A stretch of 64,000 nt of DNA, taken from NCBI GenBank assembly GCA_938015595.1, contig CALLPI010000007.1:62001-126000 (forward strand), read 5' to 3'. Under the pieces are notes generated by a model. The model was not told where the DNA came from. It did not search any database and saw only the letters and a program-made list of their open reading frames with translations. Shown here in pieces: positions 1-64,000 of this stretch (position 1 is the first letter of the stretch; each line of letters opens with the position of its first letter). This DNA comes from an uncultured Saprospiraceae bacterium (GTDB lineage: Bacteria; Bacteroidota; Bacteroidia; Chitinophagales; Saprospiraceae). The translations under genes were made by a program, and so were the position numbers.

Positions 1-891
1 TTGGCCACCATGGCGCGGGCCAGTACCAGGATCCACCGCAATGGCATGCCCTAGCCCCTGGATGTCGTAACGCACTATGGCGCGTTTGTTCTGGGCCATC
101 CAAGTAGTGCGCGTTACTTTGTTATTGCCTTGAAACGAAGTTTCTTCCTGCCCTTGCCAGGGGGATATCCCCCAAAGATTTGACCACTGTTTGACCAGTT
201 CGCCGGCATTGGCTATTTTTACTACGGCGTCGTCCACTCCATGTATAATAGCCAGGCGCGGCCAGGAGCCAGCATAGCCTGGATTTTGGGCGCGCACTTT
301 ATTGCCCCATTCTTGAGGACTCAGAACAACCACTCCACTCATGGCAGCCATTCCAGTGGGAATATCGGTAGCTGCGCCATAGGGTACACCGGCCATCACT
401 GTGCCAGATTCAAATACCTCGGGGTAAGTTGCCAGCATAGCAGCAGCCATAGCGCCACCTGCTGATATACCAGTAATGAACACCTGCCGGCGATTGAGGC
501 CGTGCCCGGCTATAGTGTGGTCTATCATTTGCCTGATGGAGAGAACTTCGCCACTGCCTCGCCGGTAGTCATTTTCGTTAAACCAGTTGAAGCAGCGATT
601 CACATTATTGGCACTCTGCTGCTGTGGGTACAGCACCACAAACTTTTCTTGGTCAGCAAGGGTATTCCAGCCACTGAGGCGAGCCATCTCAGCGGCATCC
701 TGCAGGCAACCGTGTAGTACCACTACCAGCGGAGCGTTGCGGCGCAGCCCTTCCGGTACATATTGGTAGCATTTTAACTCTCCAGGGTTGCTACCAAAGC
801 CGGTCACTTCGCTCATGCCGATGGCTTCGGGCTTCTCGCAGCGGTTTAGTGATAGAATGGTTAGAAGGGTTAGCGTAAGGTATCGGTACAT
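1..891 (-). CDS. PHB-depolymerase-family secreted esterase (3' end outside window)
   Basis: Alpha/beta-hydrolase of the extracellular polyhydroxybutyrate depolymerase / feruloyl esterase (LpqC-like) family, probably exported and hydrolysing ester bonds. 297 codons are open from the ATG at 891 to the window edge with no stop, so the C-terminus is missing. Visible motifs: oxyanion-hole LHGCLQDA (near residue 63), nucleophile elbow GISAGGAM with Ser143, AGVPYGAA, acid region HGVDDAVV with Asp221 the likely acid, and GLGHAIAVDPG with His282. All three catalytic residues are therefore present. The N-terminus is hydrophobic and followed by Cys18; the lipobox (LNRC) is poor, so lipoprotein status is uncertain. 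A TACCTTTG -7 box lies about 25 bases upstream. The true substrate (PHB or another ester) cannot be told from sequence. Confidence 0.88.
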   Translation of the reverse strand, partial: MYRYLTLTLLTILSLNRCEKPEAIGMSEVTGFGSNPGELKCYQYVPEGLRRNAPLVVVLHGCLQDAAEMARLSGWNTLADQEKFVVLYPQQQSANNVNRCFNWFNENDYRRGSGEVLSIRQMIDHTIAGHGLNRRQVFITGISAGGAMAAAMLATYPEVFESGTVMAGVPYGAATDIPTGMAAMSGVVVLSPQEWGNKVRAQNPGYAGSWPRLAIIHGVDDAVVKIANAGELVKQWSNLWGISPWQGQEETSFQGNNKVTRTTWMAQNKRAIVRYDIQGLGHAIAVDPGTGPRHGGQ

Positions 892-916
892 ATATGAGCT
901 ATTTGAAACAATAAGA

Positions 917-924
917 CAAAGGTA
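917..924 (-). promoter_or_regulatory. -7 box TACCTTTG for the esterase
   Basis: Exact match to the Bacteroidota -7 consensus TAnnTTTG on the minus strand, 25 bases upstream of the esterase ATG at 891. No convincing -33 TTG at the usual spacing. Confidence 0.6.
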
Positions 925-1027
925 CAAAATTATTACTGCTCTTCCGTTTTCAAGCCAGTACGGGGGCGGCGAGAGATGAACTCTATTAAGTTAAGCCCTC
1001 TAGGTAGAAAAAAAGGGGTCAAAAAGT

Positions 1028-1046
1028 AAAAATCGGGCTGATTTTT
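1028..1046 (-). terminator. weak AT-rich hairpin after recN
   Basis: A 7-bp A/T-rich stem with a 5-base loop lies just downstream of the recN stop. On the minus strand it is followed by ACTTTTT. The stem has only one G-C pair, so this is a weak candidate. Confidence 0.3.
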
Positions 1047-1078
1047 TGAGGAGAAAAAAGGGAGTTCCAGGCGTTTAG

Positions 1079-2752
1079 CTAATGGCCATGGACGTTGGCC
1101 AACTCCAGTAACTCCTTCGCGTTCTGCAAGGCCGAAGCGCTGGGTGGATTCTGACTTAGCATAACGGCGATGGACCGGATGCGTTCTTCTGGAGTCAAGC
1201 GGCGCACGCTGGTTAGAGTGCGTTCGGGAGTATCTTTTTTGTACACGAAGTAGTGCGCGTCGGCTTTGGAAGCCACTTGTGGGCTGTGGGTAATAGCGAC
1301 TACCTGGTGCTGGTTGGAAAGGCGACGCAAGATGTTGCCCATGCGCAAGGCTACATCGCCGGATATGCCTGTGTCTATTTCATCGAATATGAGGGTAGGC
1401 AGTGGAATAGCCGCCGCCACTAGTGATTTGGCAACTAATGTAAGGCGCGAAAGCTCGCCGCCAGAGGCTACGTCTTTAATGAGCTGTGGACGACTGCCCT
1501 TATTGGCAGCAAACAGAAAATGTACATCATCCATACCGGTAGGGCCAAAATCAGATAAGGACGTACACTGTACCTGCAATATCGCGTGCTCCATGGCCAA
1601 CTGCTCCAACATGCCTTTGACCTCCGCCTCGAAAGTGCCAATAACCGACTGCCGACGTGCACTCAACTGCGCTGCCAGGTCGCGTAGTGAAGCCTCCAAG
1701 CTGCTCAACTGCTGCTGAAGAGCTTCGATTTCTTCATCTAGGTTGGAGAAGGTGCGCAGTTTTTCCTGCCAGGTTTCCTGCATAGCCAAGAGGTCGGCTA
1801 CTGAGCCAACGCGGTGCTTATGTTGCAAGCGATACAGGAGGTCGAGGCGCTGCTGTACTTCGGCTAAGCGTTCGGGGTCGTACTCGGTAGCGTCAGCCAG
1901 GCGCTCCAGTTCATGCGTCATATCTTGTATTTCGGCTATGGCATTATCAAAGCGGTCGGCCAGGGCTGCCACCCGTGTATTGATCCGGCGAAAAACGCTC
2001 AATGAAGCACCTACTTGCTGCAATTGGACAAGTGCTGATTGTTCACTTTCCAGTAGTAGGTGGCAAGCTGCCATCAAGGTGCGCTTGATTTCTTCGGCGT
2101 TGGACAGCAGGTTCAACTCTTGCTCCAGGCTCTCCTGCTCATTGGGCTGTAAGCTGGCCTTTTGGAGTTCTTCCAGCTGAAAGCGCACAAACTCTGCTTC
2201 ATTGGCGCTTTCGGTATTCATGCGCTGGAGTTCGGCCAAGCGACGGCGAATAGCCTGCCAGGTCTTATAGCCTGCCTGGTATTGCGCCAGCAGGGGCTTA
2301 TTGTCGGCCAGGGCGTCGAGTAGGCGTAGTTGGAAGGAGACGTTGTGCAAGTCGCGGGTATCAAACTGCTGGTGCAAGTCTACTAGAGTGCTACTCAGCT
2401 CCTGAAGTACGTCAAGTGTAACAGGGCTGTCGTTGACAAAAGCGCGCGACTTACCAGCCGAGGTGATTTCGCGGCGGATAACAAGCTCGGTGTCGTAATC
2501 CAAGTCGTGCTCTTGAAAAAACGGCTGTAATTCATAAGCCTGAATATCAAACACTGCCTCCACCACGCACTTGTCGTCGGTGCGGTACAGTACTTTAGTA
2601 TCTGCGCGCTGCCCCATGATGAGGCCCAAGGCGCCCAGCAGGATGGACTTTCCGGCACCGGTTTCGCCGGTTATGATAGTCAGCCCCTGGGAAAACTCAA
2701 TTTCCAGTTCATCAATAATGGCGTAATTGCGAATGAGGAGTTTTTGAATCAT
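1079..2752 (-). CDS. recN: DNA repair protein RecN
   Basis: SMC-like ATPase acting in double-strand-break repair. 557 residues, the usual RecN length. The N-terminal half has Walker A GETGAGKS (residues 29-36). The middle is two heptad-rich antiparallel arms (about 150-370). The C-terminal half has the ABC signature SGGELSRL (from residue 430), Walker B LIFDEIDTG (Asp457-Glu458) and an ITHSPQVAS switch region. The start at 2752 (MIQKLLIRNYAIID) is chosen because the family begins there and because a -7 box at 2783-2790 would lie inside a longer reading frame starting at 2785. It stands alone, with the esterase downstream on the same strand. Confidence 0.97.
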   Translation of the reverse strand: MIQKLLIRNYAIIDELEIEFSQGLTIITGETGAGKSILLGALGLIMGQRADTKVLYRTDDKCVVEAVFDIQAYELQPFFQEHDLDYDTELVIRREITSAGKSRAFVNDSPVTLDVLQELSSTLVDLHQQFDTRDLHNVSFQLRLLDALADNKPLLAQYQAGYKTWQAIRRRLAELQRMNTESANEAEFVRFQLEELQKASLQPNEQESLEQELNLLSNAEEIKRTLMAACHLLLESEQSALVQLQQVGASLSVFRRINTRVAALADRFDNAIAEIQDMTHELERLADATEYDPERLAEVQQRLDLLYRLQHKHRVGSVADLLAMQETWQEKLRTFSNLDEEIEALQQQLSSLEASLRDLAAQLSARRQSVIGTFEAEVKGMLEQLAMEHAILQVQCTSLSDFGPTGMDDVHFLFAANKGSRPQLIKDVASGGELSRLTLVAKSLVAAAIPLPTLIFDEIDTGISGDVALRMGNILRRLSNQHQVVAITHSPQVASKADAHYFVYKKDTPERTLTSVRRLTPEERIRSIAVMLSQNPPSASALQNAKELLELANVHGH

Positions 2753-2782
2753 ACTTACCAGCCTCAGCCTTTTGAGCGGGGG

Positions 2783-2790
2783 CAAACTTA
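2783..2790 (-). promoter_or_regulatory. -7 box TAAGTTTG for recN
   Basis: Exact TAnnTTTG on the minus strand, 30 bases upstream of the recN start at 2752. It argues against the longer in-frame start at 2785. Confidence 0.5.
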
Positions 2791-2977
2791 GTCAAAAAGC
2801 CCGGCAATCTGCGCGACAGCCATAGGAAAAATGCCGGCTGCTCAAAGGGTTGCTTTAGCCCTTGATACCGGGATTGACCGCGCACAGATTTGCTCGACTG
2901 GTTTGAAAACAGACTAAGCGACGACCTTGTAACGTTAACAGTACGAAAGTGTCGGCGGATATGCTGCCGGCAATCGC

Positions 2978-2985
2978 TATTTTTG
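2978..2985 (+). promoter_or_regulatory. -7 box TATTTTTG for the histidine kinase
   Basis: Exact TAnnTTTG about 20 bases before the ATG at 3006. It lies inside a possible longer frame beginning at 2949, which supports the shorter start. Confidence 0.45.
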
Positions 2986-3005
2986 CGCTCACCGTCGTTA
3001 GGCAA

Positions 3006-4166
3006 ATGGACATTTACACCCGAAAATCGCGTTGGAAATTATACTTGGGTATTGGCGGCGCTCTCATTGTGGGTATCTCGCTCGTTTATACCAACTATCT
3101 GACAGCCAAGCTGGCCGATGAAGAAAAACGCAAGGCAAACCTACTGCTGATGGCCTGGGAAGAGATTAAAACCGACCCTAGGCCAGACTGCATGCCCTGC
3201 CTGAGTTGCATGGATATTACCCTACATTCGGCTCTGATTCAAAGCAACAAAACCATCCCGGCCATCCTTGTGGGCACGGACAACAACATCATTGACGCCG
3301 TAAACTTGACAGAAGATAGCGCTGTTTGGGCCAGAGAACTCAAAAAGATGAAGGCCTCGGGCGCCCCCCCTGTACAAGGCTTAGACTATGAACTGTACTA
3401 CCGCGAGTCCACTATCCTCACTCAGTTGCGATACTTCCCTGTGGTACAACTGCTATTGATTGCCTCCTTTGTAACCTTTGGCTATATTGGATTCAGCAAT
3501 GCCCGCCGCGCGGAGCAAAACCGCGTATGGGTGGGCATGGCCAAAGAAACCGCTCACCAGTTGGGTACGCCCATCTCGGCTATCATGGCTTGGATAGAAC
3601 ACCTCCAAATCACACTGCAAGAAAACGAAGAAGGCGAGGAAGTACTCCAGGAGCTGGGCAAGGATGTGCAGCGACTACAGCTTATTGCCGACCGCTTCTC
3701 CAAAATAGGCTCTGCGCCGGTACTAGAGGAGGTAAATCTCTACGAGGAGTTACACCAATGCCGCCTGTACATGGAGAAGCGCGCGCCGCGTAAGGTGGCT
3801 TTCCAGTTTCCTGACCCTGCGAGCAGTCAATTGAAGGTAAAACTCAACCCGCCGTTGTTCGACTGGGTCATAGAAAACCTATTGCGCAATGCACTCGATG
3901 CCATGGAAGGTCAGGGGCAAATCACGGCTACCATTACCGAAGACGCCCACTATGCCTATATATATGTGAGCGACACAGGTAAAGGCATCCCCAGTTCCAA
4001 ATTCAAACGGATATTTGAGCCTGGCTACACTACTAAGACTCGCGGCTGGGGCTTGGGCTTGTCATTGGCCAAGCGTATCATTGAAGACTACCACAAGGGG
4101 CGTATTTTTGTGCATGCTTCTGAAGAAGGCAAAGGCAGCACCTTCTGCATCCAGCTACCGCGATAG
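3006..4166 (+). CDS. membrane sensor histidine kinase
   Basis: Two-component sensor kinase, 386 residues. A transmembrane helix at about 12-28 and a second at about 145-163 enclose a periplasmic sensor domain of some 115 residues. Then come the dimerisation/H-box ETAHQLGTPISA with phospho-acceptor His184, the N-box ENLLRNALDAMEGQ, G1 box VSDTGKGIPSSKF and G2 box GWGLGLSLAKRI of the HATPase domain. The sensor domain contains CMPCLSC (Cys62, Cys65, Cys68), a CxxCxxC cluster that could bind metal or sense redox; this is inference. No response regulator is encoded next to it, so it is an orphan kinase here. Its 3' end overlaps the convergent hydrolase gene by 12 bases. Confidence 0.93.
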   Translation: MDIYTRKSRWKLYLGIGGALIVGISLVYTNYLTAKLADEEKRKANLLLMAWEEIKTDPRPDCMPCLSCMDITLHSALIQSNKTIPAILVGTDNNIIDAVNLTEDSAVWARELKKMKASGAPPVQGLDYELYYRESTILTQLRYFPVVQLLLIASFVTFGYIGFSNARRAEQNRVWVGMAKETAHQLGTPISAIMAWIEHLQITLQENEEGEEVLQELGKDVQRLQLIADRFSKIGSAPVLEEVNLYEELHQCRLYMEKRAPRKVAFQFPDPASSQLKVKLNPPLFDWVIENLLRNALDAMEGQGQITATITEDAHYAYIYVSDTGKGIPSSKFKRIFEPGYTTKTRGWGLGLSLAKRIIEDYHKGRIFVHASEEGKGSTFCIQLPR

Positions 4167-5111
4167 GCCGTTGGAGCGCTTGTCGGGCAGAGCTTTGACC
4201 AAGAAGAAACCATCGCTACCCTGAGCCTGGTACAATGGCATGAGGATGTGTGCATCGGCTATAGCTTTGACTGGGCCATGGCGGTCGTAGGCCAGAATTT
4301 CGCCCTTGCGCACCGGCTGAAAATTCCGATAGTTGGGCGCCATGCGAAATTCGTCCTCCGGCCGGATGCGATGTATGTGCAAGAGTTTAGCCACATCGGG
4401 CAAGCCCTTGGCGTAAGCAATCAGCAATTCATCATGGCGGTTTTCTACATCATCAGCGTCCACGCAACCAATGGTTCGCATACAGTTGATGATAGCAGCA
4501 ATGCAGCGATTGATGGAAAGGGGGTCGTCGTGTTGCCCGGCTTCAAATGCCAAGGCCATCGTAGGCACACCTAGGTTTTCTGTGGTGAAATAATGCAAAA
4601 CAGTGCCTTGTAGGCCGGCTAACATTCCCGTGATTACTGGTGCATGCATGGCTCTGGCTATGCGCACACTCTCGGGGTCGTCAGTGGCAATGCCAAATAT
4701 ACCGCCGTCGGCACTGGTAGTATGTAAGTCAAGTACGACTACCCTATCAGGCGCATAGCTTTCAATTTCCCGGTGCACAGCCTCCAGGAGTTCGCGGAGT
4801 TCGCGCTCTTCATAACGGAGTTGAGCTGGATGTGTTTGCCGTACTCGTTCAATGAGTTCTGGGCGCCACATGCGGTTTAGGTCTTGCTCTACGTAGCGCA
4901 AACGCTGGCTCAGGGCTTGCCGATTGCCCCGGAAACCAACCAAGCGCCCGCTGAAAGCAAAAGTGGGGTTCACTACGGGTTCTCTTTCCAAGAGGTTGAA
5001 TACAACGCCTAGGGCCTTGACGCCAGCCTGTTCATTGCCGTGTATGCCGCCGAAGCATATTAACAGAGGGCCTCGCTGTCTGCCAGTATATTTACCAATT
5101 AATCTTCGCAT
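4155..5111 (-). CDS. succinylglutamate desuccinylase / aspartoacylase family protein
   Basis: Zinc-dependent M14-like deacylase of the AstE/AspA family, 318 residues. Visible ligands: GGIHGNEQAG with His24 and Glu27, and LDLHTTSADGG with His130. RGNRQAL (61-67) and QDLNRMW (76-82) match the substrate-binding segments of the family. The C-terminal ~90 residues form the small beta-rich domain. The acyl-amino-acid substrate is not determined by sequence, and no arginine succinyltransferase genes lie nearby. An in-frame TGA lies just upstream of the ATG at 5111, so the start cannot be much earlier. Tail-to-tail overlap of 12 bases with the kinase gene. Confidence 0.88.
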   Translation of the reverse strand: MRRLIGKYTGRQRGPLLICFGGIHGNEQAGVKALGVVFNLLEREPVVNPTFAFSGRLVGFRGNRQALSQRLRYVEQDLNRMWRPELIERVRQTHPAQLRYEERELRELLEAVHREIESYAPDRVVVLDLHTTSADGGIFGIATDDPESVRIARAMHAPVITGMLAGLQGTVLHYFTTENLGVPTMALAFEAGQHDDPLSINRCIAAIINCMRTIGCVDADDVENRHDELLIAYAKGLPDVAKLLHIHRIRPEDEFRMAPNYRNFQPVRKGEILAYDRHGPVKAIADAHILMPLYQAQGSDGFFLVKALPDKRSNGLSR

Positions 5112-5466
5112 AGTTTGTCCATATCATCCTCCAGGCAACGCCATAGCAGCCCACAGGCGGCGTATGATTGGCAAAGGCACCGGCGCTCAGTCCTCTGTGC
5201 TGAGTACTGGCGCGATGATTTCCTAAGTCATGCCCCAAAGGTATGACAAGAATTAACACTGGCATAACTATGAAGCAACACTAGAAGCGCTTTCAATGCA
5301 AAAAACGCAGTGAAGGTTTACAAATAGTTTTCAATCCATTCATTTACAATAAGTTAATCAAAACTTAAAACTATGTTTCTACCCGAGTGAGTGGTGCTCC
5401 TCTACCTTCGCTACGTGTATATCCACAAGTTCATCTCTTCAAATGCCACCAAAAATCACTGGTATT
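5112..5466. other. 355-base divergent intergenic region
   Basis: A-T-rich DNA between the AstE-like gene (minus) and susC-like gene (plus). It contains the minus-strand -7 box at 5236-5243 and, on the plus strand, TACCTTCG at 5403-5410, a one-mismatch -7 box about 57 bases before the SusC start. No open frame with recognisable homology, no RNA gene and no strong hairpin seen. Confidence 0.6.
5236..5243 (-). promoter_or_regulatory. -7 box TACCTTTG upstream of the AstE-like gene
   Basis: Exact TAnnTTTG on the minus strand. It would give a leader of about 120 bases before the ATG at 5111, longer than for most genes in this window. Confidence 0.45.
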
Positions 5467-8400
5467 ATGAAATCAACATTGTACAAGGGCTGGAGGCTAC
5501 TTGCGGCCTCTCTGTGCTTAGCGGCTGCAGCTCAGGCCGTTTGGGCGCAAAACATCAGCGGCACAGTGCTGGACGCCGACACCAAGGAGCCGCTCATTGG
5601 TGCCAACGTGTCGGTAAAAGGCACAACACGAGGTACTACAACTGACATTGCGGGTGAGTTTAGCGTACAAGCACGCCCAGGCGAAACGCTGGTGTTCTCC
5701 TACATTGGCTACACGGCTCAAGAAGTACTGGTCAGCAACAACGAGCGCCTGAGCATCACGCTCAAGCAGGCAATACAACTCCAAGAAATTACTGTAACCG
5801 CTCTGGGTATTAGCCGAGAGAAAAAATCACTAGGCTATGCAGTACAGGAAATTGGCGGCAACGCGCTGGACAAAGCCCGCGAGACAAACATCATCAGCTC
5901 GCTGGCTGGCAAGGTGGCAGGGCTTACCATCGTGGGCAACCCCTCCGGCATCGGCTCTTCGGCACGCGTGACCATCCGCGGCGAGCGCTCACTCAACATC
6001 AACCGCAACCAGCCGCTTTTCGTAGTAGATGGCGTACCCATCAACAATGAATTCCGTGGCTCCTCCGGTCGCAGTTTTCAGGACGCAGACTACGGTAACG
6101 GCGCTGGCTTCGTAAACCCTGATGATGTAGAATCTATTACGGTGCTCAAAGGCGCCAGCGCAGCAGCTTTGTACGGCTCTCGCGCCAACAACGGCGTTAT
6201 CCTCATTACTACTAAGTCGGGCAAAAACACTAAGGGCATTGGCGTGACTATCAACTCCACTGTATCTTTTGAGAACGTCTTGCGCCTCCCAGAGTACCAA
6301 AACGTGTATGGCCAAGGCTTGAATGGCGTGTTCGAGTTCAAGGACGGCAACGGCGGGGGCGCCGCCGACGGCGTGGACGAAAGTTGGGGGCCCAAAATGG
6401 AAGGTCAACTCATCAAGCAGTTTGACTCACCGACTACCAAAGGGCTGCGCGGCGGAGACGTAGGCAACCTATTTACTTCTATTGGCCCGGTAAATCTGGC
6501 GGCGCAGTTGGCTGCCCGCGGCGAAATTCAGCCTACGCCTTTTGTGCCGCTGCCCAACAACGTCCGCGACTTCTTTGAAACTGGCATCACCCAAACTCAC
6601 AACATCGCAGTAGCTGGCAGCAACGACCGCAGCGACTTCCGCCTTTCCTACACTTGGCTAGATCAAACCGGCACTGTGCCCAACACCGACCTCAAGCGCA
6701 ATACCATCGCTTTTGCCGGTGGCTATCAACTCTCCCCAAAATTTCGCGCACGTACGGCCATCAACTATTTCAATAATACTAGCTCCAACCGCCCCAATCT
6801 CAGCTACGGCACAGAAAATATCATGTACCTGTTCAACTGCTGGCTGGGGCGCAGTGTCAATGTAGCCGCCATGCGCGACTACTGGATGGCCGGCCGCGTA
6901 GGGCTTAATCAATTCAACTTTAACTACAACTACCATGACAACCCCTACTTTAATGTATTTGAAAACACCAACAGCCAGGACCTCAACCGCGTGTACGGCA
7001 ACATAGCGCTCACCTACGATTTCACTGACAATCTAAGCCTCATGGTACGCAGCGGCGCTGATGTAAGCGACGAGTTTCGTGCGCGCCGTAGGGCCTACAG
7101 CACCCAGCGCTTCCAGCGCGGCTCCTACCGCGAAGAGCGCATCAATTTTACTGAAATCAATACCGACTTCTTGCTCAACTACAACAAGAACCTGGGCGAC
7201 CGCCTGGGTATAAGCCTCGGCTTCGGTGGCAATGCAATGCGTCAGCAAGGCCGCAACTCCGACGTGATTGCGCCAGAACTGGCCGTGCCAGGCATCTACA
7301 CCCTGTCCAACTCGCGTGTAGCCATTCAAAACCTGGCCAGCACGCCTTATTTCAAGAAGCACATCAACAGTTTGTACGCCACAGCACAGCTTGACCTCAA
7401 CAATGCCTTCTATCTCGACCTCTCCGCCCGAAACGACTGGAGCAGCACCCTGCCAGCGGCCTCCCGTAGCTACCTATACTATGCCGCCAACTTCAGCGCT
7501 GTACTCACCGACGCACTGCGCATACAGAGTAACAAACTATCCTTTGCCAAGTTTCGCCTCGGCTTTGCCCAAGTAGGCAACGACACCGACCCCTATCAGC
7601 TGGTCGCTGTTTACAACGCGCAAACCGCTGTGCAGGGCCTGCCGGCTTACAGCGAATCTAGTGTGTTGGTCAACCCTGACTTGAAGCCGGAGATCAGTAC
7701 GTCTATCGAAACCGGCCTCGACCTTCGCTTCTTTGGCAACCGCGTAGGCCTGGATGTAACCTACTATCACACCTCTAGCCGCAACCAGTTGCTGCCACTC
7801 GAACTATCCATTACCACAGGTTACGCCCGCCGCTTCATCAATGCCGGCCTGATTCGCAACTATGGCCTGGAAGCTATGCTTACCCTCAAACCAGTGAAGA
7901 GCCGCCTTTTCAACTGGGATATCAACCTCAACTTCAGCACTAACCGCAGCAAAGTCGTAGATCTATACACTGACCCTGTGAGCGGCCAGGAAGTGAACCG
8001 CTATATCATGGCAGCTCGCTATGTGACCATTGAAGCTCGCACTGGCGGCCGCATGGGCGACATGTACGGCATTGGTTTTCAGCGTGTCAGCTCCGACCCC
8101 AACAACCCCTACTACGATGCTACCGGGCAATATGTAGGCCAGATTGTGTACAACAATCAAGGCAAGCCCATAGCGACGGCCAGCCCTATTCGCCTGGGCA
8201 ACTACAACCCTGACTGGCTGGGCGGCATCCTGAACACCTTTGACTTCAAAGGCTTGTCGCTGAGCGTGCTCTTTGACATACGCAGCGGCGGCCAAGTTTA
8301 CTCTCATACTCAAACGGTGGGCCGGGAAGGTGGCCAGATTATTGAAACCCTCGAAGGCCGCGCCGACGGCTACGACCTCTCCAAGCCCGGCAATGGCGTT

Positions 8401-8772
8401 ATTGGCCAGGGTGTGGTGCGTGGCGCCGATGGCAAATTCACGCCCAATACTGTGAAACTAAGCGCCCGTGAATGGCACACCTCCTACACGCTTGGCCGCC
8501 GCCTGGTGGAAGGCGTCATCTACGATGCCTCCTTCGTGAAACTGCGCGAAGTGCGCCTCGGCTATACTGTGCCCAACAAAATCTGGGGCAAACTGCCCGT
8601 ACGCGACCTGAGCATCAGCCTGGTAGGTCGCAACCTGGCCCTGTGGACGAAAGTGCCCCACATAGACCCAGAGACTTCCTCCACTGCAGGCGGCACGGTG
8701 ATTCCGGGCGTGGAATCGGTGGCCCTACCCTCCACGCGTAGTGTGGGTTTTAATCTCAACTGTCGTTTCTGA
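5467..8772 (+). CDS. SusC/RagA-family TonB-dependent outer-membrane transporter
   Basis: Outer-membrane importer of the SusC/RagA type, 1101 residues. Signal peptide about 1-27 (ends AVWAQ). Carboxypeptidase-D regulatory-like domain about 29-115 (ISGTVLDADTKEPLIGANV). Plug domain with QPLFVVDGVPINNE and GASAAALYGSRANNGVILI. Then a long 22-strand-type barrel ending in Phe (FNLNCRF), as is typical of beta-barrel proteins inserted by BAM. The start is at M9 of the longest frame, where the signal peptide begins. SusD follows after 28 bases, so both are almost certainly co-transcribed and form one transporter complex. No glycoside hydrolase, protease or sigma/anti-sigma pair is adjacent, so the nutrient cannot be inferred. 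Confidence 0.95.
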   Translation: MKSTLYKGWRLLAASLCLAAAAQAVWAQNISGTVLDADTKEPLIGANVSVKGTTRGTTTDIAGEFSVQARPGETLVFSYIGYTAQEVLVSNNERLSITLKQAIQLQEITVTALGISREKKSLGYAVQEIGGNALDKARETNIISSLAGKVAGLTIVGNPSGIGSSARVTIRGERSLNINRNQPLFVVDGVPINNEFRGSSGRSFQDADYGNGAGFVNPDDVESITVLKGASAAALYGSRANNGVILITTKSGKNTKGIGVTINSTVSFENVLRLPEYQNVYGQGLNGVFEFKDGNGGGAADGVDESWGPKMEGQLIKQFDSPTTKGLRGGDVGNLFTSIGPVNLAAQLAARGEIQPTPFVPLPNNVRDFFETGITQTHNIAVAGSNDRSDFRLSYTWLDQTGTVPNTDLKRNTIAFAGGYQLSPKFRARTAINYFNNTSSNRPNLSYGTENIMYLFNCWLGRSVNVAAMRDYWMAGRVGLNQFNFNYNYHDNPYFNVFENTNSQDLNRVYGNIALTYDFTDNLSLMVRSGADVSDEFRARRRAYSTQRFQRGSYREERINFTEINTDFLLNYNKNLGDRLGISLGFGGNAMRQQGRNSDVIAPELAVPGIYTLSNSRVAIQNLASTPYFKKHINSLYATAQLDLNNAFYLDLSARNDWSSTLPAASRSYLYYAANFSAVLTDALRIQSNKLSFAKFRLGFAQVGNDTDPYQLVAVYNAQTAVQGLPAYSESSVLVNPDLKPEISTSIETGLDLRFFGNRVGLDVTYYHTSSRNQLLPLELSITTGYARRFINAGLIRNYGLEAMLTLKPVKSRLFNWDINLNFSTNRSKVVDLYTDPVSGQEVNRYIMAARYVTIEARTGGRMGDMYGIGFQRVSSDPNNPYYDATGQYVGQIVYNNQGKPIATASPIRLGNYNPDWLGGILNTFDFKGLSLSVLFDIRSGGQVYSHTQTVGREGGQIIETLEGRADGYDLSKPGNGVIGQGVVRGADGKFTPNTVKLSAREWHTSYTLGRRLVEGVIYDASFVKLREVRLGYTVPNKIWGKLPVRDLSISLVGRNLALWTKVPHIDPETSSTAGGTVIPGVESVALPSTRSVGFNLNCRF

Positions 8773-8800
8773 TTTTGCTTCACCCTTAATCATCCTGACA

Positions 8801-10276
8801 ATGAAATATATGCCTTTCTTCAAATCTCTGCTGGCGCTGATCATCCTGACGCTGGCATCTTTTGGTTGTGAAAAAGACTTTGACGCCATCAACACTAACC
8901 CCAATGCACCCGAGCGTGTAAACTCCGGTCTGCTGCTGCCCAACATCCAGCGCAACATAATCAACCAAGTGCTGGGTGAAACCTGGGGTATCGGCAATAT
9001 TGTTATCCAGCACACCGCCAAGAACCAGTTTGTGAACGAAGACCGCTACCTATGGGGTGAGATTAACGGTATCTGGAATACTGGCTACAATACCCTGCGG
9101 GATGTAAACAACATCATCATCCAGAGTGATGCCAATAATGAGCAAAACTACAAAGGCATTGCGCTGGTGATGCGCGCCTGGATTTTTTCGCTTATCACAG
9201 ATGCCTATGGCGATTGCCCTTACTCTGATGCCATCAAGGCCAAGGAGGGTGTCAACTATACCAACTATGATCCGCAAGAGCAAATCTACAATGGCATTCT
9301 GACTGACCTGGCTACCGCCAATAATATACTCGGTACGTCGGGTGAAGTGGTGGCTGGCGATCTCATTTACAAAGGTGATGTGCAAAAGTGGAAGCGGCTG
9401 GCCAACTCCTTGCGCGTGCGCTACCTTATGCGCATTTCCCGCAAGCGCAATGTGGGTGCTGATCTGGCGGCCATTGTAAACAACCCCGCAGCCAATCCCA
9501 TCTTTCAAAGTGTAGCCGACAACGCTGTATATACCTTCCTGGCTAATGCGCCTGACCAGTTCCCCCTGCACACTACGCGCATTGGCTCTTTCAATGAGTT
9601 TCGCGCCTCCAAAACGCTGCTGGACACCCTGATAAGCCTCGGCGACACGCGCATGCCCATTTTCTTCCGGCCTACGCCGGCCACAGAAGGCTCTGGCAAC
9701 CCTGAGTATGTAGGTCTGCCAAACGGCCTGGGCGACGTGGAAGCGCTTCAATACAATGGTGGGCCGCAGTTTCAGTCTCGCATTGGCAACCTGTACTTCG
9801 AAAATGCTGTGACACCTCAGGGGCTGGCCATTGCAAAAGGCGTGATCATGACCTATGCCGAGTTGCAATTCCTCCTGGCTGAAGCCGCAGAGAAAGGTCT
9901 GATCACCGGCAACGCCGAATCATTCTACACCAACGGCATTGAAGGTTCCTTTGCCTTCTATGGTCTTACGCCCCCTGCTGGCTACCTCACCCAAGCCCAA
10001 GTAGCCTACACCGGCTCCTCAACGGACAAACTCAACAAAATTGGCCTCCAGAAATGGATCTCGCTATTCTTCCAGGGAATGGAAGCCTGGTTTGACTGGC
10101 GACGCACCCGCATCCCGGCACTTACCCCTGGCCCCACCAACCAAAACAACAACATGATACCGGTGCGCTTCCGCTACCCCACTATTGAGCAATCGCTCAA
10201 CCAGGCTGGTTACCAGGCAGCTATACAGCGCCAAGGGCCGGATGATCTAAACTCCAAGATGTGGTACCTGAAATGA
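8801..10276 (+). CDS. SusD/RagB-family nutrient-binding outer-membrane lipoprotein
   Basis: Surface lipoprotein partner of the SusC-like transporter, 491 residues. Signal peptide with lipobox region LASFGC at about residues 18-23, followed by EKDFDAINTNPNAP, the typical opening of the SusD-like_2 group. The remainder is helix-rich with TPR-like segments (GIALVMRAWIFSLITDAYGD; MTYAELQFLLAEAA) and ends with SLFFQGMEAWFDWRRT and a NSKMWYLK tail, all typical of SusD-like_2 proteins. The start at 8801 is chosen at the signal peptide. It is the last gene of the pair, and an intrinsic terminator follows 43 bases after the stop. Confidence 0.94.
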   Translation: MKYMPFFKSLLALIILTLASFGCEKDFDAINTNPNAPERVNSGLLLPNIQRNIINQVLGETWGIGNIVIQHTAKNQFVNEDRYLWGEINGIWNTGYNTLRDVNNIIIQSDANNEQNYKGIALVMRAWIFSLITDAYGDCPYSDAIKAKEGVNYTNYDPQEQIYNGILTDLATANNILGTSGEVVAGDLIYKGDVQKWKRLANSLRVRYLMRISRKRNVGADLAAIVNNPAANPIFQSVADNAVYTFLANAPDQFPLHTTRIGSFNEFRASKTLLDTLISLGDTRMPIFFRPTPATEGSGNPEYVGLPNGLGDVEALQYNGGPQFQSRIGNLYFENAVTPQGLAIAKGVIMTYAELQFLLAEAAEKGLITGNAESFYTNGIEGSFAFYGLTPPAGYLTQAQVAYTGSSTDKLNKIGLQKWISLFFQGMEAWFDWRRTRIPALTPGPTNQNNNMIPVRFRYPTIEQSLNQAGYQAAIQRQGPDDLNSKMWYLK

Positions 10277-10318
10277 TAATCACAAACTTCATACATCAGG
10301 CACGAAAAACAATGGGAG

Positions 10319-10346
10319 AAAGGGCGAGCAATCGCCCTTTCTTTTT
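10319..10346 (+). terminator. intrinsic terminator of the SusC/SusD unit
   Basis: A perfect 9-bp stem (arms 10319-10327 and 10332-10340) with a GCAA tetraloop is followed by CTTTTT. This is the clearest rho-independent terminator in the window and closes the two-gene unit. Confidence 0.9.
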
Positions 10347-10481
10347 GTACTCACAATTCCAACAAGTTATGCCTGAAAGATTACCCATGAAAGGTTGGGT
10401 CAGTAAGAATGCAGCGTACGCACTCTCGTCCTCCAAGTTATGATCGCTTGGGGGGAGAATGCCGGGACATCACGCTACAAT

Positions 10482-11312
10482 CTATTGCAGGCAATCCTTG
10501 CTTACACCTAGTACATAGCGCTCTACTACACCTATGCGGCGGGCAGTTTCTGCTCCTTGAAAACCAGTTATCATTTCGTCGCGCAAGTGTAGGCGTGCCA
10601 TTTCAGTTAGATGTCTGGCTACAGGCTGATACGACCAATGCCATTTTTCTTCTTCGTAGCCATTGGGGCGTTCGGGGCCTTTGGCCGTGTAGGGTCGGCA
10701 AAATCCGTATTGGTGAGCATGCGCACTGAGCCATTCGAAGATCTTTAGACCGTCGCCTTTTTGGAAGTAGCTGTCAGTCAAAGCATTGAGATCAATGTCT
10801 GTGCCCCAATGATGACGCGAAGTGCCCGGCATGGAGCTATATTCTAGTATCTTGCGAGCGCGCGCCTCGGGGCTGGGCAAGGTTTTTGACAGGTCTTGTC
10901 CTTCTACCTGGCGGCTACCATTCCACTTGGCCTCCCATATTTCTTTTTGGTGCTTGAATGAGCGGGTAGCTGAGATGATTTGGAGTTGCACGCCGCTCTG
11001 AAGTGCGGCAGCATGCATTTTTTTAAAAGCTTCATAAGCGTCTTTTCGCAAGTAGCAACCCTCCCGATTGGCGTAACGAATCTCTACAACCGTAAAATCA
11101 GGATGATTGGCGGGGTCAAAGTGCCCCATCAGGTAAGCAAGGTTGAAGGAATCCTGGCGAACTAAAGGCAGTTCCTTGACTTGCCCGGCGGTGGGGAGTT
11201 GCAAAGCAACTGGCGCCGCCGATGAGTCGCTTTGAGAGGAGCTCGCCGGCGGCGTGCAGGATACTGCCAGGCTTGCCAAAGAAAGGAATGAAAATATGGT
11301 CTTACCCATCAT
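10482..11312 (-). CDS. VanY/LdcB-type D-alanyl-D-alanine carboxypeptidase lipoprotein (M15B)
   Basis: Peptidoglycan carboxypeptidase anchored as a lipoprotein, 276 residues. Signal peptide with Cys19 (LAVSC) followed by a low-complexity Ser/Ala linker. The catalytic domain shows the M15B zinc motif SRHHWGTDID (His167 and Asp174) and the ExxHW motif (Glu222, His225, Trp226). It probably trims stem peptides in the periplasm and may affect wall cross-linking; no vancomycin-resistance genes accompany it. The sodA-like gene lies 15 bases upstream on the same strand, so readthrough from it is possible. The start could be either of two adjacent Met codons. Confidence 0.9.
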   Translation of the reverse strand: MMGKTIFSFLSLASLAVSCTPPASSSQSDSSAAPVALQLPTAGQVKELPLVRQDSFNLAYLMGHFDPANHPDFTVVEIRYANREGCYLRKDAYEAFKKMHAAALQSGVQLQIISATRSFKHQKEIWEAKWNGSRQVEGQDLSKTLPSPEARARKILEYSSMPGTSRHHWGTDIDLNALTDSYFQKGDGLKIFEWLSAHAHQYGFCRPYTAKGPERPNGYEEEKWHWSYQPVARHLTEMARLHLRDEMITGFQGAETARRIGVVERYVLGVSKDCLQ

Positions 11313-11327
11313 GTACAGCAGGCACCT

Positions 11328-11960
11328 TTAGAGGTTGGAGCGCCCTGGATTAGCATCGTTGAAACGCTTAGTTACTTCGTGCCAGTTGATGACGTTGAAG
11401 AAAGCAGCCACGTAGTCTGCCCGACGATTCTGGTAGTTGAGGTAGTAAGCGTGCTCCCATACATCCAGGCCGAGAATAGGTGTGCCCTGCTTTTCGGCCA
11501 CGTCCATGAGAGGATTATCCTGATTGGGCGTGGAGGTGATGAAGAGGTGGTCTTCCTTATCCACGCAAAGCCAGGCCCAGCCAGAGCCAAAGCGGGTCAT
11601 GGCAGCGTTGGAGAACTGCGTTTTGAAATTTTCGAAGCCGCCGAAGTCGCGCTCGATGGCTTTGTGAATATTCATCTGTGCAGAAGGCTCACCGCCGCCG
11701 TTGGGCGACATGATTTCCCAGAATAAGTTATGGTTGTAATATCCACCACCGTTGTTGCGCACCGCTGCCGAGTACTTGGAGATATTCGCCAAGATATCTT
11801 CGATTTTGAGGTTCTCAGCTTCTGTGCCGGCAATGGCTGCATTGAGGTTGGTGGTGTAGGCAGCATGGTGCTTGGTGTGGTGTATTTCCATAGTGCGCGC
11901 GTCAATGTGAGGCTCGAGCGCGTCGTAGCCATAAGGAAGATCAGGAAGTTGAAATGCCAT
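11328..11960 (-). CDS. superoxide dismutase, Mn-type
   Basis: Dismutates superoxide, 210 residues, usual length for the family. Metal ligands: His27 (in EIHHTKHH), His77 (in YYNHNLFW), and Asp166 and His170 (in LDVWEHAYY). [11 protein letters not shown] together with Gln147 in the NQDNPLM segment is the pattern of manganese-type rather than iron-type enzymes, although cambialistic activity cannot be excluded. No signal peptide, so cytoplasmic. The VanY-like gene follows after 15 bases. No exact TAnnTTTG box was found upstream. Confidence 0.97.
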
Positions 11961-12145
11961 GATGACGTTTTTGAAGTGAATGAAAAATTAGGTTTAATTT
12001 GGTTTTTTATCAACGCCTTACGCAGCGTTTGGTTTTACTACTCCGGCACTTTTACATGGCCGATGCATATTTCTATTGCTTTTGAACCGAAGGATTTCTG
12101 GATTGTTCCCTGTGAGCAATCTATCTGAACAAGAATTGAAAGGAG

Positions 12146-12760
12146 ATGACAAATCACGCCCTTGCACCAGCGAGTATAGCTATTAAAGAGGCTCAAACCT
12201 TGCATCCCGTACACCCCCTGTTGCGTCGCCGTTGGAGTGCACGCGCATTCACCTCGCAACCTATTGCCGAAGCTACCCTGATGACACTGTTGGAAGCCGC
12301 TTCCTGGGCGCCCAGCAGTATGAATGAACAACCCTGGGTATATCTTTTTGCCCACAAGGGCGAAGTTGCCTTCGACCTCATGGTCGACTGCCTGCTGCCA
12401 GGCAACCACTGGGCCAAAAACGCACCTCTTATGCTCCTCAGCTTGGCGCGCAAAACTTTCTTAGCCAATGGCAAACTTAATCGACATGCCCTACACGATG
12501 TAGGCGCTGCCAACGCACAATTGCTCTTGCAGGCTGCCGACATGGACATCTACGGCCACCAAATGGGCGGCTTCGACATGGACAAAACCCTGCGTACCCT
12601 GCAAATCCCTGACGACTTAGAGCCAGTTTGCTTCATAGCCCTGGGCTATCTGGACGAACCTAGCACCTTGGACGAACCCTTGCGCAGCCGTGAACTCATG
12701 CCGCGCAGCCGAAGGCCTGTTGAAGCTTTTGCTTTTTCTGGCATATCTTTACCGGCATGA
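12146..12760 (+). CDS. nitroreductase family protein
   Basis: FMN-dependent oxidoreductase of the nitroreductase superfamily, 204 residues. RRRWSARAFTSQPI near residue 28 and ASWAPSSMNEQPW near residue 55 are the typical FMN-binding opening. HDVGAANAQLLLQAADM and FIALGYLDEP in the C-terminal half complete the fold. The physiological substrate is unknown. Its stop overlaps the start of the epimerase gene by four bases (ATGA), so the two are translationally coupled and co-transcribed. A purine-rich AAAGGAG abuts the ATG directly and is too close to act as a normal ribosome-binding site. Confidence 0.88.
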   Translation: MTNHALAPASIAIKEAQTLHPVHPLLRRRWSARAFTSQPIAEATLMTLLEAASWAPSSMNEQPWVYLFAHKGEVAFDLMVDCLLPGNHWAKNAPLMLLSLARKTFLANGKLNRHALHDVGAANAQLLLQAADMDIYGHQMGGFDMDKTLRTLQIPDDLEPVCFIALGYLDEPSTLDEPLRSRELMPRSRRPVEAFAFSGISLPA

Positions 12761-13770
12761 AACAACTCTTGCTTCATCCTTACACACTGCAATACCGCCA
12801 CCCCTTCGCTATCTCGCGCGAGGTACGCACCGCCCAGCACACCTTGATCGTAGAACTGCGCGAGGGCAGCCTGGCCGGCTATGGCGAAGCCACTGCAAAT
12901 AAGTATTATGGTACTACTGTAGAGGGTATGATGGCCCAATTGGAAAGCCTGCGCCCAGTGATAGAAACTGCCAAATGGAACACTCCAGAAGAATTCTGGG
13001 GCATGATGCGCCAGTATCTGCCCCAAAGCCCCTTTCCGTTGGCTGCACTAGATGAGGCAGCCCACGACTTACACGCCCGTCAACTTGGACTACCCCTGCA
13101 TCAGGTATGGGGGCTAAATACCGAACACCTGCCTTTGTGCAACTATACCATCGGCATTGCCTCCATTGATGAAATGATAGCCAAAATGCAGGAAATGCCA
13201 TGGCCAGTGTATAAAATCAAACTCGGCACAGAACACGACCTGGATATTGTACAGGCGCTGCGCGCCCATACAAACGCCATCTTCAGAGTGGACGCCAATT
13301 GCGCCTGGAGCGCCGAGCAAACCTTAGCTCTGGCCCCCAAGCTGCGAGACCTCGGCGTAGAGTTTATCGAACAACCCCTGCCCCCCCAAGACACCGAAGG
13401 CATGCGCGAAGTATTTCGACACTCCGCCCTGCCCGTCATCGCTGACGAGAGTTGCCAGGTTGAAAAAGATGTACAGGCGTGCAGCGGCTTGTTCCACGGC
13501 ATCAATATTAAACTGATGAAATGCGGCGGCCTCACTCCTGCCAGACGCATGATCGCACAGGCACGCGCACTGAGCATGAAAGTCATGGTAGGCTGTATGA
13601 CAGAATCCTCTGTGGGCATAGCCGCCATTGGGCAGTTGCTACCCCTATTGGACTATGTTGATATGGACAGCCCCTTGCTTATTAGCAATGACCCAGCCAC
13701 CGGTGTTTGTCTGGATTATGGACAGGTGCACTTGCCTCACACCCCCGGTACGGGCGCTACCCTGAAATAA
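12757..13770 (+). CDS. dipeptide epimerase (L-Ala-D/L-Glu epimerase type)
   Basis: Enolase-superfamily enzyme of the muconate-lactonising subgroup, 337 residues. It probably epimerises L-Ala-D-Glu from peptidoglycan stem peptides so they can be recycled. Catalytic and metal residues are visible: KIK (Lys153/Lys155), Asp179 in VDANCAW, Glu205 in IEQPL, Asp230 in ADES, and the Lys of NIKLMKCGG (252). DMD at 301-303 is the DxD motif that binds the dipeptide amino group and separates dipeptide epimerases from other members. It overlaps the nitroreductase gene by four bases; the functional reason for that pairing is not clear. Confidence 0.92.
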   Translation: MKQLLLHPYTLQYRHPFAISREVRTAQHTLIVELREGSLAGYGEATANKYYGTTVEGMMAQLESLRPVIETAKWNTPEEFWGMMRQYLPQSPFPLAALDEAAHDLHARQLGLPLHQVWGLNTEHLPLCNYTIGIASIDEMIAKMQEMPWPVYKIKLGTEHDLDIVQALRAHTNAIFRVDANCAWSAEQTLALAPKLRDLGVEFIEQPLPPQDTEGMREVFRHSALPVIADESCQVEKDVQACSGLFHGINIKLMKCGGLTPARRMIAQARALSMKVMVGCMTESSVGIAAIGQLLPLLDYVDMDSPLLISNDPATGVCLDYGQVHLPHTPGTGATLK

Positions 13771-13951
13771 CTGAAATGTCACTTTCTTTGTCCAAACCAG
13801 CGCGCGTGCTGTGCTTGCCAATAGTGTCTTCTGAAAAAACAAAGCAAACGCGACAGGCAAAAAGCACTGACCCGTAGCAACAGGATATGATCGGTCGGGA
13901 TATTTTATGGAAGAAAGACAAGGCCTTGGCCCCAAGTCAAACATTGGTTTT

Positions 13952-13959
13952 TATCTTTG
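13952..13959 (+). promoter_or_regulatory. -7 box TATCTTTG for glnS, with TTG at 13926-13928
   Basis: Exact TAnnTTTG 30 bases before the glnS ATG. A TTG lies 23 bases upstream, a somewhat long but acceptable -33 spacing. Confidence 0.6.
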
Positions 13960-13989
13960 CGCCTTAATTGAACAAACTCGGCAATTCGC

Positions 13990-15657
13990 ATGGAAGAGGA
14001 AAAAAAAGTGCCACTAAACTTCATCGAAGAAATTATAGAAGAAGATATTCGCAATGGCAAACACGGCGGCCGCGTGCACACCCGATTCCCGCCAGAGCCT
14101 AACGGGTATCTTCACATTGGCCATTGCAAGGCCATTTGGATAAACTTTGAATTGGCTAAAAAATACGGCGGTAAAACCAACCTGCGCTTTGACGACACTA
14201 ACCCCACTACTGAAGAAACCGAGTACGTGGATAGTATCAAAGAAGACGTACGCTGGCTGGGGTACGACTGGGAAGACCGCGAGTATTACGCTTCTGATTA
14301 CTTCCCCCAACTATATGAATACGCCCTGAAACTTATCAGAAAAGGGCTGGCCTATGTGGATGACTCCTCCCAGGAAGAAATAGCTGCCCAAAAAGGAACA
14401 CCTACTGTAGCAGGTACGGAAAGCCCCTACCGCCGTCGTAGTATTGAAGAAAATCTCGACCTGTTTCAGCGTATGAAAGCCGGCGAGTTTCCCGATGGAT
14501 CCAAAGTGCTACGCGCCAAGATTGACATGGCCTCGCCCAACATGCACCTGCGCGACCCAATACTATACCGCATTAAGCGAGACCGCCACCACCGTACCGG
14601 CGATGAATGGGTCATCTATCCTATGTACGACTTTGCACATGGGCAGTCCGATTCTATCGAAGGCATCACCCACTCCCTGTGCTCGCTTGAGTTCATTCAC
14701 CATCGCCCGCTGTACGATTGGTTCATTGAAAAACTGGAGATTTTCCCATCTAGGCAAATTGAATTTGCCCGAATGAATGTATCGTACATGATCACCAGTA
14801 AACGACGCCTACTCAAACTGGTTAACGAAGACTACGTGCGTGGTTGGGATGATCCTCGCATGCCTACTATTGCTGGCATGAGGCGCAGAGGCTATCCGCC
14901 AGAGGCCATTCGAGAATTTTGCAGCCGCACTGGCGTAGCCCGACGTGATAACGTCATCGAAATTGAATTGCTCGAACACTGCGTGCGCGAAGCACTCAAC
15001 CGCACTGCTTTGCGTGTCATGGCCGTTTTAGACCCCGTAAAACTCATCCTGACAAACTACCCCATTAACCAAACGGAGTACGTAGAAGTAGAAAACAACC
15101 CTGAAGACCCCACTGCTGGTGTACGACAAGTGCCTTTCAGCAGAGAATTGTATATTGAACGCGAAGACTTTATGGAAGAGCCTTCAAAGAAGTTCTTCCG
15201 CCTGGCACCAGGTCAGATGGTACGCCTTAAGAGTGCTTACATTATTCAATGCACCGACTTTGTGAAAGATCCCACTACAGGGCAAGTGGCCGAAATACAT
15301 GCCACTTACGTACCTGAAAGCCGCAGCGGCACCGACACTTCCGGTCTCAAAGCCAAAGGAACGCTGCACTGGGTATCGGCTGCTCATGCTGCAAAAGCTG
15401 AAGTGCGTCTGTACGACCGCCTTTTTACCGACCCAGAACCTACAGGTCATGAAGACCGCGACTTTCTGGAGTTTTTTAATCCTAATTCCCTCAATCTTTT
15501 GCCAGAAGCGCTGGTGGAACCTGGGTTGTTGTCTGCCGTCCTGGGCCAGCCCTACCAATTTATCCGAAAGGGCTACTTCTGCCTTGATCCAGATTCAACC
15601 CCTGAAAAACTGGTATTCAATCTGACGGCTACACTAAAAGACTCCTGGAAAGGATAG
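13990..15657 (+). CDS. glnS: glutaminyl-tRNA synthetase
   Basis: Class I aminoacyl-tRNA synthetase that charges tRNA-Gln directly, 555 residues, normal bacterial length. [17 protein letters not shown] holds the HIGH motif (42-45); [11 protein letters not shown] is the KMSKS-type loop, with Thr-Ser-Lys in place of the common Met-Ser-Lys. The C-terminal beta-barrel anticodon-binding region begins near residue 345 ([12 protein letters not shown]) and contains the conserved [15 protein letters not shown] segment. The presence of GlnRS implies the organism does not need the indirect Gat amidotransferase route for Gln-tRNA. Preceded by a clear -7 box; monocistronic, convergent with the cysteine synthase gene. 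Confidence 0.98.
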
Positions 15658-15673
15658 CCGGACAGGGCAACGG

Positions 15674-16747
15674 TTACAAGCCCAAGGTCTGCCGCAGGTA
15701 TCGCTGATACTTGATGCGATAGCTCTTATACGCACGCTTGATATTGTCATACTGCGAGGTGGGATGTTGTACGCCCAAAAAGCCCTGCTGCTTCATCCAT
15801 TCATCGTTATAAACCTTGCCAAGATAGCGGCTTCCGTGGTCTGGAAAGAGTACGGCTACCACGTCGTCAGGTTTGAGGCGATCTTTGATCTGGAATACGC
15901 ACTGCATGGCTGCCCCGCTGGAATAGCCTACAAAGAGACCTTCCAGGCGAGCTAATTGCCGGCAACGATGAGCGCTGGCGCGGTCGGTTACCTTGACGAA
16001 GTCGTCCACAAGGTCAAAGGCCATATTGTCGGGTATGATATTCTTGCCCAGGCCCTCTATTTTATACGGGCGAATTTCGCCCTTGTCATAGACGCCCGTT
16101 TCCCAGTATTTTTTGAGTACTGAGCCGTAAGCATCTACACCGATGATTTGCACGTCCGGATTTTTTTCTTTCAGATAACGCGCAGTACCAGATAATGTGC
16201 CGCCTGTGCCTGCACAACAGATATAATGCGTGACGCGGCCTTCGGTTTGCTCCCAGATTTCCGGGCCAGTAGTATGATAGTGTGCGTTGGCGTTGTCCAG
16301 GTTGAAGTTTTGAGCTAAGTAAAAAGCCCCTGGAGTTTCGCGGGCTATTTGCTCGGCGCGCATATAGTAGGAGCGTGGATCTTCGGGGTCCACTTCTACG
16401 GGGCAAACTACCACTTCGGCACCCATGGAGCGCAGCAGGGATATTTTTTCTGCAGAAGCCTTGCTGGTTACGGTAAGAATGCACTTGTACCCCTTAATGC
16501 CGCACACCATGGCGATGCTGTAGCCCGTGTTGCCAGAGGTAGCCTCTATCACAGTAGAGCCAGGCCTGAGCTTACCAGTCTTTTCGGCTTGCTCTATCAT
16601 GTAGAGTGCAATGCGATCCTTGGCGCTTTGGCCTGGATTGAAGGCTTCTACTTTGGCCAGGATAAGCCCCGGGAGGTCTTTGGCTATTTTGTTGAGTTTG
16701 ATGAGCGGCGTTTTGCCGATAGCTGCTAATACGTTTTCGTAGTACAT
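15674..16747 (-). CDS. PLP-dependent cysteine synthase / cystathionine beta-synthase family protein
   Basis: Fold-type II PLP enzyme, 357 residues. Schiff-base Lys43 in NPGQSAKDR, substrate loop SGNTGYS, phosphate cradle GTGGTLSGT and cofactor-ring residue in GYSSGAA are present. The segment EGLGKNIIPDNMAFDLVDDF resembles bacterial cystathionine beta-synthases more than CysK, but the C-terminal CBS domain pair is absent and replaced by a short basic, Tyr-rich tail (about 330-357). It therefore joins serine with homocysteine or sulfide; which one is uncertain. The start at 16747 is favoured over one 45 bases upstream because MYYENVLAAIGKTPL aligns with the family start. Confidence 0.88.
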   Translation of the reverse strand: MYYENVLAAIGKTPLIKLNKIAKDLPGLILAKVEAFNPGQSAKDRIALYMIEQAEKTGKLRPGSTVIEATSGNTGYSIAMVCGIKGYKCILTVTSKASAEKISLLRSMGAEVVVCPVEVDPEDPRSYYMRAEQIARETPGAFYLAQNFNLDNANAHYHTTGPEIWEQTEGRVTHYICCAGTGGTLSGTARYLKEKNPDVQIIGVDAYGSVLKKYWETGVYDKGEIRPYKIEGLGKNIIPDNMAFDLVDDFVKVTDRASAHRCRQLARLEGLFVGYSSGAAMQCVFQIKDRLKPDDVVAVLFPDHGSRYLGKVYNDEWMKQQGFLGVQHPTSQYDNIKRAYKSYRIKYQRYLRQTLGL

Positions 16748-16851
16748 AACGTTACCATTTTTGCTTTTGCAAGGCGTTTGCCAAAAGTCCAATGGGTATT
16801 TACGTTTTTTGGGATACTCAATTCTGAAAGAACAGGCGCTTTATTCTATGG

Positions 16852-16859
16852 CAAAGGTA
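16852..16859 (-). promoter_or_regulatory. -7 box TACCTTTG upstream of the cysteine synthase gene
   Basis: Exact TAnnTTTG on the minus strand, about 105 bases upstream of the chosen start. Both candidate starts lie downstream of it, so it does not decide between them. Confidence 0.5.
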
Positions 16860-16991
16860 GAGAAAAATCCATTGCTTGTATGTGTTGCTGCTAAAAAACA
16901 CGAAGCCTTGAACTAAAACCAGCTTGCATGCGTATAAATGGCTTGTGCAGATTGGGCGTATTGCCTGCTTTATTACTACAACAAGGAGGTC

Positions 16992-17411
16992 ATGGCCATC
17001 CACAAAGTGCTACTCAAAGTCAGGCTTATCCTTTACCACAAAGGACAGATACTGCTACTCAAACAAACCAAGCCCAACGGCGGCAACTATACGCTGGTAG
17101 GCGGCAACGTGGAGAGTTGGGAAACCGCTCCGCAGGCGCTCATCCGAGAGGCTTATGAGGAGGCTGGGGTCATGGTCAAAGAGAAAGACCTACAGCTGGT
17201 GCATGTGCTTCAAAAAGTAAAAAACAACGAGCATCGCCTTACACTTTACTTCAAGGCGTATCGCTGGGAAGGGCAACTCATGGCCCGCGAGGTCCATAAG
17301 TTCAAGGAGTGCGAATGGTTTCACCTGGATAAATTGCCCAAAAACCTTACTCAAACAGTGCGCCACGTACTCAAAAACTACCGCGACGGAGTGATGTTCT
17401 CCGTATTCTAA
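16992..17411 (+). CDS. Nudix hydrolase
   Basis: Hydrolase of nucleoside diphosphates linked to another moiety, 139 residues. The complete Nudix box GX5EX7REUXEEXGU spans residues 38-60 (from G38 in GGNVE to AYEEAGV), so the metal site is intact. The exact substrate is unknown. The start at 16992 is chosen because MAIHKVLLKVRL is a normal beta-strand opening; a frame starting at 16938 is also open. An AAGGAGGT stands only one base before this ATG, too close for normal ribosome binding. The gene ends five bases from the convergent membrane-protein gene. Confidence 0.88.
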   Translation: MAIHKVLLKVRLILYHKGQILLLKQTKPNGGNYTLVGGNVESWETAPQALIREAYEEAGVMVKEKDLQLVHVLQKVKNNEHRLTLYFKAYRWEGQLMAREVHKFKECEWFHLDKLPKNLTQTVRHVLKNYRDGVMFSVF

Positions 17412-17416
17412 CCCTC

Positions 17417-18991
17417 TCACTGGGTATCCTGCCAGTAAGGCTTGATGTCAAAGAAATACACGGCGCTGTCGAATACCCCAATAGGATGCGCCAACCACTT
17501 CTCCATGTTGGGTCTGCTCAGGTAAGCTGTATCAGTGACCACCAGGGTAGTAGCTTTCCACAGTGCATAGCGTTCTAGATCGGCATTGCTGAAGGATTCA
17601 TCAGGCCGTGTATTCCACCCTTTAGTATTGAGGTAATACAAGTTGACATTAGGCGTGACATCAGGTACTGTGACAACAAGTGCATTCTGGTAGGTAATGC
17701 CTTTTTCTTGCATAAAGGCATGCAACTCCTTGCGCTTGAGCAAGCTGCGATTAAATGGAGCTATGTAGTGATCGTTGTGGTAGTAGTCATATACTTTTTT
17801 CTGCCCATACCGCAAAGAAACCACAGCAAAAACTCCTGCCAGAGCAGCTAGCGCCCAAGCCCTGGCGGCCCCGGGCAAGCGCTTCTTCAACCACCAGAAA
17901 AAGAGCGAAAACACCAGCATGGGTAGTGGCATGATGTCAATGATGTAATAGTGATGCACCAGGATATTATTGTAAAACAAAAGCAAAAAAGCCACTGTGC
18001 CTAATGTCATAAACCACGCAAACAGCTGCATCGCTTTGGGAAATGGCTTTCTGAGCAATAGCACAAAAGGCAGCAATAACAAAAAAATGCGGATGCCCCA
18101 CGGAAAAAAGTAAATGTCGTGATACCACAGGTAAATCTCGCGAGCATAGCGCCGGACTTCTTCAGCGGGCATTTTCCAGATGGGCATGATGGTGGTCATA
18201 AACAAGCCGGAATGGTGCGTCCTGTTGTAATGCGCCGCCCAAAGATACCAGGCTGCCGTAGCCACTACCACCAGGCCAACAGCCCCAGCCAATTGCCAAA
18301 AATGGCGCGCCTGTACAAAATAACCCCTTTGACCCCGCACCTGCCTAAAGAAAGACCATCCTACCACAGCCAATATAGCCAGCGGAATGATCAACTGGCT
18401 AACCTTAAGCAAGGCCCCCAACCCCATACACACCCCAGCAAACATCAACTTTCGGTTGTCAGGACTTTCCAGATAGTGCGCTACACCATACGCCCCCAGC
18501 AAGGCAAAACCAAGTGCCGCAGCATTAGGCAAAAAATTAAACCCATAAAAAGCCAACAGCGGTGAGCCGTAAAACGCCCACGGCAAAGCCAAAGATACTG
18601 ACCAACTGCCTATATGTTGTAACAATAGTTTAGACCAAGCCCACATACCTGCTGTAAAGCAAGCGAATACCAGCAGTCGAAGCCAGGCGTCATTGGGGCC
18701 AAATAAGTGATAGAGTACTGCCGCCAGATAGTACAGAATGGGAAACTCGCCGGCGGCAGCATTGTTTCCGCCCAGCACATGGTGCGATTTGGGCTGGAGA
18801 AAGCTCATCCCATTTTCGTAATAACAGCGGGCAATAGAGGCCCCATCGCTCTGGCGCCAGCTATGCAGCGATAGCGGCCCCCACCTGGCTACCTCGGCAT
18901 ATTGGTAGTACCAAGCAATGCAGACTATCCCTGCCAAGAAAATAAAGCTGTGCAGATGACCGAGTACTTTTTTCCTGTCCGCGTTTGTCAT
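17417..18991 (-). CDS. GT-C-fold glycosyltransferase-like integral membrane protein
   Basis: Polytopic membrane protein of 524 residues with about ten hydrophobic helices. After the first helix it has a loop with HSWRQSDGASIARCYYENG, which resembles the first extracytoplasmic loop of ArnT/PMT-like GT-C transferases, where an acidic residue acts on a lipid-linked sugar donor. The C-terminal ~120 residues are soluble and probably periplasmic. I infer transfer of a sugar from a polyprenyl carrier to an envelope acceptor; donor and acceptor are unknown and no polysaccharide cluster is adjacent. Confidence 0.7.
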   Translation of the reverse strand: MTNADRKKVLGHLHSFIFLAGIVCIAWYYQYAEVARWGPLSLHSWRQSDGASIARCYYENGMSFLQPKSHHVLGGNNAAAGEFPILYYLAAVLYHLFGPNDAWLRLLVFACFTAGMWAWSKLLLQHIGSWSVSLALPWAFYGSPLLAFYGFNFLPNAAALGFALLGAYGVAHYLESPDNRKLMFAGVCMGLGALLKVSQLIIPLAILAVVGWSFFRQVRGQRGYFVQARHFWQLAGAVGLVVVATAAWYLWAAHYNRTHHSGLFMTTIMPIWKMPAEEVRRYAREIYLWYHDIYFFPWGIRIFLLLLPFVLLLRKPFPKAMQLFAWFMTLGTVAFLLLFYNNILVHHYYIIDIMPLPMLVFSLFFWWLKKRLPGAARAWALAALAGVFAVVSLRYGQKKVYDYYHNDHYIAPFNRSLLKRKELHAFMQEKGITYQNALVVTVPDVTPNVNLYYLNTKGWNTRPDESFSNADLERYALWKATTLVVTDTAYLSRPNMEKWLAHPIGVFDSAVYFFDIKPYWQDTQ

Positions 18992-19048
18992 GGCATTTAT
19001 TTAACGCTAAAAGTAAAGCGCCTTTTTTGAGTATGGCATTTTGATACG

Positions 19049-19783
19049 CTAAAATTTACAGCGGCTGCCGTGCTCCTTAAGCCAGCGGGCATGCTGTTTG
19101 TACTGCGGGTCGGCATCGGCCACTAGTTTCCAGAATTTGGGCGAGTGATTAAATTCAATCAAATGAGCCAACTCGTGAATAATCACGTAATCCTGCACCT
19201 CAGATGGTGCAAAGAGCAGGCGGGTAGAAAAAGTGAGGTTTTGGCCGCGAGAGCAGGTGCCCCAACTTGAGCGATTGTACCTGAGCCGGACGCTTTTCAC
19301 CTGCTGCCGAAAGTGCAGGGCATTTAATTCAAACACTCTCCGAGTGAGTGCTGGTAGTTGGTCTTTGGCTATGATACGACTAAGCAAGGTGCGAATACTC
19401 TGCTGCAAAGCAAGGCCCTGATCTTTGTCGGCGAGCTTGAGGAAAATGGCCGAGCCATGTATTCGGGCGCTGTGCCGGGTGCCCGAATGAGCCTCAATAT
19501 GCAGCACATATTGCCTTTGCCCTACCTGCAGGATGTCGCCATCAGCATAGGGCTTTGTGCAAAAAGCCTCTAGCAGTTCAGGCCGGTTATCCAACAAATT
19601 GCACAAGGCAGACTTAGCCCATCTCCAGAGCCGTTCTTCTTCAGCCGGGGGCAGCTGTAAGGGCAAGCGCAATATGGCACCGTCAGCCCTGACATTAATA
19701 CTGGCATTGGCGCGACGGCCTCTGCGCACCTGCACGGGCACTTCAGCCCCGATATTTTCAAGAAGTAAGCTGGTAAACGACAT
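19049..19783 (-). CDS. YgjP-type (DUF45/M48-like) zinc metallopeptidase
   Basis: Cytoplasmic zinc protease of the YgjP/SprT-like family, 244 residues. The metal site is IIHELAHLIEFNHSPKFW: His203, Glu204 and His207 with a third ligand at His213. Upstream SVRLRYNRSSWGTCS matches the conserved strand before the active-site helix (commonly RxxWGSCS). The biological substrate is not established for the family. It lies 15 bases downstream of the PG-binding-domain gene on the same strand, so the pair is probably one transcript. Confidence 0.88.
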   Translation of the reverse strand: MSFTSLLLENIGAEVPVQVRRGRRANASINVRADGAILRLPLQLPPAEEERLWRWAKSALCNLLDNRPELLEAFCTKPYADGDILQVGQRQYVLHIEAHSGTRHSARIHGSAIFLKLADKDQGLALQQSIRTLLSRIIAKDQLPALTRRVFELNALHFRQQVKSVRLRYNRSSWGTCSRGQNLTFSTRLLFAPSEVQDYVIIHELAHLIEFNHSPKFWKLVADADPQYKQHARWLKEHGSRCKF

Positions 19784-19798
19784 AAACGGTTCAAGATA

Positions 19799-21025
19799 TT
19801 ATACAGCTTGTTGAAGTTTTTTCAGAGTATCGGTAGCAAAATTAACACCTAAAATGGAAGTCAACCCCAAATGCGCCTCTCGCCCAAGGGTGTATCGAAT
19901 GTGCTGTGCTTCCGGCGGCGTATAGCTCAACACCAGGTCGGTAATGAGATTGTAGGCGCCGCGCGTTTTACCCTGCGCCAACTCTTCATAAGAGCGCGCG
20001 GCAAAACTACGGCAAGAGATGGTTTCGCCGGCATGGTTGATGTAGCTCTCACCAGCAATCACTTGGCATCCAGCCGAAAAGTTGGAAGAACCGATGCCTG
20101 ACCAGTGGATATTGATCTTACTGTTGGGGCCTTCTACCCCGGCGGCAATGTCCTGCGCTGTTAGGGCATTGTTAGCCGTGCGGTCTCTGAACACGAGCAC
20201 CCCAACACTGGCTGGTCGTAGGGCGCGGTAAATCTTTTCGGCACTATCAAAACCGTGCCAGCCAAAGCGATACAGATGCTGGCCCTCCACCAAGTAGGCT
20301 TCGTCGCTGCGCTTGGCTACTGCAGGGCTAGGGTCAGTACTGCCCCAGAACTTGAACACCATCCCAGAAATTAGCAGGACAAAAAGGTCGTCGTTGGGGC
20401 GCTTGGCCGCCGGTATGTCGTGGTTTCGTCGTATGCCAATTAGATGTGTCTGGCTGGGGTCAAAGCTCCATTGAGACATCTTGAGCGTATCGCTCGGCTT
20501 CTTGAATTTTTCCACTGCTTGTACAACCGGTGAAGGCGCCGACTCAAAATGCTCTTTGACCTGGCGCAGCGCTTCAAACCACTGCACGTACTCCGGGCTT
20601 GGGTTTTCTGGCGTGTACTTGCTCCATTTGCAATTTATCCCCTGTGCCTTCCAGCGGCGTATGTGCTCTTGTACTTTTATACCGGCTACTCCATCGGGCG
20701 TACCTATGGAAGCTTCCTTCTCCACACTGCGCACATACTCTTGGAAAAGCCGCAGCGCTGAGTGGGTACGATAGGCAAATACGCCAGGTGGATCAGGACG
20801 TCGGCTGAAGCCCGCAGTACGCAAAAATTCCTGAAGTTCCCACACCGAGGTGCCAGTAACTTCTGTAAACGGACGCCACACGGAGTTGCTTTCATCGCGC
20901 AGCATGCCTTTATTTTGCAGTGCAGGCGACATGAGGGCGTGAAAAGGCAGTAAGAACGCTTTGGCGTTCTGGGGCTTGGCGCCAGCATCTACTACACCAA
21001 GGCGAAGGGTAACTGCTGTTGACAT
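19799..21025 (-). CDS. peptidoglycan-binding-domain protein with unassigned C-terminal domain
   Basis: 408 residues, no signal peptide visible. Residues about 58-127 form a PG_binding_1-like three-helix domain (SVWELQEFLRTAGF ... GVFAYRTHSALRLFQEYVR ... GVAGIKVQEHIRRW). Residues about 190-370 form a beta-rich domain I cannot name. It contains INIHWSG (His307) and, ten residues on, SAGCQVIAG (Ser317, Gly319, Cys320). A His followed by SxGC recalls the active site of YkuD L,D-transpeptidases (H...SHGC), but the rest of that fold is not recognisable. It may act on peptidoglycan or be an injected or phage-tail-like effector; both are inference. A frame open 255 bases further upstream has no family support, so the start is placed at 21025. 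Probably co-transcribed with the metallopeptidase gene. Confidence 0.65.
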   Translation of the reverse strand: MSTAVTLRLGVVDAGAKPQNAKAFLLPFHALMSPALQNKGMLRDESNSVWRPFTEVTGTSVWELQEFLRTAGFSRRPDPPGVFAYRTHSALRLFQEYVRSVEKEASIGTPDGVAGIKVQEHIRRWKAQGINCKWSKYTPENPSPEYVQWFEALRQVKEHFESAPSPVVQAVEKFKKPSDTLKMSQWSFDPSQTHLIGIRRNHDIPAAKRPNDDLFVLLISGMVFKFWGSTDPSPAVAKRSDEAYLVEGQHLYRFGWHGFDSAEKIYRALRPASVGVLVFRDRTANNALTAQDIAAGVEGPNSKINIHWSGIGSSNFSAGCQVIAGESYINHAGETISCRSFAARSYEELAQGKTRGAYNLITDLVLSYTPPEAQHIRYTLGREAHLGLTSILGVNFATDTLKKLQQAV

Positions 21026-21145
21026 GAAGTGTGAATTTTCGGTGATGAAACTGCCGGAGCAGCTACTTCTGCTACTTGTAAAAATATGTTGAAGCAGTAA
21101 ATGTAGCCCTTTTCTCCGCTTGGCGTCATTTTTCTTTTTCCTTTT

Positions 21146-21153
21146 TACTTTTG
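21146..21153 (+). promoter_or_regulatory. -7 box TACTTTTG directly before the thioesterase ATG
   Basis: Exact TAnnTTTG ending only four bases before the ATG at 21158. If used, transcription would start at or next to the start codon, giving a leaderless or near-leaderless mRNA. Confidence 0.4.
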
Positions 21154-21157
21154 CCCT

Positions 21158-21943
21158 ATGACCGCAGAAGCACTCACATACCGGGAGCGATTTCTCGTAC
21201 GCAGCTATGAGATTGATCCATACAAGCGCATTGCACCAGCAGCATTGGTGCGCCTCATGCAAGAAGCCTCCATGCAGCACGTGCTGAAACTGAAACTCTC
21301 AGTGTGGGATCTGGAACCACAGGGCATCTCCTGGGTACTCATACGGCAGCATCTTTGCATTAATCGCCTGCCTCTGTTAGGCGAAACCATTGAGGTACTC
21401 ACGTATCCTTCGGGCTTTGAGCGCGTATTTACTCACCGCGACTATCGTGTATTTGATGGCGACGGCGCCGAAATTGCGCATGCCTCTACCACCTGGCTGT
21501 TGATGCAGACCAAGGCCAGACGCCTGGCTCGCATTCCGCCAGAAATACTGGCATACAATAACTTATTGCCACCTGCTTCAAGCTGCCTGGAACGTGCAAA
21601 AGCTCAATTGCCAGCTTTCGCGCAAGCAGATTTCACAAGAAAATTCAGCGTCCACTGGTTTGATCTGGACTTCAACTTCCATCTTACTAATAGCAAGTAC
21701 GTGGAATGGATGCTGGCTTCTATGGATGAGACTATGCTGGGGCGCGGATTCCTAAAAGAAATGACAGTGCTGTACGCCGCAGAGGCCGTACTCAACGACG
21801 AAATAGAAAGCCAAACTTGCCTGCTGGATGCCCACACTTGCTTGCATCGCCTCATCCGGCTGGCCGATGGCAAGGAACTAGCCACTGGGCAAAGTTTGTG
21901 GAAGACCTCCGATGAATGGAATAAAAAAGCCCTTGAAAATTAG
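21158..21943 (+). CDS. acyl-ACP thioesterase
   Basis: Double hot-dog hydrolase of the FatA/bacterial acyl-ACP thioesterase family (Acyl-ACP_TE), 261 residues. It releases fatty acids from acyl carrier protein. The first hot-dog repeat opens with FLVRSYEIDPYKRIAP; the second contains DLDFNFHLTNSKYVEWML, which holds the catalytic Asn/His region. Cytoplasmic. It is divergent from the PG-binding-domain gene, with a 132-base gap. Chain-length preference cannot be read from sequence. Confidence 0.88.
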   Translation: MTAEALTYRERFLVRSYEIDPYKRIAPAALVRLMQEASMQHVLKLKLSVWDLEPQGISWVLIRQHLCINRLPLLGETIEVLTYPSGFERVFTHRDYRVFDGDGAEIAHASTTWLLMQTKARRLARIPPEILAYNNLLPPASSCLERAKAQLPAFAQADFTRKFSVHWFDLDFNFHLTNSKYVEWMLASMDETMLGRGFLKEMTVLYAAEAVLNDEIESQTCLLDAHTCLHRLIRLADGKELATGQSLWKTSDEWNKKALEN

Positions 21944-22089
21944 GTGTAGCCAATCTCAAGAGCCTGGAAAAATGAAAACACTTGGTACGTTAAACGTCCT
22001 TTTCCTAACTTTATTGAGCGGCCAGCAGGCTTATATTTTGATTTTTCGACGCAGAATAGCTTAGGAACGGTAGCTTTTAGACAAAATCT

Positions 22090-22097
22090 TACTTTTG
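22090..22097 (+). promoter_or_regulatory. -7 box TACTTTTG before the pseudo-amylase gene
   Basis: Exact TAnnTTTG 40 bases before the GTG start at 22138. Confidence 0.5.
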
Positions 22098-22137
22098 AAC
22101 ACTTTGTCCAGCCTGCTTAAAATATAAAAACTGCAAC

Positions 22138-23958
22138 GTGGCATACAGACCTACAGCATATTTCCTTCAAAAATCCCTGCTTGGGCTGGCCCTGGGCATA
22201 CTCTGCTCTGCTGGGCACAGCCAGGATTTTTTACTGGATGCTTGCACCATAAATTGCACCCAAAATGATGCGACAACTGCCCACTGGGCGCGCCATATAC
22301 AACAACAAGCCCCCATGTGGGCGCACGCGGGTTTTACCGGATTATGGCTTCCTAAACTACCTACCAATCAGTTTTCAACATGGAATGCCGTCCTTGTTCC
22401 GCTCCGAGCCAATAGATTAGAACCTGTGGCCCATCTATCGGTTGCTGCTCCGTCGGCAGAGCCAGAGCATTTAATGAGCTTATACCAACAGTTGTACGAC
22501 CGGTACCGAATACGCAGTTTTTGCCTCAGCGGAAACCCAGAGCCCCGTTGGTTTGCCACTGCACTTAAGTTGGCCGGTGCTAAGAAATCGCCGCCCTTGG
22601 TTGCTGTGGCAGACCTAGGAAGAAGCCGCAGCGTACAAAGTATGGCTGCCTGGCTCAGGGAAGTATATGATTCGCTACCTAAGCCGCACTCTGCCCAGGC
22701 CTTCCCGCGTGTGCTTGACCACCCCCTGCGTGAAGCCCTGCGAAAAGCTTGCACCCAACCAAGCTACGACGTGCGCAATATATTCAGCGCCAGCTTACGC
22801 GATGCTAGCGTATTCACTGGTTTCCATGCTGTTACTTATGTCAACGCGTCGTTTCTCCCACCAGGCGATTCCATTGCTCGTCCGATGCTTGCCTATGCGT
22901 GGCTGCTGACCAACAACCAACTTGGACTGCCCCTGGTTGCCCTCCAAGACTACCAGCAACCCGAGTACCAGGAAGCCATAAACCAACTATTGAAAATACA
23001 CAAGCGCTACATTTTCAACTCTACGCAAGTAGAATACCTCAATCGGCCCGACACGGGCTTGCGCAGCCTGTACCTGTCTGCCGCCCAGGGCATTGACGAA
23101 CACCGCGTACTGTTGTTTCAATTGGACGGGCGCAATACCCCAGCAGGTAAAGCCACGCAAGGCGCCTCCAGGGATGTACTGGTGGCCATCAACTTTGGTG
23201 ATGCCCCGCTCAAGGTCTGGCACGAAATCAACACTTCTAACTTGCACCCAAGCGACCGGTTCTACGACGTCACAGGCTTATCAAACACCCCGGAGCTGAG
23301 CCTTGAATCGGGCAAGGTACAAGGTATGGAACAAGCCATCTATCTGGAAGTACCCGCCCGAAGCTATGCTGTATGGGTGCAAGGCGAGACCGAGTTGTTA
23401 ATACCTGGCGAAATTCACCTCAACGCCCGCCGCACGGGTGCTGCGGTAGAGTTGAGCTGGGATGCCCTTGCAGAGCCAGGTATTCGCTTTTTTGAAATGG
23501 AGCGCAGCGTAAATGGTGCACCATTCCAGTTGCTGACGCGCGTGCCAGTACTAGCTCAGGCAACAGAAGCTGCCTATCTATACTTAGACGAAGCCCTCGA
23601 CAAAGGCAAGCGCTATGCCTACCGCGTAAAGGCCGTCAAAGACAGTACCTGGTTTGCTTCACCGGTTGTGCAGGTAGAGATCCCCGCTGACCGCCTCTAC
23701 TTTAAAATATGGGCTGGCGCCAACCCTGGCGAGCGCGTGCTATACATTCGAAGCAACGTATCCGGCCAAGCACAACTACGCATCCTAGACAAAACCGGAA
23801 CCATAGTACGACGCGAAAATTTCGGCATCCAAAAGGGCGAAGCCCGCCAGCTACTCCCCACTGCCCAACTTTCTCCAGGGCTGTACTTGATAGACGTGCG
23901 GATGAATAACGAGCGCATCTTCAGCGGTCGCATGGTACTGACACCTCACCGGCAATGA
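22138..23958 (+). CDS. secreted GH13-like protein, probably catalytically inactive, with FN3-like and T9SS type A domains
   Basis: 606 residues from a GTG start; no ATG fits the signal peptide (about 1-29, ending SAGHSQ). Residues about 30-420 look like a shrunken alpha-amylase (GH13 subfamily 5-like) barrel: AGFTGLWLPKLP (64-75), DHPLREALRKAC and YDVRNIFSASL (210-220), then VTYVNASF (232-239) where active enzymes have FVDNHDT, and LAYAWLLTNN. Recognisable DVVxNH, GFRxDAVKH and catalytic Glu segments are missing. About 421-425 begins a C-terminal alpha-amylase-like/FN3-like part (FN3-like about 431-525), and about 526-606 is a T9SS type A sorting domain (SGQAQLRILDKTG ... LSPGLYLIDVRM). I infer a secreted, surface-attached carbohydrate-binding pseudoenzyme. 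A -7 box lies 40 bases upstream. Confidence 0.75.
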   Translation: MAYRPTAYFLQKSLLGLALGILCSAGHSQDFLLDACTINCTQNDATTAHWARHIQQQAPMWAHAGFTGLWLPKLPTNQFSTWNAVLVPLRANRLEPVAHLSVAAPSAEPEHLMSLYQQLYDRYRIRSFCLSGNPEPRWFATALKLAGAKKSPPLVAVADLGRSRSVQSMAAWLREVYDSLPKPHSAQAFPRVLDHPLREALRKACTQPSYDVRNIFSASLRDASVFTGFHAVTYVNASFLPPGDSIARPMLAYAWLLTNNQLGLPLVALQDYQQPEYQEAINQLLKIHKRYIFNSTQVEYLNRPDTGLRSLYLSAAQGIDEHRVLLFQLDGRNTPAGKATQGASRDVLVAINFGDAPLKVWHEINTSNLHPSDRFYDVTGLSNTPELSLESGKVQGMEQAIYLEVPARSYAVWVQGETELLIPGEIHLNARRTGAAVELSWDALAEPGIRFFEMERSVNGAPFQLLTRVPVLAQATEAAYLYLDEALDKGKRYAYRVKAVKDSTWFASPVVQVEIPADRLYFKIWAGANPGERVLYIRSNVSGQAQLRILDKTGTIVRRENFGIQKGEARQLLPTAQLSPGLYLIDVRMNNERIFSGRMVLTPHRQ

Positions 23959-24070
23959 TCCTTCCCCTTTGGAGTTTGCCATTTCGACTTTCAAAATCTT
24001 TATGGCGTTCCTATTGCCTCTAAATCATTTTACCAAACATTTTGAGCTTGCCATTCGTGGCAAAGCCCTG

Positions 24071-24078
24071 TATCTTTG
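24071..24078 (+). promoter_or_regulatory. promoter: TTG 24048-24050, 20 bases, TATCTTTG
   Basis: Best full match in the window to a Bacteroidota -33/-7 promoter: TTG, a 20-base spacer, then TATCTTTG. It lies 43 bases before the ATG at 24122 and inside a longer open frame, which excludes the start at 23969. Confidence 0.65.
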
Positions 24079-24121
24079 TATAGCGTATCAAAAATCTTTC
24101 ATTCACAAAAACCGATTTATT

Positions 24122-26011
24122 ATGAAAAATTATCTTAATCAACTTTCCCTGTTCATATTGAGCCTGGGGTTTGCCAGCCAGTCGGTTTTTGCTCAGTCCA
24201 ATGCAGATTTCCTTCTTGTTCAGATGGATGAGGCTTCCAATCCCAATGCCATTTCCCGCATAGGCAATACTCGTCCTACAACCCAGGGCGGCTATGTTTC
24301 GATAGGCACTTGGGGAGACGGCGAATGGTCAAGGGCTATTCTAATGATTATGGATGGCAACCTAACCTGCCAACGTGCCATTCGCTTACACGTAGAAATA
24401 CCCGGCTTTCTACCCGGGCAAACCAGAGCACAGGAAAGCTATGGAGCAGACGTCGTACAAACCGGCAACAACGAATACGTAGCACTCATTGCTGTGAATA
24501 TGAGCCTGGCGGGGCAGGTCATTGCACAAGATCTTGACTATTACTTGCTCAAACTGATTGTACCAGCCAGCGGCAATCCTCAAACAGTATGGTCCAGGCG
24601 CCTTCGAGGGGTGTACAATGACACTCCCCAATGTCTGGAGCGCACCCGCGACAATGGTTTCATCCTCAGTGGATACAGCAACCCAGAGCAAGCACTGAAT
24701 GCACCCTCCGTTGCTTTGACAGTGCTGGGCAAGTACGATGCCAATGGCAGCCTGGAGTGGGCCAGACGCTACATGCCTAATACAGGCGAGTGCAGAACTG
24801 ATCTTCTCACGCTTTTACCAGGTACAGTTCGGAGGCCAGTGGTTCAAACCCAAGACAATGGCTACGTCTTTACCCAGCACTGCAACGAATACATCTACAT
24901 TACAAAAGTTGATGCACAAGGAAACTTAGTGTGGAACAGAAGATTCAGGGCTAGCAATGGCTTTTTTGACGGGTTTGTAAATTCGGAGTGGCAAATCATA
25001 TTCGGTTTCGGAGCCGGTACAGCGGGTGCCGTAATAGGTGTGAGGGAATTGCCGGACGGGCGGCTGGCATTTCTGGGCAACCAATTCTCGTTCATTGTAT
25101 CTGCCTGGGGCATTCCGGCAGGCAACAACGCAGTGGGCGCGCTAATGCCCATGAGCTATGTATTCATCACCAGTGCCGATGGCAACTTTCTGCACGGCAA
25201 CGCTTTTTTCCAGCGCACCCCTTTCAGTAATACCAACCCCATTGACATTTTGGCCCATGACTTTCAGCTCTTATCCAACGGCAACTTCGTGGTAAGTGTC
25301 GGACTTCGCTCACATTGTTTCAACGGGCCAGATTGCACTTTTGTGCCGGGGTTGTTAGAAGTTAACCCACAAGCTACAGGCTTTGATGCTGCCGTGGTGC
25401 AATCTCTGGAAGTGACGCACCCCAGCGCCCATCATTACGCCACCAACTACCCGTATGGATTAGACTACATTCGTCTAACGCCTGTACGCCCACCTACCCC
25501 TATGGTCTTTAGCTACAGCAAGCATTATGCCCTACTGAATAGGTGGCCCGGACAAGGCGGTAGCACACTTTTCGTGGGCTGTACGCAAAATTCAGGTAGT
25601 ATGCACAGTTTTCCTTTCACTTTGGATATAGGTGCCTCGGCCGACGTCACATCTGAAACCTTGAGTGTGGCAGCATCTCCTGCTACCAGTTGGGTAATCA
25701 GTATAGTCAACAGCGTACAGTCTTGTCTGGTGTCTTCTACCCTTCACCAGCCAGAGCCTACCCATAGGGCTATTGCCCACATCGTGCCGAAATTGACCAG
25801 CCATTCTTTTGAAATTCAAGTATTAGATACTCAGTGGCAGCAGGCTACCTATATCCTCTGCGACCTTCAAGGGCGCATATTTAGCCAGGGGCGCCTGTCG
25901 TCCAATCGCCAGGAGGTAAGCGTAATCCACTTGCCTGCAGGTATGTACATTATTCGGCTACAAAACAACAACAATATAGTTACAGAAAGAGTGATCGTGC
26001 AGCGCCCATAG
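24122..26011 (+). CDS. secreted protein of unknown function with T9SS type A sorting domain
   Basis: 629 residues. Signal peptide about 1-25 (ends SVFAQ). The body has repeated short motifs such as DNGFILSGYS and DNGYVFTQHC typical of Bacteroidota beta-propeller-like proteins, with a KYDANGSLEWARRY-type blade pattern; no enzyme motif is seen. The last ~75 residues (HSFEIQVLDTQWQQATYIL ... LPAGMYIIRLQNNNN ... ERVIVQ) form a type A sorting domain, so export through T9SS and surface attachment or release is expected. The start is fixed by the promoter and signal peptide. It follows the pseudo-amylase gene by 163 bases with its own promoter. Confidence 0.82.
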   Translation: MKNYLNQLSLFILSLGFASQSVFAQSNADFLLVQMDEASNPNAISRIGNTRPTTQGGYVSIGTWGDGEWSRAILMIMDGNLTCQRAIRLHVEIPGFLPGQTRAQESYGADVVQTGNNEYVALIAVNMSLAGQVIAQDLDYYLLKLIVPASGNPQTVWSRRLRGVYNDTPQCLERTRDNGFILSGYSNPEQALNAPSVALTVLGKYDANGSLEWARRYMPNTGECRTDLLTLLPGTVRRPVVQTQDNGYVFTQHCNEYIYITKVDAQGNLVWNRRFRASNGFFDGFVNSEWQIIFGFGAGTAGAVIGVRELPDGRLAFLGNQFSFIVSAWGIPAGNNAVGALMPMSYVFITSADGNFLHGNAFFQRTPFSNTNPIDILAHDFQLLSNGNFVVSVGLRSHCFNGPDCTFVPGLLEVNPQATGFDAAVVQSLEVTHPSAHHYATNYPYGLDYIRLTPVRPPTPMVFSYSKHYALLNRWPGQGGSTLFVGCTQNSGSMHSFPFTLDIGASADVTSETLSVAASPATSWVISIVNSVQSCLVSSTLHQPEPTHRAIAHIVPKLTSHSFEIQVLDTQWQQATYILCDLQGRIFSQGRLSSNRQEVSVIHLPAGMYIIRLQNNNNIVTERVIVQRP

Positions 26012-26041
26012 CCGGCAGGCATTACAACTAAAAAAAAAGAA

Positions 26042-26070
26042 CGGCTCCCGACACCTTGTGTTGGGAGCCG
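26042..26070 (-). terminator. strong hairpin with T-tract only on the minus strand
   Basis: A 13-bp stem (one G-T pair when read on the plus strand) with a 3-base loop. On the minus strand it is followed by TTCTTTTTTTT and would be a strong intrinsic terminator. On the plus strand, where the flanking genes are read, there is no T-tract after it. Which transcript it serves is unclear. Confidence 0.55.
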
Positions 26071-26209
26071 CTGCCTTACACTCACTGGTTAAGAAACGAA
26101 GCCGGCGATTGCCGCTCTCAATATAAACAACACATATGCGGTTTTTATTTCAGATTTTAGGAAAAAAAGTATTAATTTTTTGCAAAGTACCTCATTGCTG
26201 CTGCGCGCT

Positions 26210-26217
26210 TATCTTTG
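26210..26217 (+). promoter_or_regulatory. -7 box TATCTTTG for the SDR gene
   Basis: Exact TAnnTTTG 24 bases before the ATG at 26242. A possible TTG start at 26215 would overlap this box, so the ATG is preferred. Confidence 0.6.
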
Positions 26218-26241
26218 CGTCCTGAGAGAGAAACAACCGTC

Positions 26242-27045
26242 ATGTCATCATCCCCTGCATTTACTCTAATCACTGGTGCTAGTATGGGTATTGGCCGCAG
26301 CCTTGCGCTAGCCTGTGCTGCTCAAAAGCGCAACGTCTTGCTGGTAGCCCTTGAAGCCGAGTTACTGAAGCCGCTTTGCCTGGAAGTACGCAACGCTTTT
26401 GGCGTGGAAGCGCATTACTTCGTAGCCGACTTGACCAAATCTCAGGATATCCAAACGGTGTACGAGTGGTGCGCGCGCAATGGTTTTCTTGTAAATATGC
26501 TGCTGAGTAACGCCGGCATGGGCATGAGCGGCCTGTATGAACGCAACGATTTAAGCAAGTATCGAGACATGGTTTTGCTTAATAATCTGGCCGCTGTAGA
26601 GCTCACCCACCACTTTTTGCCCATGCTCAAAGCGCAAAGCCCAAGCTATCTAATGTACACCAGCAGTATGGAAGCTACTATTGCCATACCTTACAAGGCG
26701 GTTTATACCGCCTCAAAGCACTTCCTGTACGGTTTTGCATTGGCGCTACGAGAAGAACTGCGCGAATTTGGCGTGCAAGTCTCTGTTCTGTGCCCAGGTC
26801 CAGTAGCTACCAACGCCAGTACTCGCGCACGTATCCAGACCCAGGGCGGTATGGCCAAACTCCTCACCCTCGATGCAGATAAGGTGGCGCAAATAGCTTT
26901 GCAGGGCTTACTGGCTGGCCAGCAAGTTATTGTACCGGGATTCTGGCCTACTCTACTGGAGCGCATAGCCAGCCTGGTACCCAGAGGGCCTCGCATGAGA
27001 ATCTTCCATCGCATCTTCCGCCGGTATAAAAACATACAGGGCTGA
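26242..27045 (+). CDS. short-chain dehydrogenase/reductase
   Basis: Classical NAD(P)-dependent SDR of 267 residues. Cofactor motif TGASMGIG (11-18), NAG in LLSNAGMGM, catalytic Ser in YTSSMEA and YxxxK in YTASK, followed by CPGPVATN. The C-terminal tail after about 235 is basic and hydrophobic (FWPTLLERIASLVPRGPRM), as in SDRs that act on lipid or acyl substrates at the membrane; the substrate is not known. It stands between T9SS cargo genes without an evident functional link. Confidence 0.9.
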   Translation: MSSSPAFTLITGASMGIGRSLALACAAQKRNVLLVALEAELLKPLCLEVRNAFGVEAHYFVADLTKSQDIQTVYEWCARNGFLVNMLLSNAGMGMSGLYERNDLSKYRDMVLLNNLAAVELTHHFLPMLKAQSPSYLMYTSSMEATIAIPYKAVYTASKHFLYGFALALREELREFGVQVSVLCPGPVATNASTRARIQTQGGMAKLLTLDADKVAQIALQGLLAGQQVIVPGFWPTLLERIASLVPRGPRMRIFHRIFRRYKNIQG

Positions 27046-27143
27046 GCAGCGCTTCCTCTGCTTAATGGCCATACTTGCCGATCAGTAATTGCCCTCGCCT
27101 ATTACTCCTTACAAAATTGCCCCACTATGCTCCATGCCCATAC

Positions 27144-30100
27144 TCACTGCGTCTGCGCACTTGCGTTTACGTCTCCTACTTTTATGCCAATAAAGTTAAT
27201 GACTGTGTCCCTTTTCAGATTAGGCAATGTGGCCTCCTCAGGAAAACCGGCGCCAAAGAATGGATTGGAAGGTACGGGAAACTGAAAATCAGCTGGTACA
27301 AAACGCCAGGAGGTATTGCCGGCGAACTGACTGTCCACCCCCAATATCATGCGCCGCAGCAATATCATGTCAAGCGTAGTAATGGAGCCAGAGCGATTGA
27401 TGTCAGCAGCAATGAGTTTGTAGGGCGAGTCCAATAATTGTACCCCCAGAATGTGCCGGCTGATCAACACCAAATCGAACGTGGATATACCGTTGGCCGG
27501 ATTGGACAATTTCTCAGGCCGCACAATGTAAGCGCGATCTCCAGGGACATCCAAAAACTCGTATTGCCCATTGGTGAGCGTCCATTCGTCTGCCTGCAAA
27601 CCGCCGCTGAGTTTTAAATTGACCTGAGCGATAGGTACATGATGCTCCGTGCGGATGATGCCCCTAATGCTCCAGGTTTCTGGGCAGGTTTCTGGCGGCG
27701 CCACCACTTGGATGTTGGACTGGCAAGCTGACTGATGGCCATTGGCGTCTGTCATCCAGATGTTGATGGCGCGAAAACCCACTGAATCACAGGTCAAGAA
27801 ATGCAAGGTGTCCAGTGTGATTGGGCTGAAAGAGAGCAACGCCCCGCTACAATTATCTTGCGCCAACAAAGGAAACTCTTGCGGCCTTATCTCGAGTTGA
27901 CCATTATCGCCCAGGGTAAGTATTATGTCTTGCCGGCACTCCAGCGTAGGTGGCGCGCAGTCTCTTACTTCAAAGGTAATCAAGCCAGTAGTCACGTTGC
28001 CACACTCGTCATCCAGCACCAATTCAATAGTATGGACGCCTACCGGGTAATTGCCAGCAATGCGGTATTGACCGGGTGACATTTGGATAAGCATGCCAAA
28101 GTTATCAGGGCCTACACCTTGATTGTGAAGCCTGAGCCGGTGCAAAATGCCTGGCTGCGGCGCGCAATTGTCGCTTGCCTGAAAGTCGAGAATCACTGGC
28201 CCGGTGCAGTCGTCGGTAGCACAAAATGGCGAAACTGGTGGGCTAAAGGCAAACTGTGGCGCTTCGCCATCCAGAATATCCCAGCGCTGCACATAGCGGT
28301 ATGAGCCAGTGGCTGGCCCTAACAGCACTAGGCTGCCATCAAATGCCAGGCGGTAGAGCATGCCGTTTTCTACCCATACTTCGTAGCCTTTACCCGCATC
28401 CAGCCCACTAAGGCGAGGCAGAGTTACAGGCGGGGTATTGGCCGAAGTCTCGCAGAGATTCACGATGGTGAAGGTGCGCTGCATACTCCGGCAACGTGCC
28501 GGCGCGCCTAGAGTGATAGTATCTGTCACAACGCTGACCACAAGGTTGTCACAGGTTTGCAACAGGATTTGTACATCGCCTGGCAAAGTATGGGAGGAGC
28601 AACTCGTCGCCAGATCGTTGGGCAAAACAAACCGGTATCGAAACACGCCATTGACCTGCACGGTCTGGTTTGCCACGGCATCGCCCACTCGCCACTGGCG
28701 CTGTATGGAGCCGTTACCACAACTATCAATAGAGCTTTGTACCTGAAAAGCGACATCAAACGGGCAGTTATCGGCAAATACTGGCGCCTGGTAGCTGGGG
28801 TTGAAAAAAACCGTCGGGTCGTCCAGGCAAGTCACCACCATGTTGCTGGGCGAAGACACTACCGAGGGAGATACAGGGTCAGTGATGTACACTGTAGCCT
28901 GGCAATCATTGAAGTTGCCAGCACAGTCAGTTACGCGCATCGAAACCTGTACACTCAGATGAGTTGGACAATCCAAATCAATAAAATTCCGATAGGCGCT
29001 ATCAGGCTCAGAAGCCAGTTTAATTTGGCGATTGCCTAGGCAGCAATCGTCGCGGCTGCCATTGTCTATCAATAGCGGAGTGATGCGCCCCTGGCCGCCA
29101 GCGTTGAGTGTCAGGTTGATGCTACCGTTGCACAACATGACAGGAGGCAGGCTATCCACCACCTGAATATAGCCGGTGTATTCGGATGTGTTGCCACAGG
29201 CATCTCTGGCTTCATAGCGCACTGGATGCACCCCCAGCTGCAGGCCAGGAAAGGGCACCCAGCCGCCACTATTGGCGTTACTGCCATTGATATACCGCGC
29301 CTCCCCAACTGGGGTAAAAATTCGCACTGTAGCTGTATTGCAGGCGTCGGTCACCAGCGGCGGTGGTATAAACCCTACGGCGCTGCACCCGCTTAGCCCG
29401 TTCTGCTGCGAGGGTAAGGTCGCCATCATATACACGGTATCGGCTTGTATTATCGGGGGGGTTTCATCTTTTACCTGAATAATCTGCACGTTGCTGTTTC
29501 CGGCACCATCGGTGGTATAGATCTGGAATCCGCAAGCGTCTAGCACTGTCCAGGTGCGCAGGATGATAAAACTGGTGAGCGGATTACCGCAAAAACCTAT
29601 AGTGTCATCGCGATGATTATATGTTAAACCACAAGCAGGTGTATCTACCAGATTGGGCACGCCAGCTTTGCCAGGAAGGGGGTCAGTTAAAGTTGGATCA
29701 GCGCTGTATTGGCTACACTCTAGTACTATCGAGGGCGGAAAACGCAACTGCGCCTGTGTGCCACGCGCCAACTGGATGATCTGGGTGGCAGTAACAGTAT
29801 TGCCGAACACATCAGTAGAAAGCCAGGTACGCGTAATGCGCGTGGTGATAAGGCCACATGGAAAGGTTTGAATTTCGTCAGTGTAGGTAGTCTGTACGGG
29901 AGCGCAATCTGTAGCTGTAGCCATACCGGTCGTAGTGGGGTCTGTGGCGCTGGTACAAGGCAGCGTTGCGTTGGCAGGCACTGTCAATACAGGCGGATGC
30001 ACATCGCGAGCAATGATTTGGGTAGTGCAATACAGACCAGTACAACTGTCAGTGAGCACACCCAGCAGTGGGATGTAGGCATACTGCGCCGGAATCGTTG

Positions 30101-31064
30101 TGCCCAGTGAGTTGCCAAAGGGATCCAACACCTCTGTACTGAACCCCCGATAAGTAATGGGCGTCGTGGTCATCAGCATGGCAGGCGTGACTTCGGCCTG
30201 GCATTGCGTGGGATTTAGCGTTATGTTGATGCTGCTTTGACAGGAAGGTGTGCCAGCTTGACGTACGGTAGTATGGGCCTCCACTGTGACGGTGCATCCG
30301 GTTTTATTGACAGTAGTAAAAGCGTTGGCACCTGCATCAAAAGTATAACGCACCGAATAATGCCCCTGCCCTAGTGCCTCGGGATTAAACAAAGGGCCGG
30401 AGTAAGTCTGCCCATCCTGCTGGCGAGTGATGACCCAATAATCATCTACCGGATTCAAAGGCGTCAGGTGCTCATCAAATGGCGTCGAAGCCCCGCCGTA
30501 CAGGAGTGTTCCAGAACTATTGCTGCAATAAAAATCCTCCAGGTATGCAAGATAGGGGTCGGGATAATAACAAGTATTGATAACAGGGCCAAAGGTATGG
30601 CCAGGATAGTCCTCCACGTTCTCAACTACTAAGACGTATTGAGCGGCATCGCGGTGAGCAAAGTGCAATACATAAATCCCAGTTTGCCCCACTTCAAGAA
30701 TGGGCGTACCAGGCAGCAAAGGAGATAGCGTAACCGGATGCAAAACTCCAGCTGCGTATTGCAGTTGCCAGTTTCGACCGCTTGCCCCGCCGGCAATGAT
30801 CAGCCAGGAGTCAAAAACGCCAGTATTGGTCTGCTGGCCATTGACTACTACCGGCGCACTGCGACAGGAGCAGGGCAACCCGATGTCGGGCGTACCATTG
30901 TCATCAAGGTCAAGCCCTGCAGCAGGTATGGCATTGAGATATTGAAAACTACCCTGAAACTGGCTAGGGAAACCCACCTGAATGGAATCAGGCGTTTGGG
31001 CATTCAAAAGAATGGTGCTGTACAGAGCTAATGCCAGCCATAGACCCGTAAAGTATTTGTTCAT
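27144..31064 (-). CDS. large secreted HYR-like/dockerin-like multidomain protein
   Basis: 1306 residues. Signal peptide about 1-22 (ends LLNAQ). The N-terminal ~250 residues resemble an extracellular recognition module. The middle (about 250-1160) contains repeated Cys-containing beta modules with HYR-like signatures (ARDVHPPVLTVPANATLPC, VKDETPPIIQ, VRDCAPPTLEC) and Asp-Ala-Cys-Gly segments. About 1165-1215 is a carboxypeptidase-regulatory-like fold (IRGIIRTEHHVPIAQVNLKL). About 1220-1260 is a dockerin/EF-hand-like Ca-binding segment (ADINRSGSITTLDMILLRR). It ends at GDVNASAQTQ with no type A or B sorting domain, which is unusual for such a protein here. Likely surface or matrix adhesion; this is inference. 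Driven by a -7 box at 31093-31100. Confidence 0.82.
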   Translation of the reverse strand: MNKYFTGLWLALALYSTILLNAQTPDSIQVGFPSQFQGSFQYLNAIPAAGLDLDDNGTPDIGLPCSCRSAPVVVNGQQTNTGVFDSWLIIAGGASGRNWQLQYAAGVLHPVTLSPLLPGTPILEVGQTGIYVLHFAHRDAAQYVLVVENVEDYPGHTFGPVINTCYYPDPYLAYLEDFYCSNSSGTLLYGGASTPFDEHLTPLNPVDDYWVITRQQDGQTYSGPLFNPEALGQGHYSVRYTFDAGANAFTTVNKTGCTVTVEAHTTVRQAGTPSCQSSINITLNPTQCQAEVTPAMLMTTTPITYRGFSTEVLDPFGNSLGTTIPAQYAYIPLLGVLTDSCTGLYCTTQIIARDVHPPVLTVPANATLPCTSATDPTTTGMATATDCAPVQTTYTDEIQTFPCGLITTRITRTWLSTDVFGNTVTATQIIQLARGTQAQLRFPPSIVLECSQYSADPTLTDPLPGKAGVPNLVDTPACGLTYNHRDDTIGFCGNPLTSFIILRTWTVLDACGFQIYTTDGAGNSNVQIIQVKDETPPIIQADTVYMMATLPSQQNGLSGCSAVGFIPPPLVTDACNTATVRIFTPVGEARYINGSNANSGGWVPFPGLQLGVHPVRYEARDACGNTSEYTGYIQVVDSLPPVMLCNGSINLTLNAGGQGRITPLLIDNGSRDDCCLGNRQIKLASEPDSAYRNFIDLDCPTHLSVQVSMRVTDCAGNFNDCQATVYITDPVSPSVVSSPSNMVVTCLDDPTVFFNPSYQAPVFADNCPFDVAFQVQSSIDSCGNGSIQRQWRVGDAVANQTVQVNGVFRYRFVLPNDLATSCSSHTLPGDVQILLQTCDNLVVSVVTDTITLGAPARCRSMQRTFTIVNLCETSANTPPVTLPRLSGLDAGKGYEVWVENGMLYRLAFDGSLVLLGPATGSYRYVQRWDILDGEAPQFAFSPPVSPFCATDDCTGPVILDFQASDNCAPQPGILHRLRLHNQGVGPDNFGMLIQMSPGQYRIAGNYPVGVHTIELVLDDECGNVTTGLITFEVRDCAPPTLECRQDIILTLGDNGQLEIRPQEFPLLAQDNCSGALLSFSPITLDTLHFLTCDSVGFRAINIWMTDANGHQSACQSNIQVVAPPETCPETWSIRGIIRTEHHVPIAQVNLKLSGGLQADEWTLTNGQYEFLDVPGDRAYIVRPEKLSNPANGISTFDLVLISRHILGVQLLDSPYKLIAADINRSGSITTLDMILLRRMILGVDSQFAGNTSWRFVPADFQFPVPSNPFFGAGFPEEATLPNLKRDTVINFIGIKVGDVNASAQTQ

Positions 31065-31092
31065 GGGTGCTACTCGTTTTTGGGATTACAGG

Positions 31093-31100
31093 CAAAGTTA
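31093..31100 (-). promoter_or_regulatory. -7 box TAACTTTG for the HYR-like protein gene
   Basis: Exact TAnnTTTG on the minus strand, 28 bases upstream of the ATG at 31064. Confidence 0.6.
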
Positions 31101-31157
31101 GGTGTTTTATTAGTGAAATTGCCGAAAGAGCACTAAAAAAGTTATGCTGAGCAACGC

Positions 31158-31194
31158 CAAGTTTTGTGCATGATTTATTTGTACACAAAACTTG
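31158..31194. repeat. perfect 11-bp inverted repeat in a divergent promoter region
   Basis: Arms CAAGTTTTGTG (31158-31168) and CACAAAACTTG (31184-31194) are separated by 15 bases. The repeat lies between the divergent HYR-like gene and penicillin-acylase gene, upstream of the minus-strand -7 box. It could be an operator for a dimeric regulator or form an RNA hairpin; the spacing from centre to centre is about 26 bases. Confidence 0.6.
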
Positions 31195-31275
31195 ACGAGT
31201 TGAAGTATAAAACCACAACATTTCTGCTAATTGCCTATTTTCGCTTTTTCAAAACATAAATCAACCTGCCATTCT

Positions 31276-33729
31276 ATGCGATACTTTGCGTTTCTGGTTT
31301 CCTTACTTGCGACTACAGGGCTTACACTACTGCTGGCCTGGGAAAACCCCATGGGGCAGCCACTGCCAGCCGTAGGGCGTTTTTTCTCTCCATTCACAGG
31401 GTTTTGGCAGAATGCTGCTCAGCGCGATGACGTAGTGTTGCCCCAAGAGGGCTTTACTTATTTGAAAGCACCTGTGCAAGTAGTGATGGATGAGCGCTTG
31501 GTACCGCACATTTTTGCAGAACACGAAACTGATGCCATCTTTGTGCAGGGCTACTTGATGGGGCGCTATCGGCTTTGGCAGATGGACTTTGCCATGCGCG
31601 CCGCCTGCGGCCGTCTGGCAGAAATTCTTGGCGAAAAGGCCCTTGAACGCGACATCGGCCAACGCCGCAAGGGCATGTTGTGGGCTGCCCGCAATGCATT
31701 GACTGCCTGGGAAAAATCGCCCGAAGAGATGGCGCTGCTCAATGCATTCACTGAAGGCGTGAATGCCTACATCCGCTCGCTCAAGCCAGCCCAATGGCCA
31801 CTGGAGTTCAAGCTGCTGGGCTATGCCCCTGAAGCCTGGAAGCCCCTGCACTCGGCTATCATGGTCAAGAGTATGGCCGAGACCCTTTGTTCCGGCAATT
31901 CCGACTTACAAACCACCAATGCACTGGCATTCTGGGGTAAAGAACTGTTTGAAACGCTTTACCCAGAGTACAACCCCAAGCAGTCGCCGGTGATTCCCGC
32001 CGGGACACCCTGGAACTTTCAGCCGGTGCTCCCTGCTCCCGACTCCTCCTCCCCGGTGTTGATTGGAGACTTGTTCCGCCTCAAACCGCTTGCAGGCTCG
32101 CCTCCGGGCATTGGCAGCAACAACTGGGCCGTGAGCGGCACCAAAACCGCCTCTGGTAGCCCTATACTCTGCAACGACCCCCACCTCACCCTTAGCCTAC
32201 CTTCCATCTGGTATGAAATGCAGATCCACACGCCGAATTACAGTGCCTACGGAGTGGGTATTCCAGGCTTGCCGGGCATCGTCATCGGTTTTAATGAAAA
32301 CTTTGCTTGGGGCGTAACCAACGTGGGCCACGACGTACTCGACTGGTACCGCATCTCCTGGCTCGATGACGCCCAAATACGCTATCTGCTTGACGACCAG
32401 CCACAAGACGCCCGCCTGGAGGAAGAAGTCATCGAGGTACGTGGCCGAAAAATGCCTCATATCGAAAAAGTAAAATACACCGTATGGGGACCTGTAGTGT
32501 ATGAACAAGCCAACTCGCCTTACCAAGGCCTGGCCATGCACTGGATTGCGCACGAAGTGCAACAAGAGAAGCCTTTTTACGAAATCGGCACCTTCATCAG
32601 ACTAGGTAAAGCAAAGACCTGGGAAGACTACACGGCCGCTCTGCACAATTACGAGAGCCCTGCCCAAAACTTTATTATGGCCAATCGCCTAGGGGATGTG
32701 GCCATTCGCGTCAACGGCTACTTCCCGCTCAAAAGCAAAGGACAGGGGCGCTACATCCTCGATGGCAGCAACTCGGCCAACGAATGGCAAGGCTTCATCC
32801 CTATGGATCAAGTGCCTGCGGTGCGCAACCCACCGCGCGGCTTCGTTTCTTCTGCCAACCAGCACTCTACCGACCCCTCCTACCCCTACTATTACAACAG
32901 CAATAGCTTTGACGACTATCGCGGGCGCATTATCAACCGCACCCTAGAGCAAAAGAACCGCCTCACAGCAGATGACATGAAAGCCCTGCAAAACGAAAAC
33001 CGAAGCATACTGGCAGAGGAAGCCACACCCCTCCTGTTGAAATTATTAGACCGCTCTAAATTATCCACCCAGGAGCAAGCCTACATCGCCTGGCTGGAGC
33101 AATGGGATTTTACTTTTGCCGCCCAAGCTAAAGCACCATCTGTATTTGTAGAGTGGCTTAAAGAGACGCACAAGCAGGCTTTTGACGAGATCTACACCCT
33201 GCCCGATAGCATCCCCATGTTGCGCCCAGAAAACTGGCGGCTACTGGACCTACTGGAGCAAACCCCCGATCACGCAGTATTTGATGTGAAAAGCACACCC
33301 GCCAAAGAAACTGCCCGAGAGGTAGTTACAGCAGCTTTCCAAACCGTCATCAAGGCCTGGCACAGCAAGTTTGCTGCTGCTGAATACACCTGGGCTACAC
33401 ACAAAAGCACGGATATCATGCACCTAGCGCGCATTCCTGCCTTTTCGCGTATGGACTTGCCCGTGGGCGGTTATGGTGAGGCGCCCAACGCCATTAAGGA
33501 AACCACGGGGCCGTCCTGGAGGGTCATTGTAGAACTTGGTAAGGAACTCAAGGCCTGGGGCATTTACCCCGGTGGGCAAAGCGGCCATCCTAGCTCTCGC
33601 TTCTACGACAATCGCATAGACCGCTGGATGAAGGGAGAATATGACGAACTAAACGTGATGCCCAACCCTAAAGCCTCAGGCAGCCAAGCCGTGCTGTTCC
33701 AACTCGCTTTTACGCCTAAAAGTCAATGA
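31276..33729 (+). CDS. penicillin acylase family Ntn-hydrolase
   Basis: Periplasmic or exported amidase of the penicillin amidase (S45) family, 817 residues. Signal peptide or anchor about 1-22. The alpha-chain region contains DAIFVQGYLMGRYRLWQMDF; the autocatalytic cleavage site is GIGSNNWAVSG, so Ser281 becomes the N-terminal nucleophile of the beta chain after removal of the spacer peptide (about 235-280). Downstream, GIPGLPGIVIGFNENFAWGVTN and the SANQHSTDPSYPYYY segment match the family. Members hydrolyse acyl-homoserine lactones, acylated peptides or beta-lactam side chains; sequence does not decide. The start at 31276 is chosen at the signal peptide. A one-mismatch -7 box (TATTTTCG) lies at 31236-31243. 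Confidence 0.93.
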   Translation: MRYFAFLVSLLATTGLTLLLAWENPMGQPLPAVGRFFSPFTGFWQNAAQRDDVVLPQEGFTYLKAPVQVVMDERLVPHIFAEHETDAIFVQGYLMGRYRLWQMDFAMRAACGRLAEILGEKALERDIGQRRKGMLWAARNALTAWEKSPEEMALLNAFTEGVNAYIRSLKPAQWPLEFKLLGYAPEAWKPLHSAIMVKSMAETLCSGNSDLQTTNALAFWGKELFETLYPEYNPKQSPVIPAGTPWNFQPVLPAPDSSSPVLIGDLFRLKPLAGSPPGIGSNNWAVSGTKTASGSPILCNDPHLTLSLPSIWYEMQIHTPNYSAYGVGIPGLPGIVIGFNENFAWGVTNVGHDVLDWYRISWLDDAQIRYLLDDQPQDARLEEEVIEVRGRKMPHIEKVKYTVWGPVVYEQANSPYQGLAMHWIAHEVQQEKPFYEIGTFIRLGKAKTWEDYTAALHNYESPAQNFIMANRLGDVAIRVNGYFPLKSKGQGRYILDGSNSANEWQGFIPMDQVPAVRNPPRGFVSSANQHSTDPSYPYYYNSNSFDDYRGRIINRTLEQKNRLTADDMKALQNENRSILAEEATPLLLKLLDRSKLSTQEQAYIAWLEQWDFTFAAQAKAPSVFVEWLKETHKQAFDEIYTLPDSIPMLRPENWRLLDLLEQTPDHAVFDVKSTPAKETAREVVTAAFQTVIKAWHSKFAAAEYTWATHKSTDIMHLARIPAFSRMDLPVGGYGEAPNAIKETTGPSWRVIVELGKELKAWGIYPGGQSGHPSSRFYDNRIDRWMKGEYDELNVMPNPKASGSQAVLFQLAFTPKSQ

Positions 33730-33760
33730 ATTAAAATACTAGACTTAAACCATCACTCCA

Positions 33761-34105
33761 ATGAAACAAATCGCGTTTATACTGGCTTTGGCAGCAGCGG
33801 GCTTTGGTACACAGCAAGTGCTGCCCTGGTGGACGCTACCCCTGGTGGCCATACTGGTAGCGGCAGTGGCCGGCGTTCGCCCTGGGGCAGCATTTTGGGG
33901 CGGCTTGCTGGCTGGCGCGCTCCTCTGGGGCGGCATGGCCTGGTGGCTGCATCAATCAGGAGAAAAACTGCTCATACCGCGCATCGGTCAAATGCTAGGT
34001 GGCCTTTCTGTTCATATACTGACGTTAGTGACAGCACTGCTGGGCGGCTTGTTGTGCGCCGCAGGAGCACTGACCGGAAGTCTGGGGCGCCGTTTAAGTA
34101 GGTAA
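33761..34105 (+). CDS. small integral membrane protein of unknown function
   Basis: 114 residues with three hydrophobic helices (about 3-17 together with 24-40, 44-62, and 84-105) and a short basic C-terminus (GSLGRRLSR). Gly/Ala-rich helices suggest tight packing. I recognise no family. It follows the penicillin-acylase gene by 31 bases and precedes the 2TM-domain gene by 44, so the four plus-strand genes from 31276 to 35748 may be one transcript. Confidence 0.7.
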   Translation: MKQIAFILALAAAGFGTQQVLPWWTLPLVAILVAAVAGVRPGAAFWGGLLAGALLWGGMAWWLHQSGEKLLIPRIGQMLGGLSVHILTLVTALLGGLLCAAGALTGSLGRRLSR

Positions 34106-34149
34106 TGCCCATTTGCTATTACGTTATCTGTTAATCTTATCCGTCAAAC

Positions 34150-34542
34150 ATGAGTACCCAAGAAGACAAGCGCTTCCAGATAGCGCGCCAGCGGGTGGAA
34201 GAGAAAAAAAAATTCTATAGCCACCTGACTACTTACCTGGTGATGAGCATCTTTTTCGTATTACTCAATCTGTTCACCTCGCCTGGGCGCTGGTGGTTTG
34301 TTTTTCCAGTGCTGGGCTGGGGTATAGGCATTGTCATTCAATACATCAAAGCTTTTGGGCCGCCTATGCTTGTCCCTGGCGCAGACTGGGAAGAACGCAC
34401 CTTGCAGGAAGAGTTGCGCAAGTTGGGCATAAAGGAGAGGCCCGAGTTGCCCGATGCTCACAAACCGCTCAGCGAGTTGCCCGACGATCGCCTTGACCTC
34501 AAGGAACTGCAAAAGCGCTATGACGAAAAAGACTTGGTATAA
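34150..34542 (+). CDS. 2TM-domain protein
   Basis: 130 residues. Residues about 5-85 match the Bacteroidota/cyanobacterial 2TM domain: a charged helix (RQRVEEKKKFYSHLTTYLV), two transmembrane helices (about 25-43 and 50-67) and an amphipathic end. The C-terminal ~50 residues are charged and probably disordered or helical. The 2TM domain occurs alone and in sensor proteins; its role is not established. Next to a small membrane protein and an MFS transporter on the same strand. Confidence 0.8.
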   Translation: MSTQEDKRFQIARQRVEEKKKFYSHLTTYLVMSIFFVLLNLFTSPGRWWFVFPVLGWGIGIVIQYIKAFGPPMLVPGADWEERTLQEELRKLGIKERPELPDAHKPLSELPDDRLDLKELQKRYDEKDLV

Positions 34543-34563
34543 CAACTCATAGCAGCAGTGCGC

Positions 34564-35748
34564 ATGAAGGCCATCACCCGCACCGTCTGGGTGCTTTGCT
34601 GGATCAGCCTGTTCAATGACGCAGCCAGCGAAATGCTATACCCCGTGCTACCTGTGTATCTAAAGAGCATCGGCTTTTCGGTAGCGTTTATTGGCGTGTT
34701 GGAAGGAATTGCCGAAGCGCTTGCAGGGTTAAGTAAGGGATATTTCGGAAAGTTATCTGACAGCACTGGCAAGCGTACCCCTTTTGTACAAATTGGTTAT
34801 GGCCTGAGCGTATTATCCAGGCCACTACTGGGTGTGTTTACCTGGCCTTGGTGGGTGTTTATGACTCGTACCATGGATCGGCTGGGCAAAGGCGTGCGCA
34901 CAGCCGCACGAGACGCTATCCTCTCTGATGAAGCTACTCCAGCTACTAAAGGACAAGTGTTCGGGCTGCATCGCTCCATGGATACACTGGGCGCAGTGAT
35001 TGGCCCTCTGCTGGCCTTGGGCTACCTCCTCTCCTATCCTGGCCGCTATCGCGATTTATTTTTTGTAGCTGCTATACCTGGCTTGGCTTCATTACTATTA
35101 ACCTTTTTTTTGAGAAAAAAAGGTAAGAAAATTTCGTCTGAGGAAAATAAATTTTCATTTAAAGCTTTTGCGCACTTTTGGCGAAACGCCGGCATGCCAT
35201 ACCGGCATGTAGTAGTTGGCATGTGGATATTTGCGTTGTTCAACAGCTCTGATGTATTTCTGCTGCTCAAAATCAAAGAAGCTGGCCTGAGCGATACTTA
35301 CGTCATTGGCTTTTACATTTTCTTCAACCTAGTATTTGCTGTGCTGAGCTGGCCCTTAGGAGTGCTGGCCGACAAGATAGGTCTGCGTCGCATGTACATC
35401 ATTGGTATTGCGGCTTTTGCTTTGACTTACCTAGGCATAGGACTAGGATATGGCCTGTACCTTACAGCCTTCATGTTTGTGCTGTACGGCCTTTACGCGG
35501 CAGCCACCGACGGCATTTCTAAGGCTTGGATCAGCAATCTCGTACCCCAAAGCGATACAGCCACAGCTATTGGGACGTATGCTGCACTGCAAAGCCTCTG
35601 CTCGCTGGCAGCCAGCACGCTCACAGGGCTGATCTGGCATTACTCTGGCTCTACCGCAGCGCTACTCATCACTGCTGCAGCCGCTATTCTAACAACACTC
35701 TACTTTGGGATATTTATTCCGCTTGCAGAGAAGCGCGTGCAAGTGTAA
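34564..35748 (+). CDS. MFS transporter
   Basis: Major facilitator superfamily permease, 394 residues, about twelve transmembrane helices. The opening WVLCWISLFNDAASEMLYPVLPVYLKSIG and the loop 2-3 motif GKLSDSTGKRTP, with a second copy DKIGLRRMYIIG after the central loop, are typical. Loop residues about 178-196 (RKKGKKISSEENKF) are the cytoplasmic hinge. The substrate is unknown; similar proteins are annotated as general multidrug or metabolite exporters. A GTG six bases upstream is also in frame; the ATG at 34564 is preferred. The gene converges on the glmM-like gene. Confidence 0.9.
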   Translation: MKAITRTVWVLCWISLFNDAASEMLYPVLPVYLKSIGFSVAFIGVLEGIAEALAGLSKGYFGKLSDSTGKRTPFVQIGYGLSVLSRPLLGVFTWPWWVFMTRTMDRLGKGVRTAARDAILSDEATPATKGQVFGLHRSMDTLGAVIGPLLALGYLLSYPGRYRDLFFVAAIPGLASLLLTFFLRKKGKKISSEENKFSFKAFAHFWRNAGMPYRHVVVGMWIFALFNSSDVFLLLKIKEAGLSDTYVIGFYIFFNLVFAVLSWPLGVLADKIGLRRMYIIGIAAFALTYLGIGLGYGLYLTAFMFVLYGLYAAATDGISKAWISNLVPQSDTATAIGTYAALQSLCSLAASTLTGLIWHYSGSTAALLITAAAAILTTLYFGIFIPLAEKRVQV

Positions 35749-35873
35749 GCATAGCGCAGCGCGATGTGTACACAGGGCTTAGTTCGGTAAGATATTGACA
35801 CTTGAGGGCGGCGCATCGCTTCCCCATGACACCTGCTCAGCAGATTTTATGGTAGCAAAAAGCCCTACCCTAC

Positions 35874-37244
35874 CTATATAGCAGCCAACTCCTTCATCTG
35901 TGCAGCCAGGGCTTGCGCGCGTGCTAATGATACCGCTTCTGCATAAATGCGTATAATGGGCTCGGTGTTGGACTGGCGCAGATGTACCCAGCCATCCGGG
36001 AAGTCTATCTTTAGCCCGTCGGTAGTGTCGCAGTTTTCATGCTGGAAGTGCTGGTGTAGAGCCTCCAGGAGGGCGTCCATACGAGTGTCAGGTGGCAGGG
36101 TTATTTTATCTTTAACCATGTAATAATCAGGATATTGACTACGCAACTCGGCAGTTCGCAATCCAGTGGATGCCAGATGCGAAAGCAAAAGCGCTATGCC
36201 GGCAAGAGCGTCTCTGCCATAGTGCAACGCTGGTACAATAACACCGCCATTGCCCTCGCCGCCAATGACGGCTTGTACGGCTTTCATGGTATGCACTACG
36301 TTGACCTCGCCTACTGCCGCGGCAAAGTACTGCCCGCCGCGCCGCAGGGTCACATCGCGCAAAGCCCTTGAGGAAGAAAGGTTGGATACTGTATTGCCCG
36401 GCCTTCGGGCAAGGATATAGTCGGCCACAGCTACCAAGGTGTATTCCTCCCCAAATATTGCGCCATTTTCGCATACCAACGCCAGGCGATCCACATCAGG
36501 ATCCACAGCTATACCCAAGTCCGCTTGATGATAAGGCACCGCTTCGGCCAACTGGAGCAGATGTTCGGGCAGAGGCTCGGGGTTGTGGGCAAACTGACCA
36601 TTGATCTCTGCATTAATGACAATGACTGTGCAGCCCAGAGCCCGCAACAAAGCCGGTACAGCTAATGCCCCAGTGGAGTTTACGGGGTCTACTACTATTT
36701 TGAAACCTCGTGAGCGAATGGTATCTACCGCTACATCTGGCAAAGCCAGGATTCGTTCGAGATGATAGTCCAAGGCAGTGTCGTCGCGATGGTAGCTCCC
36801 CAGGCGGCGCACATCAGCATAAGTAATGTCTTTGCTTTCTATTAATTTCAGAAAAGCCTCGCCATCTTCTCGGGAAATAAACTCCCCTTGGGCGTTAAGG
36901 AGCTTAAGTGCATTCCATTCCATGGGGTTATGGCTGGCGGTGAGGATGATGCCGCCGCCGGCCCTGTGGCGAGGCACGGCCATCTCTACAGTAGGCGTAG
37001 TGCTCAGCCCCAGATCAATGACTTCCAAACCCAATGCAATAAGAGTTTGAGTAACGAGTTGGCTAAGCATTTGACCGGAGATGCGCCCATCGCGCCCAAT
37101 GACAATTCGAGGTGCTGCGCCAGTGCGCATCAGCCAGGCGCCAAAGGCAGCTGCACACTCTACAACATCTTGCGGAGTAAGGTTTTCGCCGGGGCGGCCG
37201 CCTATGGTGCCGCGAATGCCAGATATGGTTTTGAGAAGTGGCAC
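35874..37244 (-). CDS. glmM: phosphoglucosamine mutase-like alpha-D-phosphohexomutase
   Basis: Converts glucosamine-6-phosphate to glucosamine-1-phosphate for UDP-GlcNAc, feeding peptidoglycan and lipid A synthesis. 456 residues, normal length. Opens with SGIRGTIGG; phosphoserine loop TASHNPMEWN with Ser104; Mg loop DPDVDRLAL; sugar loop GGEGNGG; phosphate-binding RQSNTEPIIRIYAE in domain 4. The bacterial GlmM sugar-loop is usually GGExSGH, so GGEGNGG leaves phosphomannomutase/phosphoglucomutase activity possible. Last gene of a probable three-gene minus-strand unit, 47 bases after the unknown gene. Confidence 0.87.
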   Translation of the reverse strand: MPLLKTISGIRGTIGGRPGENLTPQDVVECAAAFGAWLMRTGAAPRIVIGRDGRISGQMLSQLVTQTLIALGLEVIDLGLSTTPTVEMAVPRHRAGGGIILTASHNPMEWNALKLLNAQGEFISREDGEAFLKLIESKDITYADVRRLGSYHRDDTALDYHLERILALPDVAVDTIRSRGFKIVVDPVNSTGALAVPALLRALGCTVIVINAEINGQFAHNPEPLPEHLLQLAEAVPYHQADLGIAVDPDVDRLALVCENGAIFGEEYTLVAVADYILARRPGNTVSNLSSSRALRDVTLRRGGQYFAAAVGEVNVVHTMKAVQAVIGGEGNGGVIVPALHYGRDALAGIALLLSHLASTGLRTAELRSQYPDYYMVKDKITLPPDTRMDALLEALHQHFQHENCDTTDGLKIDFPDGWVHLRQSNTEPIIRIYAEAVSLARAQALAAQMKELAAI

Positions 37245-37291
37245 AGGTATTAGTTTGAGCGAGTGAATATATATTGACGCAAGAGAGCCTG

Positions 37292-38017
37292 TCAGCTTGC
37301 TTGCTCATTGCGTTTTTTGCGAGCTATTTTTTGTTCGTTGTTGCTTTCGTAGAGGCAGTAATTAGCGTATTTGACGGGGTCGCGCTCTGCCCAAATGTCT
37401 TTGCCGATATTGCAGAGCACCACCAGCTCCTGGTAGAGGCGATTGCCAAGTTCTGTGCGGTTTTCCACGGCGATGTCGCGATCGGCAATTCGGTCTTGCT
37501 GGATGTTGAGCGCGTTTTCGAAATCGCGACAGGCGTCCATTACGCGCTGGATAATGGTTTCGTTCAGGCCAGTTTCGGTCAGGAAATCGAGTTGCTGGCG
37601 AGCTACTCTGGCCACGCGTCGCCCACAAAAGAGCAATTGTGCATCAGACATATCACCCATTTTGGCTGTACCAAATTTGCGATAGCGTCCACTGCGGTTG
37701 TTGTATTTCATTTCCACGCGAGTCATTACACTACGAATAGCTGACTTGAGTCGCTCAGCGGCTTCGTTTTTCTTTTCGGTCATGAGCATCTGATCGCCCA
37801 GCATTTCGTCGTCATCGGGTAGGGCTTTGAATTTTTCGCACAGCGCGCCAAAGGCTTTGAGCCGCTCCAGATTATAACTGTACTGTTGAAACTGCTCCAG
37901 ATCGCGGTAGGCGTAGCGAATGCGTTCCATGCATTGCACGTACAAGTCGGCGTCAGGTACATTGTACATGCGGTGGGTGGCTTGTTTTTTCATGCAGTCG
38001 AAGTTTGGTGAACTCAT
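37292..38017 (-). CDS. conserved-looking protein of unknown function, helical
   Basis: 241 residues, no signal peptide and no membrane segment; strongly helical and charged (LERLKAFGALCEKFKALPDDD ..., DFLTETGLNETIIQRVMDACRDFENAL). I recognise no domain. The start at 38017 (MSSPNFDCMKKQ) is preferred over an upstream start inside the preceding gene; a Met eight residues further in is also possible. It lies 25 bases after the serine-hydrolase gene and 47 before glmM, which suggests co-transcription and possibly a cell-envelope context, but that is inference. Confidence 0.7.
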   Translation of the reverse strand: MSSPNFDCMKKQATHRMYNVPDADLYVQCMERIRYAYRDLEQFQQYSYNLERLKAFGALCEKFKALPDDDEMLGDQMLMTEKKNEAAERLKSAIRSVMTRVEMKYNNRSGRYRKFGTAKMGDMSDAQLLFCGRRVARVARQQLDFLTETGLNETIIQRVMDACRDFENALNIQQDRIADRDIAVENRTELGNRLYQELVVLCNIGKDIWAERDPVKYANYCLYESNNEQKIARKKRNEQAS

Positions 38018-38042
38018 AAACACTTCGCAGGTGGCGGAAGTG

Positions 38043-39335
38043 TCATTTTCCTTTCGCTGCTGTATTTGACTTTGAGATGGCCTGGTAGGTAAGCACCTTG
38101 AATTTTTGTGGCAACTCCCCGTAAGAGTTGGGATATTTCTGGGTAAAAAACAGGCCGACAATACCTTCCTGCGGATCTACCCAATATGTGGTGGCAAAGG
38201 CGCCACCCCAGTCAAAAGTACCGACAGAAGGCGATAAGCGAGCCGCTTCAGCCTCTGTAGCAATGCCGAAACCCAGACCGAATTTTCGGGTGGGTGAAAT
38301 ACTTAACTCGCCGATCTGATTGCTGGTCATCATGCGCACGGAAGCCGGGCTGAGGATTTGCACACCGTTGTAGGAGCCACCATTTAAGAGCATTTGTAAG
38401 AAAATAGCATAGTCGTACAGGGTAGAGCACAACCCGGCGCCACCGGAAAAAAAGCGCCCTTGCTGCTTGGGGAAGTCGGGGTTGATCTGCCCGGTAGCTG
38501 GAAAGGGAATACACTTTTTGTCGCGGTTTTCCGTGTGCAGGCGCACCAGGCGGTCTTGCCTGTCGGTGGGCAAGTAAAACCAAGTATCTTTCATACCCAG
38601 CGGCCTGAAGATACGCATACGAAAAAACTCGTCTAATGACATGCCTGATACTACCTCTACCAGATATCCCAGTACGTCGGTGTTCAACCCATAGGTGAAG
38701 CGCTCGCCTGGCTGGTGCATAAGCGGCAGCGCCCCCAAACGCGCCATGGCATCTTTGAGATTTTCGTTGGGTGTGCCTATGCCGGAGGGAATGCGATGCT
38801 TGGCGTAGATGGCATTGGCCTCGGGGGTGCCTATGGCAGCATAGCCAATGCCAGAGGTATGGGTAAGCAGATCGCGTATGGTAATTTCCCGCTTGACCGG
38901 CACAGTAGAAAAAGTGGTATCGACAGGGTTGAATCTATCCAATACCCGAAGATTTTTGAACTCCGGCAGATACTTAGCCACTGGGTCGTCCAGTAAAAAG
39001 TGCCCTTCTTCGTAGAGCATCATGACAGCTACACTGGTGATAGCCTTGGTTTGGGAAGCGATGCGAAAGATATCAGTGCGCTGCAAGGGGCGCCGGCTCT
39101 CCACATCAGCATAGCCAAAAGCCTTGTAATAAACCACTTGGCCGTTTCGGGCAATCAGCGCGGCACCACCCGGAATGTAGCTACTGTCCACATAAGTCTG
39201 TATCAATTGGTCAATGCGCGCAAGGCGCCCCGTGCTCATGTGTACGCGCTCCGGGCGCTTTTCTGCCAGTGGCTGCGCAGGTACTTCAACAGCGAGGCAT
39301 AAAAAGCAGATCAGGCAAAAGAAAAACAATCGCAT
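38043..39335 (-). CDS. secreted serine hydrolase of the beta-lactamase/esterase (class C-like) family
   Basis: 430 residues with signal peptide about 1-20 (ends EVPA). Active-site SxxK is SQTK (Ser94, Lys97); the Tyr motif is in FTYGLNTDVLGYLVE; the C-terminal FDWGGAFATTYW region replaces the KTG box, as in EstB-type esterases and peptidases. Probably an exported esterase or D-amino-acid peptidase rather than an antibiotic-resistance enzyme; substrate unknown. First gene of a minus-strand unit with the 241-residue unknown protein and glmM. Confidence 0.9.
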   Translation of the reverse strand: MRLFFFCLICFLCLAVEVPAQPLAEKRPERVHMSTGRLARIDQLIQTYVDSSYIPGGAALIARNGQVVYYKAFGYADVESRRPLQRTDIFRIASQTKAITSVAVMMLYEEGHFLLDDPVAKYLPEFKNLRVLDRFNPVDTTFSTVPVKREITIRDLLTHTSGIGYAAIGTPEANAIYAKHRIPSGIGTPNENLKDAMARLGALPLMHQPGERFTYGLNTDVLGYLVEVVSGMSLDEFFRMRIFRPLGMKDTWFYLPTDRQDRLVRLHTENRDKKCIPFPATGQINPDFPKQQGRFFSGGAGLCSTLYDYAIFLQMLLNGGSYNGVQILSPASVRMMTSNQIGELSISPTRKFGLGFGIATEAEAARLSPSVGTFDWGGAFATTYWVDPQEGIVGLFFTQKYPNSYGELPQKFKVLTYQAISKSNTAAKGK

Positions 39336-39342
39336 AACGTTC

Positions 39343-39350
39343 TAACTTTG
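39343..39350 (+). promoter_or_regulatory. possible -7 box TAACTTTG before the DUF4294 gene
   Basis: Exact TAnnTTTG on the plus strand, but 121 bases before the ATG at 39472, so the assignment is tentative. Confidence 0.3.
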
Positions 39351-39471
39351 TGAAAGGCAACAACAATAAAGCAGACGTAAAGGTACAAATGTTGTAGTTT
39401 TTTCGAGTACGTTCAACGTTTGGTCGGTTTTTGCTGTTTGGTGGTTGCTTTAAAAACCGATATTCACTGCT

Positions 39472-40083
39472 ATGCGAATACTCCTTGCTCTTACATTCTG
39501 CTCGCTGACGTGCCTGACATTTGCCCAGGCCCAAACCCAAGGCAAAGTCGTCCTCAATGGGAAACTCTACCCTTTCATCATTGATAGTTGCGGCGATACT
39601 CTCATCATAGCTGACTTGGAAGATGTATCCGTCTCTTCGCCCAAGATGTTTGAGAGCGACGAAGAGCTCAAAAAATACCGGCGCTACCGCCGTTACGCCG
39701 CCGATGTGTATCCCTACGCCGTAGAAGCAGTCAAGGTATTCCATGAGGTCAAGCAAAATACCGAAGATATGCGCCGGGGCAAGGCCAAGCGCTATGCCAA
39801 GCACCTGTACAAGGACATGAAAGACCACTTCGAAGAACCCCTCAAAAATCTGACGCGCACCCAGGGTATGATCCTGATAAAAATGGTGGAGCGTGAACTG
39901 AAGACCCCCGTATTCTACATCATCAAAGACTTGCGCGGCAGCTGGACAGCCAACTACTGGGGGTCAGTAGGCAAACTTTTTGGCCACGACCTCAAGGAGG
40001 GCTATATCCCTGGCAAAGACCGCATCCTGGACATGATACTGGACGATTTCGACGTGAGCTACAAGGCAGCCCGCACCAACTAG
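39472..40083 (+). CDS. DUF4294 family exported protein
   Basis: 203 residues. Signal peptide about 1-19 (ends TFAQA). The rest matches the Bacteroidota-restricted DUF4294 family: an N-terminal beta strand region (GKVVLNGKLYPFIIDSCGDT), then the helical core KKYRRYRRYAADVYPYAVEAV and IKMVERELKTPVFYIIKDLRG. Periplasmic; function unknown in the family. Divergent from the serine hydrolase gene; the following YfiT-like gene is 42 bases downstream. Confidence 0.85.
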   Translation: MRILLALTFCSLTCLTFAQAQTQGKVVLNGKLYPFIIDSCGDTLIIADLEDVSVSSPKMFESDEELKKYRRYRRYAADVYPYAVEAVKVFHEVKQNTEDMRRGKAKRYAKHLYKDMKDHFEEPLKNLTRTQGMILIKMVERELKTPVFYIIKDLRGSWTANYWGSVGKLFGHDLKEGYIPGKDRILDMILDDFDVSYKAARTN

Positions 40084-40125
40084 TCAATGCCTGCCTCCCC
40101 CACCCTAACGAAAAACCACTGCCAA

Positions 40126-40665
40126 ATGGCCTCTATACTCAGCGAAAAAAGACAATATCCCATCGGGCGATTTTCTTTTCATCCGGTGATGAACGAACAG
40201 GAACTGCAAAACTGCCTCGCACGCATCGAAACCCTGCCTACTCGCCTACAAGATGCGCTGCACGCCCTCTCTGCTGAACAGTGGGACACCCCCTATCGCC
40301 TCGGCGGATGGACAGTGCGACAGGTCGTGCATCACCTGGCCGACAGCCATGCCAACGCCTACATGCGCTTTAAATTAGCCCTTACGGAAGACCGACCCGT
40401 CATCAAGCCCTACCTCGAAGAGCAATGGGCCGAACTGGCCGACTCCAAAATCTTATCGCCTTCGGTATCTGTCCAATGGTTGGAGGCACTGCATACCCGT
40501 TGGGTAACGCTGATGCGCCAGATGAAACCCTCCGACTGGGCGCGATCCATCTTTCACCCCGATCGCAACCGCCTCATCAGCCTTTGGGAAATGGTAACGC
40601 TCTACGCCTGGCACGGAGACCATCACCTCGCACATATCCAACTCGTCATCGAAGAAAGACAGTAA
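40126..40665 (+). CDS. YfiT/DinB-family putative metal-dependent (bacillithiol-transferase-like) protein
   Basis: 180 residues, four-helix DinB fold. Opens with KRQYPIGRFSFHP as YfiT proteins do. Likely metal ligands are His in VRQVVHHLADSHANAY and the two in AWHGDHHLAHIQ near the C-terminus. YfiT homologues conjugate bacillithiol to electrophiles or act as metal-dependent hydrolases; whether this organism makes bacillithiol is not shown here. The start at 40126 is chosen because the family begins near it; 39 more bases upstream are also open. Confidence 0.85.
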   Translation: MASILSEKRQYPIGRFSFHPVMNEQELQNCLARIETLPTRLQDALHALSAEQWDTPYRLGGWTVRQVVHHLADSHANAYMRFKLALTEDRPVIKPYLEEQWAELADSKILSPSVSVQWLEALHTRWVTLMRQMKPSDWARSIFHPDRNRLISLWEMVTLYAWHGDHHLAHIQLVIEERQ

Positions 40666-40711
40666 GCGCCCTCCTGATCTCCAAGTTACATAGTCTCACA
40701 GCTTCAAAAAA

Positions 40712-41482
40712 ATGATACTCTATCAATTCCAGCACAACGTAGCGCAGCTCACGCTGAACCGTCCGCAAGTCTATAATAGCTTCAATCGGGAAATGGCTTT
40801 CAGCATGATCAGCCACCTGGAGCAATGCGCCAGCAACGCTGACGTGCGTGCCATTCTACTGACGGGCACTGGTAAGGCTTTCTGCGCTGGGCAGGACCTG
40901 CAAGAAGTAGTGGACCCTAACGGCCCTTCGCTGACTAACATACTCAAAGAGCACTACAACCCCATTGTGGAACTCATCCGCCGGATTGAAAAACCCGTAG
41001 TATGCGCTGTGAACGGCGTAGCTGCCGGTGCAGGCGCCAACATTGCCTTGGCTTGCGATGTAGTACTTGCGGCTGAGTCGGCCAGTTTTATCCAGGCTTT
41101 TAGCAAAATCGGGTTGATCCCCGACAGTGGCGGCACTTACTTTCTACCTCGCCTCATAGGATTTCAGAAAGCCTTGGCGCTGGCCATGCTGGGCGAACGC
41201 GTGAGCGCTGCTGAAGCCGAACGCATGGGCATGATTTACAAAGTCTTACCCGATGAGCAACTCCAAAGCGAAGCCATGCAAATTGCAGAAACCCTGGCAC
41301 AAATGCCCACCAAAGCGCTGGGCCTTATCAAACGAGCCTTCAATGCTGGATTGCACCACACCCTCGAAGAGCAACTCGAACTAGAGCAGCACCTACAAAC
41401 TGCCGCCGGACAAACTGCTGATTTCCAAGAGGGCGTGCAGGCGTTTTTGCAAAAGCGCAAGCCGCAGTTCAAAGGCGAGTAG
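40712..41482 (+). CDS. enoyl-CoA hydratase/isomerase, PaaG-like
   Basis: Crotonase-fold enzyme of 256 residues. Oxyanion-hole segments FCAGQDLQEV and VNGVAAGAGANIALACD, and FIQAFSKIGLIPDSGGTYFLPRL, where the Asp of PDSGG matches the catalytic Asp of PaaG (1,2-epoxyphenylacetyl-CoA isomerase) rather than the Glu pair of ordinary hydratases. It would act in phenylacetate degradation, but no other paa genes are in the window, so a general delta3-delta2 enoyl-CoA isomerase role is also possible. Convergent with the giant repeat-protein gene, 47 bases away. Confidence 0.88.
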   Translation: MILYQFQHNVAQLTLNRPQVYNSFNREMAFSMISHLEQCASNADVRAILLTGTGKAFCAGQDLQEVVDPNGPSLTNILKEHYNPIVELIRRIEKPVVCAVNGVAAGAGANIALACDVVLAAESASFIQAFSKIGLIPDSGGTYFLPRLIGFQKALALAMLGERVSAAEAERMGMIYKVLPDEQLQSEAMQIAETLAQMPTKALGLIKRAFNAGLHHTLEEQLELEQHLQTAAGQTADFQEGVQAFLQKRKPQFKGE

Positions 41483-41529
41483 TAGGCCATCCTGTAGTCG
41501 GGGGCCAGTATAAAACACCTTTTCGGCCT

Positions 41530-44500
41530 CTATCTCATTAGTGTTACGTCGCCCTTGAAGAGTTTTACCGTGCCATCAATGAAGCGCACCTCGGCGTACC
41601 ATACAAAGACGTTGGAATTATATAGCCTACTGCGGTCGCTTCCGTCCCAGCCATAGGTTGGATCATTGGGCGGGAAGTTATACACCTCAAAAGTAGATTC
41701 GCCCCAACGATTAAACACCTGAAAAGCTTGTATGTATTCTACATCCTCGCCAGCAAATACGAGTAAGCGGTCATTGGTACCGTCGTTGTTGGGCGAGAAG
41801 GCCGTGGGCACAAAAATCTCAAAAGGCTTTTCCACGTAAATCGTCACCTGGTCGGATATGCGGCAGCCATTGGTATCCACAAGTTCTGCAGCATAAGTAG
41901 TGGTGATGAATGGCCTGAGATCGAGCACGGCGCAATCTAAGCACGGTAAGGTATCTGCGCTTGTCCAGCGAAACAGACGCACCTCGTTTTGCGGTATGTT
42001 GTACTGCGCCTCTATGCGTGCATGCTGCCCCAGACGGATAAACTGGTCGGGGCCAAGATCAAGTACTAGGGCATTGCCTTCGCGCAAGTTGGTATCAAGC
42101 ACTAACTCGCATCCAGTAGCATCTTGCACCACAATCCGGTAATTGCCGCCACTTAGGTTGGGGTAGAACGTCTGCGCACGGAAAGGCCCGCCATTTATAC
42201 TGTACAGATAAGGGGGAGTGCCGCCAGTGATACCACCAATGAGTATGCTGCCGTCAGCGTCGCCAAAGCAGGTGGGGTTGTCTGTAATTACGTTCAGTGC
42301 TCGCGGACGCTCCGAATTTTCCGAAACGACCATGACATCAGAGGCGCTACAACCGTTTTGGAGGTTGATGACCCGCAGGGTGTAGGTTCCAGGAATGGTC
42401 ACCTCAAACGATAGGTCGGTGGATACCAAGGAAGATTCACCGTTGCGCGTCCACTCGTAGCGCACTCCAGCGCCATTGGAAGAGCCCGTACCATCAATGC
42501 GCACGCTGGGATTGAGGCAGTCAATCTCACGATCCTGACCAGCATTGGCCAGTGGCGGGGTTATGTCTTGCGTTACTTGTACAGTATCGGTATTGGAACA
42601 ACCGTTACGCTGGTTGGTCACGCGCAGGATGTAAAGTCCAGGGCGGTTCACTGTAGGCATAAGCGTATTGGCCTCGGAGACGATACCGCCGTCTTGTGTC
42701 GTCCATTGATAGGTAATAGTGTTGCCAGTGGCAGAACCGGCGCCATTGAGCACATCACTAGTGACTATACAAGTGAGATGACGAGGCGTACCGGCTTCAG
42801 CCGCAGGAATTTCTACATCTTGTAACACTACAGCGGTGCGTTCTGAGATACAGCCGGTGTAGGTATTGCGCACGCGCAGGGTATATTGCCCAGGTTGTGT
42901 AGCAGTGTAATTCATGGTATTTGCACCGGCAATAGGCGTCTGGTTGGCTCCTAGCCATTGATAGGCAATGTCGGCGCCAGTGGACGACCCCGCTCCACTA
43001 ATAACCACTGCAGGCGTCACACAATCCAGCGTATCCAGGGCAGCCACCACTACCGTGGGTAGTGCGGTCAAGTCAGCTACAAAGGTATTAGCCGGCGAGG
43101 ATACACACCCATGGATGCTGTCTGTCACTACAAGACTGTAAGCTCCTGCCTGATTAACTTGCGGCTGCCGAAGATTTTCATTAGAAGCTGTAATACCCGG
43201 ACCAGCCCAATGATACACGTAAGCCGCTCCTTGGCTGGTAGCGCTTCCGCCCAGAATGGTTACAGGTTCATTGCAGGTCAACTCGCGCGCAGGACCGGCA
43301 TCGGCTATAGGTAGCGGAATCTGAGCTATCTGGACACTATGCGAAGCCACACAGCCAAAGTTGTTGGTTACTGTTACAACATACGTGCCGGGGGTATTTA
43401 CTGTAATGCTTGGAGTAGTTTGGGCATTTGACCACCCATAAGCAGTAAAATTGGCTGGCACACTAATAGTTGTAGAACCCCCTGTGCAAAAAAAGTTAGC
43501 CCCACTGATGCTGAATACTGGCAATGGAAACTCCTGCACTGCTTGGGAGGCAACCGCACTGCAGCCATTGGCATCGGTCACAGTCAGTACGTACAGGCCA
43601 GGCGCACTAACGGTGATCTGCGGCTGAATAGCACCCGTACTCCAGCGGTAAGCGCTGAACGGCGTAGCTGAGCTCAAGGTGGTGCTCGCCCCGGCACAGA
43701 AGGACGGCGTGCCTGCAATTTGTAGCTGTGGCTGCGGGAAAAGCTCCACCTGTACAGTACCCGACCCCAAACACCCAAAAGCATCTGTCACAGTGACACT
43801 GTACGCGCCAGGCTGTGTAACAGTGATGCTCTGTGTATTAGCATTATTTGACCATTGATAGGTAGTATAGCCAGAGCCAGCATCGAGGGTGGTTTGCGTG
43901 CCTGGGCAAAACTGCAAATTGCCATTAATCTGTGGGCTGAGTTCTGTATCTTGAATAATGGTTATATCATCCGAATTAACACAGCCATTGCTGTCCGTTA
44001 CTGTCACAGATACTACGCCCGGCTGCGATATCTGTATAGTGGGTGCAGTACTGCCATTTGACCACAAGTATTGAGCAAATCCGTTACCGGCATTCAAAGT
44101 AGTAAATCCGCCCACGCAAAAACTGGCAGAGCCGCCAATTTGCACATCGGGCAGCGGATGCTGAGTGACTTGCACCCCTGATGAAGATGCGCAACCATTG
44201 CTGTCGGTAGCTGTAACACTGTAAAAGCCCCCTTGCGAAATAGAAATGGTACGCCCATTGGCGCTGTTCGACCACTGATAAGCAGCATATCCCGCTCCTG
44301 CATCAAGCACTACGCTTTGGCCAGTGCAAAAGGTAAATGTACCAGTTATTTGGGGGGGTATTACCGGAAATTCTGTAACAGACACACTGCCATTTGTTAC
44401 GCAGCCATTAGCATCTATTACTGTAACTGCATAACTCCCACCGGAAGTAACAGTGATAGACGGTGTATTGGCATTATTAGACCACTGATAAGTCACGAAA

Positions 44501-47500
44501 CCCGCTCCAGCATCCAAGATAGTTTGTAGCCCCTGGCAAAAACTGAGGTTGCCTGTAATACTGGGAAATACCAGTGGATGCTCCACCACGCTGACTGAAG
44601 CAGCACCTGAGCACCCGAAGGCGTCAGTTACAGTGAGGCGCACAGTGCCAGGCGTACTCAATGTAATGCTCTGAGCAGTAGCACCGGTGCTCCATTGATA
44701 GCTCTGAAAGGCCGTAGAAGAACTTAGCGTAGTAGAACCGCCTTGGCAGTACTGCAAGGCGCCGGTGATTTGGGGCGAAGGTAACGGCCTCTCTGTTACA
44801 TCTACTGAAGCCTGGCCGCTACAGCCGTTAGCATCAGTCACTGTAAGCCCGTAAGTACCTGGCGTAGAAACCGTAAGTTGTTGCGTATTGGCATTGTTTG
44901 ACCAACGATAAGTAGCGTAGCCGTTTCCGCCGTCCAGGGTTGTACTAGTACCTGCACAGAAAAATAATACGCCAGAAATAACGGGCTGCAACTGCGGCAC
45001 CTGGGTCACTATCACTGATGCCGAATCAGAACAGCCATTGGCATCCGTCACGGTGAGGCTATAGTTGCCTGCAGCAGATACCTGAATGGCTGAAGTAGTC
45101 TGGTTATTACTCCATTGATAAGATACATTAGCTATACTGGCATTAAGCACAGTGCTGCCGCCTATGCATATTTGTAGAACACCTGTTATAGCTAGAGTCG
45201 GATTAGTATGTTGTACTACTTGTTGTGTACGTGAGGCACTACAACCATTGGCATCTGTGACGGTTACAGCATAATTTCCTGGAGTATTTATTGAAATACC
45301 AGAGGTAGTAGCCCCCGTTGACCAACTGTATGCGCTGAACGCAGGCGCAACATTCAATGAAGTGGAGGCACCGGCGCAGAAAGCAGGGTTGCCTTCAATA
45401 TTAAATACTGGCAATGGATTCATGGCCACTGTGGCGCTCGCAGTACCTGTACAGCCATTGGCGTCTGTCACTGTAAGGCCGTACACCCCTGGGGTATTCA
45501 CTACAACCTGTTGGTCGGTAGTGTTATCAGACCAACGGTAAGCAGCAAAGCCTGCACTACCACTCAAGGTAGTAGAACTACCTGCACAAAACTGGAGTGC
45601 ACCAAAAATAGCAGGCTGGGGCATCGGAATCTGTACAACAGTTGCAACTGTAGAGGATGAGCATCCATTGGCATCCGTTACGGTAAGGCCATAATTGCCC
45701 GGAGTAGATACAGTGATAGCAGGCGTCGTTTGCCCATTGCTCCATTGGTAAGAAACATTACTTATGCTAGCACTGAGCACAGTACTGGCGCCAGTGCAAA
45801 ACTGGAGCACTCCACTTATCGCTAGCGAGGGATTGGCATTTTGTATCACGCTTATGCTCTGTGATGAACTACATCCATTAGCATCGGTCACGGTCACCGA
45901 GTAGCTACCAGGCATATTTATTGTTACTGCATTACTTGAGGAATTGTTAGACCAAATGTAAGCAGCAAAACCTACAGGCGCGCTCAACAACGTAGAAGCG
46001 CCAGCACAAAAGGCCGGCGTGCCCTCTATGCTGAAAACAGGTAGTGCGTTGACGGTGACGGTAGCACTGGTACTAGCCGAACAACCATTGGCATCGGTAA
46101 CTGTCAGACTATAAACCCCACCTGAACTAACGGTAATCTGGCTAGTCGTATCTCCGCCTGTCCAGGCAAAACTGGCAAAGCTACCCCCCGTTGCGCCAAG
46201 TGTCGTACTTTGCCCCTGGCAAATAGCCAGCGAACCACTGATCTGCGGAGTAGGTAAAGGAACCTGTACCACACTCCGGGCTGCGCTGGCCGAACAGCCA
46301 TTAGCATCAGTCACTGTTACGCTATAATTGCCTTGATTAGACACAGTAATAGAAGACTGCGTAGAAGAAGTGGACCAAAGATAGCTGCTGAAATTGCCGC
46401 CTGTAGCGGTCAAAGTAGTTTGGCCTCCTGCGCAAAACTGGTTACTTCCAGAAATTTGAGGTGTAGGATTAGGGTTTTGTACCACGCTGACTGCAGCCTG
46501 TGCCGAGCAACCATTGGCATCTGTAACAACCACTGTGTAAGTGCCTGGGCTACCCACTGTAATGGAAACCCCAGAAGCTCCGTTCGACCACTGATAGCTG
46601 CTCAAACCCGCCGTAGCCGTCAGTACAGTAGAAGCGCCCTGACAATACTGCAAGGCCCCGCTGATCGAAACTGACGGAGGCGCATTAGCTATCACCGTAG
46701 CTGACGCTGTGCCAGAACAACCATTGCTGTCCGTTGCGGTCACCTGATAAACGCCGCCAGCATTGACGGAAATCTGCTGGGCGGTTTGCCCATCCGACCA
46801 AGCGTAAGTAGCAAATCCGGCAGAAGCTGATAAAAGTGCGCTGCTTTGCCCAGTACACAAAGTCATTGCACCTGTAATGGACACTGTCACTGCTGGCAAT
46901 TCATTTACAGTAACACTAGACGAACCAGTGCAGCCATTGGTGTCGCTTACCGTAACGCTATACGTACCCGTAGCGAAAAAGGTAGCGGTTTGACCATTGC
47001 CTCCTCCATCTGACCATTGGTAAGTGACATAGCCGGCACCGGCATCCAGTGTGGTACTGGTGCCAACGCAAAAGCTCGTGGAGCCAGTAATCTGCGGTAC
47101 TGGCGAAGGCAGTTGTTGCACATTGATAGACGTTGAGCCTGTACACCCATTTGCATCAGTTACCGTCAAGGTGTATGCCCCGGCAGTGCTAGCTGTAATC
47201 GAAGGGCTCTGAGCACCAGTACTCCAACTGTAAGCACTGAAATTCCCGACAGCTACGAGCATAGTGCTCCCGCCGGGACAAAAACTAGCCGAACCGGAGA
47301 TAACAGGATTAGGATTAGCATTGACCATCAGCACAGCGCTCGCTGTGCTACTACATCCGGCGCTATTAGTCACTGTAACGGTGTAAGTACCGGCAGTACT
47401 TACACTTATGCTTGGCCCGTTGCCCCCACTCGACCAGGCATAAGTACCAAACCCCGCCTCTGTACTCAAAGTAGTGCTCGCGCCTTGGCATATAGTTAAA

Positions 47501-49740
47501 GCTCCTGTAATGGAAGGATTAGGTACGGGAGCAGGGCTGAGCGTAAACGAAGCAGAAGCACTGCATCCTTGTGCATTAGTCACCGTGACGGAATAAGTAT
47601 TAGGCACATTGACGGTGACTTGAGCTGCATTAGCGCCATTAGACCAATTGTAGCTACTAAAACCAGCACCAGCATTCAGCGTAGCCGTCTGCCCTGGGCA
47701 TATTTGAGAAGGCCCTGAGATGTTGGGGTTAGGCGTTGGCGCCTGCACTACAGTAGCATTGGCTACTCCTGCACAGCCTTGGCTATTGGTCACCGTCACG
47801 CTGACTGGCCCAATCTGACTGATTACTGCAGTTTGGCCAGTGCTGCCATCTGACCATGAATAGGAGGCATAAGGCCCTCCGGCGTTCAGCACGGCATTTT
47901 GGCCAGGACATACTGTGAGATTACCCGATATAGCTGGCGTCGGCGTAGTTGCTAATGCAATGTTAAATGAAGCTGTGGCGCTGCATCCCTGGGCATTGGT
48001 GACTGTCACGGAATATGTGCCTGGTTGATCCACTGTGATGCTCTGACCACCTTGACCATTCGACCATTGATACGAACTGTAGGAAGGCTGTACCATGAGA
48101 TTGCTTTGTGCACCTGGGCATATCGTACTGGCTCCTTGAATAATAGGCTGCGCGATGTTCAAAGAGGTAACTGTAATGCTATTCGTTCCGATACATCCTT
48201 CCGAATTGGTAGCTGTAAGTGAATACACTCCTGGCCCAGTGATCACAATACTGGAGGCACTGCTCCCTGTGGACCACTGAAAATTGCTGTATCCGGGCTC
48301 AGCAGAAAGCGTAAGCGTACTGTTGGGGCATATCTGGTTGTTGCCCAAAATCCCGGGCACAGGCGCTGGCGCGGTGGTAACTGTATATTGTGCCGAATTG
48401 GAGCAGCCGTTGGCATCTGTAACTGTAACGAAGTAAAAACCCGGTTGCGTTATTGTAGTAGTGGGCGAGGTGCTTCCCGTGCTCCACTGGTAGCTATTGA
48501 ACCCTGCACCTGCGCTGAGCGTGGCTGTTCCGCCGAGGCATACGTCAGATGGGCCAGTAATCTGTACAAATGGTGGTGGAAAGGCATTCAGCGTAAAACT
48601 GCTGCTACTAGGGCACCCATTGGCATCGGTAACCGTCACCGTGTAAGTCCCAGGCGTACTCACTACAATAGTAGGGCTGCTACCACCTGGTGGCGAAGCC
48701 CAGGCGTAGCTATTGTAGGTACCCGATACTGTTAGTACAGCCGTACTCTGGCCAGTACAAAGCCCCGGTGGGCCATTGATAACTGGTGGTGGTGGCGGTG
48801 CCACGGACATACTTATGCTGGTGCTCTGCACACATGGGCCAGAAGTGACAGTCAAGTTGAGAGTAAGCGTACCCGAAAAACCAGCGGGGATATTCACGGT
48901 GGGATTAGGAGAAGTCGTGCTTGAAAGAAAACTTGCATTAGGGCCACTCCAGGCGTAGGTGACAGTTGGTGCCGGGTTGCCAGTCACACTAGTGGTAATC
49001 CCTACCGTACCACCAGGGCAAGCTACAGTATTGTTAAAAGAAGCGTTCACGCTCATAGCCGGGCAGTTGGGTATGCAACTACCATCATCTACATTGGCGT
49101 TAGGGTTGTAGTTGGGTGAGTTGGGGTTAGTACAACCGCATACAACAGGGTTAGGGTACATAAAAGTCACATCGGCGGCTACGCCTACGTCGGCACCTGC
49201 ATGGTCGGCAATGCATACCTGAGCAGTAATATTTCCTGGAGGACAACTAGACCAAAGCTGCGCAAAGGAACTCACTGTGCTTACGCCGCAGGAGTTATCA
49301 GCAGTGACCCCGTAGTTGCCTCCTGTCAAAGCTATACCATTCTCAGGGTCAGGGCCACCACCATCAGAAAAAGTCACCAGCACGGGGTTGCCTGGCGTAC
49401 CAATATCATTAGAATTGCCACATGGACATCCTCCTGCACAACTGCCAACAACCCCTGGCCTGTTAAGCACCATAAGTGTCTGGCCACAAGCTATAATAAA
49501 GATGCTAAGGTCTCCCTGCCAGGTATGCTGCAGGTTCATCGACAGCCCCGTAGGTAGCCCCGTAATGGATGGGTTAAAACTAAAAGTTGTACAATAAGCC
49601 GTAGCGGGGTTGCCATTTACTGGCGTAGAAGCATCTGGCAATGGAATAGTAGGATTGGTGCACTGCGCCTGGGAGGTCAACGGAAATGCCCACCAGCACG
49701 CCATTAAGAGCGCGCCCAATGCAAATAGCTGTCTTTTCAT
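41530..49740 (-). CDS. giant surface protein with 26 tandem Ig-like repeats and T9SS type B (CHU_C) sorting domain
   Basis: 2736 residues. Signal peptide 1-26 (ends TSQAQ). About 35-195: P-domain-like module (NLQHTWQGDLSIFI) and a CTNPNSPNYNP...DDGSC motif. About 205-319: Pro-rich beta module. Residues 320-2145: 26 repeats of about 70 residues, consensus P-x-I-x-G-x4-C-x-G-x3-T-L ... YxWSNG ... GxYxVTVTDANGC. Residues about 2146-2479: four repeats of about 84 residues (AGxxxxLTC ... ). Then a SprB-type repeat (NPTCFGDADGSILIGGITGG) and, from about 2645, the gliding-motility-associated C-terminal domain (FVPTAFSPNNDGTNDRL, VFNRWGESTFEV, YNSNVFVWYAEV). It is expected to be exported by T9SS and act as a cell-surface adhesin or matrix protein, by analogy with SprB; this is inference. 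The start is at M13 of the longest frame. Confidence 0.9.
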   Translation of the reverse strand: MKRQLFALGALLMACWWAFPLTSQAQCTNPTIPLPDASTPVNGNPATAYCTTFSFNPSITGLPTGLSMNLQHTWQGDLSIFIIACGQTLMVLNRPGVVGSCAGGCPCGNSNDIGTPGNPVLVTFSDGGGPDPENGIALTGGNYGVTADNSCGVSTVSSFAQLWSSCPPGNITAQVCIADHAGADVGVAADVTFMYPNPVVCGCTNPNSPNYNPNANVDDGSCIPNCPAMSVNASFNNTVACPGGTVGITTSVTGNPAPTVTYAWSGPNASFLSSTTSPNPTVNIPAGFSGTLTLNLTVTSGPCVQSTSISMSVAPPPPPVINGPPGLCTGQSTAVLTVSGTYNSYAWASPPGGSSPTIVVSTPGTYTVTVTDANGCPSSSSFTLNAFPPPFVQITGPSDVCLGGTATLSAGAGFNSYQWSTGSTSPTTTITQPGFYFVTVTDANGCSNSAQYTVTTAPAPVPGILGNNQICPNSTLTLSAEPGYSNFQWSTGSSASSIVITGPGVYSLTATNSEGCIGTNSITVTSLNIAQPIIQGASTICPGAQSNLMVQPSYSSYQWSNGQGGQSITVDQPGTYSVTVTNAQGCSATASFNIALATTPTPAISGNLTVCPGQNAVLNAGGPYASYSWSDGSTGQTAVISQIGPVSVTVTNSQGCAGVANATVVQAPTPNPNISGPSQICPGQTATLNAGAGFSSYNWSNGANAAQVTVNVPNTYSVTVTNAQGCSASASFTLSPAPVPNPSITGALTICQGASTTLSTEAGFGTYAWSSGGNGPSISVSTAGTYTVTVTNSAGCSSTASAVLMVNANPNPVISGSASFCPGGSTMLVAVGNFSAYSWSTGAQSPSITASTAGAYTLTVTDANGCTGSTSINVQQLPSPVPQITGSTSFCVGTSTTLDAGAGYVTYQWSDGGGNGQTATFFATGTYSVTVSDTNGCTGSSSVTVNELPAVTVSITGAMTLCTGQSSALLSASAGFATYAWSDGQTAQQISVNAGGVYQVTATDSNGCSGTASATVIANAPPSVSISGALQYCQGASTVLTATAGLSSYQWSNGASGVSITVGSPGTYTVVVTDANGCSAQAAVSVVQNPNPTPQISGSNQFCAGGQTTLTATGGNFSSYLWSTSSTQSSITVSNQGNYSVTVTDANGCSASAARSVVQVPLPTPQISGSLAICQGQSTTLGATGGSFASFAWTGGDTTSQITVSSGGVYSLTVTDANGCSASTSATVTVNALPVFSIEGTPAFCAGASTLLSAPVGFAAYIWSNNSSSNAVTINMPGSYSVTVTDANGCSSSQSISVIQNANPSLAISGVLQFCTGASTVLSASISNVSYQWSNGQTTPAITVSTPGNYGLTVTDANGCSSSTVATVVQIPMPQPAIFGALQFCAGSSTTLSGSAGFAAYRWSDNTTDQQVVVNTPGVYGLTVTDANGCTGTASATVAMNPLPVFNIEGNPAFCAGASTSLNVAPAFSAYSWSTGATTSGISINTPGNYAVTVTDANGCSASRTQQVVQHTNPTLAITGVLQICIGGSTVLNASIANVSYQWSNNQTTSAIQVSAAGNYSLTVTDANGCSDSASVIVTQVPQLQPVISGVLFFCAGTSTTLDGGNGYATYRWSNNANTQQLTVSTPGTYGLTVTDANGCSGQASVDVTERPLPSPQITGALQYCQGGSTTLSSSTAFQSYQWSTGATAQSITLSTPGTVRLTVTDAFGCSGAASVSVVEHPLVFPSITGNLSFCQGLQTILDAGAGFVTYQWSNNANTPSITVTSGGSYAVTVIDANGCVTNGSVSVTEFPVIPPQITGTFTFCTGQSVVLDAGAGYAAYQWSNSANGRTISISQGGFYSVTATDSNGCASSSGVQVTQHPLPDVQIGGSASFCVGGFTTLNAGNGFAQYLWSNGSTAPTIQISQPGVVSVTVTDSNGCVNSDDITIIQDTELSPQINGNLQFCPGTQTTLDAGSGYTTYQWSNNANTQSITVTQPGAYSVTVTDAFGCLGSGTVQVELFPQPQLQIAGTPSFCAGASTTLSSATPFSAYRWSTGAIQPQITVSAPGLYVLTVTDANGCSAVASQAVQEFPLPVFSISGANFFCTGGSTTISVPANFTAYGWSNAQTTPSITVNTPGTYVVTVTNNFGCVASHSVQIAQIPLPIADAGPARELTCNEPVTILGGSATSQGAAYVYHWAGPGITASNENLRQPQVNQAGAYSLVVTDSIHGCVSSPANTFVADLTALPTVVVAALDTLDCVTPAVVISGAGSSTGADIAYQWLGANQTPIAGANTMNYTATQPGQYTLRVRNTYTGCISERTAVVLQDVEIPAAEAGTPRHLTCIVTSDVLNGAGSATGNTITYQWTTQDGGIVSEANTLMPTVNRPGLYILRVTNQRNGCSNTDTVQVTQDITPPLANAGQDREIDCLNPSVRIDGTGSSNGAGVRYEWTRNGESSLVSTDLSFEVTIPGTYTLRVINLQNGCSASDVMVVSENSERPRALNVITDNPTCFGDADGSILIGGITGGTPPYLYSINGGPFRAQTFYPNLSGGNYRIVVQDATGCELVLDTNLREGNALVLDLGPDQFIRLGQHARIEAQYNIPQNEVRLFRWTSADTLPCLDCAVLDLRPFITTTYAAELVDTNGCRISDQVTIYVEKPFEIFVPTAFSPNNDGTNDRLLVFAGEDVEYIQAFQVFNRWGESTFEVYNFPPNDPTYGWDGSDRSRLYNSNVFVWYAEVRFIDGTVKLFKGDVTLMR
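42304..43305 (-). repeat. four tandem ~84-codon repeats in the giant gene
   Basis: 1002 bases encoding four modules of about 83-84 residues, each opening AxAGxxRxLTC or similar and containing GxGSxTGxxxxYxW and GxYxLRVxNxxNGC. They differ in length and spacing from the 26 upstream repeats and form a stalk nearer the sorting domain. Confidence 0.85.
43306..48783 (-). repeat. 26 tandem ~70-codon repeats in the giant gene
   Basis: 5478 bases encoding 26 consecutive modules (mean 70.2 residues). Every module keeps one early Cys, a YxW core, and a late GC; VTVTDANGC or a close variant recurs in most. The two Cys per module could form a disulfide in each Ig-like unit. DNA copies are clearly diverged, so recent slippage is not evident. 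Confidence 0.9.
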
Positions 49741-49980
49741 GTTGAATGCCAATATTGAAAAAGCTGAGTAAAACATGTTTTTTATTTGTCAATGACCGCT
49801 TGTATCAAAATATGCCTTTCTACCCCGCGATACCGTGCGTTATACACTGCCACAGGGTTCGAGCTTTACAGGAAGAATAGGTTTTGTCACACAGCAGCTC
49901 CGAATTAAAGCGCCTAAAAAACAGCAGAATAGCGCGATATCGGAACAAAATTTTTCGCGTCGCCACTAGCTGTACATATG

Positions 49981-49988
49981 CAAAGTTA
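49981..49988 (-). promoter_or_regulatory. -7 box TAACTTTG upstream of the giant gene
   Basis: Exact TAnnTTTG on the minus strand. It would give a leader of about 235 bases before the start at 49740, long enough to hold regulatory RNA structure. It lies 29 bases from the divergent cytochrome start. Confidence 0.4.
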
Positions 49989-50016
49989 CGTTATCTTGTA
50001 CGATAAATATGTAAAA

Positions 50017-51153
50017 ATGAGGCTGTATTTTGATTTAACCTATTTTCGTGAAAGGCCGCTTCTTTTTTTAGGGAGGTCGGTATGCGGTTTGTTGACTTTT
50101 TATCTTCTGGCGTCATCCTGCAACCGATCACCTTCTGAAACACTTCCTCCCAAGCTCGATTTTTCGGCTATACCCTACGACAAACTATCCCAATACGGTC
50201 TGTTTCGCGGCCCTATTGCCAACCTCCAGCCGGCCGAAGGCGTATTGCCCTATGCCCCTCGCACTCCCTTGTTTTCAGACTATGCCCACAAAGTACGCTT
50301 TGTATGGATGCCGGCCGGCGCACAAGCCGTTGCAGACTCCAACGGATATATTCAATTTCCGGAGCATACCATACTGGCTAAGCACTTCTACTATGTGACC
50401 GACGAAAGCGATCCTGCATCTGCTGACCGCCAGCACATAGAAACCCGCCTGCTCATTCGCCGCAACCAGGTATGGGAGGCGTACACCTACGAGTGGAACG
50501 ACAAAGGCACAGAAGCCTGGCTCATGCAGGTGGGCAACATCAAGCCTGTAAACTGGAAGGCCGCCGATGGAGCATCCATGGCTATTGAATACGTAATTCC
50601 GAACAAAAACCAATGCAAAAGTTGCCACAACAGCCATAATATCTTACAGCCCATCGGCACAAAAGTGCGCAACCTCAACTTTGAGTTTACTTATCCCGAT
50701 GGAAGCGTCGTCAACCAATTACTCGAATGGTCACAACGCGGCTACCTCGCTGCAGCACGGGAATCCGTGGCCAAGCATCCAGCCATTGCACAGTGGGATG
50801 CCCCCCAAACTGGTTCTCTAGCCGAGCGTGCTGCCGCCTACCTGGATGCCAACTGCGGCCACTGCCACCGACCAGAAGGGTCAGCTAACACGACTGGCAC
50901 CTATCTGCATTGGGAAGAAACTTCGCTCCACCGCCGAGGACTATTCAAAAGCCCCGTAGCTGCCGGCAAGGGCTCAGGCGGACGCCAATACGGCATTGTA
51001 CCCGGCCAACCAGAAGCCTCCATACTTTTGTACCGAATGGAGTCCAACGATCCTGGCATCATGATGCCGGAACTGGGCCGTACAGCGCTCCATAAAGAAG
51101 GGATAACCCTGATAAGAGATTGGATAGCGAGTCTTCCTGAGGGTGGCCAGTGA
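50017..51153 (+). CDS. SO2930/HNE_0200-type di-heme cytochrome c-like lipoprotein
   Basis: 378 residues. N-terminal hydrophobic segment with lipobox-like LLASSC (Cys about 35), so an outer-membrane or periplasmic lipoprotein. Two heme-binding CxxCH motifs: CKSCHN (mid-protein) and CGHCHRPEG (about residue 278). The pattern SDYAHKVRFVWMP ... FPEHTILAKHFYY and the C-terminal NDPGIMMPELGRT match a family of conserved hypothetical cytochromes often next to parallel-beta-helix proteins. None is adjacent here. The electron-transfer partner is unknown. The start at 50017 is chosen at the signal peptide. Confidence 0.85.
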   Translation: MRLYFDLTYFRERPLLFLGRSVCGLLTFYLLASSCNRSPSETLPPKLDFSAIPYDKLSQYGLFRGPIANLQPAEGVLPYAPRTPLFSDYAHKVRFVWMPAGAQAVADSNGYIQFPEHTILAKHFYYVTDESDPASADRQHIETRLLIRRNQVWEAYTYEWNDKGTEAWLMQVGNIKPVNWKAADGASMAIEYVIPNKNQCKSCHNSHNILQPIGTKVRNLNFEFTYPDGSVVNQLLEWSQRGYLAAARESVAKHPAIAQWDAPQTGSLAERAAAYLDANCGHCHRPEGSANTTGTYLHWEETSLHRRGLFKSPVAAGKGSGGRQYGIVPGQPEASILLYRMESNDPGIMMPELGRTALHKEGITLIRDWIASLPEGGQ

Positions 51154-51185
51154 ATGAGTCGGCACAGCGACAGGTAAAAAGAAAA

Positions 51186-51246
51186 CAGGCAGTTCCGCGT
51201 CGTAACTGTAACAAAAATCTCGTGAGTGTAAGGCCGGAACTGCCTG
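51186..51246. repeat. perfect 12-bp inverted repeat between convergent genes
   Basis: CAGGCAGTTCCG (51186-51197) and CGGAACTGCCTG (51235-51246) flank a 37-base loop in the 185-base gap between the cytochrome and thiolase stops. It could form a long hairpin in both transcripts; no T-tract follows on either side, so it is not a canonical intrinsic terminator. Confidence 0.65.
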
Positions 51247-51338
51247 CACCTAAACGCCTATATCATCAAACTACTTTTTATACGTGCAGTCATGTGCATA
51301 CGCTGCCTGGAAGTGTCAAAATATCTTTCAGCGCCGGC

Positions 51339-52517
51339 TTACAATGCCTCTATGATCAGAGCAGATGCACCGCCGCCACCGTTGCATATGGCAGCCAGGC
51401 CATACTTACCTTTGTGCTGATGCAGCGCGTTGTTGAGCGTCGTCACGATGCGCGCACCCGAGGCCCCCAGTGGATGCCCTAACGATACTGCACCGCCAAA
51501 TACATTGACCTTGTCGGGATTGACCTCTAAAAGTTTATTAAAAACCAGCGTTACCACGGCAAAAGCCTCATTTACTTCCACAAAATCCATATCTTGCATG
51601 CGCAGGCCGGCACGCTTGAGCGCTTTGGGTGCAGCCAGCGTAGGCGCCGTAGTAAACCAGGCCGGTTCCTGTTCTGCATCTGCAAATGACACTATACGAG
51701 CCAGTGGTTTGAGATTCAATTCTTTGAGCTTGGCCTCGCTCACCAAGACCAGCGCCGCTGCGCCGTCGTTGATGGTAGAGGCGTTGGCAGCCGTTACCGT
51801 GCCATTAGGCGTGAAGGCAGGGCGCAACTCCGATATTTTGGCAAAGTTTACTTTTTTGTACTCCTCGTCTTCCGTCACAAGAATAGAGTCGCCTTTGCGC
51901 TGTGGTATCTCTACCGGTATAATTTCTTCCTGAAACTTGCCCTCCTGGGTGGCTTTGGCCGAAAGGGTGTAAGAACGAATCGCAAACTCGTCCTGTTCCT
52001 GGCGAGTGATACCATATCGCTCTGCCGTGCGGTCGGCAAATACGCCCATGGCATTTTGGTCGTACGCATCCAGCAGCCCATCGCGCGAGAGGCCGTCCAC
52101 AATTTCGCCATTGCCGTATTTATAGCCAAAGCGCGCTTTAGGGATGTAAAACGGAATCATGCTCATGTTCTCCATGCCGCCAGCTACCACTACGTCTGCA
52201 AAGCCCAGCATAATGTCCTGGGCAGCCAGCATGATAGATTTTGTACCCGATGCGCACACTTTGTTTACCGTAGTGCATTGCACCGACTTGGGCAGCCCGG
52301 CATAAATGGCTGCCTGGCGCGCCGGTGCTTGCCCCAGGTTGGCCGATACCACATTGCCAAAATACACAGCCTCTACCAGCTCGGTAGGTACACCTGCCTT
52401 GGCCAATGCGCCTTTGATGGCAGTTGCACCCAGCTGAGTGGCCGGTGTCTCGGACAATACCCCCCCGAAACTACCGATGGGCGTGCGCACAGCTGAAACG
52501 ATATACGCTTGGTTCAT
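51339..52517 (-). CDS. acetyl-CoA C-acetyltransferase (thiolase)
   Basis: Condenses two acetyl-CoA to acetoacetyl-CoA or carries out the reverse thiolysis; 392 residues, normal length. Nucleophile Cys88 in VNKVCASGTKS; GGMENMSMIP; NEAFAVV; His in GGAVSLGHPLGASGARI; second Cys in AICNGGGGASA. Cytoplasmic. It is divergently arranged with a FabG-type reductase that could reduce acetoacetyl-CoA, the first two steps of PHB synthesis, but no PHB synthase is in the window. The upstream element at 52552-52568 is shared with another gene of the window. Confidence 0.95.
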   Translation of the reverse strand: MNQAYIVSAVRTPIGSFGGVLSETPATQLGATAIKGALAKAGVPTELVEAVYFGNVVSANLGQAPARQAAIYAGLPKSVQCTTVNKVCASGTKSIMLAAQDIMLGFADVVVAGGMENMSMIPFYIPKARFGYKYGNGEIVDGLSRDGLLDAYDQNAMGVFADRTAERYGITRQEQDEFAIRSYTLSAKATQEGKFQEEIIPVEIPQRKGDSILVTEDEEYKKVNFAKISELRPAFTPNGTVTAANASTINDGAAALVLVSEAKLKELNLKPLARIVSFADAEQEPAWFTTAPTLAAPKALKRAGLRMQDMDFVEVNEAFAVVTLVFNKLLEVNPDKVNVFGGAVSLGHPLGASGARIVTTLNNALHQHKGKYGLAAICNGGGGASALIIEAL

Positions 52518-52551
52518 TGGTTAGATTTTTTGATGTGATGGATTGAGCGCA

Positions 52552-52568
52552 TAAAGTTACGGCCATTT
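52552..52568 (-). promoter_or_regulatory. 17-bp element shared with 57004-57020, containing TAACTTTA
   Basis: On the minus strand it reads AAATGGCCGTAACTTTA. The last eight bases are a one-mismatch -7 box, 34 bases upstream of the thiolase start. An identical 17-mer precedes the lamin-tail gene. Confidence 0.5.
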
Positions 52569-52726
52569 GTGGCAAACTGCAACCCTGTTTGAAAAGTCAG
52601 GGGCGCAAGAATAGCCGCTTAAAAAGTTGATAACCAGAAGAAATAGCATTTATTTATCAGCTCTGAAGCCTCTAGTCGCCCCCCTTTCCTGCGACTAAGT
52701 ATACTTATATTGATGCGGACATTAAC

Positions 52727-52734
52727 TATTTTTG
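52727..52734 (+). promoter_or_regulatory. -7 box TATTTTTG for the FabG-type reductase
   Basis: Exact TAnnTTTG 17 bases before the ATG at 52752. Confidence 0.5.
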
Positions 52735-52751
52735 AGCAAAAATTGTGCATC

Positions 52752-53480
52752 ATGAAACGACTAAACGAAAAAGTAGCTGTCATCACAGGCGGTGCCGCTG
52801 GCATTGGCAAGGCTGTAGCAGAGGTATTTGCTGCTGAAGGTGCTCACATTGCCATCTGGGACTGGAATGAAGAATTAGGGCAAGCCACCGCCCAGGCTGT
52901 GGGAGGGAAGTTTTACAAGGTGAACACCGCCGACCTGGGCATGGTAGAAGCAGCTACCCAACAAACCATAGCCGACTTTGGCCGCATTGACATCCTGATC
53001 AACAACGCTGGCATACTCCGCGATGCCACCCTCATGAAAATTACCGCCGAGCAATGGCAGCAAGTCATTGATGTAAACCTTACCGGCGTCTTCAATTGCA
53101 CCAAAGCCGTAGCTCCACACATGACAGCAAAAGGCTACGGCCGCATCGTAAACGCATCCTCCGTAGTGGGGCTTTATGGCAATTTTGGCCAGACCAACTA
53201 CGTAGCCACCAAGGCTGGCGTCATCGGCATGACCAAAGTATGGGCGCGGGAACTGGGGCGCAAGGGCATCACTGTAAACGCCGTTGCACCAGGGTTCATT
53301 GGCACGGAAATGATCCAGGCCATGCCCGAAAAAGTCATTCAGATGATGAACGACAAAACACCGCTAGGCCGCATCGGCACGCCGGAAGAAGTAGCTAAAG
53401 CCTACCTGTTCCTCGCTTCTGACGATGCTTCCTATGTGAACGGTGCCGTACTCAGCGTAGATGGTGGCGTGACGATATGA
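52752..53480 (+). CDS. 3-oxoacyl-ACP / acetoacetyl-CoA reductase (FabG/PhaB-type SDR)
   Basis: NADPH-dependent reductase, 242 residues. TGGAAGIG (12-19), NNAG (84-87), catalytic Ser137, Tyr150 and Lys154, and APGFIGTEM. The length and C-terminal VNGAVLSVDGGVTI are typical of FabG and PhaB. FabG (fatty-acid elongation) and PhaB (acetoacetyl-CoA) cannot be separated by motif; the divergent thiolase favours acetoacetyl-CoA, which is inference. The start at 52752 follows directly after the -7 box; a longer frame from 52710 would contain that box. Confidence 0.93.
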   Translation: MKRLNEKVAVITGGAAGIGKAVAEVFAAEGAHIAIWDWNEELGQATAQAVGGKFYKVNTADLGMVEAATQQTIADFGRIDILINNAGILRDATLMKITAEQWQQVIDVNLTGVFNCTKAVAPHMTAKGYGRIVNASSVVGLYGNFGQTNYVATKAGVIGMTKVWARELGRKGITVNAVAPGFIGTEMIQAMPEKVIQMMNDKTPLGRIGTPEEVAKAYLFLASDDASYVNGAVLSVDGGVTI

Positions 53481-53522
53481 TGCAGTGCGCTATGGCGACG
53501 TGTATGGCTCGGATTTTGTACA

Positions 53523-53530
53523 TATCTTTG
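53523..53530 (+). promoter_or_regulatory. -7 box TATCTTTG for the 474-residue unknown gene
   Basis: Exact TAnnTTTG 57 bases before the ATG at 53587. Confidence 0.55.
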
Positions 53531-53586
53531 CGCTAAAGCAGCGCGTACAATTACCCAAACAGCCCTTGCGTAGCGCGAGATAATAC

Positions 53587-55011
53587 ATGAGAGAAAAACT
53601 GCAGAAATTCGCAACTTTTGCCGCAGGATTACTGCCACACGAGACGACTTACCTGATCTCCGTGCAGCAGTTTGAAGATGACGTCAAACTAGACATTCTC
53701 AAACTCGTACACGACAACGCCTCTAGGATAAAACTGCAAATGCCGTTTGATACCTCTATTGACAAGCGCAAGTACTCCAATCTGAAAACCTGGATTGAAA
53801 CCCGCCTAGCCGAAGTGGACGTGGACGAACGCTTTGACTGGCTCAGCCTTATGGAGCGCAAGATCATGACTGACTCCATTGAACCGGCTGAAGAAAAGGA
53901 ACTACTCAAAGCTATCCGCAGCTACGAAACACTCGACTTCTACTTTATGAAGTTTTTTGAGTTGGTGGAGTTTTACCGGCACTTCTTACTCATCCGCATG
54001 CGATATGCCCAGCACCAGGTCGCCAATGAGTTTCTCAAAAAATTTCGACAACAATACGAGGAGAGCAAGCGTGTATTTGAGCGCCTTCACGATGCCACCG
54101 AAGACATCGTAAACCAATACTCCAAAAACTCTGCACAGTCACTACACTGGAAAAACTGGCTCACGGAGGTCTTTTACAACGAGCAGTTAGATGGCCTCAA
54201 CCGCTACTATGCCTTCGTACGGCTCTCCTTTATCTACTTCAACTACCGAAACTACGAGAAACTGATAGAAAAATACGACTACATAGACCAGCTTTTCTCC
54301 CAGGGCATCTACTACTCGCGCCGACTGCTGCTCAACTACTACGGCAACCGACTGCTATTGCACTCCCGCCAACAAGAATATGACAAGGCCGAATTTTACG
54401 GCTATCTGTCTGTCCGACATAAAACTAGCGACTATATATTCTACGTCAATAATTTAGCAGCCGTGTTGATGCGCCAAAAGAAGCACGCTGAAGCCTTGCA
54501 ACTCATGCGCTCTGCCTATCCGGAAGTAAAAGCTACCCCCGGCATGCACAACCGCATTGGCTTTGTAGGCTTATATTTGCGATGCCTCAACCACAACAAC
54601 CAGCACCGCAGCGCCGAAAACTACGCCGAATCTTTCCTTTCTGTATATCGAAAAGAAGTGTTTGAATACCGTTGGCACACCTTTTTCTCTTCCTTCCTGG
54701 AGGCGCTACTCAAGCAAGAAAAATATACCAAGATCCTCAAAATAACACGCAAACACCAACTGCTAGAACGAGAAGCCCAATACCGCAAGCACGCCAATTA
54801 CATGCCTACCATATTGTGGTATCACGCCGTTTCAATGTACAAGGAGTCGCTCTGTACTAAAGACGAGCTTGAGCGAATACTCTATGAATCTTTGTTGAAG
54901 ATAGACAACATCGCAGAAAAAAAGCCCCGACTCTCAGAGCTTTTCGAAGAAGTCTATCCAGCTATTCCAGCCATTGTCAACCGATTGCGCGAGCGCTTGG
55001 CCTTAACCTGA
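53587..55011 (+). CDS. helical (TPR-like) protein of unknown function
   Basis: 474 residues, no signal peptide, no transmembrane helix. Almost entirely alpha-helical and rich in Tyr, Phe, Arg and Lys, with TPR-like pairs of helices in the second half (RLLLHSRQQEYDKAEFYGYL, AAVLMRQKKHAEALQLMRSA, EALLKQEKYTKILKITR). I recognise no enzyme motif. The layout is of an extended helical-repeat scaffold, probably cytoplasmic. Own promoter; its last nine bases overlap the end of the convergent 85-residue gene. Confidence 0.75.
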   Translation: MREKLQKFATFAAGLLPHETTYLISVQQFEDDVKLDILKLVHDNASRIKLQMPFDTSIDKRKYSNLKTWIETRLAEVDVDERFDWLSLMERKIMTDSIEPAEEKELLKAIRSYETLDFYFMKFFELVEFYRHFLLIRMRYAQHQVANEFLKKFRQQYEESKRVFERLHDATEDIVNQYSKNSAQSLHWKNWLTEVFYNEQLDGLNRYYAFVRLSFIYFNYRNYEKLIEKYDYIDQLFSQGIYYSRRLLLNYYGNRLLLHSRQQEYDKAEFYGYLSVRHKTSDYIFYVNNLAAVLMRQKKHAEALQLMRSAYPEVKATPGMHNRIGFVGLYLRCLNHNNQHRSAENYAESFLSVYRKEVFEYRWHTFFSSFLEALLKQEKYTKILKITRKHQLLEREAQYRKHANYMPTILWYHAVSMYKESLCTKDELERILYESLLKIDNIAEKKPRLSELFEEVYPAIPAIVNRLRERLALT

Positions 55012-55260
55012 CAGCCTGCCGGAGCGACGTCGCGGCTCGCTGAACAGCGTGGACTCGTAGTGCTTTACCAGTTGGGCTTGTTGTCTGGCCAGTTTATTGA
55101 GCAGCCAAAGCTCCTCTCCAATACTAGCTTCCCTGGAATGTGGGTCGGGTGCATAGGGCAGCGTTTTTTTGATGCGGCTAATTTCCATGATTTTTTGGAT
55201 GGTTTGATTGAGTGCGCTTCTCGCTTTGACTAAGCGACGTTTGATGATTCTGCTTTTCAT
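55003..55260 (-). CDS. small basic helical protein of unknown function
   Basis: 85 residues, basic N-terminal helix (MKSRIIKRRLVKARSALNQT) and a charged C-terminus ending RRRSGRLSG. No domain recognised. The start at 55260 has an exact -7 box 42 bases upstream, which supports it being real; a longer frame from 55332 would run through that box. It overlaps the end of the 474-residue gene by nine bases. Confidence 0.55.
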   Translation of the reverse strand: MKSRIIKRRLVKARSALNQTIQKIMEISRIKKTLPYAPDPHSREASIGEELWLLNKLARQQAQLVKHYESTLFSEPRRRSGRLSG

Positions 55261-55301
55261 GCAAAACAGGTTTTGGTTAGGTATATCGGCAATTCGTCTC
55301 T

Positions 55302-55309
55302 CAAAACTA
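55302..55309 (-). promoter_or_regulatory. -7 box TAGTTTTG for the 85-residue gene
   Basis: Exact TAnnTTTG on the minus strand 42 bases upstream of the ATG at 55260. Confidence 0.4.
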
Positions 55310-55462
55310 CACCATATAAACGCCACAAACAATATTTTAGGTTGTAAAAAATTGCAAAAATCTTCTTTAAATCCAAAGCCATAAAACCCGCCAAAAACAC
55401 AATATAATTAGGTTATGAGCATTGGCCACAACTTGAAAGCAACAACCGACCAACGCACTTTA

Positions 55463-56980
55463 CTAACGTACAATAAGTTGTACAGTATGCACTTGTTTGC
55501 CATTCAACAAGCTAACTTGATACACCCCGGGCGAATAGGTGGAAACATCCAACCTGAGCTGATGCACATGAGTAAACCAATTGAAGAAAACCACGCGACC
55601 CTGTGCGTCCGTTACCCGAATGCCATTGAATGGCGTCGTGCTTTGCACCAAGACCTCACCTTTCGCAGCCGGATTGGGCAGTAACTGAATCCGCGACACA
55701 GCGCCTGCCTCCTGTGTGGAGCTGATAATCTGTATATCGGCCAGGTAGCGGGGGAATATCTGGTAACCCTCCGTATAAGGCAAAGAGGTGTCGAATTGAC
55801 CACCTATGCCTGTAAGATGGAACGTCCCTGCAGGCGGAGGGGTGCCAAAAATATTGCTGGTGGACACTATGCGCATCTGAAACACCGCCTGGCCATTACT
55901 CACATCCACATTAAACCCCGTACCGGTATTTGTCCATTGTGATGGATTCACAATACTCAGGTTCTCCAGCCGCACCAGGCGAGATTCCGTATCCTCTCCC
56001 AGTTGCATTACGGTGGTAGCCGGCAGCAATGGCCGATTGGTGGAAACGAGAATAACCGTATCCGCCAGTATTTGCGTTAGGCCGTTGAATTGCGAAATGC
56101 GCCCCCGCACAATGACCTCGTCCCTTTCTTGTACTTGATAGCCATAGGTAGCGTTAGCGCTAAACACTGCAATACCGTCATTTTGGTCATCAATGATGGT
56201 AAACTGCAAGCCCGTGGCGCGCAGGTTAATGCCATATACTGTACCCTGCAACTGACAGCGCACGTTGAGCGAGTCGGCTACGCCGTCGGTATTCTCGGTC
56301 GTAACTGTACCAATGGTATAAACCGGATAAACTGGCACGGGCGGCGGTGAGCAATCGTTGGGCATACCAGGGGTGGCCAGTATCTCCACACCATTGATAA
56401 AAAAGCCCGTACCAGCTGTGGAGGCCGCCCAACTGGAGGCCAGACTATTGTCAAGGGCATTGTTGCATAACTGCAGAGAAGGGCCGTTGCCATTAGCTGC
56501 AGCAGGCCAGGGTGCAGCAATACCGTAGCGCACCGTATCCATGATCTCGCCCTGAGGATTGACCAGCGTAATCAACTCGCCGGTGTTGTTCAACCCCTGA
56601 CCGGCATTCCATTGAAAGGCAAACTTGTTGAACGCCTGCCGAAACTTGGCCGAATCTATAGCTATCAATACAAATTCGCCAGGAGGCAGCACACGTGCCG
56701 GAAAGACGAACGTGACCCCCGTAGTAAACCGATATCCTTCCATTTGAATAGGCAAGTCACCTGCGTTGTACACTTCTAAAAACTCGTAATCATCTGTACC
56801 GGGATTATTATACATGATTTCAGTGATAACCAGTGCACTCTCCGGCGCAGAAGGATTGCTCATGTGCTGGCCTATTTGAAAAAAACACTGCTTAGCTGGC
56901 TCTGTAAAGCGGTCGTGATGCATAGCCATTGCACCTAGTGCATAGCCCAGTAGTGTGATCAAAAGCAATATTCTTTGCAT
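55463..56980 (-). CDS. secreted lamin-tail-domain protein with T9SS type A sorting domain
   Basis: 505 residues. Signal peptide about 1-19. About 48-190 is a lamin-tail (LTD) domain: LVITEIMYNNPGTDDYEFLEVYN ... LPPGEFVLIA ... LNNTGELITLVNPQGE. About 225-410 is a beta-barrel of the OB-fold/DUF5689-like type (VRCQLQGTVYGINLR ... EVIVRGRISQFNGLTQI). About 425-505 is a T9SS type A sorting domain (LPNPAAKGEVLV ... DAQGRVVFF ... YSPGVYQVSLLNGK). LTD plus OB-like modules occur in extracellular nucleases of Bacteroidota, but no nuclease domain is present here. Export by T9SS is expected. Its promoter element is shared with the thiolase gene. Confidence 0.85.
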   Translation of the reverse strand: MQRILLLITLLGYALGAMAMHHDRFTEPAKQCFFQIGQHMSNPSAPESALVITEIMYNNPGTDDYEFLEVYNAGDLPIQMEGYRFTTGVTFVFPARVLPPGEFVLIAIDSAKFRQAFNKFAFQWNAGQGLNNTGELITLVNPQGEIMDTVRYGIAAPWPAAANGNGPSLQLCNNALDNSLASSWAASTAGTGFFINGVEILATPGMPNDCSPPPVPVYPVYTIGTVTTENTDGVADSLNVRCQLQGTVYGINLRATGLQFTIIDDQNDGIAVFSANATYGYQVQERDEVIVRGRISQFNGLTQILADTVILVSTNRPLLPATTVMQLGEDTESRLVRLENLSIVNPSQWTNTGTGFNVDVSNGQAVFQMRIVSTSNIFGTPPPAGTFHLTGIGGQFDTSLPYTEGYQIFPRYLADIQIISSTQEAGAVSRIQLLPNPAAKGEVLVQSTTPFNGIRVTDAQGRVVFFNWFTHVHQLRLDVSTYSPGVYQVSLLNGKQVHTVQLIVR

Positions 56981-57003
56981 GATTCGGTGAATTTATACTG
57001 CCC

Positions 57004-57020
57004 TAAAGTTACGGCCATTT
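57004..57020 (-). promoter_or_regulatory. second copy of the 17-bp TAACTTTA element
   Basis: Identical to 52552-52568 and in the same orientation, 23 bases upstream of the lamin-tail gene start. Probably its promoter region with a one-mismatch -7 box. Confidence 0.5.
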
Positions 57021-57042
57021 TATGAAAGCTACAAGCAAAAAG

Positions 57043-57075
57043 AAGAGCCGACCCCTACGTCTGGAGTCGGCTCTT
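57043..57075 (-). terminator. intrinsic terminator of the Oar-like receptor gene
   Basis: A 10-bp stem (arms 57043-57052 and 57066-57075) with a 13-base loop. Read on the minus strand it is followed by a CTTTTTG tract at 57035-57041, 41 bases after the receptor stop. On the plus strand it also has TTTT within the right arm, but no plus-strand gene leads into it. Confidence 0.8.
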
Positions 57076-57116
57076 TTGCGGATTAGCCAAACGTTAAGCT
57101 GTGTGGTAAAGGCAGA

Positions 57117-60100
57117 TTAATTGAACGTATAGCGCAAGCCCAGCTGGAAGCGATATACGTCGTTGATGGTGGCATCATACTGGAACGTCTGGTCAATAAG
57201 CCGCGGCTGGCCATCCACTGTACGGGTTTGCATACGGAACTGCGGCGTACCATCAGAAGTTACACCAGCAAAACTGAGCGGGCGCGTTTGAATCACCGAC
57301 TGGCCTACACCCCAATTCTTGTTGATCAAGTTGGTGAAGTTGAAGCAGTCCAGGCGCAGTTGTAGGGTATTGCGAGAGCCGCCCACATTGAGGTAGAAAT
57401 CCTGGGCAAAAGACAGGTCGAGCGTGGTAATCCAAGGCAGCAAGGCGCCATTGCGCTCAGCATACTTACCACGGCGGCCTTTGAGATAAGCATCTTGCTC
57501 GATGTAGGCATCGAAAGCAGCAGCCTGCTGCTCGGGTGTGAAAAGCGTCACTTGATTGGTACCTGTACCTTGCGTGATGGGCAAGAAGCGGAGGTCGGCA
57601 GCGCGATTAGGAATGAACATAAGGTCATTACCGTTCACGCCATCGCCATTCATATCCTGGTTATAGACGTAGGTAAAGCGCCCGATATTGCGCGACTCAA
57701 ATATGATACCAATCTGGCTGGCCGTAAAGCCCAGGTATTCTTTGCGGTAGGTCAAAGCCCCAAGGATGCGATGGCGCTGGTCATTGCTGGAGAAAGCCAG
57801 TTCAGGATCGTTGTTGCCCAGCACCGTGGCGTTGCCATTCCAGGAGCCGGCGGCAATGGAGCCTGCGTTGATAATATCCTTGGCTTCGCCGAAGTTGTAA
57901 GCCAGACGAGCAAACAAGCCCTTTTCAAATCGTTTTTCCAACTGGAAAGTAGCTGTGTAGGAGTAACCCAATGAAGTATTGGTCAAGTAAATAGCGTTTA
58001 CCACTGCGGGGTTGATACGGGCAGCGTTATTGAAAGCTGCGCCACTCAAGCCAGAGCCCGGGTAGCGCGGGCGGTTATCTGGGCCTGCAAATGTACGATT
58101 GGCTGGCACTTGGTTGATGTTCAGGTAATCAATAGCGTTGATATTATCATTGTAGATAAACTCAACCGTACCCACGATACCTAGCGGCAGTTTAGCATCC
58201 ACGGCAAGGTTGCTACGCCACACCTGCGGAAACTTAAAGTTATTATCCGTTAGCGCCAGTTCATAAGATGAAGGCAGGGCATTCGGATTGGCGATAAACT
58301 GGATAGGATTGGGCGTAAACGGACGTGTGTTGGTATTGTCTATTTGCTCGAAGCCCGTCAGCACGCCGTTGTTGCCAATTTGGTTAGAAATCCACACGAA
58401 TGCCGGGCGACCGGTGAAAATACCCGAACCACCGCGCACTTGCAAGTTCTTGTTATTGAACACATCCCAGTTGAAACCCAGGCGCGGTGACCACAACGGC
58501 TTAGCGTCGGGCAACTTGGCCGTATTGACTTTGAGATCTTCTCCATTGCGACCACGGAAGGTCATGTTGCTTACGGCAGGGTTCTCAAAGCCAGTGTCGT
58601 CAAAAATGGGCAAATCCACGCGGATACCAGCCGTAAGGTTAAAGTTGTTGGTCACTTCCCATTCGTCCTGCAGGTAAAGGCCACCGTACCATACACGAGT
58701 GGGCTGTACGGGTTCGCGCACGCCAATACTGGGGTTCAAGGGCAGTTCCAGCGCACCATTCGCATAGCGATACTGGAAGCGGCGCAGCGACACCGGCGAG
58801 GTGGTGCGGTTCGGGTTAGACAGGTAGCCATTCAGGTCGGTAAAGAAGTCGTCAATAGAACTATACACAAATACTCCCTGAGAACCCGGGAAGAATACAT
58901 TTCTGAACGTCAGTCGCTCCAGGTTGACCCCTGTGGTCACAGTGTGTTTATTTAAATAGATGGACAGGTTGTCCTGCAGCTGATAAGTTTTGTACGACAA
59001 CTGGTTGGCCGGCGTAAAAGGCTCGAAGCCAGCAGAGATGTACGTTTGGCCATTGCGCTGTATTTCAATGAGAGGGAAGAAGGAGCCGCGCGAGCCGCGG
59101 TCTTCATTCTGATAGGTGTAGCCTGCGGAGAACTTATTGGCAAACTTACCCCATATGGAGTTCAACTCGCCGATAATCGAGCGGATATCTTCGTTTTGGA
59201 TGTAGTTAGAGTTGCGATAGCTCAGTGAGTTGGCGCCGCTTCGGTTGCCGAAACCAAGAGAGGAACTGTTGCTCACAATCACATCGCGGAAGGAGTTGAG
59301 GTGGCTGTAGCGCACGGCTACCTTGTGCTTGTCTGAGAGGTTATAGTCCAGTTTGACCAAAAACTTCTCGCTCTGGTTCTGGAAATCATAGCCCTCGTAA
59401 GGCCCCGTTTCGTAGCCAAAATTGCTGCGCAAGAAAGAAGATACACGTTCCAGGTCAGCGGCAAGCACATTGGAAATGTTGCCGGTAGCTGTTTCGCCAG
59501 GCCGTAAAGCGCGGCGCTGGAAAGGCTCATTGCGGCGCTCAATCTCGCCATTGATAAAAAAGAATAGCTTATTCTTAATGATGGGGCCGCCCAAACGGAA
59601 ACCAGCCTGCAAATTTTGAAACTCCGTGACTGTCACATTATCCGTTGCGGAACGCGCTTTTTTACCCACAAAGTCTGCATTTTGCAGGTTGCCAAATACT
59701 GAGCCAGAGAATTGGTTGGTGCCAGAGCGCGTCACAGCATTAATGCCGGCGCCTACGAAACCAGACTGACGTACGTCATATGGTGCCAGGTTGAATTGAA
59801 TTTCTTCTATGGCATCCAAAGAGATTGGCGCCGTGTTGGTACGGCCACCAGGCTGGCCAGCCAAACCAAAACTGTTGTTGAAGATGGAGCCATCAATGGT
59901 GATGTTGTTGAGACGGTTGTCCTGGCCGGCAAAAGAACTGCCGCGCGCCTGAGGTACCAGGCGGGCGAAGTCCTGGAAGTTGCGGCTCAGAGTGGGTGCA
60001 GCATTGAAGGCATCCGCTGTAACGTTAACTGCGGCACCGGTGCGGTTGCCACTGAAGATGTCGTTGCGGTTGGATGACACCGTAACCACACCCAGCTCCA

Positions 60101-60467
60101 GAACATCTTCTTTGAGCGCCATATTCACACTAGCGCGCGTACCCAAGCTCACAAAGATGTTTTCTTGTGTTTGCTCTTTGTAGCCGGTATAACTAACCGT
60201 AACGGCGTATGGGCCACCTACCCTAATAGCCGGTAGCACGTAGCGACCTTCCTCGTTGGTAGTGGTACCATAACGCGTACCAGAAGGAACATGCACGGCA
60301 ATTACCGTAGCCCCAATGAGCGGTTCGCCGTTTTCATCAGTGATTCTGCCCCCCATAGACGAAGTAGTGACTTGAGCATGAGCCTGTTGGGAAGCGCCCA
60401 AAAGTAGGGCTGTCGTCAAGATGATGCTACACACCATCCTGAACGCGTTCTGTAAAATACTTCTCAT
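57117..60467 (-). CDS. TonB-dependent receptor with carboxypeptidase regulatory-like domain (Oar-like)
   Basis: Outer-membrane receptor, 1116 residues. Signal peptide about 1-32 (ends QQAHAQ). Carboxypeptidase-regulatory-like beta domain about 36-125 (GGRITDENGEPLIGATVIAV). Plug about 130-265 (RNFQDFARLVPQA, NNITIDGSIFNNSFG, SLDAIEEIQFNLAPYDVRQSGF, GINAVTRSGTNQFSGSVFG). Barrel to the C-terminus (RFQLGLRYTFN). The DGS...NTAPISLDAIEEIQ pattern is that of Oar-like proteins rather than SusC, and no SusD partner follows. Ligand unknown. A -7 box lies 48 bases upstream and a terminator follows. Confidence 0.93.
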   Translation of the reverse strand: MRSILQNAFRMVCSIILTTALLLGASQQAHAQVTTSSMGGRITDENGEPLIGATVIAVHVPSGTRYGTTTNEEGRYVLPAIRVGGPYAVTVSYTGYKEQTQENIFVSLGTRASVNMALKEDVLELGVVTVSSNRNDIFSGNRTGAAVNVTADAFNAAPTLSRNFQDFARLVPQARGSSFAGQDNRLNNITIDGSIFNNSFGLAGQPGGRTNTAPISLDAIEEIQFNLAPYDVRQSGFVGAGINAVTRSGTNQFSGSVFGNLQNADFVGKKARSATDNVTVTEFQNLQAGFRLGGPIIKNKLFFFINGEIERRNEPFQRRALRPGETATGNISNVLAADLERVSSFLRSNFGYETGPYEGYDFQNQSEKFLVKLDYNLSDKHKVAVRYSHLNSFRDVIVSNSSSLGFGNRSGANSLSYRNSNYIQNEDIRSIIGELNSIWGKFANKFSAGYTYQNEDRGSRGSFFPLIEIQRNGQTYISAGFEPFTPANQLSYKTYQLQDNLSIYLNKHTVTTGVNLERLTFRNVFFPGSQGVFVYSSIDDFFTDLNGYLSNPNRTTSPVSLRRFQYRYANGALELPLNPSIGVREPVQPTRVWYGGLYLQDEWEVTNNFNLTAGIRVDLPIFDDTGFENPAVSNMTFRGRNGEDLKVNTAKLPDAKPLWSPRLGFNWDVFNNKNLQVRGGSGIFTGRPAFVWISNQIGNNGVLTGFEQIDNTNTRPFTPNPIQFIANPNALPSSYELALTDNNFKFPQVWRSNLAVDAKLPLGIVGTVEFIYNDNINAIDYLNINQVPANRTFAGPDNRPRYPGSGLSGAAFNNAARINPAVVNAIYLTNTSLGYSYTATFQLEKRFEKGLFARLAYNFGEAKDIINAGSIAAGSWNGNATVLGNNDPELAFSSNDQRHRILGALTYRKEYLGFTASQIGIIFESRNIGRFTYVYNQDMNGDGVNGNDLMFIPNRAADLRFLPITQGTGTNQVTLFTPEQQAAAFDAYIEQDAYLKGRRGKYAERNGALLPWITTLDLSFAQDFYLNVGGSRNTLQLRLDCFNFTNLINKNWGVGQSVIQTRPLSFAGVTSDGTPQFRMQTRTVDGQPRLIDQTFQYDATINDVYRFQLGLRYTFN

Positions 60468-60514
60468 AAGATGATTTTTGGTGAGAGAAATGTGAGAACG
60501 TTTCTTAACGGCTG

Positions 60515-60522
60515 CAAAGGTA
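60515..60522 (-). promoter_or_regulatory. -7 box TACCTTTG for the Oar-like receptor
   Basis: Exact TAnnTTTG on the minus strand 48 bases upstream of the ATG at 60467. Confidence 0.6.
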
Positions 60523-60613
60523 AATAGGCTATGTAAATCTAATATAAATTTTTACACAATAGCCAAGATCTCACCTGAACACTTTCTGCAAAAGTAACAA
60601 CTTTGCAACTTGA

Positions 60614-60621
60614 TATCTTTG
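60614..60621 (+). promoter_or_regulatory. -7 box TATCTTTG for the phosphodiesterase gene
   Basis: Exact TAnnTTTG 30 bases before the ATG at 60651. It excludes a start at 60603. Confidence 0.55.
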
Positions 60622-60650
60622 TGCTAAAACTAAAATTATGCGCTCCTGAC

Positions 60651-61553
60651 ATGATAACCCCCAAAGGCTCAAAATATTTTGCGTCAATGTTGCTCAACAG
60701 CTTACTTACAGCGCTTTTGCTGAGCATCGTACACTGGGCATGGGCACAAACACCAGCCGGTCATTCGTTCAGCATCCCTCAAGGCGACCTGGCTGCATTC
60801 TTCCGAAGCGGACCTTACATCAGTGCCCATCGGGGCGGCCCCGTATCGCCTGGCTTCCCCGAAAACTGCCTCGAGACCTTTGCACATACCATGAGCCTTG
60901 TACCTGCCATCATTGAGTTTGATGTAGAAATGACCGCTGACAGCGTGCTCATCCTGATGCACGACAATACCCTCGACCGCACCACTACCGGTACCGGGCC
61001 ACTGCGCCAACGACGCTGGGCTGAATTGGATACGCTGCACCTGCGCAGCAATGACGGCACAATAACCCCTTTCAAAATTCCGCTTTTTGAACAAGCACTG
61101 GAGTGGACAAAACGAGCACAGGCCGTACTGACAGTGGACGTCAAGCGGGGCGTACCTTTTGAGCGCATCGTCCGGCTCATCGAACAATATGAACTGGAAC
61201 ACAGAGCCGTCCTGATCACCTACAACGAACGGGACGCCCTGGAGGTGTATCAACTCAACCCTAAGCTCATCATATCGGCTAATATGCGCAACCTCGACGA
61301 ACTGGAACGCACGCTGGCTACTGGCATTCCGCCAAAGAATCTGCTGGCCTTCGTAGGCACGCGCGAGCCTGCGCCAGAGTTGTACGAACGTCTGCGCCAA
61401 TTGGGTATCCCTGCTATTCTGGGCACCTTGGGCAACCTCGACAACATGGCCAAAGCCAGAGGCGACCACCTCTACCGCCAATGGATAGAGCGAGGCGCTG
61501 CCATATTAGCTACCGACCGGCCCGAAGAGGCCTGGAAGGCCCTGCAACAGTGA
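60651..61553 (+). CDS. glycerophosphodiester phosphodiesterase family protein
   Basis: Exported TIM-barrel phosphodiesterase, 300 residues. Signal peptide about 1-33 (ends WAWAQ); a second Met 12 residues on (60687) is an alternative start. Catalytic and Ca/Mg residues: AHRGGPVSPGFPENCLETF, IEFDVEMTADSVLILMHDNTLDRTTTGTG, and TVDVKRG. LLAFVGTREPAPELYERL and GAAILATDRPEEA complete the barrel. It probably hydrolyses glycerophosphodiesters to glycerol-3-phosphate in the periplasm. fabD follows after 72 bases and yqgE after it, so a three-gene transcript is possible. Confidence 0.92.
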   Translation: MITPKGSKYFASMLLNSLLTALLLSIVHWAWAQTPAGHSFSIPQGDLAAFFRSGPYISAHRGGPVSPGFPENCLETFAHTMSLVPAIIEFDVEMTADSVLILMHDNTLDRTTTGTGPLRQRRWAELDTLHLRSNDGTITPFKIPLFEQALEWTKRAQAVLTVDVKRGVPFERIVRLIEQYELEHRAVLITYNERDALEVYQLNPKLIISANMRNLDELERTLATGIPPKNLLAFVGTREPAPELYERLRQLGIPAILGTLGNLDNMAKARGDHLYRQWIERGAAILATDRPEEAWKALQQ

Positions 61554-61625
61554 GAAACAATGCCAGAACTCAACCCTATCATCAGCTACGGCGTTTGCAT
61601 TTCTTAAATCAACCAGCTTTAAACA

Positions 61626-62501
61626 ATGAAAATATATGTTTTTGCCGGCCAAGGCGCCCAGTACGAGGGCATGGGTAAAGATTTGTACGAACACTCCACA
61701 GTAGCCCGCCACTGGATGGAATGCGCCAACGAGGTGTTGGGCTACCGCCTTACCGACGTCATGTTTGAAGGCAGCGCCGAAGACCTCAAGCAAACCCGCA
61801 TCACCCAGCCTGCACTGTTTGTACACGGGGTAGTCAAAACGTTTGTGCTGGGGCTAGATTTCCAACCTGATGCCGTTGCTGGCCATTCGCTGGGCGAGTT
61901 CTCTGCACTTACGGCCGCCGGTGCACTCTCTTTCGAGGATGGCTTGCGCTTAGTGCAGCAGCGCGCTTTTGCTATGCAGAAAGCCTGCGAAGCCATAGAA
62001 GGCACAATGGCTGCCGTACTGGGCCTGGCCGATGAAGTAGTGGAAAGTATTTGCGCCGAAGTTGAGGAGGTAGTTGTGCCGGCCAACTACAACTGTCCCG
62101 GGCAACTGGTCATTTCTGGCACGCGCGCTGGCGTGGAGGCTGCCGCGGCCAAATGTGCAGAAGCCGGAGGACGCGTAACCATGCTGGCCGTAGGCGGAGC
62201 ATTTCACTCGCCGCTCATGCAGCCAGCTCAGGAGGAGCTCGAAGCAGCCATTGCAGCTACGCCTTTTACTACACCAAAGTGCCCTGTTTATCAAAATGTA
62301 GATGCTTTGGCGGAAACCGACCCCGAACAAATCAAGACCAAACTCATCCGACAGCTCACAGCACCTGTACGCTGGACGCAAATCATGCAACACTTCATCC
62401 GCGACGGCTACACTGAAATGATAGAGGCCGGTGGCTCCGGCAAGGTATTACAAGGCATGATGAAGCGCCTGGACAGAGGATTTGCCACCTCAGCCTTGTA
62501 A
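61626..62501 (+). CDS. fabD: malonyl-CoA:ACP transacylase
   Basis: Loads malonyl groups onto acyl carrier protein for fatty-acid synthesis, 291 residues, normal length. FAGQGAQYEGMG at the N-terminus; nucleophile Ser88 in GHSLGE; Arg113; His194 in GAFHSPLM; YQNVDA near the C-terminal third. Not in a fab cluster, since fabH, fabG, acpP and fabF are absent from its neighbours. No exact TAnnTTTG box immediately upstream, consistent with transcription from the phosphodiesterase promoter. Confidence 0.96.
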   Translation: MKIYVFAGQGAQYEGMGKDLYEHSTVARHWMECANEVLGYRLTDVMFEGSAEDLKQTRITQPALFVHGVVKTFVLGLDFQPDAVAGHSLGEFSALTAAGALSFEDGLRLVQQRAFAMQKACEAIEGTMAAVLGLADEVVESICAEVEEVVVPANYNCPGQLVISGTRAGVEAAAAKCAEAGGRVTMLAVGGAFHSPLMQPAQEELEAAIAATPFTTPKCPVYQNVDALAETDPEQIKTKLIRQLTAPVRWTQIMQHFIRDGYTEMIEAGGSGKVLQGMMKRLDRGFATSAL

Positions 62502-62558
62502 AAAACACTTGCGCAGTATGCAAAAAATCTGCACTTTTGGCCACAAAGGAAGTGAGCA

Positions 62559-63116
62559 ATGGTCAATTACGAAATTAAAAACGGCGTTGTTCTCCTGGCA
62601 GAGCCTTTTATGCTGGACCCAAACTTCAGGAGGTCTGCCGTGCTGCTGTGCGAGCACTCTTCGGAGGGTAGCGTAGGCTTCATCATGAATCGCCCCACTG
62701 ACACGCGCATCGATCAATTGATAGAAGATTTCCCAGAATTTAATGCACTCATTTTCTGGGGAGGGCCGGTGCAGACTGATACACTTCACTACATCCACAG
62801 TGCAGGAGACCTGCTTGAAGGCAGCGTTCACGTTGCCGAGGGCGTGTACTGGGGAGGAAATTTCGAAAAGCTCAAATTTCTCATTCACAGCAAACTGATT
62901 CATCCCGAAAATATCCGCTTCTTCATGGGATACTCTGGTTGGGATGAAGGCCAACTCATAGACGAAATGGCTACCGGCTCGTGGGTACTAGCTGATATGC
63001 ACCCCAACTATCTGTTCAAGTCCAACCCTGAACACCTCTGGCAGCAAGTCATGTACAACAAGGGCGACGCCTACTCTGTCATTGCTTTTATGCCCGACAC
63101 CGCCTCCTGGAACTGA
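62559..63116 (+). CDS. YqgE/AlgH family protein
   Basis: 185 residues, the full UPF0301 (YqgE/AlgH) fold. LAEPFMLDPNFRRSAVLLCEH, GSVGFIMNRPTD, FWGGPVQTDTLHYIH and FFMGYSGWDEGQLIDEMATGSW are the conserved blocks. The biochemical role of the family is not settled; AlgH was named for an effect on alginate regulation. Cytoplasmic. Spaced 57 bases from fabD. Confidence 0.93.
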   Translation: MVNYEIKNGVVLLAEPFMLDPNFRRSAVLLCEHSSEGSVGFIMNRPTDTRIDQLIEDFPEFNALIFWGGPVQTDTLHYIHSAGDLLEGSVHVAEGVYWGGNFEKLKFLIHSKLIHPENIRFFMGYSGWDEGQLIDEMATGSWVLADMHPNYLFKSNPEHLWQQVMYNKGDAYSVIAFMPDTASWN

Positions 63117-63135
63117 AAAATCGCCCAAAACCCCT

Positions 63136-63143
63136 TACCTTTG
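63136..63143 (+). promoter_or_regulatory. -7 box TACCTTTG for the lhgO-like gene
   Basis: Exact TAnnTTTG 28 to 37 bases before the two candidate TTG starts. Confidence 0.55.
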
Positions 63144-63179
63144 CCTGCGTTTCTTAAATCGTAGGATGAATTGCACCAC

Positions 63180-64000
63180 TTGAAGCACGACGTAGTCATT
63201 ATCGGAGCAGGCATTATAGGGGCGGCTACAGCGTGGCAACTGTCCCGGCAAAATCCTCGCCTTTCCATTGCTGTGCTGGAGAAAGAACCAGGTGCAGCGC
63301 ATCACCAATCAGGTACCAACAGCGGCGTCATTCACTCCGGCATCTACTACAAGCCCGGCAGCCTCAAGGCGCTGAACTGCCGCCAGGGCTACCAGGAATT
63401 GCTGGATTTCTGCCAGCAACACAATATTCGCCACGAGATATGCGGCAAACTCATCGCCGCTGTCACACCTGAAGAAGCCAGTCGCCTGCCTGCCCTGCTG
63501 CAAAACGGCCAAGCCAACGGCCTGGAAGGACTACGCCTGCTTGGAGCAGAGGAAGCCCACGAGCGCGAGCCACACCTGCAATGCCTCTCCGCCATCCAAG
63601 TGCCCCAAACTGGCATTGTGGACTATCGCGAAGTGACCGAAAAACTACTACAACTAAGCTTGGAGGCAGGTACAAAAATCCACTATTCGACAAGAGTAAC
63701 TGGCTTGATATGCCGCCCCGAAGAGACTTTTGTGCAAACTACGTCTGGCGAGTGGCGCTGCCGCCTGGCCATCAATTGCGCTGGCCTCTACACCGACAAA
63801 CTGGCTGCAATGACCGGCCACGATGACGGCCTCATGGTATTGCCATTCAGAGGAGAATACTACGAACTTACACCCGAACGAAGGTATCTCGTACGGCATC
63901 TCATCTACCCGGTACCCAATCCGGCTTTTCCGTTTCTGGGCGTGCACTTCACCCGCATGACCGACGGGCGCATAGAAGCCGGCCCCAACGCCGTACTGGC
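63180..64000 (+). CDS. lhgO: L-2-hydroxyglutarate oxidase-like FAD enzyme (3' end outside window)
   Basis: FAD-dependent oxidoreductase of the DAO family; 273 complete codons are visible and open to the window edge. The frame begins VVIIGAGIIGAATAWQL (dinucleotide fold GxGxxG), followed by HHQSGTNSGVIHSGIYYKP and GSLKALNCRQG, the hallmark of L-2-hydroxyglutarate oxidases. QTGIVDYREVTEKL and the PFRGEYYEL segment also match. It oxidises L-2-hydroxyglutarate to 2-oxoglutarate, linked to the respiratory chain or oxygen. No ATG is available: the frame is closed by a TAG at 63162-63164, so a TTG at 63180 (chosen, giving MKHDVVIIGAG) or 63171 must be used. A nearby ATG at 63166 is out of frame and stops after five codons. 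Confidence 0.9.
   Translation, partial: MKHDVVIIGAGIIGAATAWQLSRQNPRLSIAVLEKEPGAAHHQSGTNSGVIHSGIYYKPGSLKALNCRQGYQELLDFCQQHNIRHEICGKLIAAVTPEEASRLPALLQNGQANGLEGLRLLGAEEAHEREPHLQCLSAIQVPQTGIVDYREVTEKLLQLSLEAGTKIHYSTRVTGLICRPEETFVQTTSGEWRCRLAINCAGLYTDKLAAMTGHDDGLMVLPFRGEYYELTPERRYLVRHLIYPVPNPAFPFLGVHFTRMTDGRIEAGPNAVL

Follow-up and report, generated by a model that had tools for sequence, protein, structure and literature searches.

The gene at positions 22138 to 23958 of the window, by which we mean the entire 64,000-nucleotide stretch of DNA analyzed here, probably encodes a secreted, non-catalytic GH13-derived protein with a binding or scaffold role. That the protein is GH13-derived and non-enzymatic is very likely, and the view that its function resides on a new face, not in the old groove, stands at about even chances. 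In the history that we propose, an alpha-amylase of the liquefying (GH13_5) type, exported by the T9SS, would have given rise to a secreted non-catalytic descendant that, to judge from the sequences, lost both catalytic Asp residues together with the substrate loops and domain B; by the same evidence the family arose once and is under purifying selection. The descendant is predicted to retain a folded eight-stranded barrel and domain C; from what is known of the families concerned, it would be exported through the outer membrane by the T9SS and then displayed at the surface or released. It might there bind or scaffold through the conserved beta6-beta8 region, the C36/C40 motif and domain C, instead of the old sugar groove, its partner being perhaps a protein, perhaps a surface polymer of the cell itself. 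A bacterial clade that lacks the triad and domain B, with the rest under selection, would provide a clean test of a non-catalytic amylase barrel and of which barrel face carries the new function, and annotating such proteins automatically as "alpha-amylase" would overstate the starch-degrading capacity of these bacteria. Hereafter, "stripped" refers to family members without domain B and the triad, and "complete" to relatives that keep the amylase motifs. The features of the gene are as follows.

22138..23958, + strand: stripped GH13-derived T9SS-type cargo gene, 606 aa, GTG start, stop included
22138..22221, + strand: putative signal peptide, aa 1-28, by eye (hydrophobic stretch, then SQ/QDF; Q29 is the probable mature N-terminus)
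22222..23013, + strand: predicted (beta/alpha)8 barrel, domain A, aa 29-292, from the AlphaFold2 model and GH13 structural matches
22243..22257, + strand: C36-x3-C40 motif after beta1, from the alignment
22354..22374, + strand: beta2-alpha2 region, aa 73-79, site of the absent NGYDP loop, from the alignment with complete relatives
22441..22461, + strand: beta3-alpha3 loop, aa 102-108, site of the absent domain B, from the span comparison
22528..22530, + strand: S131, position of the catalytic nucleophile Asp at the end of beta4, from the alignment
22612..22614, + strand: D159, position of the general acid Glu at the end of beta5, from the alignment
22852..22854, + strand: F239, in the transition-state Asp position, five residues past the predicted beta7, from the alignment
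23014..23385, + strand: predicted domain C beta-sandwich, aa 293-416, from the model and structural matches
23125..23175, + strand: domain C insert, aa 330-346 (DGRNTPAG...), where most complete relatives have a gap
23410..23682, + strand: FN3-like beta module, about aa 425-515, from the model strands and the sequence pattern by eye
23722..23919, + strand: probable T9SS type A sorting domain, aa 529-594, sub-threshold here but matched in the family

The reading frame was present at these coordinates without an internal stop codon. The likeness to GH13 amylases, which the original prediction had drawn from family patterns by eye, was borne out by profile searches. The window protein matched the NCBIfam PRK09441 alpha-amylase model NF006970 with E=1.3e-15 and 57.1 bits, far under the curated cut-off of 516 bits, and we regard it as homologous to the PRK09441 alpha-amylases and not as an equivalog. 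A five-sequence family profile searched against the PDB retrieved liquefying amylases (1ud3, E=6.8e-10), which by these scores are the known proteins nearest to it in sequence. This group, namely B. licheniformis 1vjs/1bli, AmyK38 1ud2/1ud3 and the PRK09441 proteins, we take to be GH13 subfamily 5.

The AlphaFold2 model, made with 13 family sequences (mean pLDDT 82.4 and pTM 0.70, with weak spots at aa 19-27 and 38-45), showed eight strands alternating with helices and, after them, domain C, the barrel strands being at residues 32-34, 68-70, 95-101, 127-131, 156-159, 190-193, 231-234 and 264-268. In this model beta2 sits within AGFTGLWLPKLP, YDVRNIFSASL lies between beta6 and beta7, and LAYAWLLTNN spans alpha7. 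A Foldseek search against the PDB placed branching enzymes and other amylase-family enzymes at the top (best E 6.7e-13), and the top VIA-align match was the B. licheniformis alpha-amylase 1vjs (Z 33.0, rmsd 3.2, 332 residues aligned, 18% identity). Because 1bli, also a B. licheniformis alpha-amylase, scored differently (Z 28.1, rmsd 3.1, 333 aligned), a Z of about 28 was taken as the fair value; since the Pyrococcus amylase (Z 30) and plant amylases (Z 28.8) score about as near, both groups lying at 28-30, the fold alone picks no subfamily. A second AlphaFold2 model, of the Phaeodactylibacter xiamenensis member (pLDDT 79.3), presented the same picture, with Z 32.9 to 1vjs and 27.2 to 1bli. The GH13 barrel is thus a prediction that recurs in the models of two members, with Z values of 27-33 to amylases, and the predicted fold of the window protein is a GH13 (beta/alpha)8 barrel, as had been anticipated, with domain C. 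No structure of human 4F2hc was among the Foldseek and VIA-align matches listed, which speaks neither for nor against a likeness to that protein (discussed below), and a Foldseek search of viral models gave mostly FN3-type or tail-protein matches and nothing informative.

To identify the losses, 16 stripped proteins were aligned with 33 complete ones, the latter being part of the complete matches found, with duplicates removed; the two sets were separated by profile score, not by catalytic residues. The three catalytic columns held Asp, Glu and Asp in 33/33/33 of the 33 complete proteins versus 0/2/0 of the 16 stripped ones, among which L059 and L061 alone kept the general-acid Glu, and the window protein has S131, D159 and F239 at these positions. 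The segment VTYVNASF, originally placed at the FVDNHDT position, indeed aligned with VTFxNNHD of the complete proteins, and the DVVxNH, GFRxDAVKH and catalytic Glu segments, which could not be found at the outset, correspond to LEPVAHLSVA, IRSFCLSG and LVAVADLG. Throughout the stripped family the NGYDP loop is missing (16/16) and DVVxNH is degenerate or gone. A triad at shifted positions was also considered and was ruled out as far as the aligned columns show, with Asp at neither Asp column in the 16 members.

Mutation was only a part of the loss; the deletion of domain B and of the beta2 loop had been overlooked earlier. From the beta2 Pro to the beta4 nucleophile column, the window protein has 58 residues and the 16 stripped proteins 52-58, whereas 32 of the 33 complete proteins have 303-323, the other row (span 10, presumably L023) being truncated. 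The distance from beta4 to beta7 was preserved (107-111 in stripped versus 102-109 in complete proteins), and the short beta2-beta4 span together with this unchanged distance shows that domain B and the beta2 loop were removed while the core strands were kept. The beta3-alpha3 loop has about 7 residues in the model, so that domain B, a typical and not a strict GH13 character, is lacking. Compared with the liquefying alpha-amylases, the stripped protein shares the barrel strand order, the beta6-beta8 residues and domain C, but it is without domain B, the NGYDP loop, DVVxNH and the catalytic triad.

The criteria listed for GH13 in the available part of PMC11239784 are the barrel, the triad, four to seven conserved regions and a retaining mechanism on alpha-glycosidic bonds. 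The family counted more than 184,000 sequences in June 2024, and rBAT and 4F2hc are given as its non-enzymatic members (same part of PMC11239784). In the window protein the triad residues of beta4, beta5 and beta7 are replaced, and the conserved regions at beta3, beta4, beta5 and beta7 are deleted or degenerate, with those at beta2 and beta8 recognizable. As the barrel is present but the triad and the conserved regions fail, we call the protein GH13-derived, not a GH13 enzyme. The pseudoenzyme reading proposed originally is supported by the predicted GH13 barrel with domain C and by the absence of the triad from the aligned columns. Triad loss by itself is no proof of inactivity, because GH13_45 comprises bacterial amylolytic enzymes with a potentially aberrant triad, such as BmaN1 (available part of PMC11239784).

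To define the distribution of the family, we searched with a profile of the barrel and domain C from five full-length members. Among 398 genomes of the window's family, 16 genomes in 7 genera (window included) contained a full-length stripped member, defined by a match to the whole profile with at least 458 bits; the next match had 239 bits and began at profile position 114. All 16 frames lack internal stops. The carriers include Phaeodactylibacter luteus, P. xiamenensis, further Phaeodactylibacter and metagenome genomes, Phaeodactylibacter belonging to the order Saprospirales. Within a set of 100 related genomes (window's included), a full-length orthologue was found in four others, with identities of 52, 37, 37 and 37%. 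The wider samples, 396 genomes from the order and 395 from the phylum, yielded six members and one (the window's own), respectively, and none outside the window's family; the family, order and phylum samples share genomes, and at most four candidates were scored per genome. A contig scan with two peptide patterns found 12 loci, all repeats of genome matches, so that the total stays at 16. Presence is patchy, since the stripped gene occurs in 2/3 genomes of the window's genus and G001 has a complete relative only. No bacterial stripped GH13 protein was recognized in the literature searched, most subscription papers being outside its scope.

In the phylogenetic tree, the stripped proteins formed one side of a branch with 100/100 support. 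When the tree was rooted with four GH13 sequences that are lipoprotein-like by eye and keep the triad, the stripped proteins were still one clade (100/100, stem 1.13), and none (0%) of the 200 bootstrap trees united the complete proteins on one side; this rooted tree has a long outgroup branch (1.39), seven rows with unusual letter make-up and 11 open inner branches. Because the complete relatives and the four outgroup sequences all keep the triad, the loss is derived, and the simplest history for these sequences would be that the stripped clade arose by loss from a complete ancestor.

The poor scores against curated models and the missing motifs might also be explained by gene decay or by mis-assembly. 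We consider this extremely improbable, because 16 full-length, stop-free members exist in 7 genera, the short beta2-beta4 span is identical in kind across 16/16 members, and dN/dS is low in close pairs. For six such pairs the full-length dN/dS was 0.07-0.11, and for the beta3-beta5 half alone it was 0.04-0.13; the pairs form two trios and are not independent, the three values of one trio are rough (dS 1.5-1.8), and domain C reached 0.25 in one of the six. The window gene itself is too distant from its nearest relative for such an estimate (dS 1.5-2.7 or saturated, depending on the part, with 0.40 for beta3-beta5), and its own selection is therefore inferred from the family. At that level the intact frames and the low dN/dS agree with the earlier impression of a maintained gene, and the expected homologues with the same missing residues exist in 16 genomes as one clade. 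The stripped family is, by these sequence measures, maintained by purifying selection and not decaying; decay was ruled out for the family on the intact frames family-wide and the low dN/dS.

We then compared conservation in four segments, using 31 complete rows after dropping L023 (N-terminus cut) and L030 (C-terminus cut). Mean pairwise identity over aa 92-179 (beta3-beta5) was 0.27 in stripped versus 0.51 in complete proteins. In the other segments it was 0.56 versus 0.54 (beta1-beta2), 0.61 versus 0.59 (beta6-beta8) and 0.52 versus 0.45 (domain C). Among the four segments, constraint was thus lost only in beta3-beta5, the former site of the nucleophile, the acid and domain B. Residues 79-91 and 180-185 fall outside all four segments, and alpha2 (79-91) is likewise poorly conserved in the stripped family (0.43). 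Several positions are constant in the family specifically: C36 and C40 are Cys in 16/16 stripped and 0/33 complete proteins (two complete rows have a gap there), where Trp and Tyr/Phe occupy the columns; R221 (Arg in 2/33 complete proteins) and D320 are further such constants, and the domain C insert has T334 in 16/16 and A336 and G337 in 15/16 members. An acidic DD in the beta7 loop is found in 13/16 members, not in those of the window, G002 and G222, and DY[YF]G in the beta8 loop in 14/16, not in those of the window and G002, so that the conserved face is smaller in the window and G002 proteins. With constraint relaxed in beta3-beta5 but still strong across beta6-beta8 and domain C, the pattern suggests that the protein binds or scaffolds through a new face.

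The same pattern mildly disfavors carbohydrate binding in the old groove, because beta3-beta5 is the least conserved part. A lectin that anchors cells to food by means of glycans still bound in the former cleft, such as starch or an algal storage glucan, is possible but doubtful. The cleft would be more open without domain B, as for 4F2hc (available part of PMC8537225), and residues common to complete relatives remain, e.g., W70, D194, N236, D271 and Y272. Nevertheless, the poorly conserved half is the one that held the sugar subsites, the conserved R, D, K and H of beta4 and H and D of beta7 are gone in the window protein and in most or all members, and 4F2hc bound nothing on glycan arrays, according to PMC8537225.

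An enzyme with a new active site, built on C36/C40, on acidic residues of beta6 and beta8 or on the acidic beta7 loop, seems quite improbable. Such an enzyme would be in keeping with the Cys pair, which is invariant in the stripped family and found in no complete relative, with the conservation of D194, D211, D271 and H288, with the DD of the beta7 loop in 13/16 members and with the precedent of the aberrant-triad GH13_45 enzymes (PMC11239784, available part). However, complete relatives also conserve D194, D211, D271 and H288, so these residues are probably structural, the DD is missing from the window, G002 and G222 members, and C36/C40 may merely form a disulfide.

Among known proteins, a non-catalytic binding or scaffold protein of this build would work most like the ectodomain of human 4F2hc (CD98hc), its closest working analogue. 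That ectodomain has a barrel and domain C without domain B and with the three catalytic residues missing, its cleft is more open for want of domain B, and neither glucosidase activity nor glycan-array binding was found, as reported in the available part of PMC8537225. The likeness is one of presumed working and concerns the barrel and domain C without domain B or triad. On the other hand, 4F2hc (GH13_34) resides in animal membranes, is covalently bound to the light subunit of a transporter and is classed with the oligo-1,6-glucosidases, whereas the window protein is bacterial, has a signal-like N-terminus and a T9SS tail, and is not filed as a GH13_34 member. Because 4F2hc is classed with the oligo-1,6-glucosidases and the window protein with the liquefying amylases, independent origins are inferred. 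We think it rather unlikely that the window protein is a bacterial, independently evolved counterpart of 4F2hc in the narrower sense, one that serves another surface protein or polymer as its binding subunit and contacts it through C36/C40 and the domain C insert.

The nearest sequences are the complete T9SS-type amylases, such as G000:C2 of the window's own genome, which have in common with the window protein a signal-like N-terminus, the GH13 barrel and domain C, many of them also showing by eye an FN3-like module and a sorting domain. Unlike the stripped proteins, they keep the triad in 33/33 and a span of domain B length in 32/33. G000:C2, the one further related gene in the window's genome, is a 1577-aa frame with amylase motifs kept, located at L038 3480-8210 (+) and containing an amylase domain and a T9SS tail. 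The frame also has a match to a MopE copper-binding motif and a sub-threshold DUF1349, an unusual mix for an amylase.

The presence of G000:C2 would fit a role of the stripped protein as a non-catalytic partner of the same cell's complete exported amylase, as plant ISA2 (GH13_11) is thought to help ISA1. Among its differences from the window protein, ISA2 is located in plastids and acts in complex with ISA1. It is a non-catalytic GH13 paralogue kept by selection and thereby a precedent for retention (available part of PMC12510319), and in some other genomes further GH13-like frames give weaker, partial matches, so that another amylase partner may exist. A full-length complete paralogue accompanied the stripped form in only 6/16 genomes, however, on different contigs in all six, and was not found in the other 10, including G002, G140 and G274 with 99-100% estimated completeness, when at most 60 first-look candidates were scored per genome. 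We give this partnership little credence.

The secreted nature of the protein was examined at both ends. By eye, the signal-like N-terminal layout was similar across 13 aligned family members, and no transmembrane anchor was seen in the window protein beyond it. The T9SS type A domain of the original prediction scored below both cut-offs in the window protein alone (Pfam 20.9 versus 27 bits, NCBIfam 14.3 versus 23), but at the family level 13/13 aligned members matched at E<=1, the best with 1.1e-10 and 6.4e-11. Apart from the tail below the cut-off, Pfam gave one weak irrelevant match for the window protein. The FN3-like module appears as a beta-rich stretch in the model, and Pfam gave no FN3 match in the window protein. 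The T9SS machinery, as represented by SprA_N, was detected in the window's genome (E=1.7e-145) and in 15/16 member genomes, being absent only in one that is 61% complete, and T9SS export of the stripped proteins is supported by these SprA_N matches.

We also analyzed the neighborhood of the gene. A search of the surroundings of the window gene for a polysaccharide-utilization locus found none; the gene's nearest neighbors encode an acyl-ACP thioesterase, a T9SS cargo and a short-chain dehydrogenase, and no functional link emerged from them. A divergent GT2 gene adjoins the stripped gene in 11/16 genomes (in G166 with one further listed frame between), or in 12/16 counting G358, whose contig starts inside the adjoining GT2; in G000 (the window's genome), G002, G140 and G222 the GT2 homologue is located elsewhere. 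On the other side, a gene that is presumably RimM-like flanks the stripped gene, by eye, in most of the GT2 subclade and in G140. In our view the GT2 pairing reflects synteny within one subclade and does not prove a function. L056, L057 and L064 are among the members of the larger subclade in which the stripped gene lies beside the divergent GT2 glycosyltransferase.

Other frames of the window were recorded as well. The frame at 23969-26011 (+) encodes another T9SS cargo, 680 aa long (sorting domain E=1.8e-6), whose function is not known; it begins, as listed, 11 bases past the stop codon of the window gene, and the two genes may be co-transcribed. A 2748-aa adhesin-like frame at 41530-49776 (-) has PKD, Ig-like, SprB-repeat and CHU_C matches, and a 1306-aa frame at 27144-31064 (-) shows, by eye, HYR-like repeats, along with a dockerin type I match that is borderline (22.6 versus 22.9 bits). 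The listed frames 19799-21280 (-) and 21158-21943 (+) overlap head to head by 123 bases, and for the minus-strand frame the GTG start has probably been set too far upstream.
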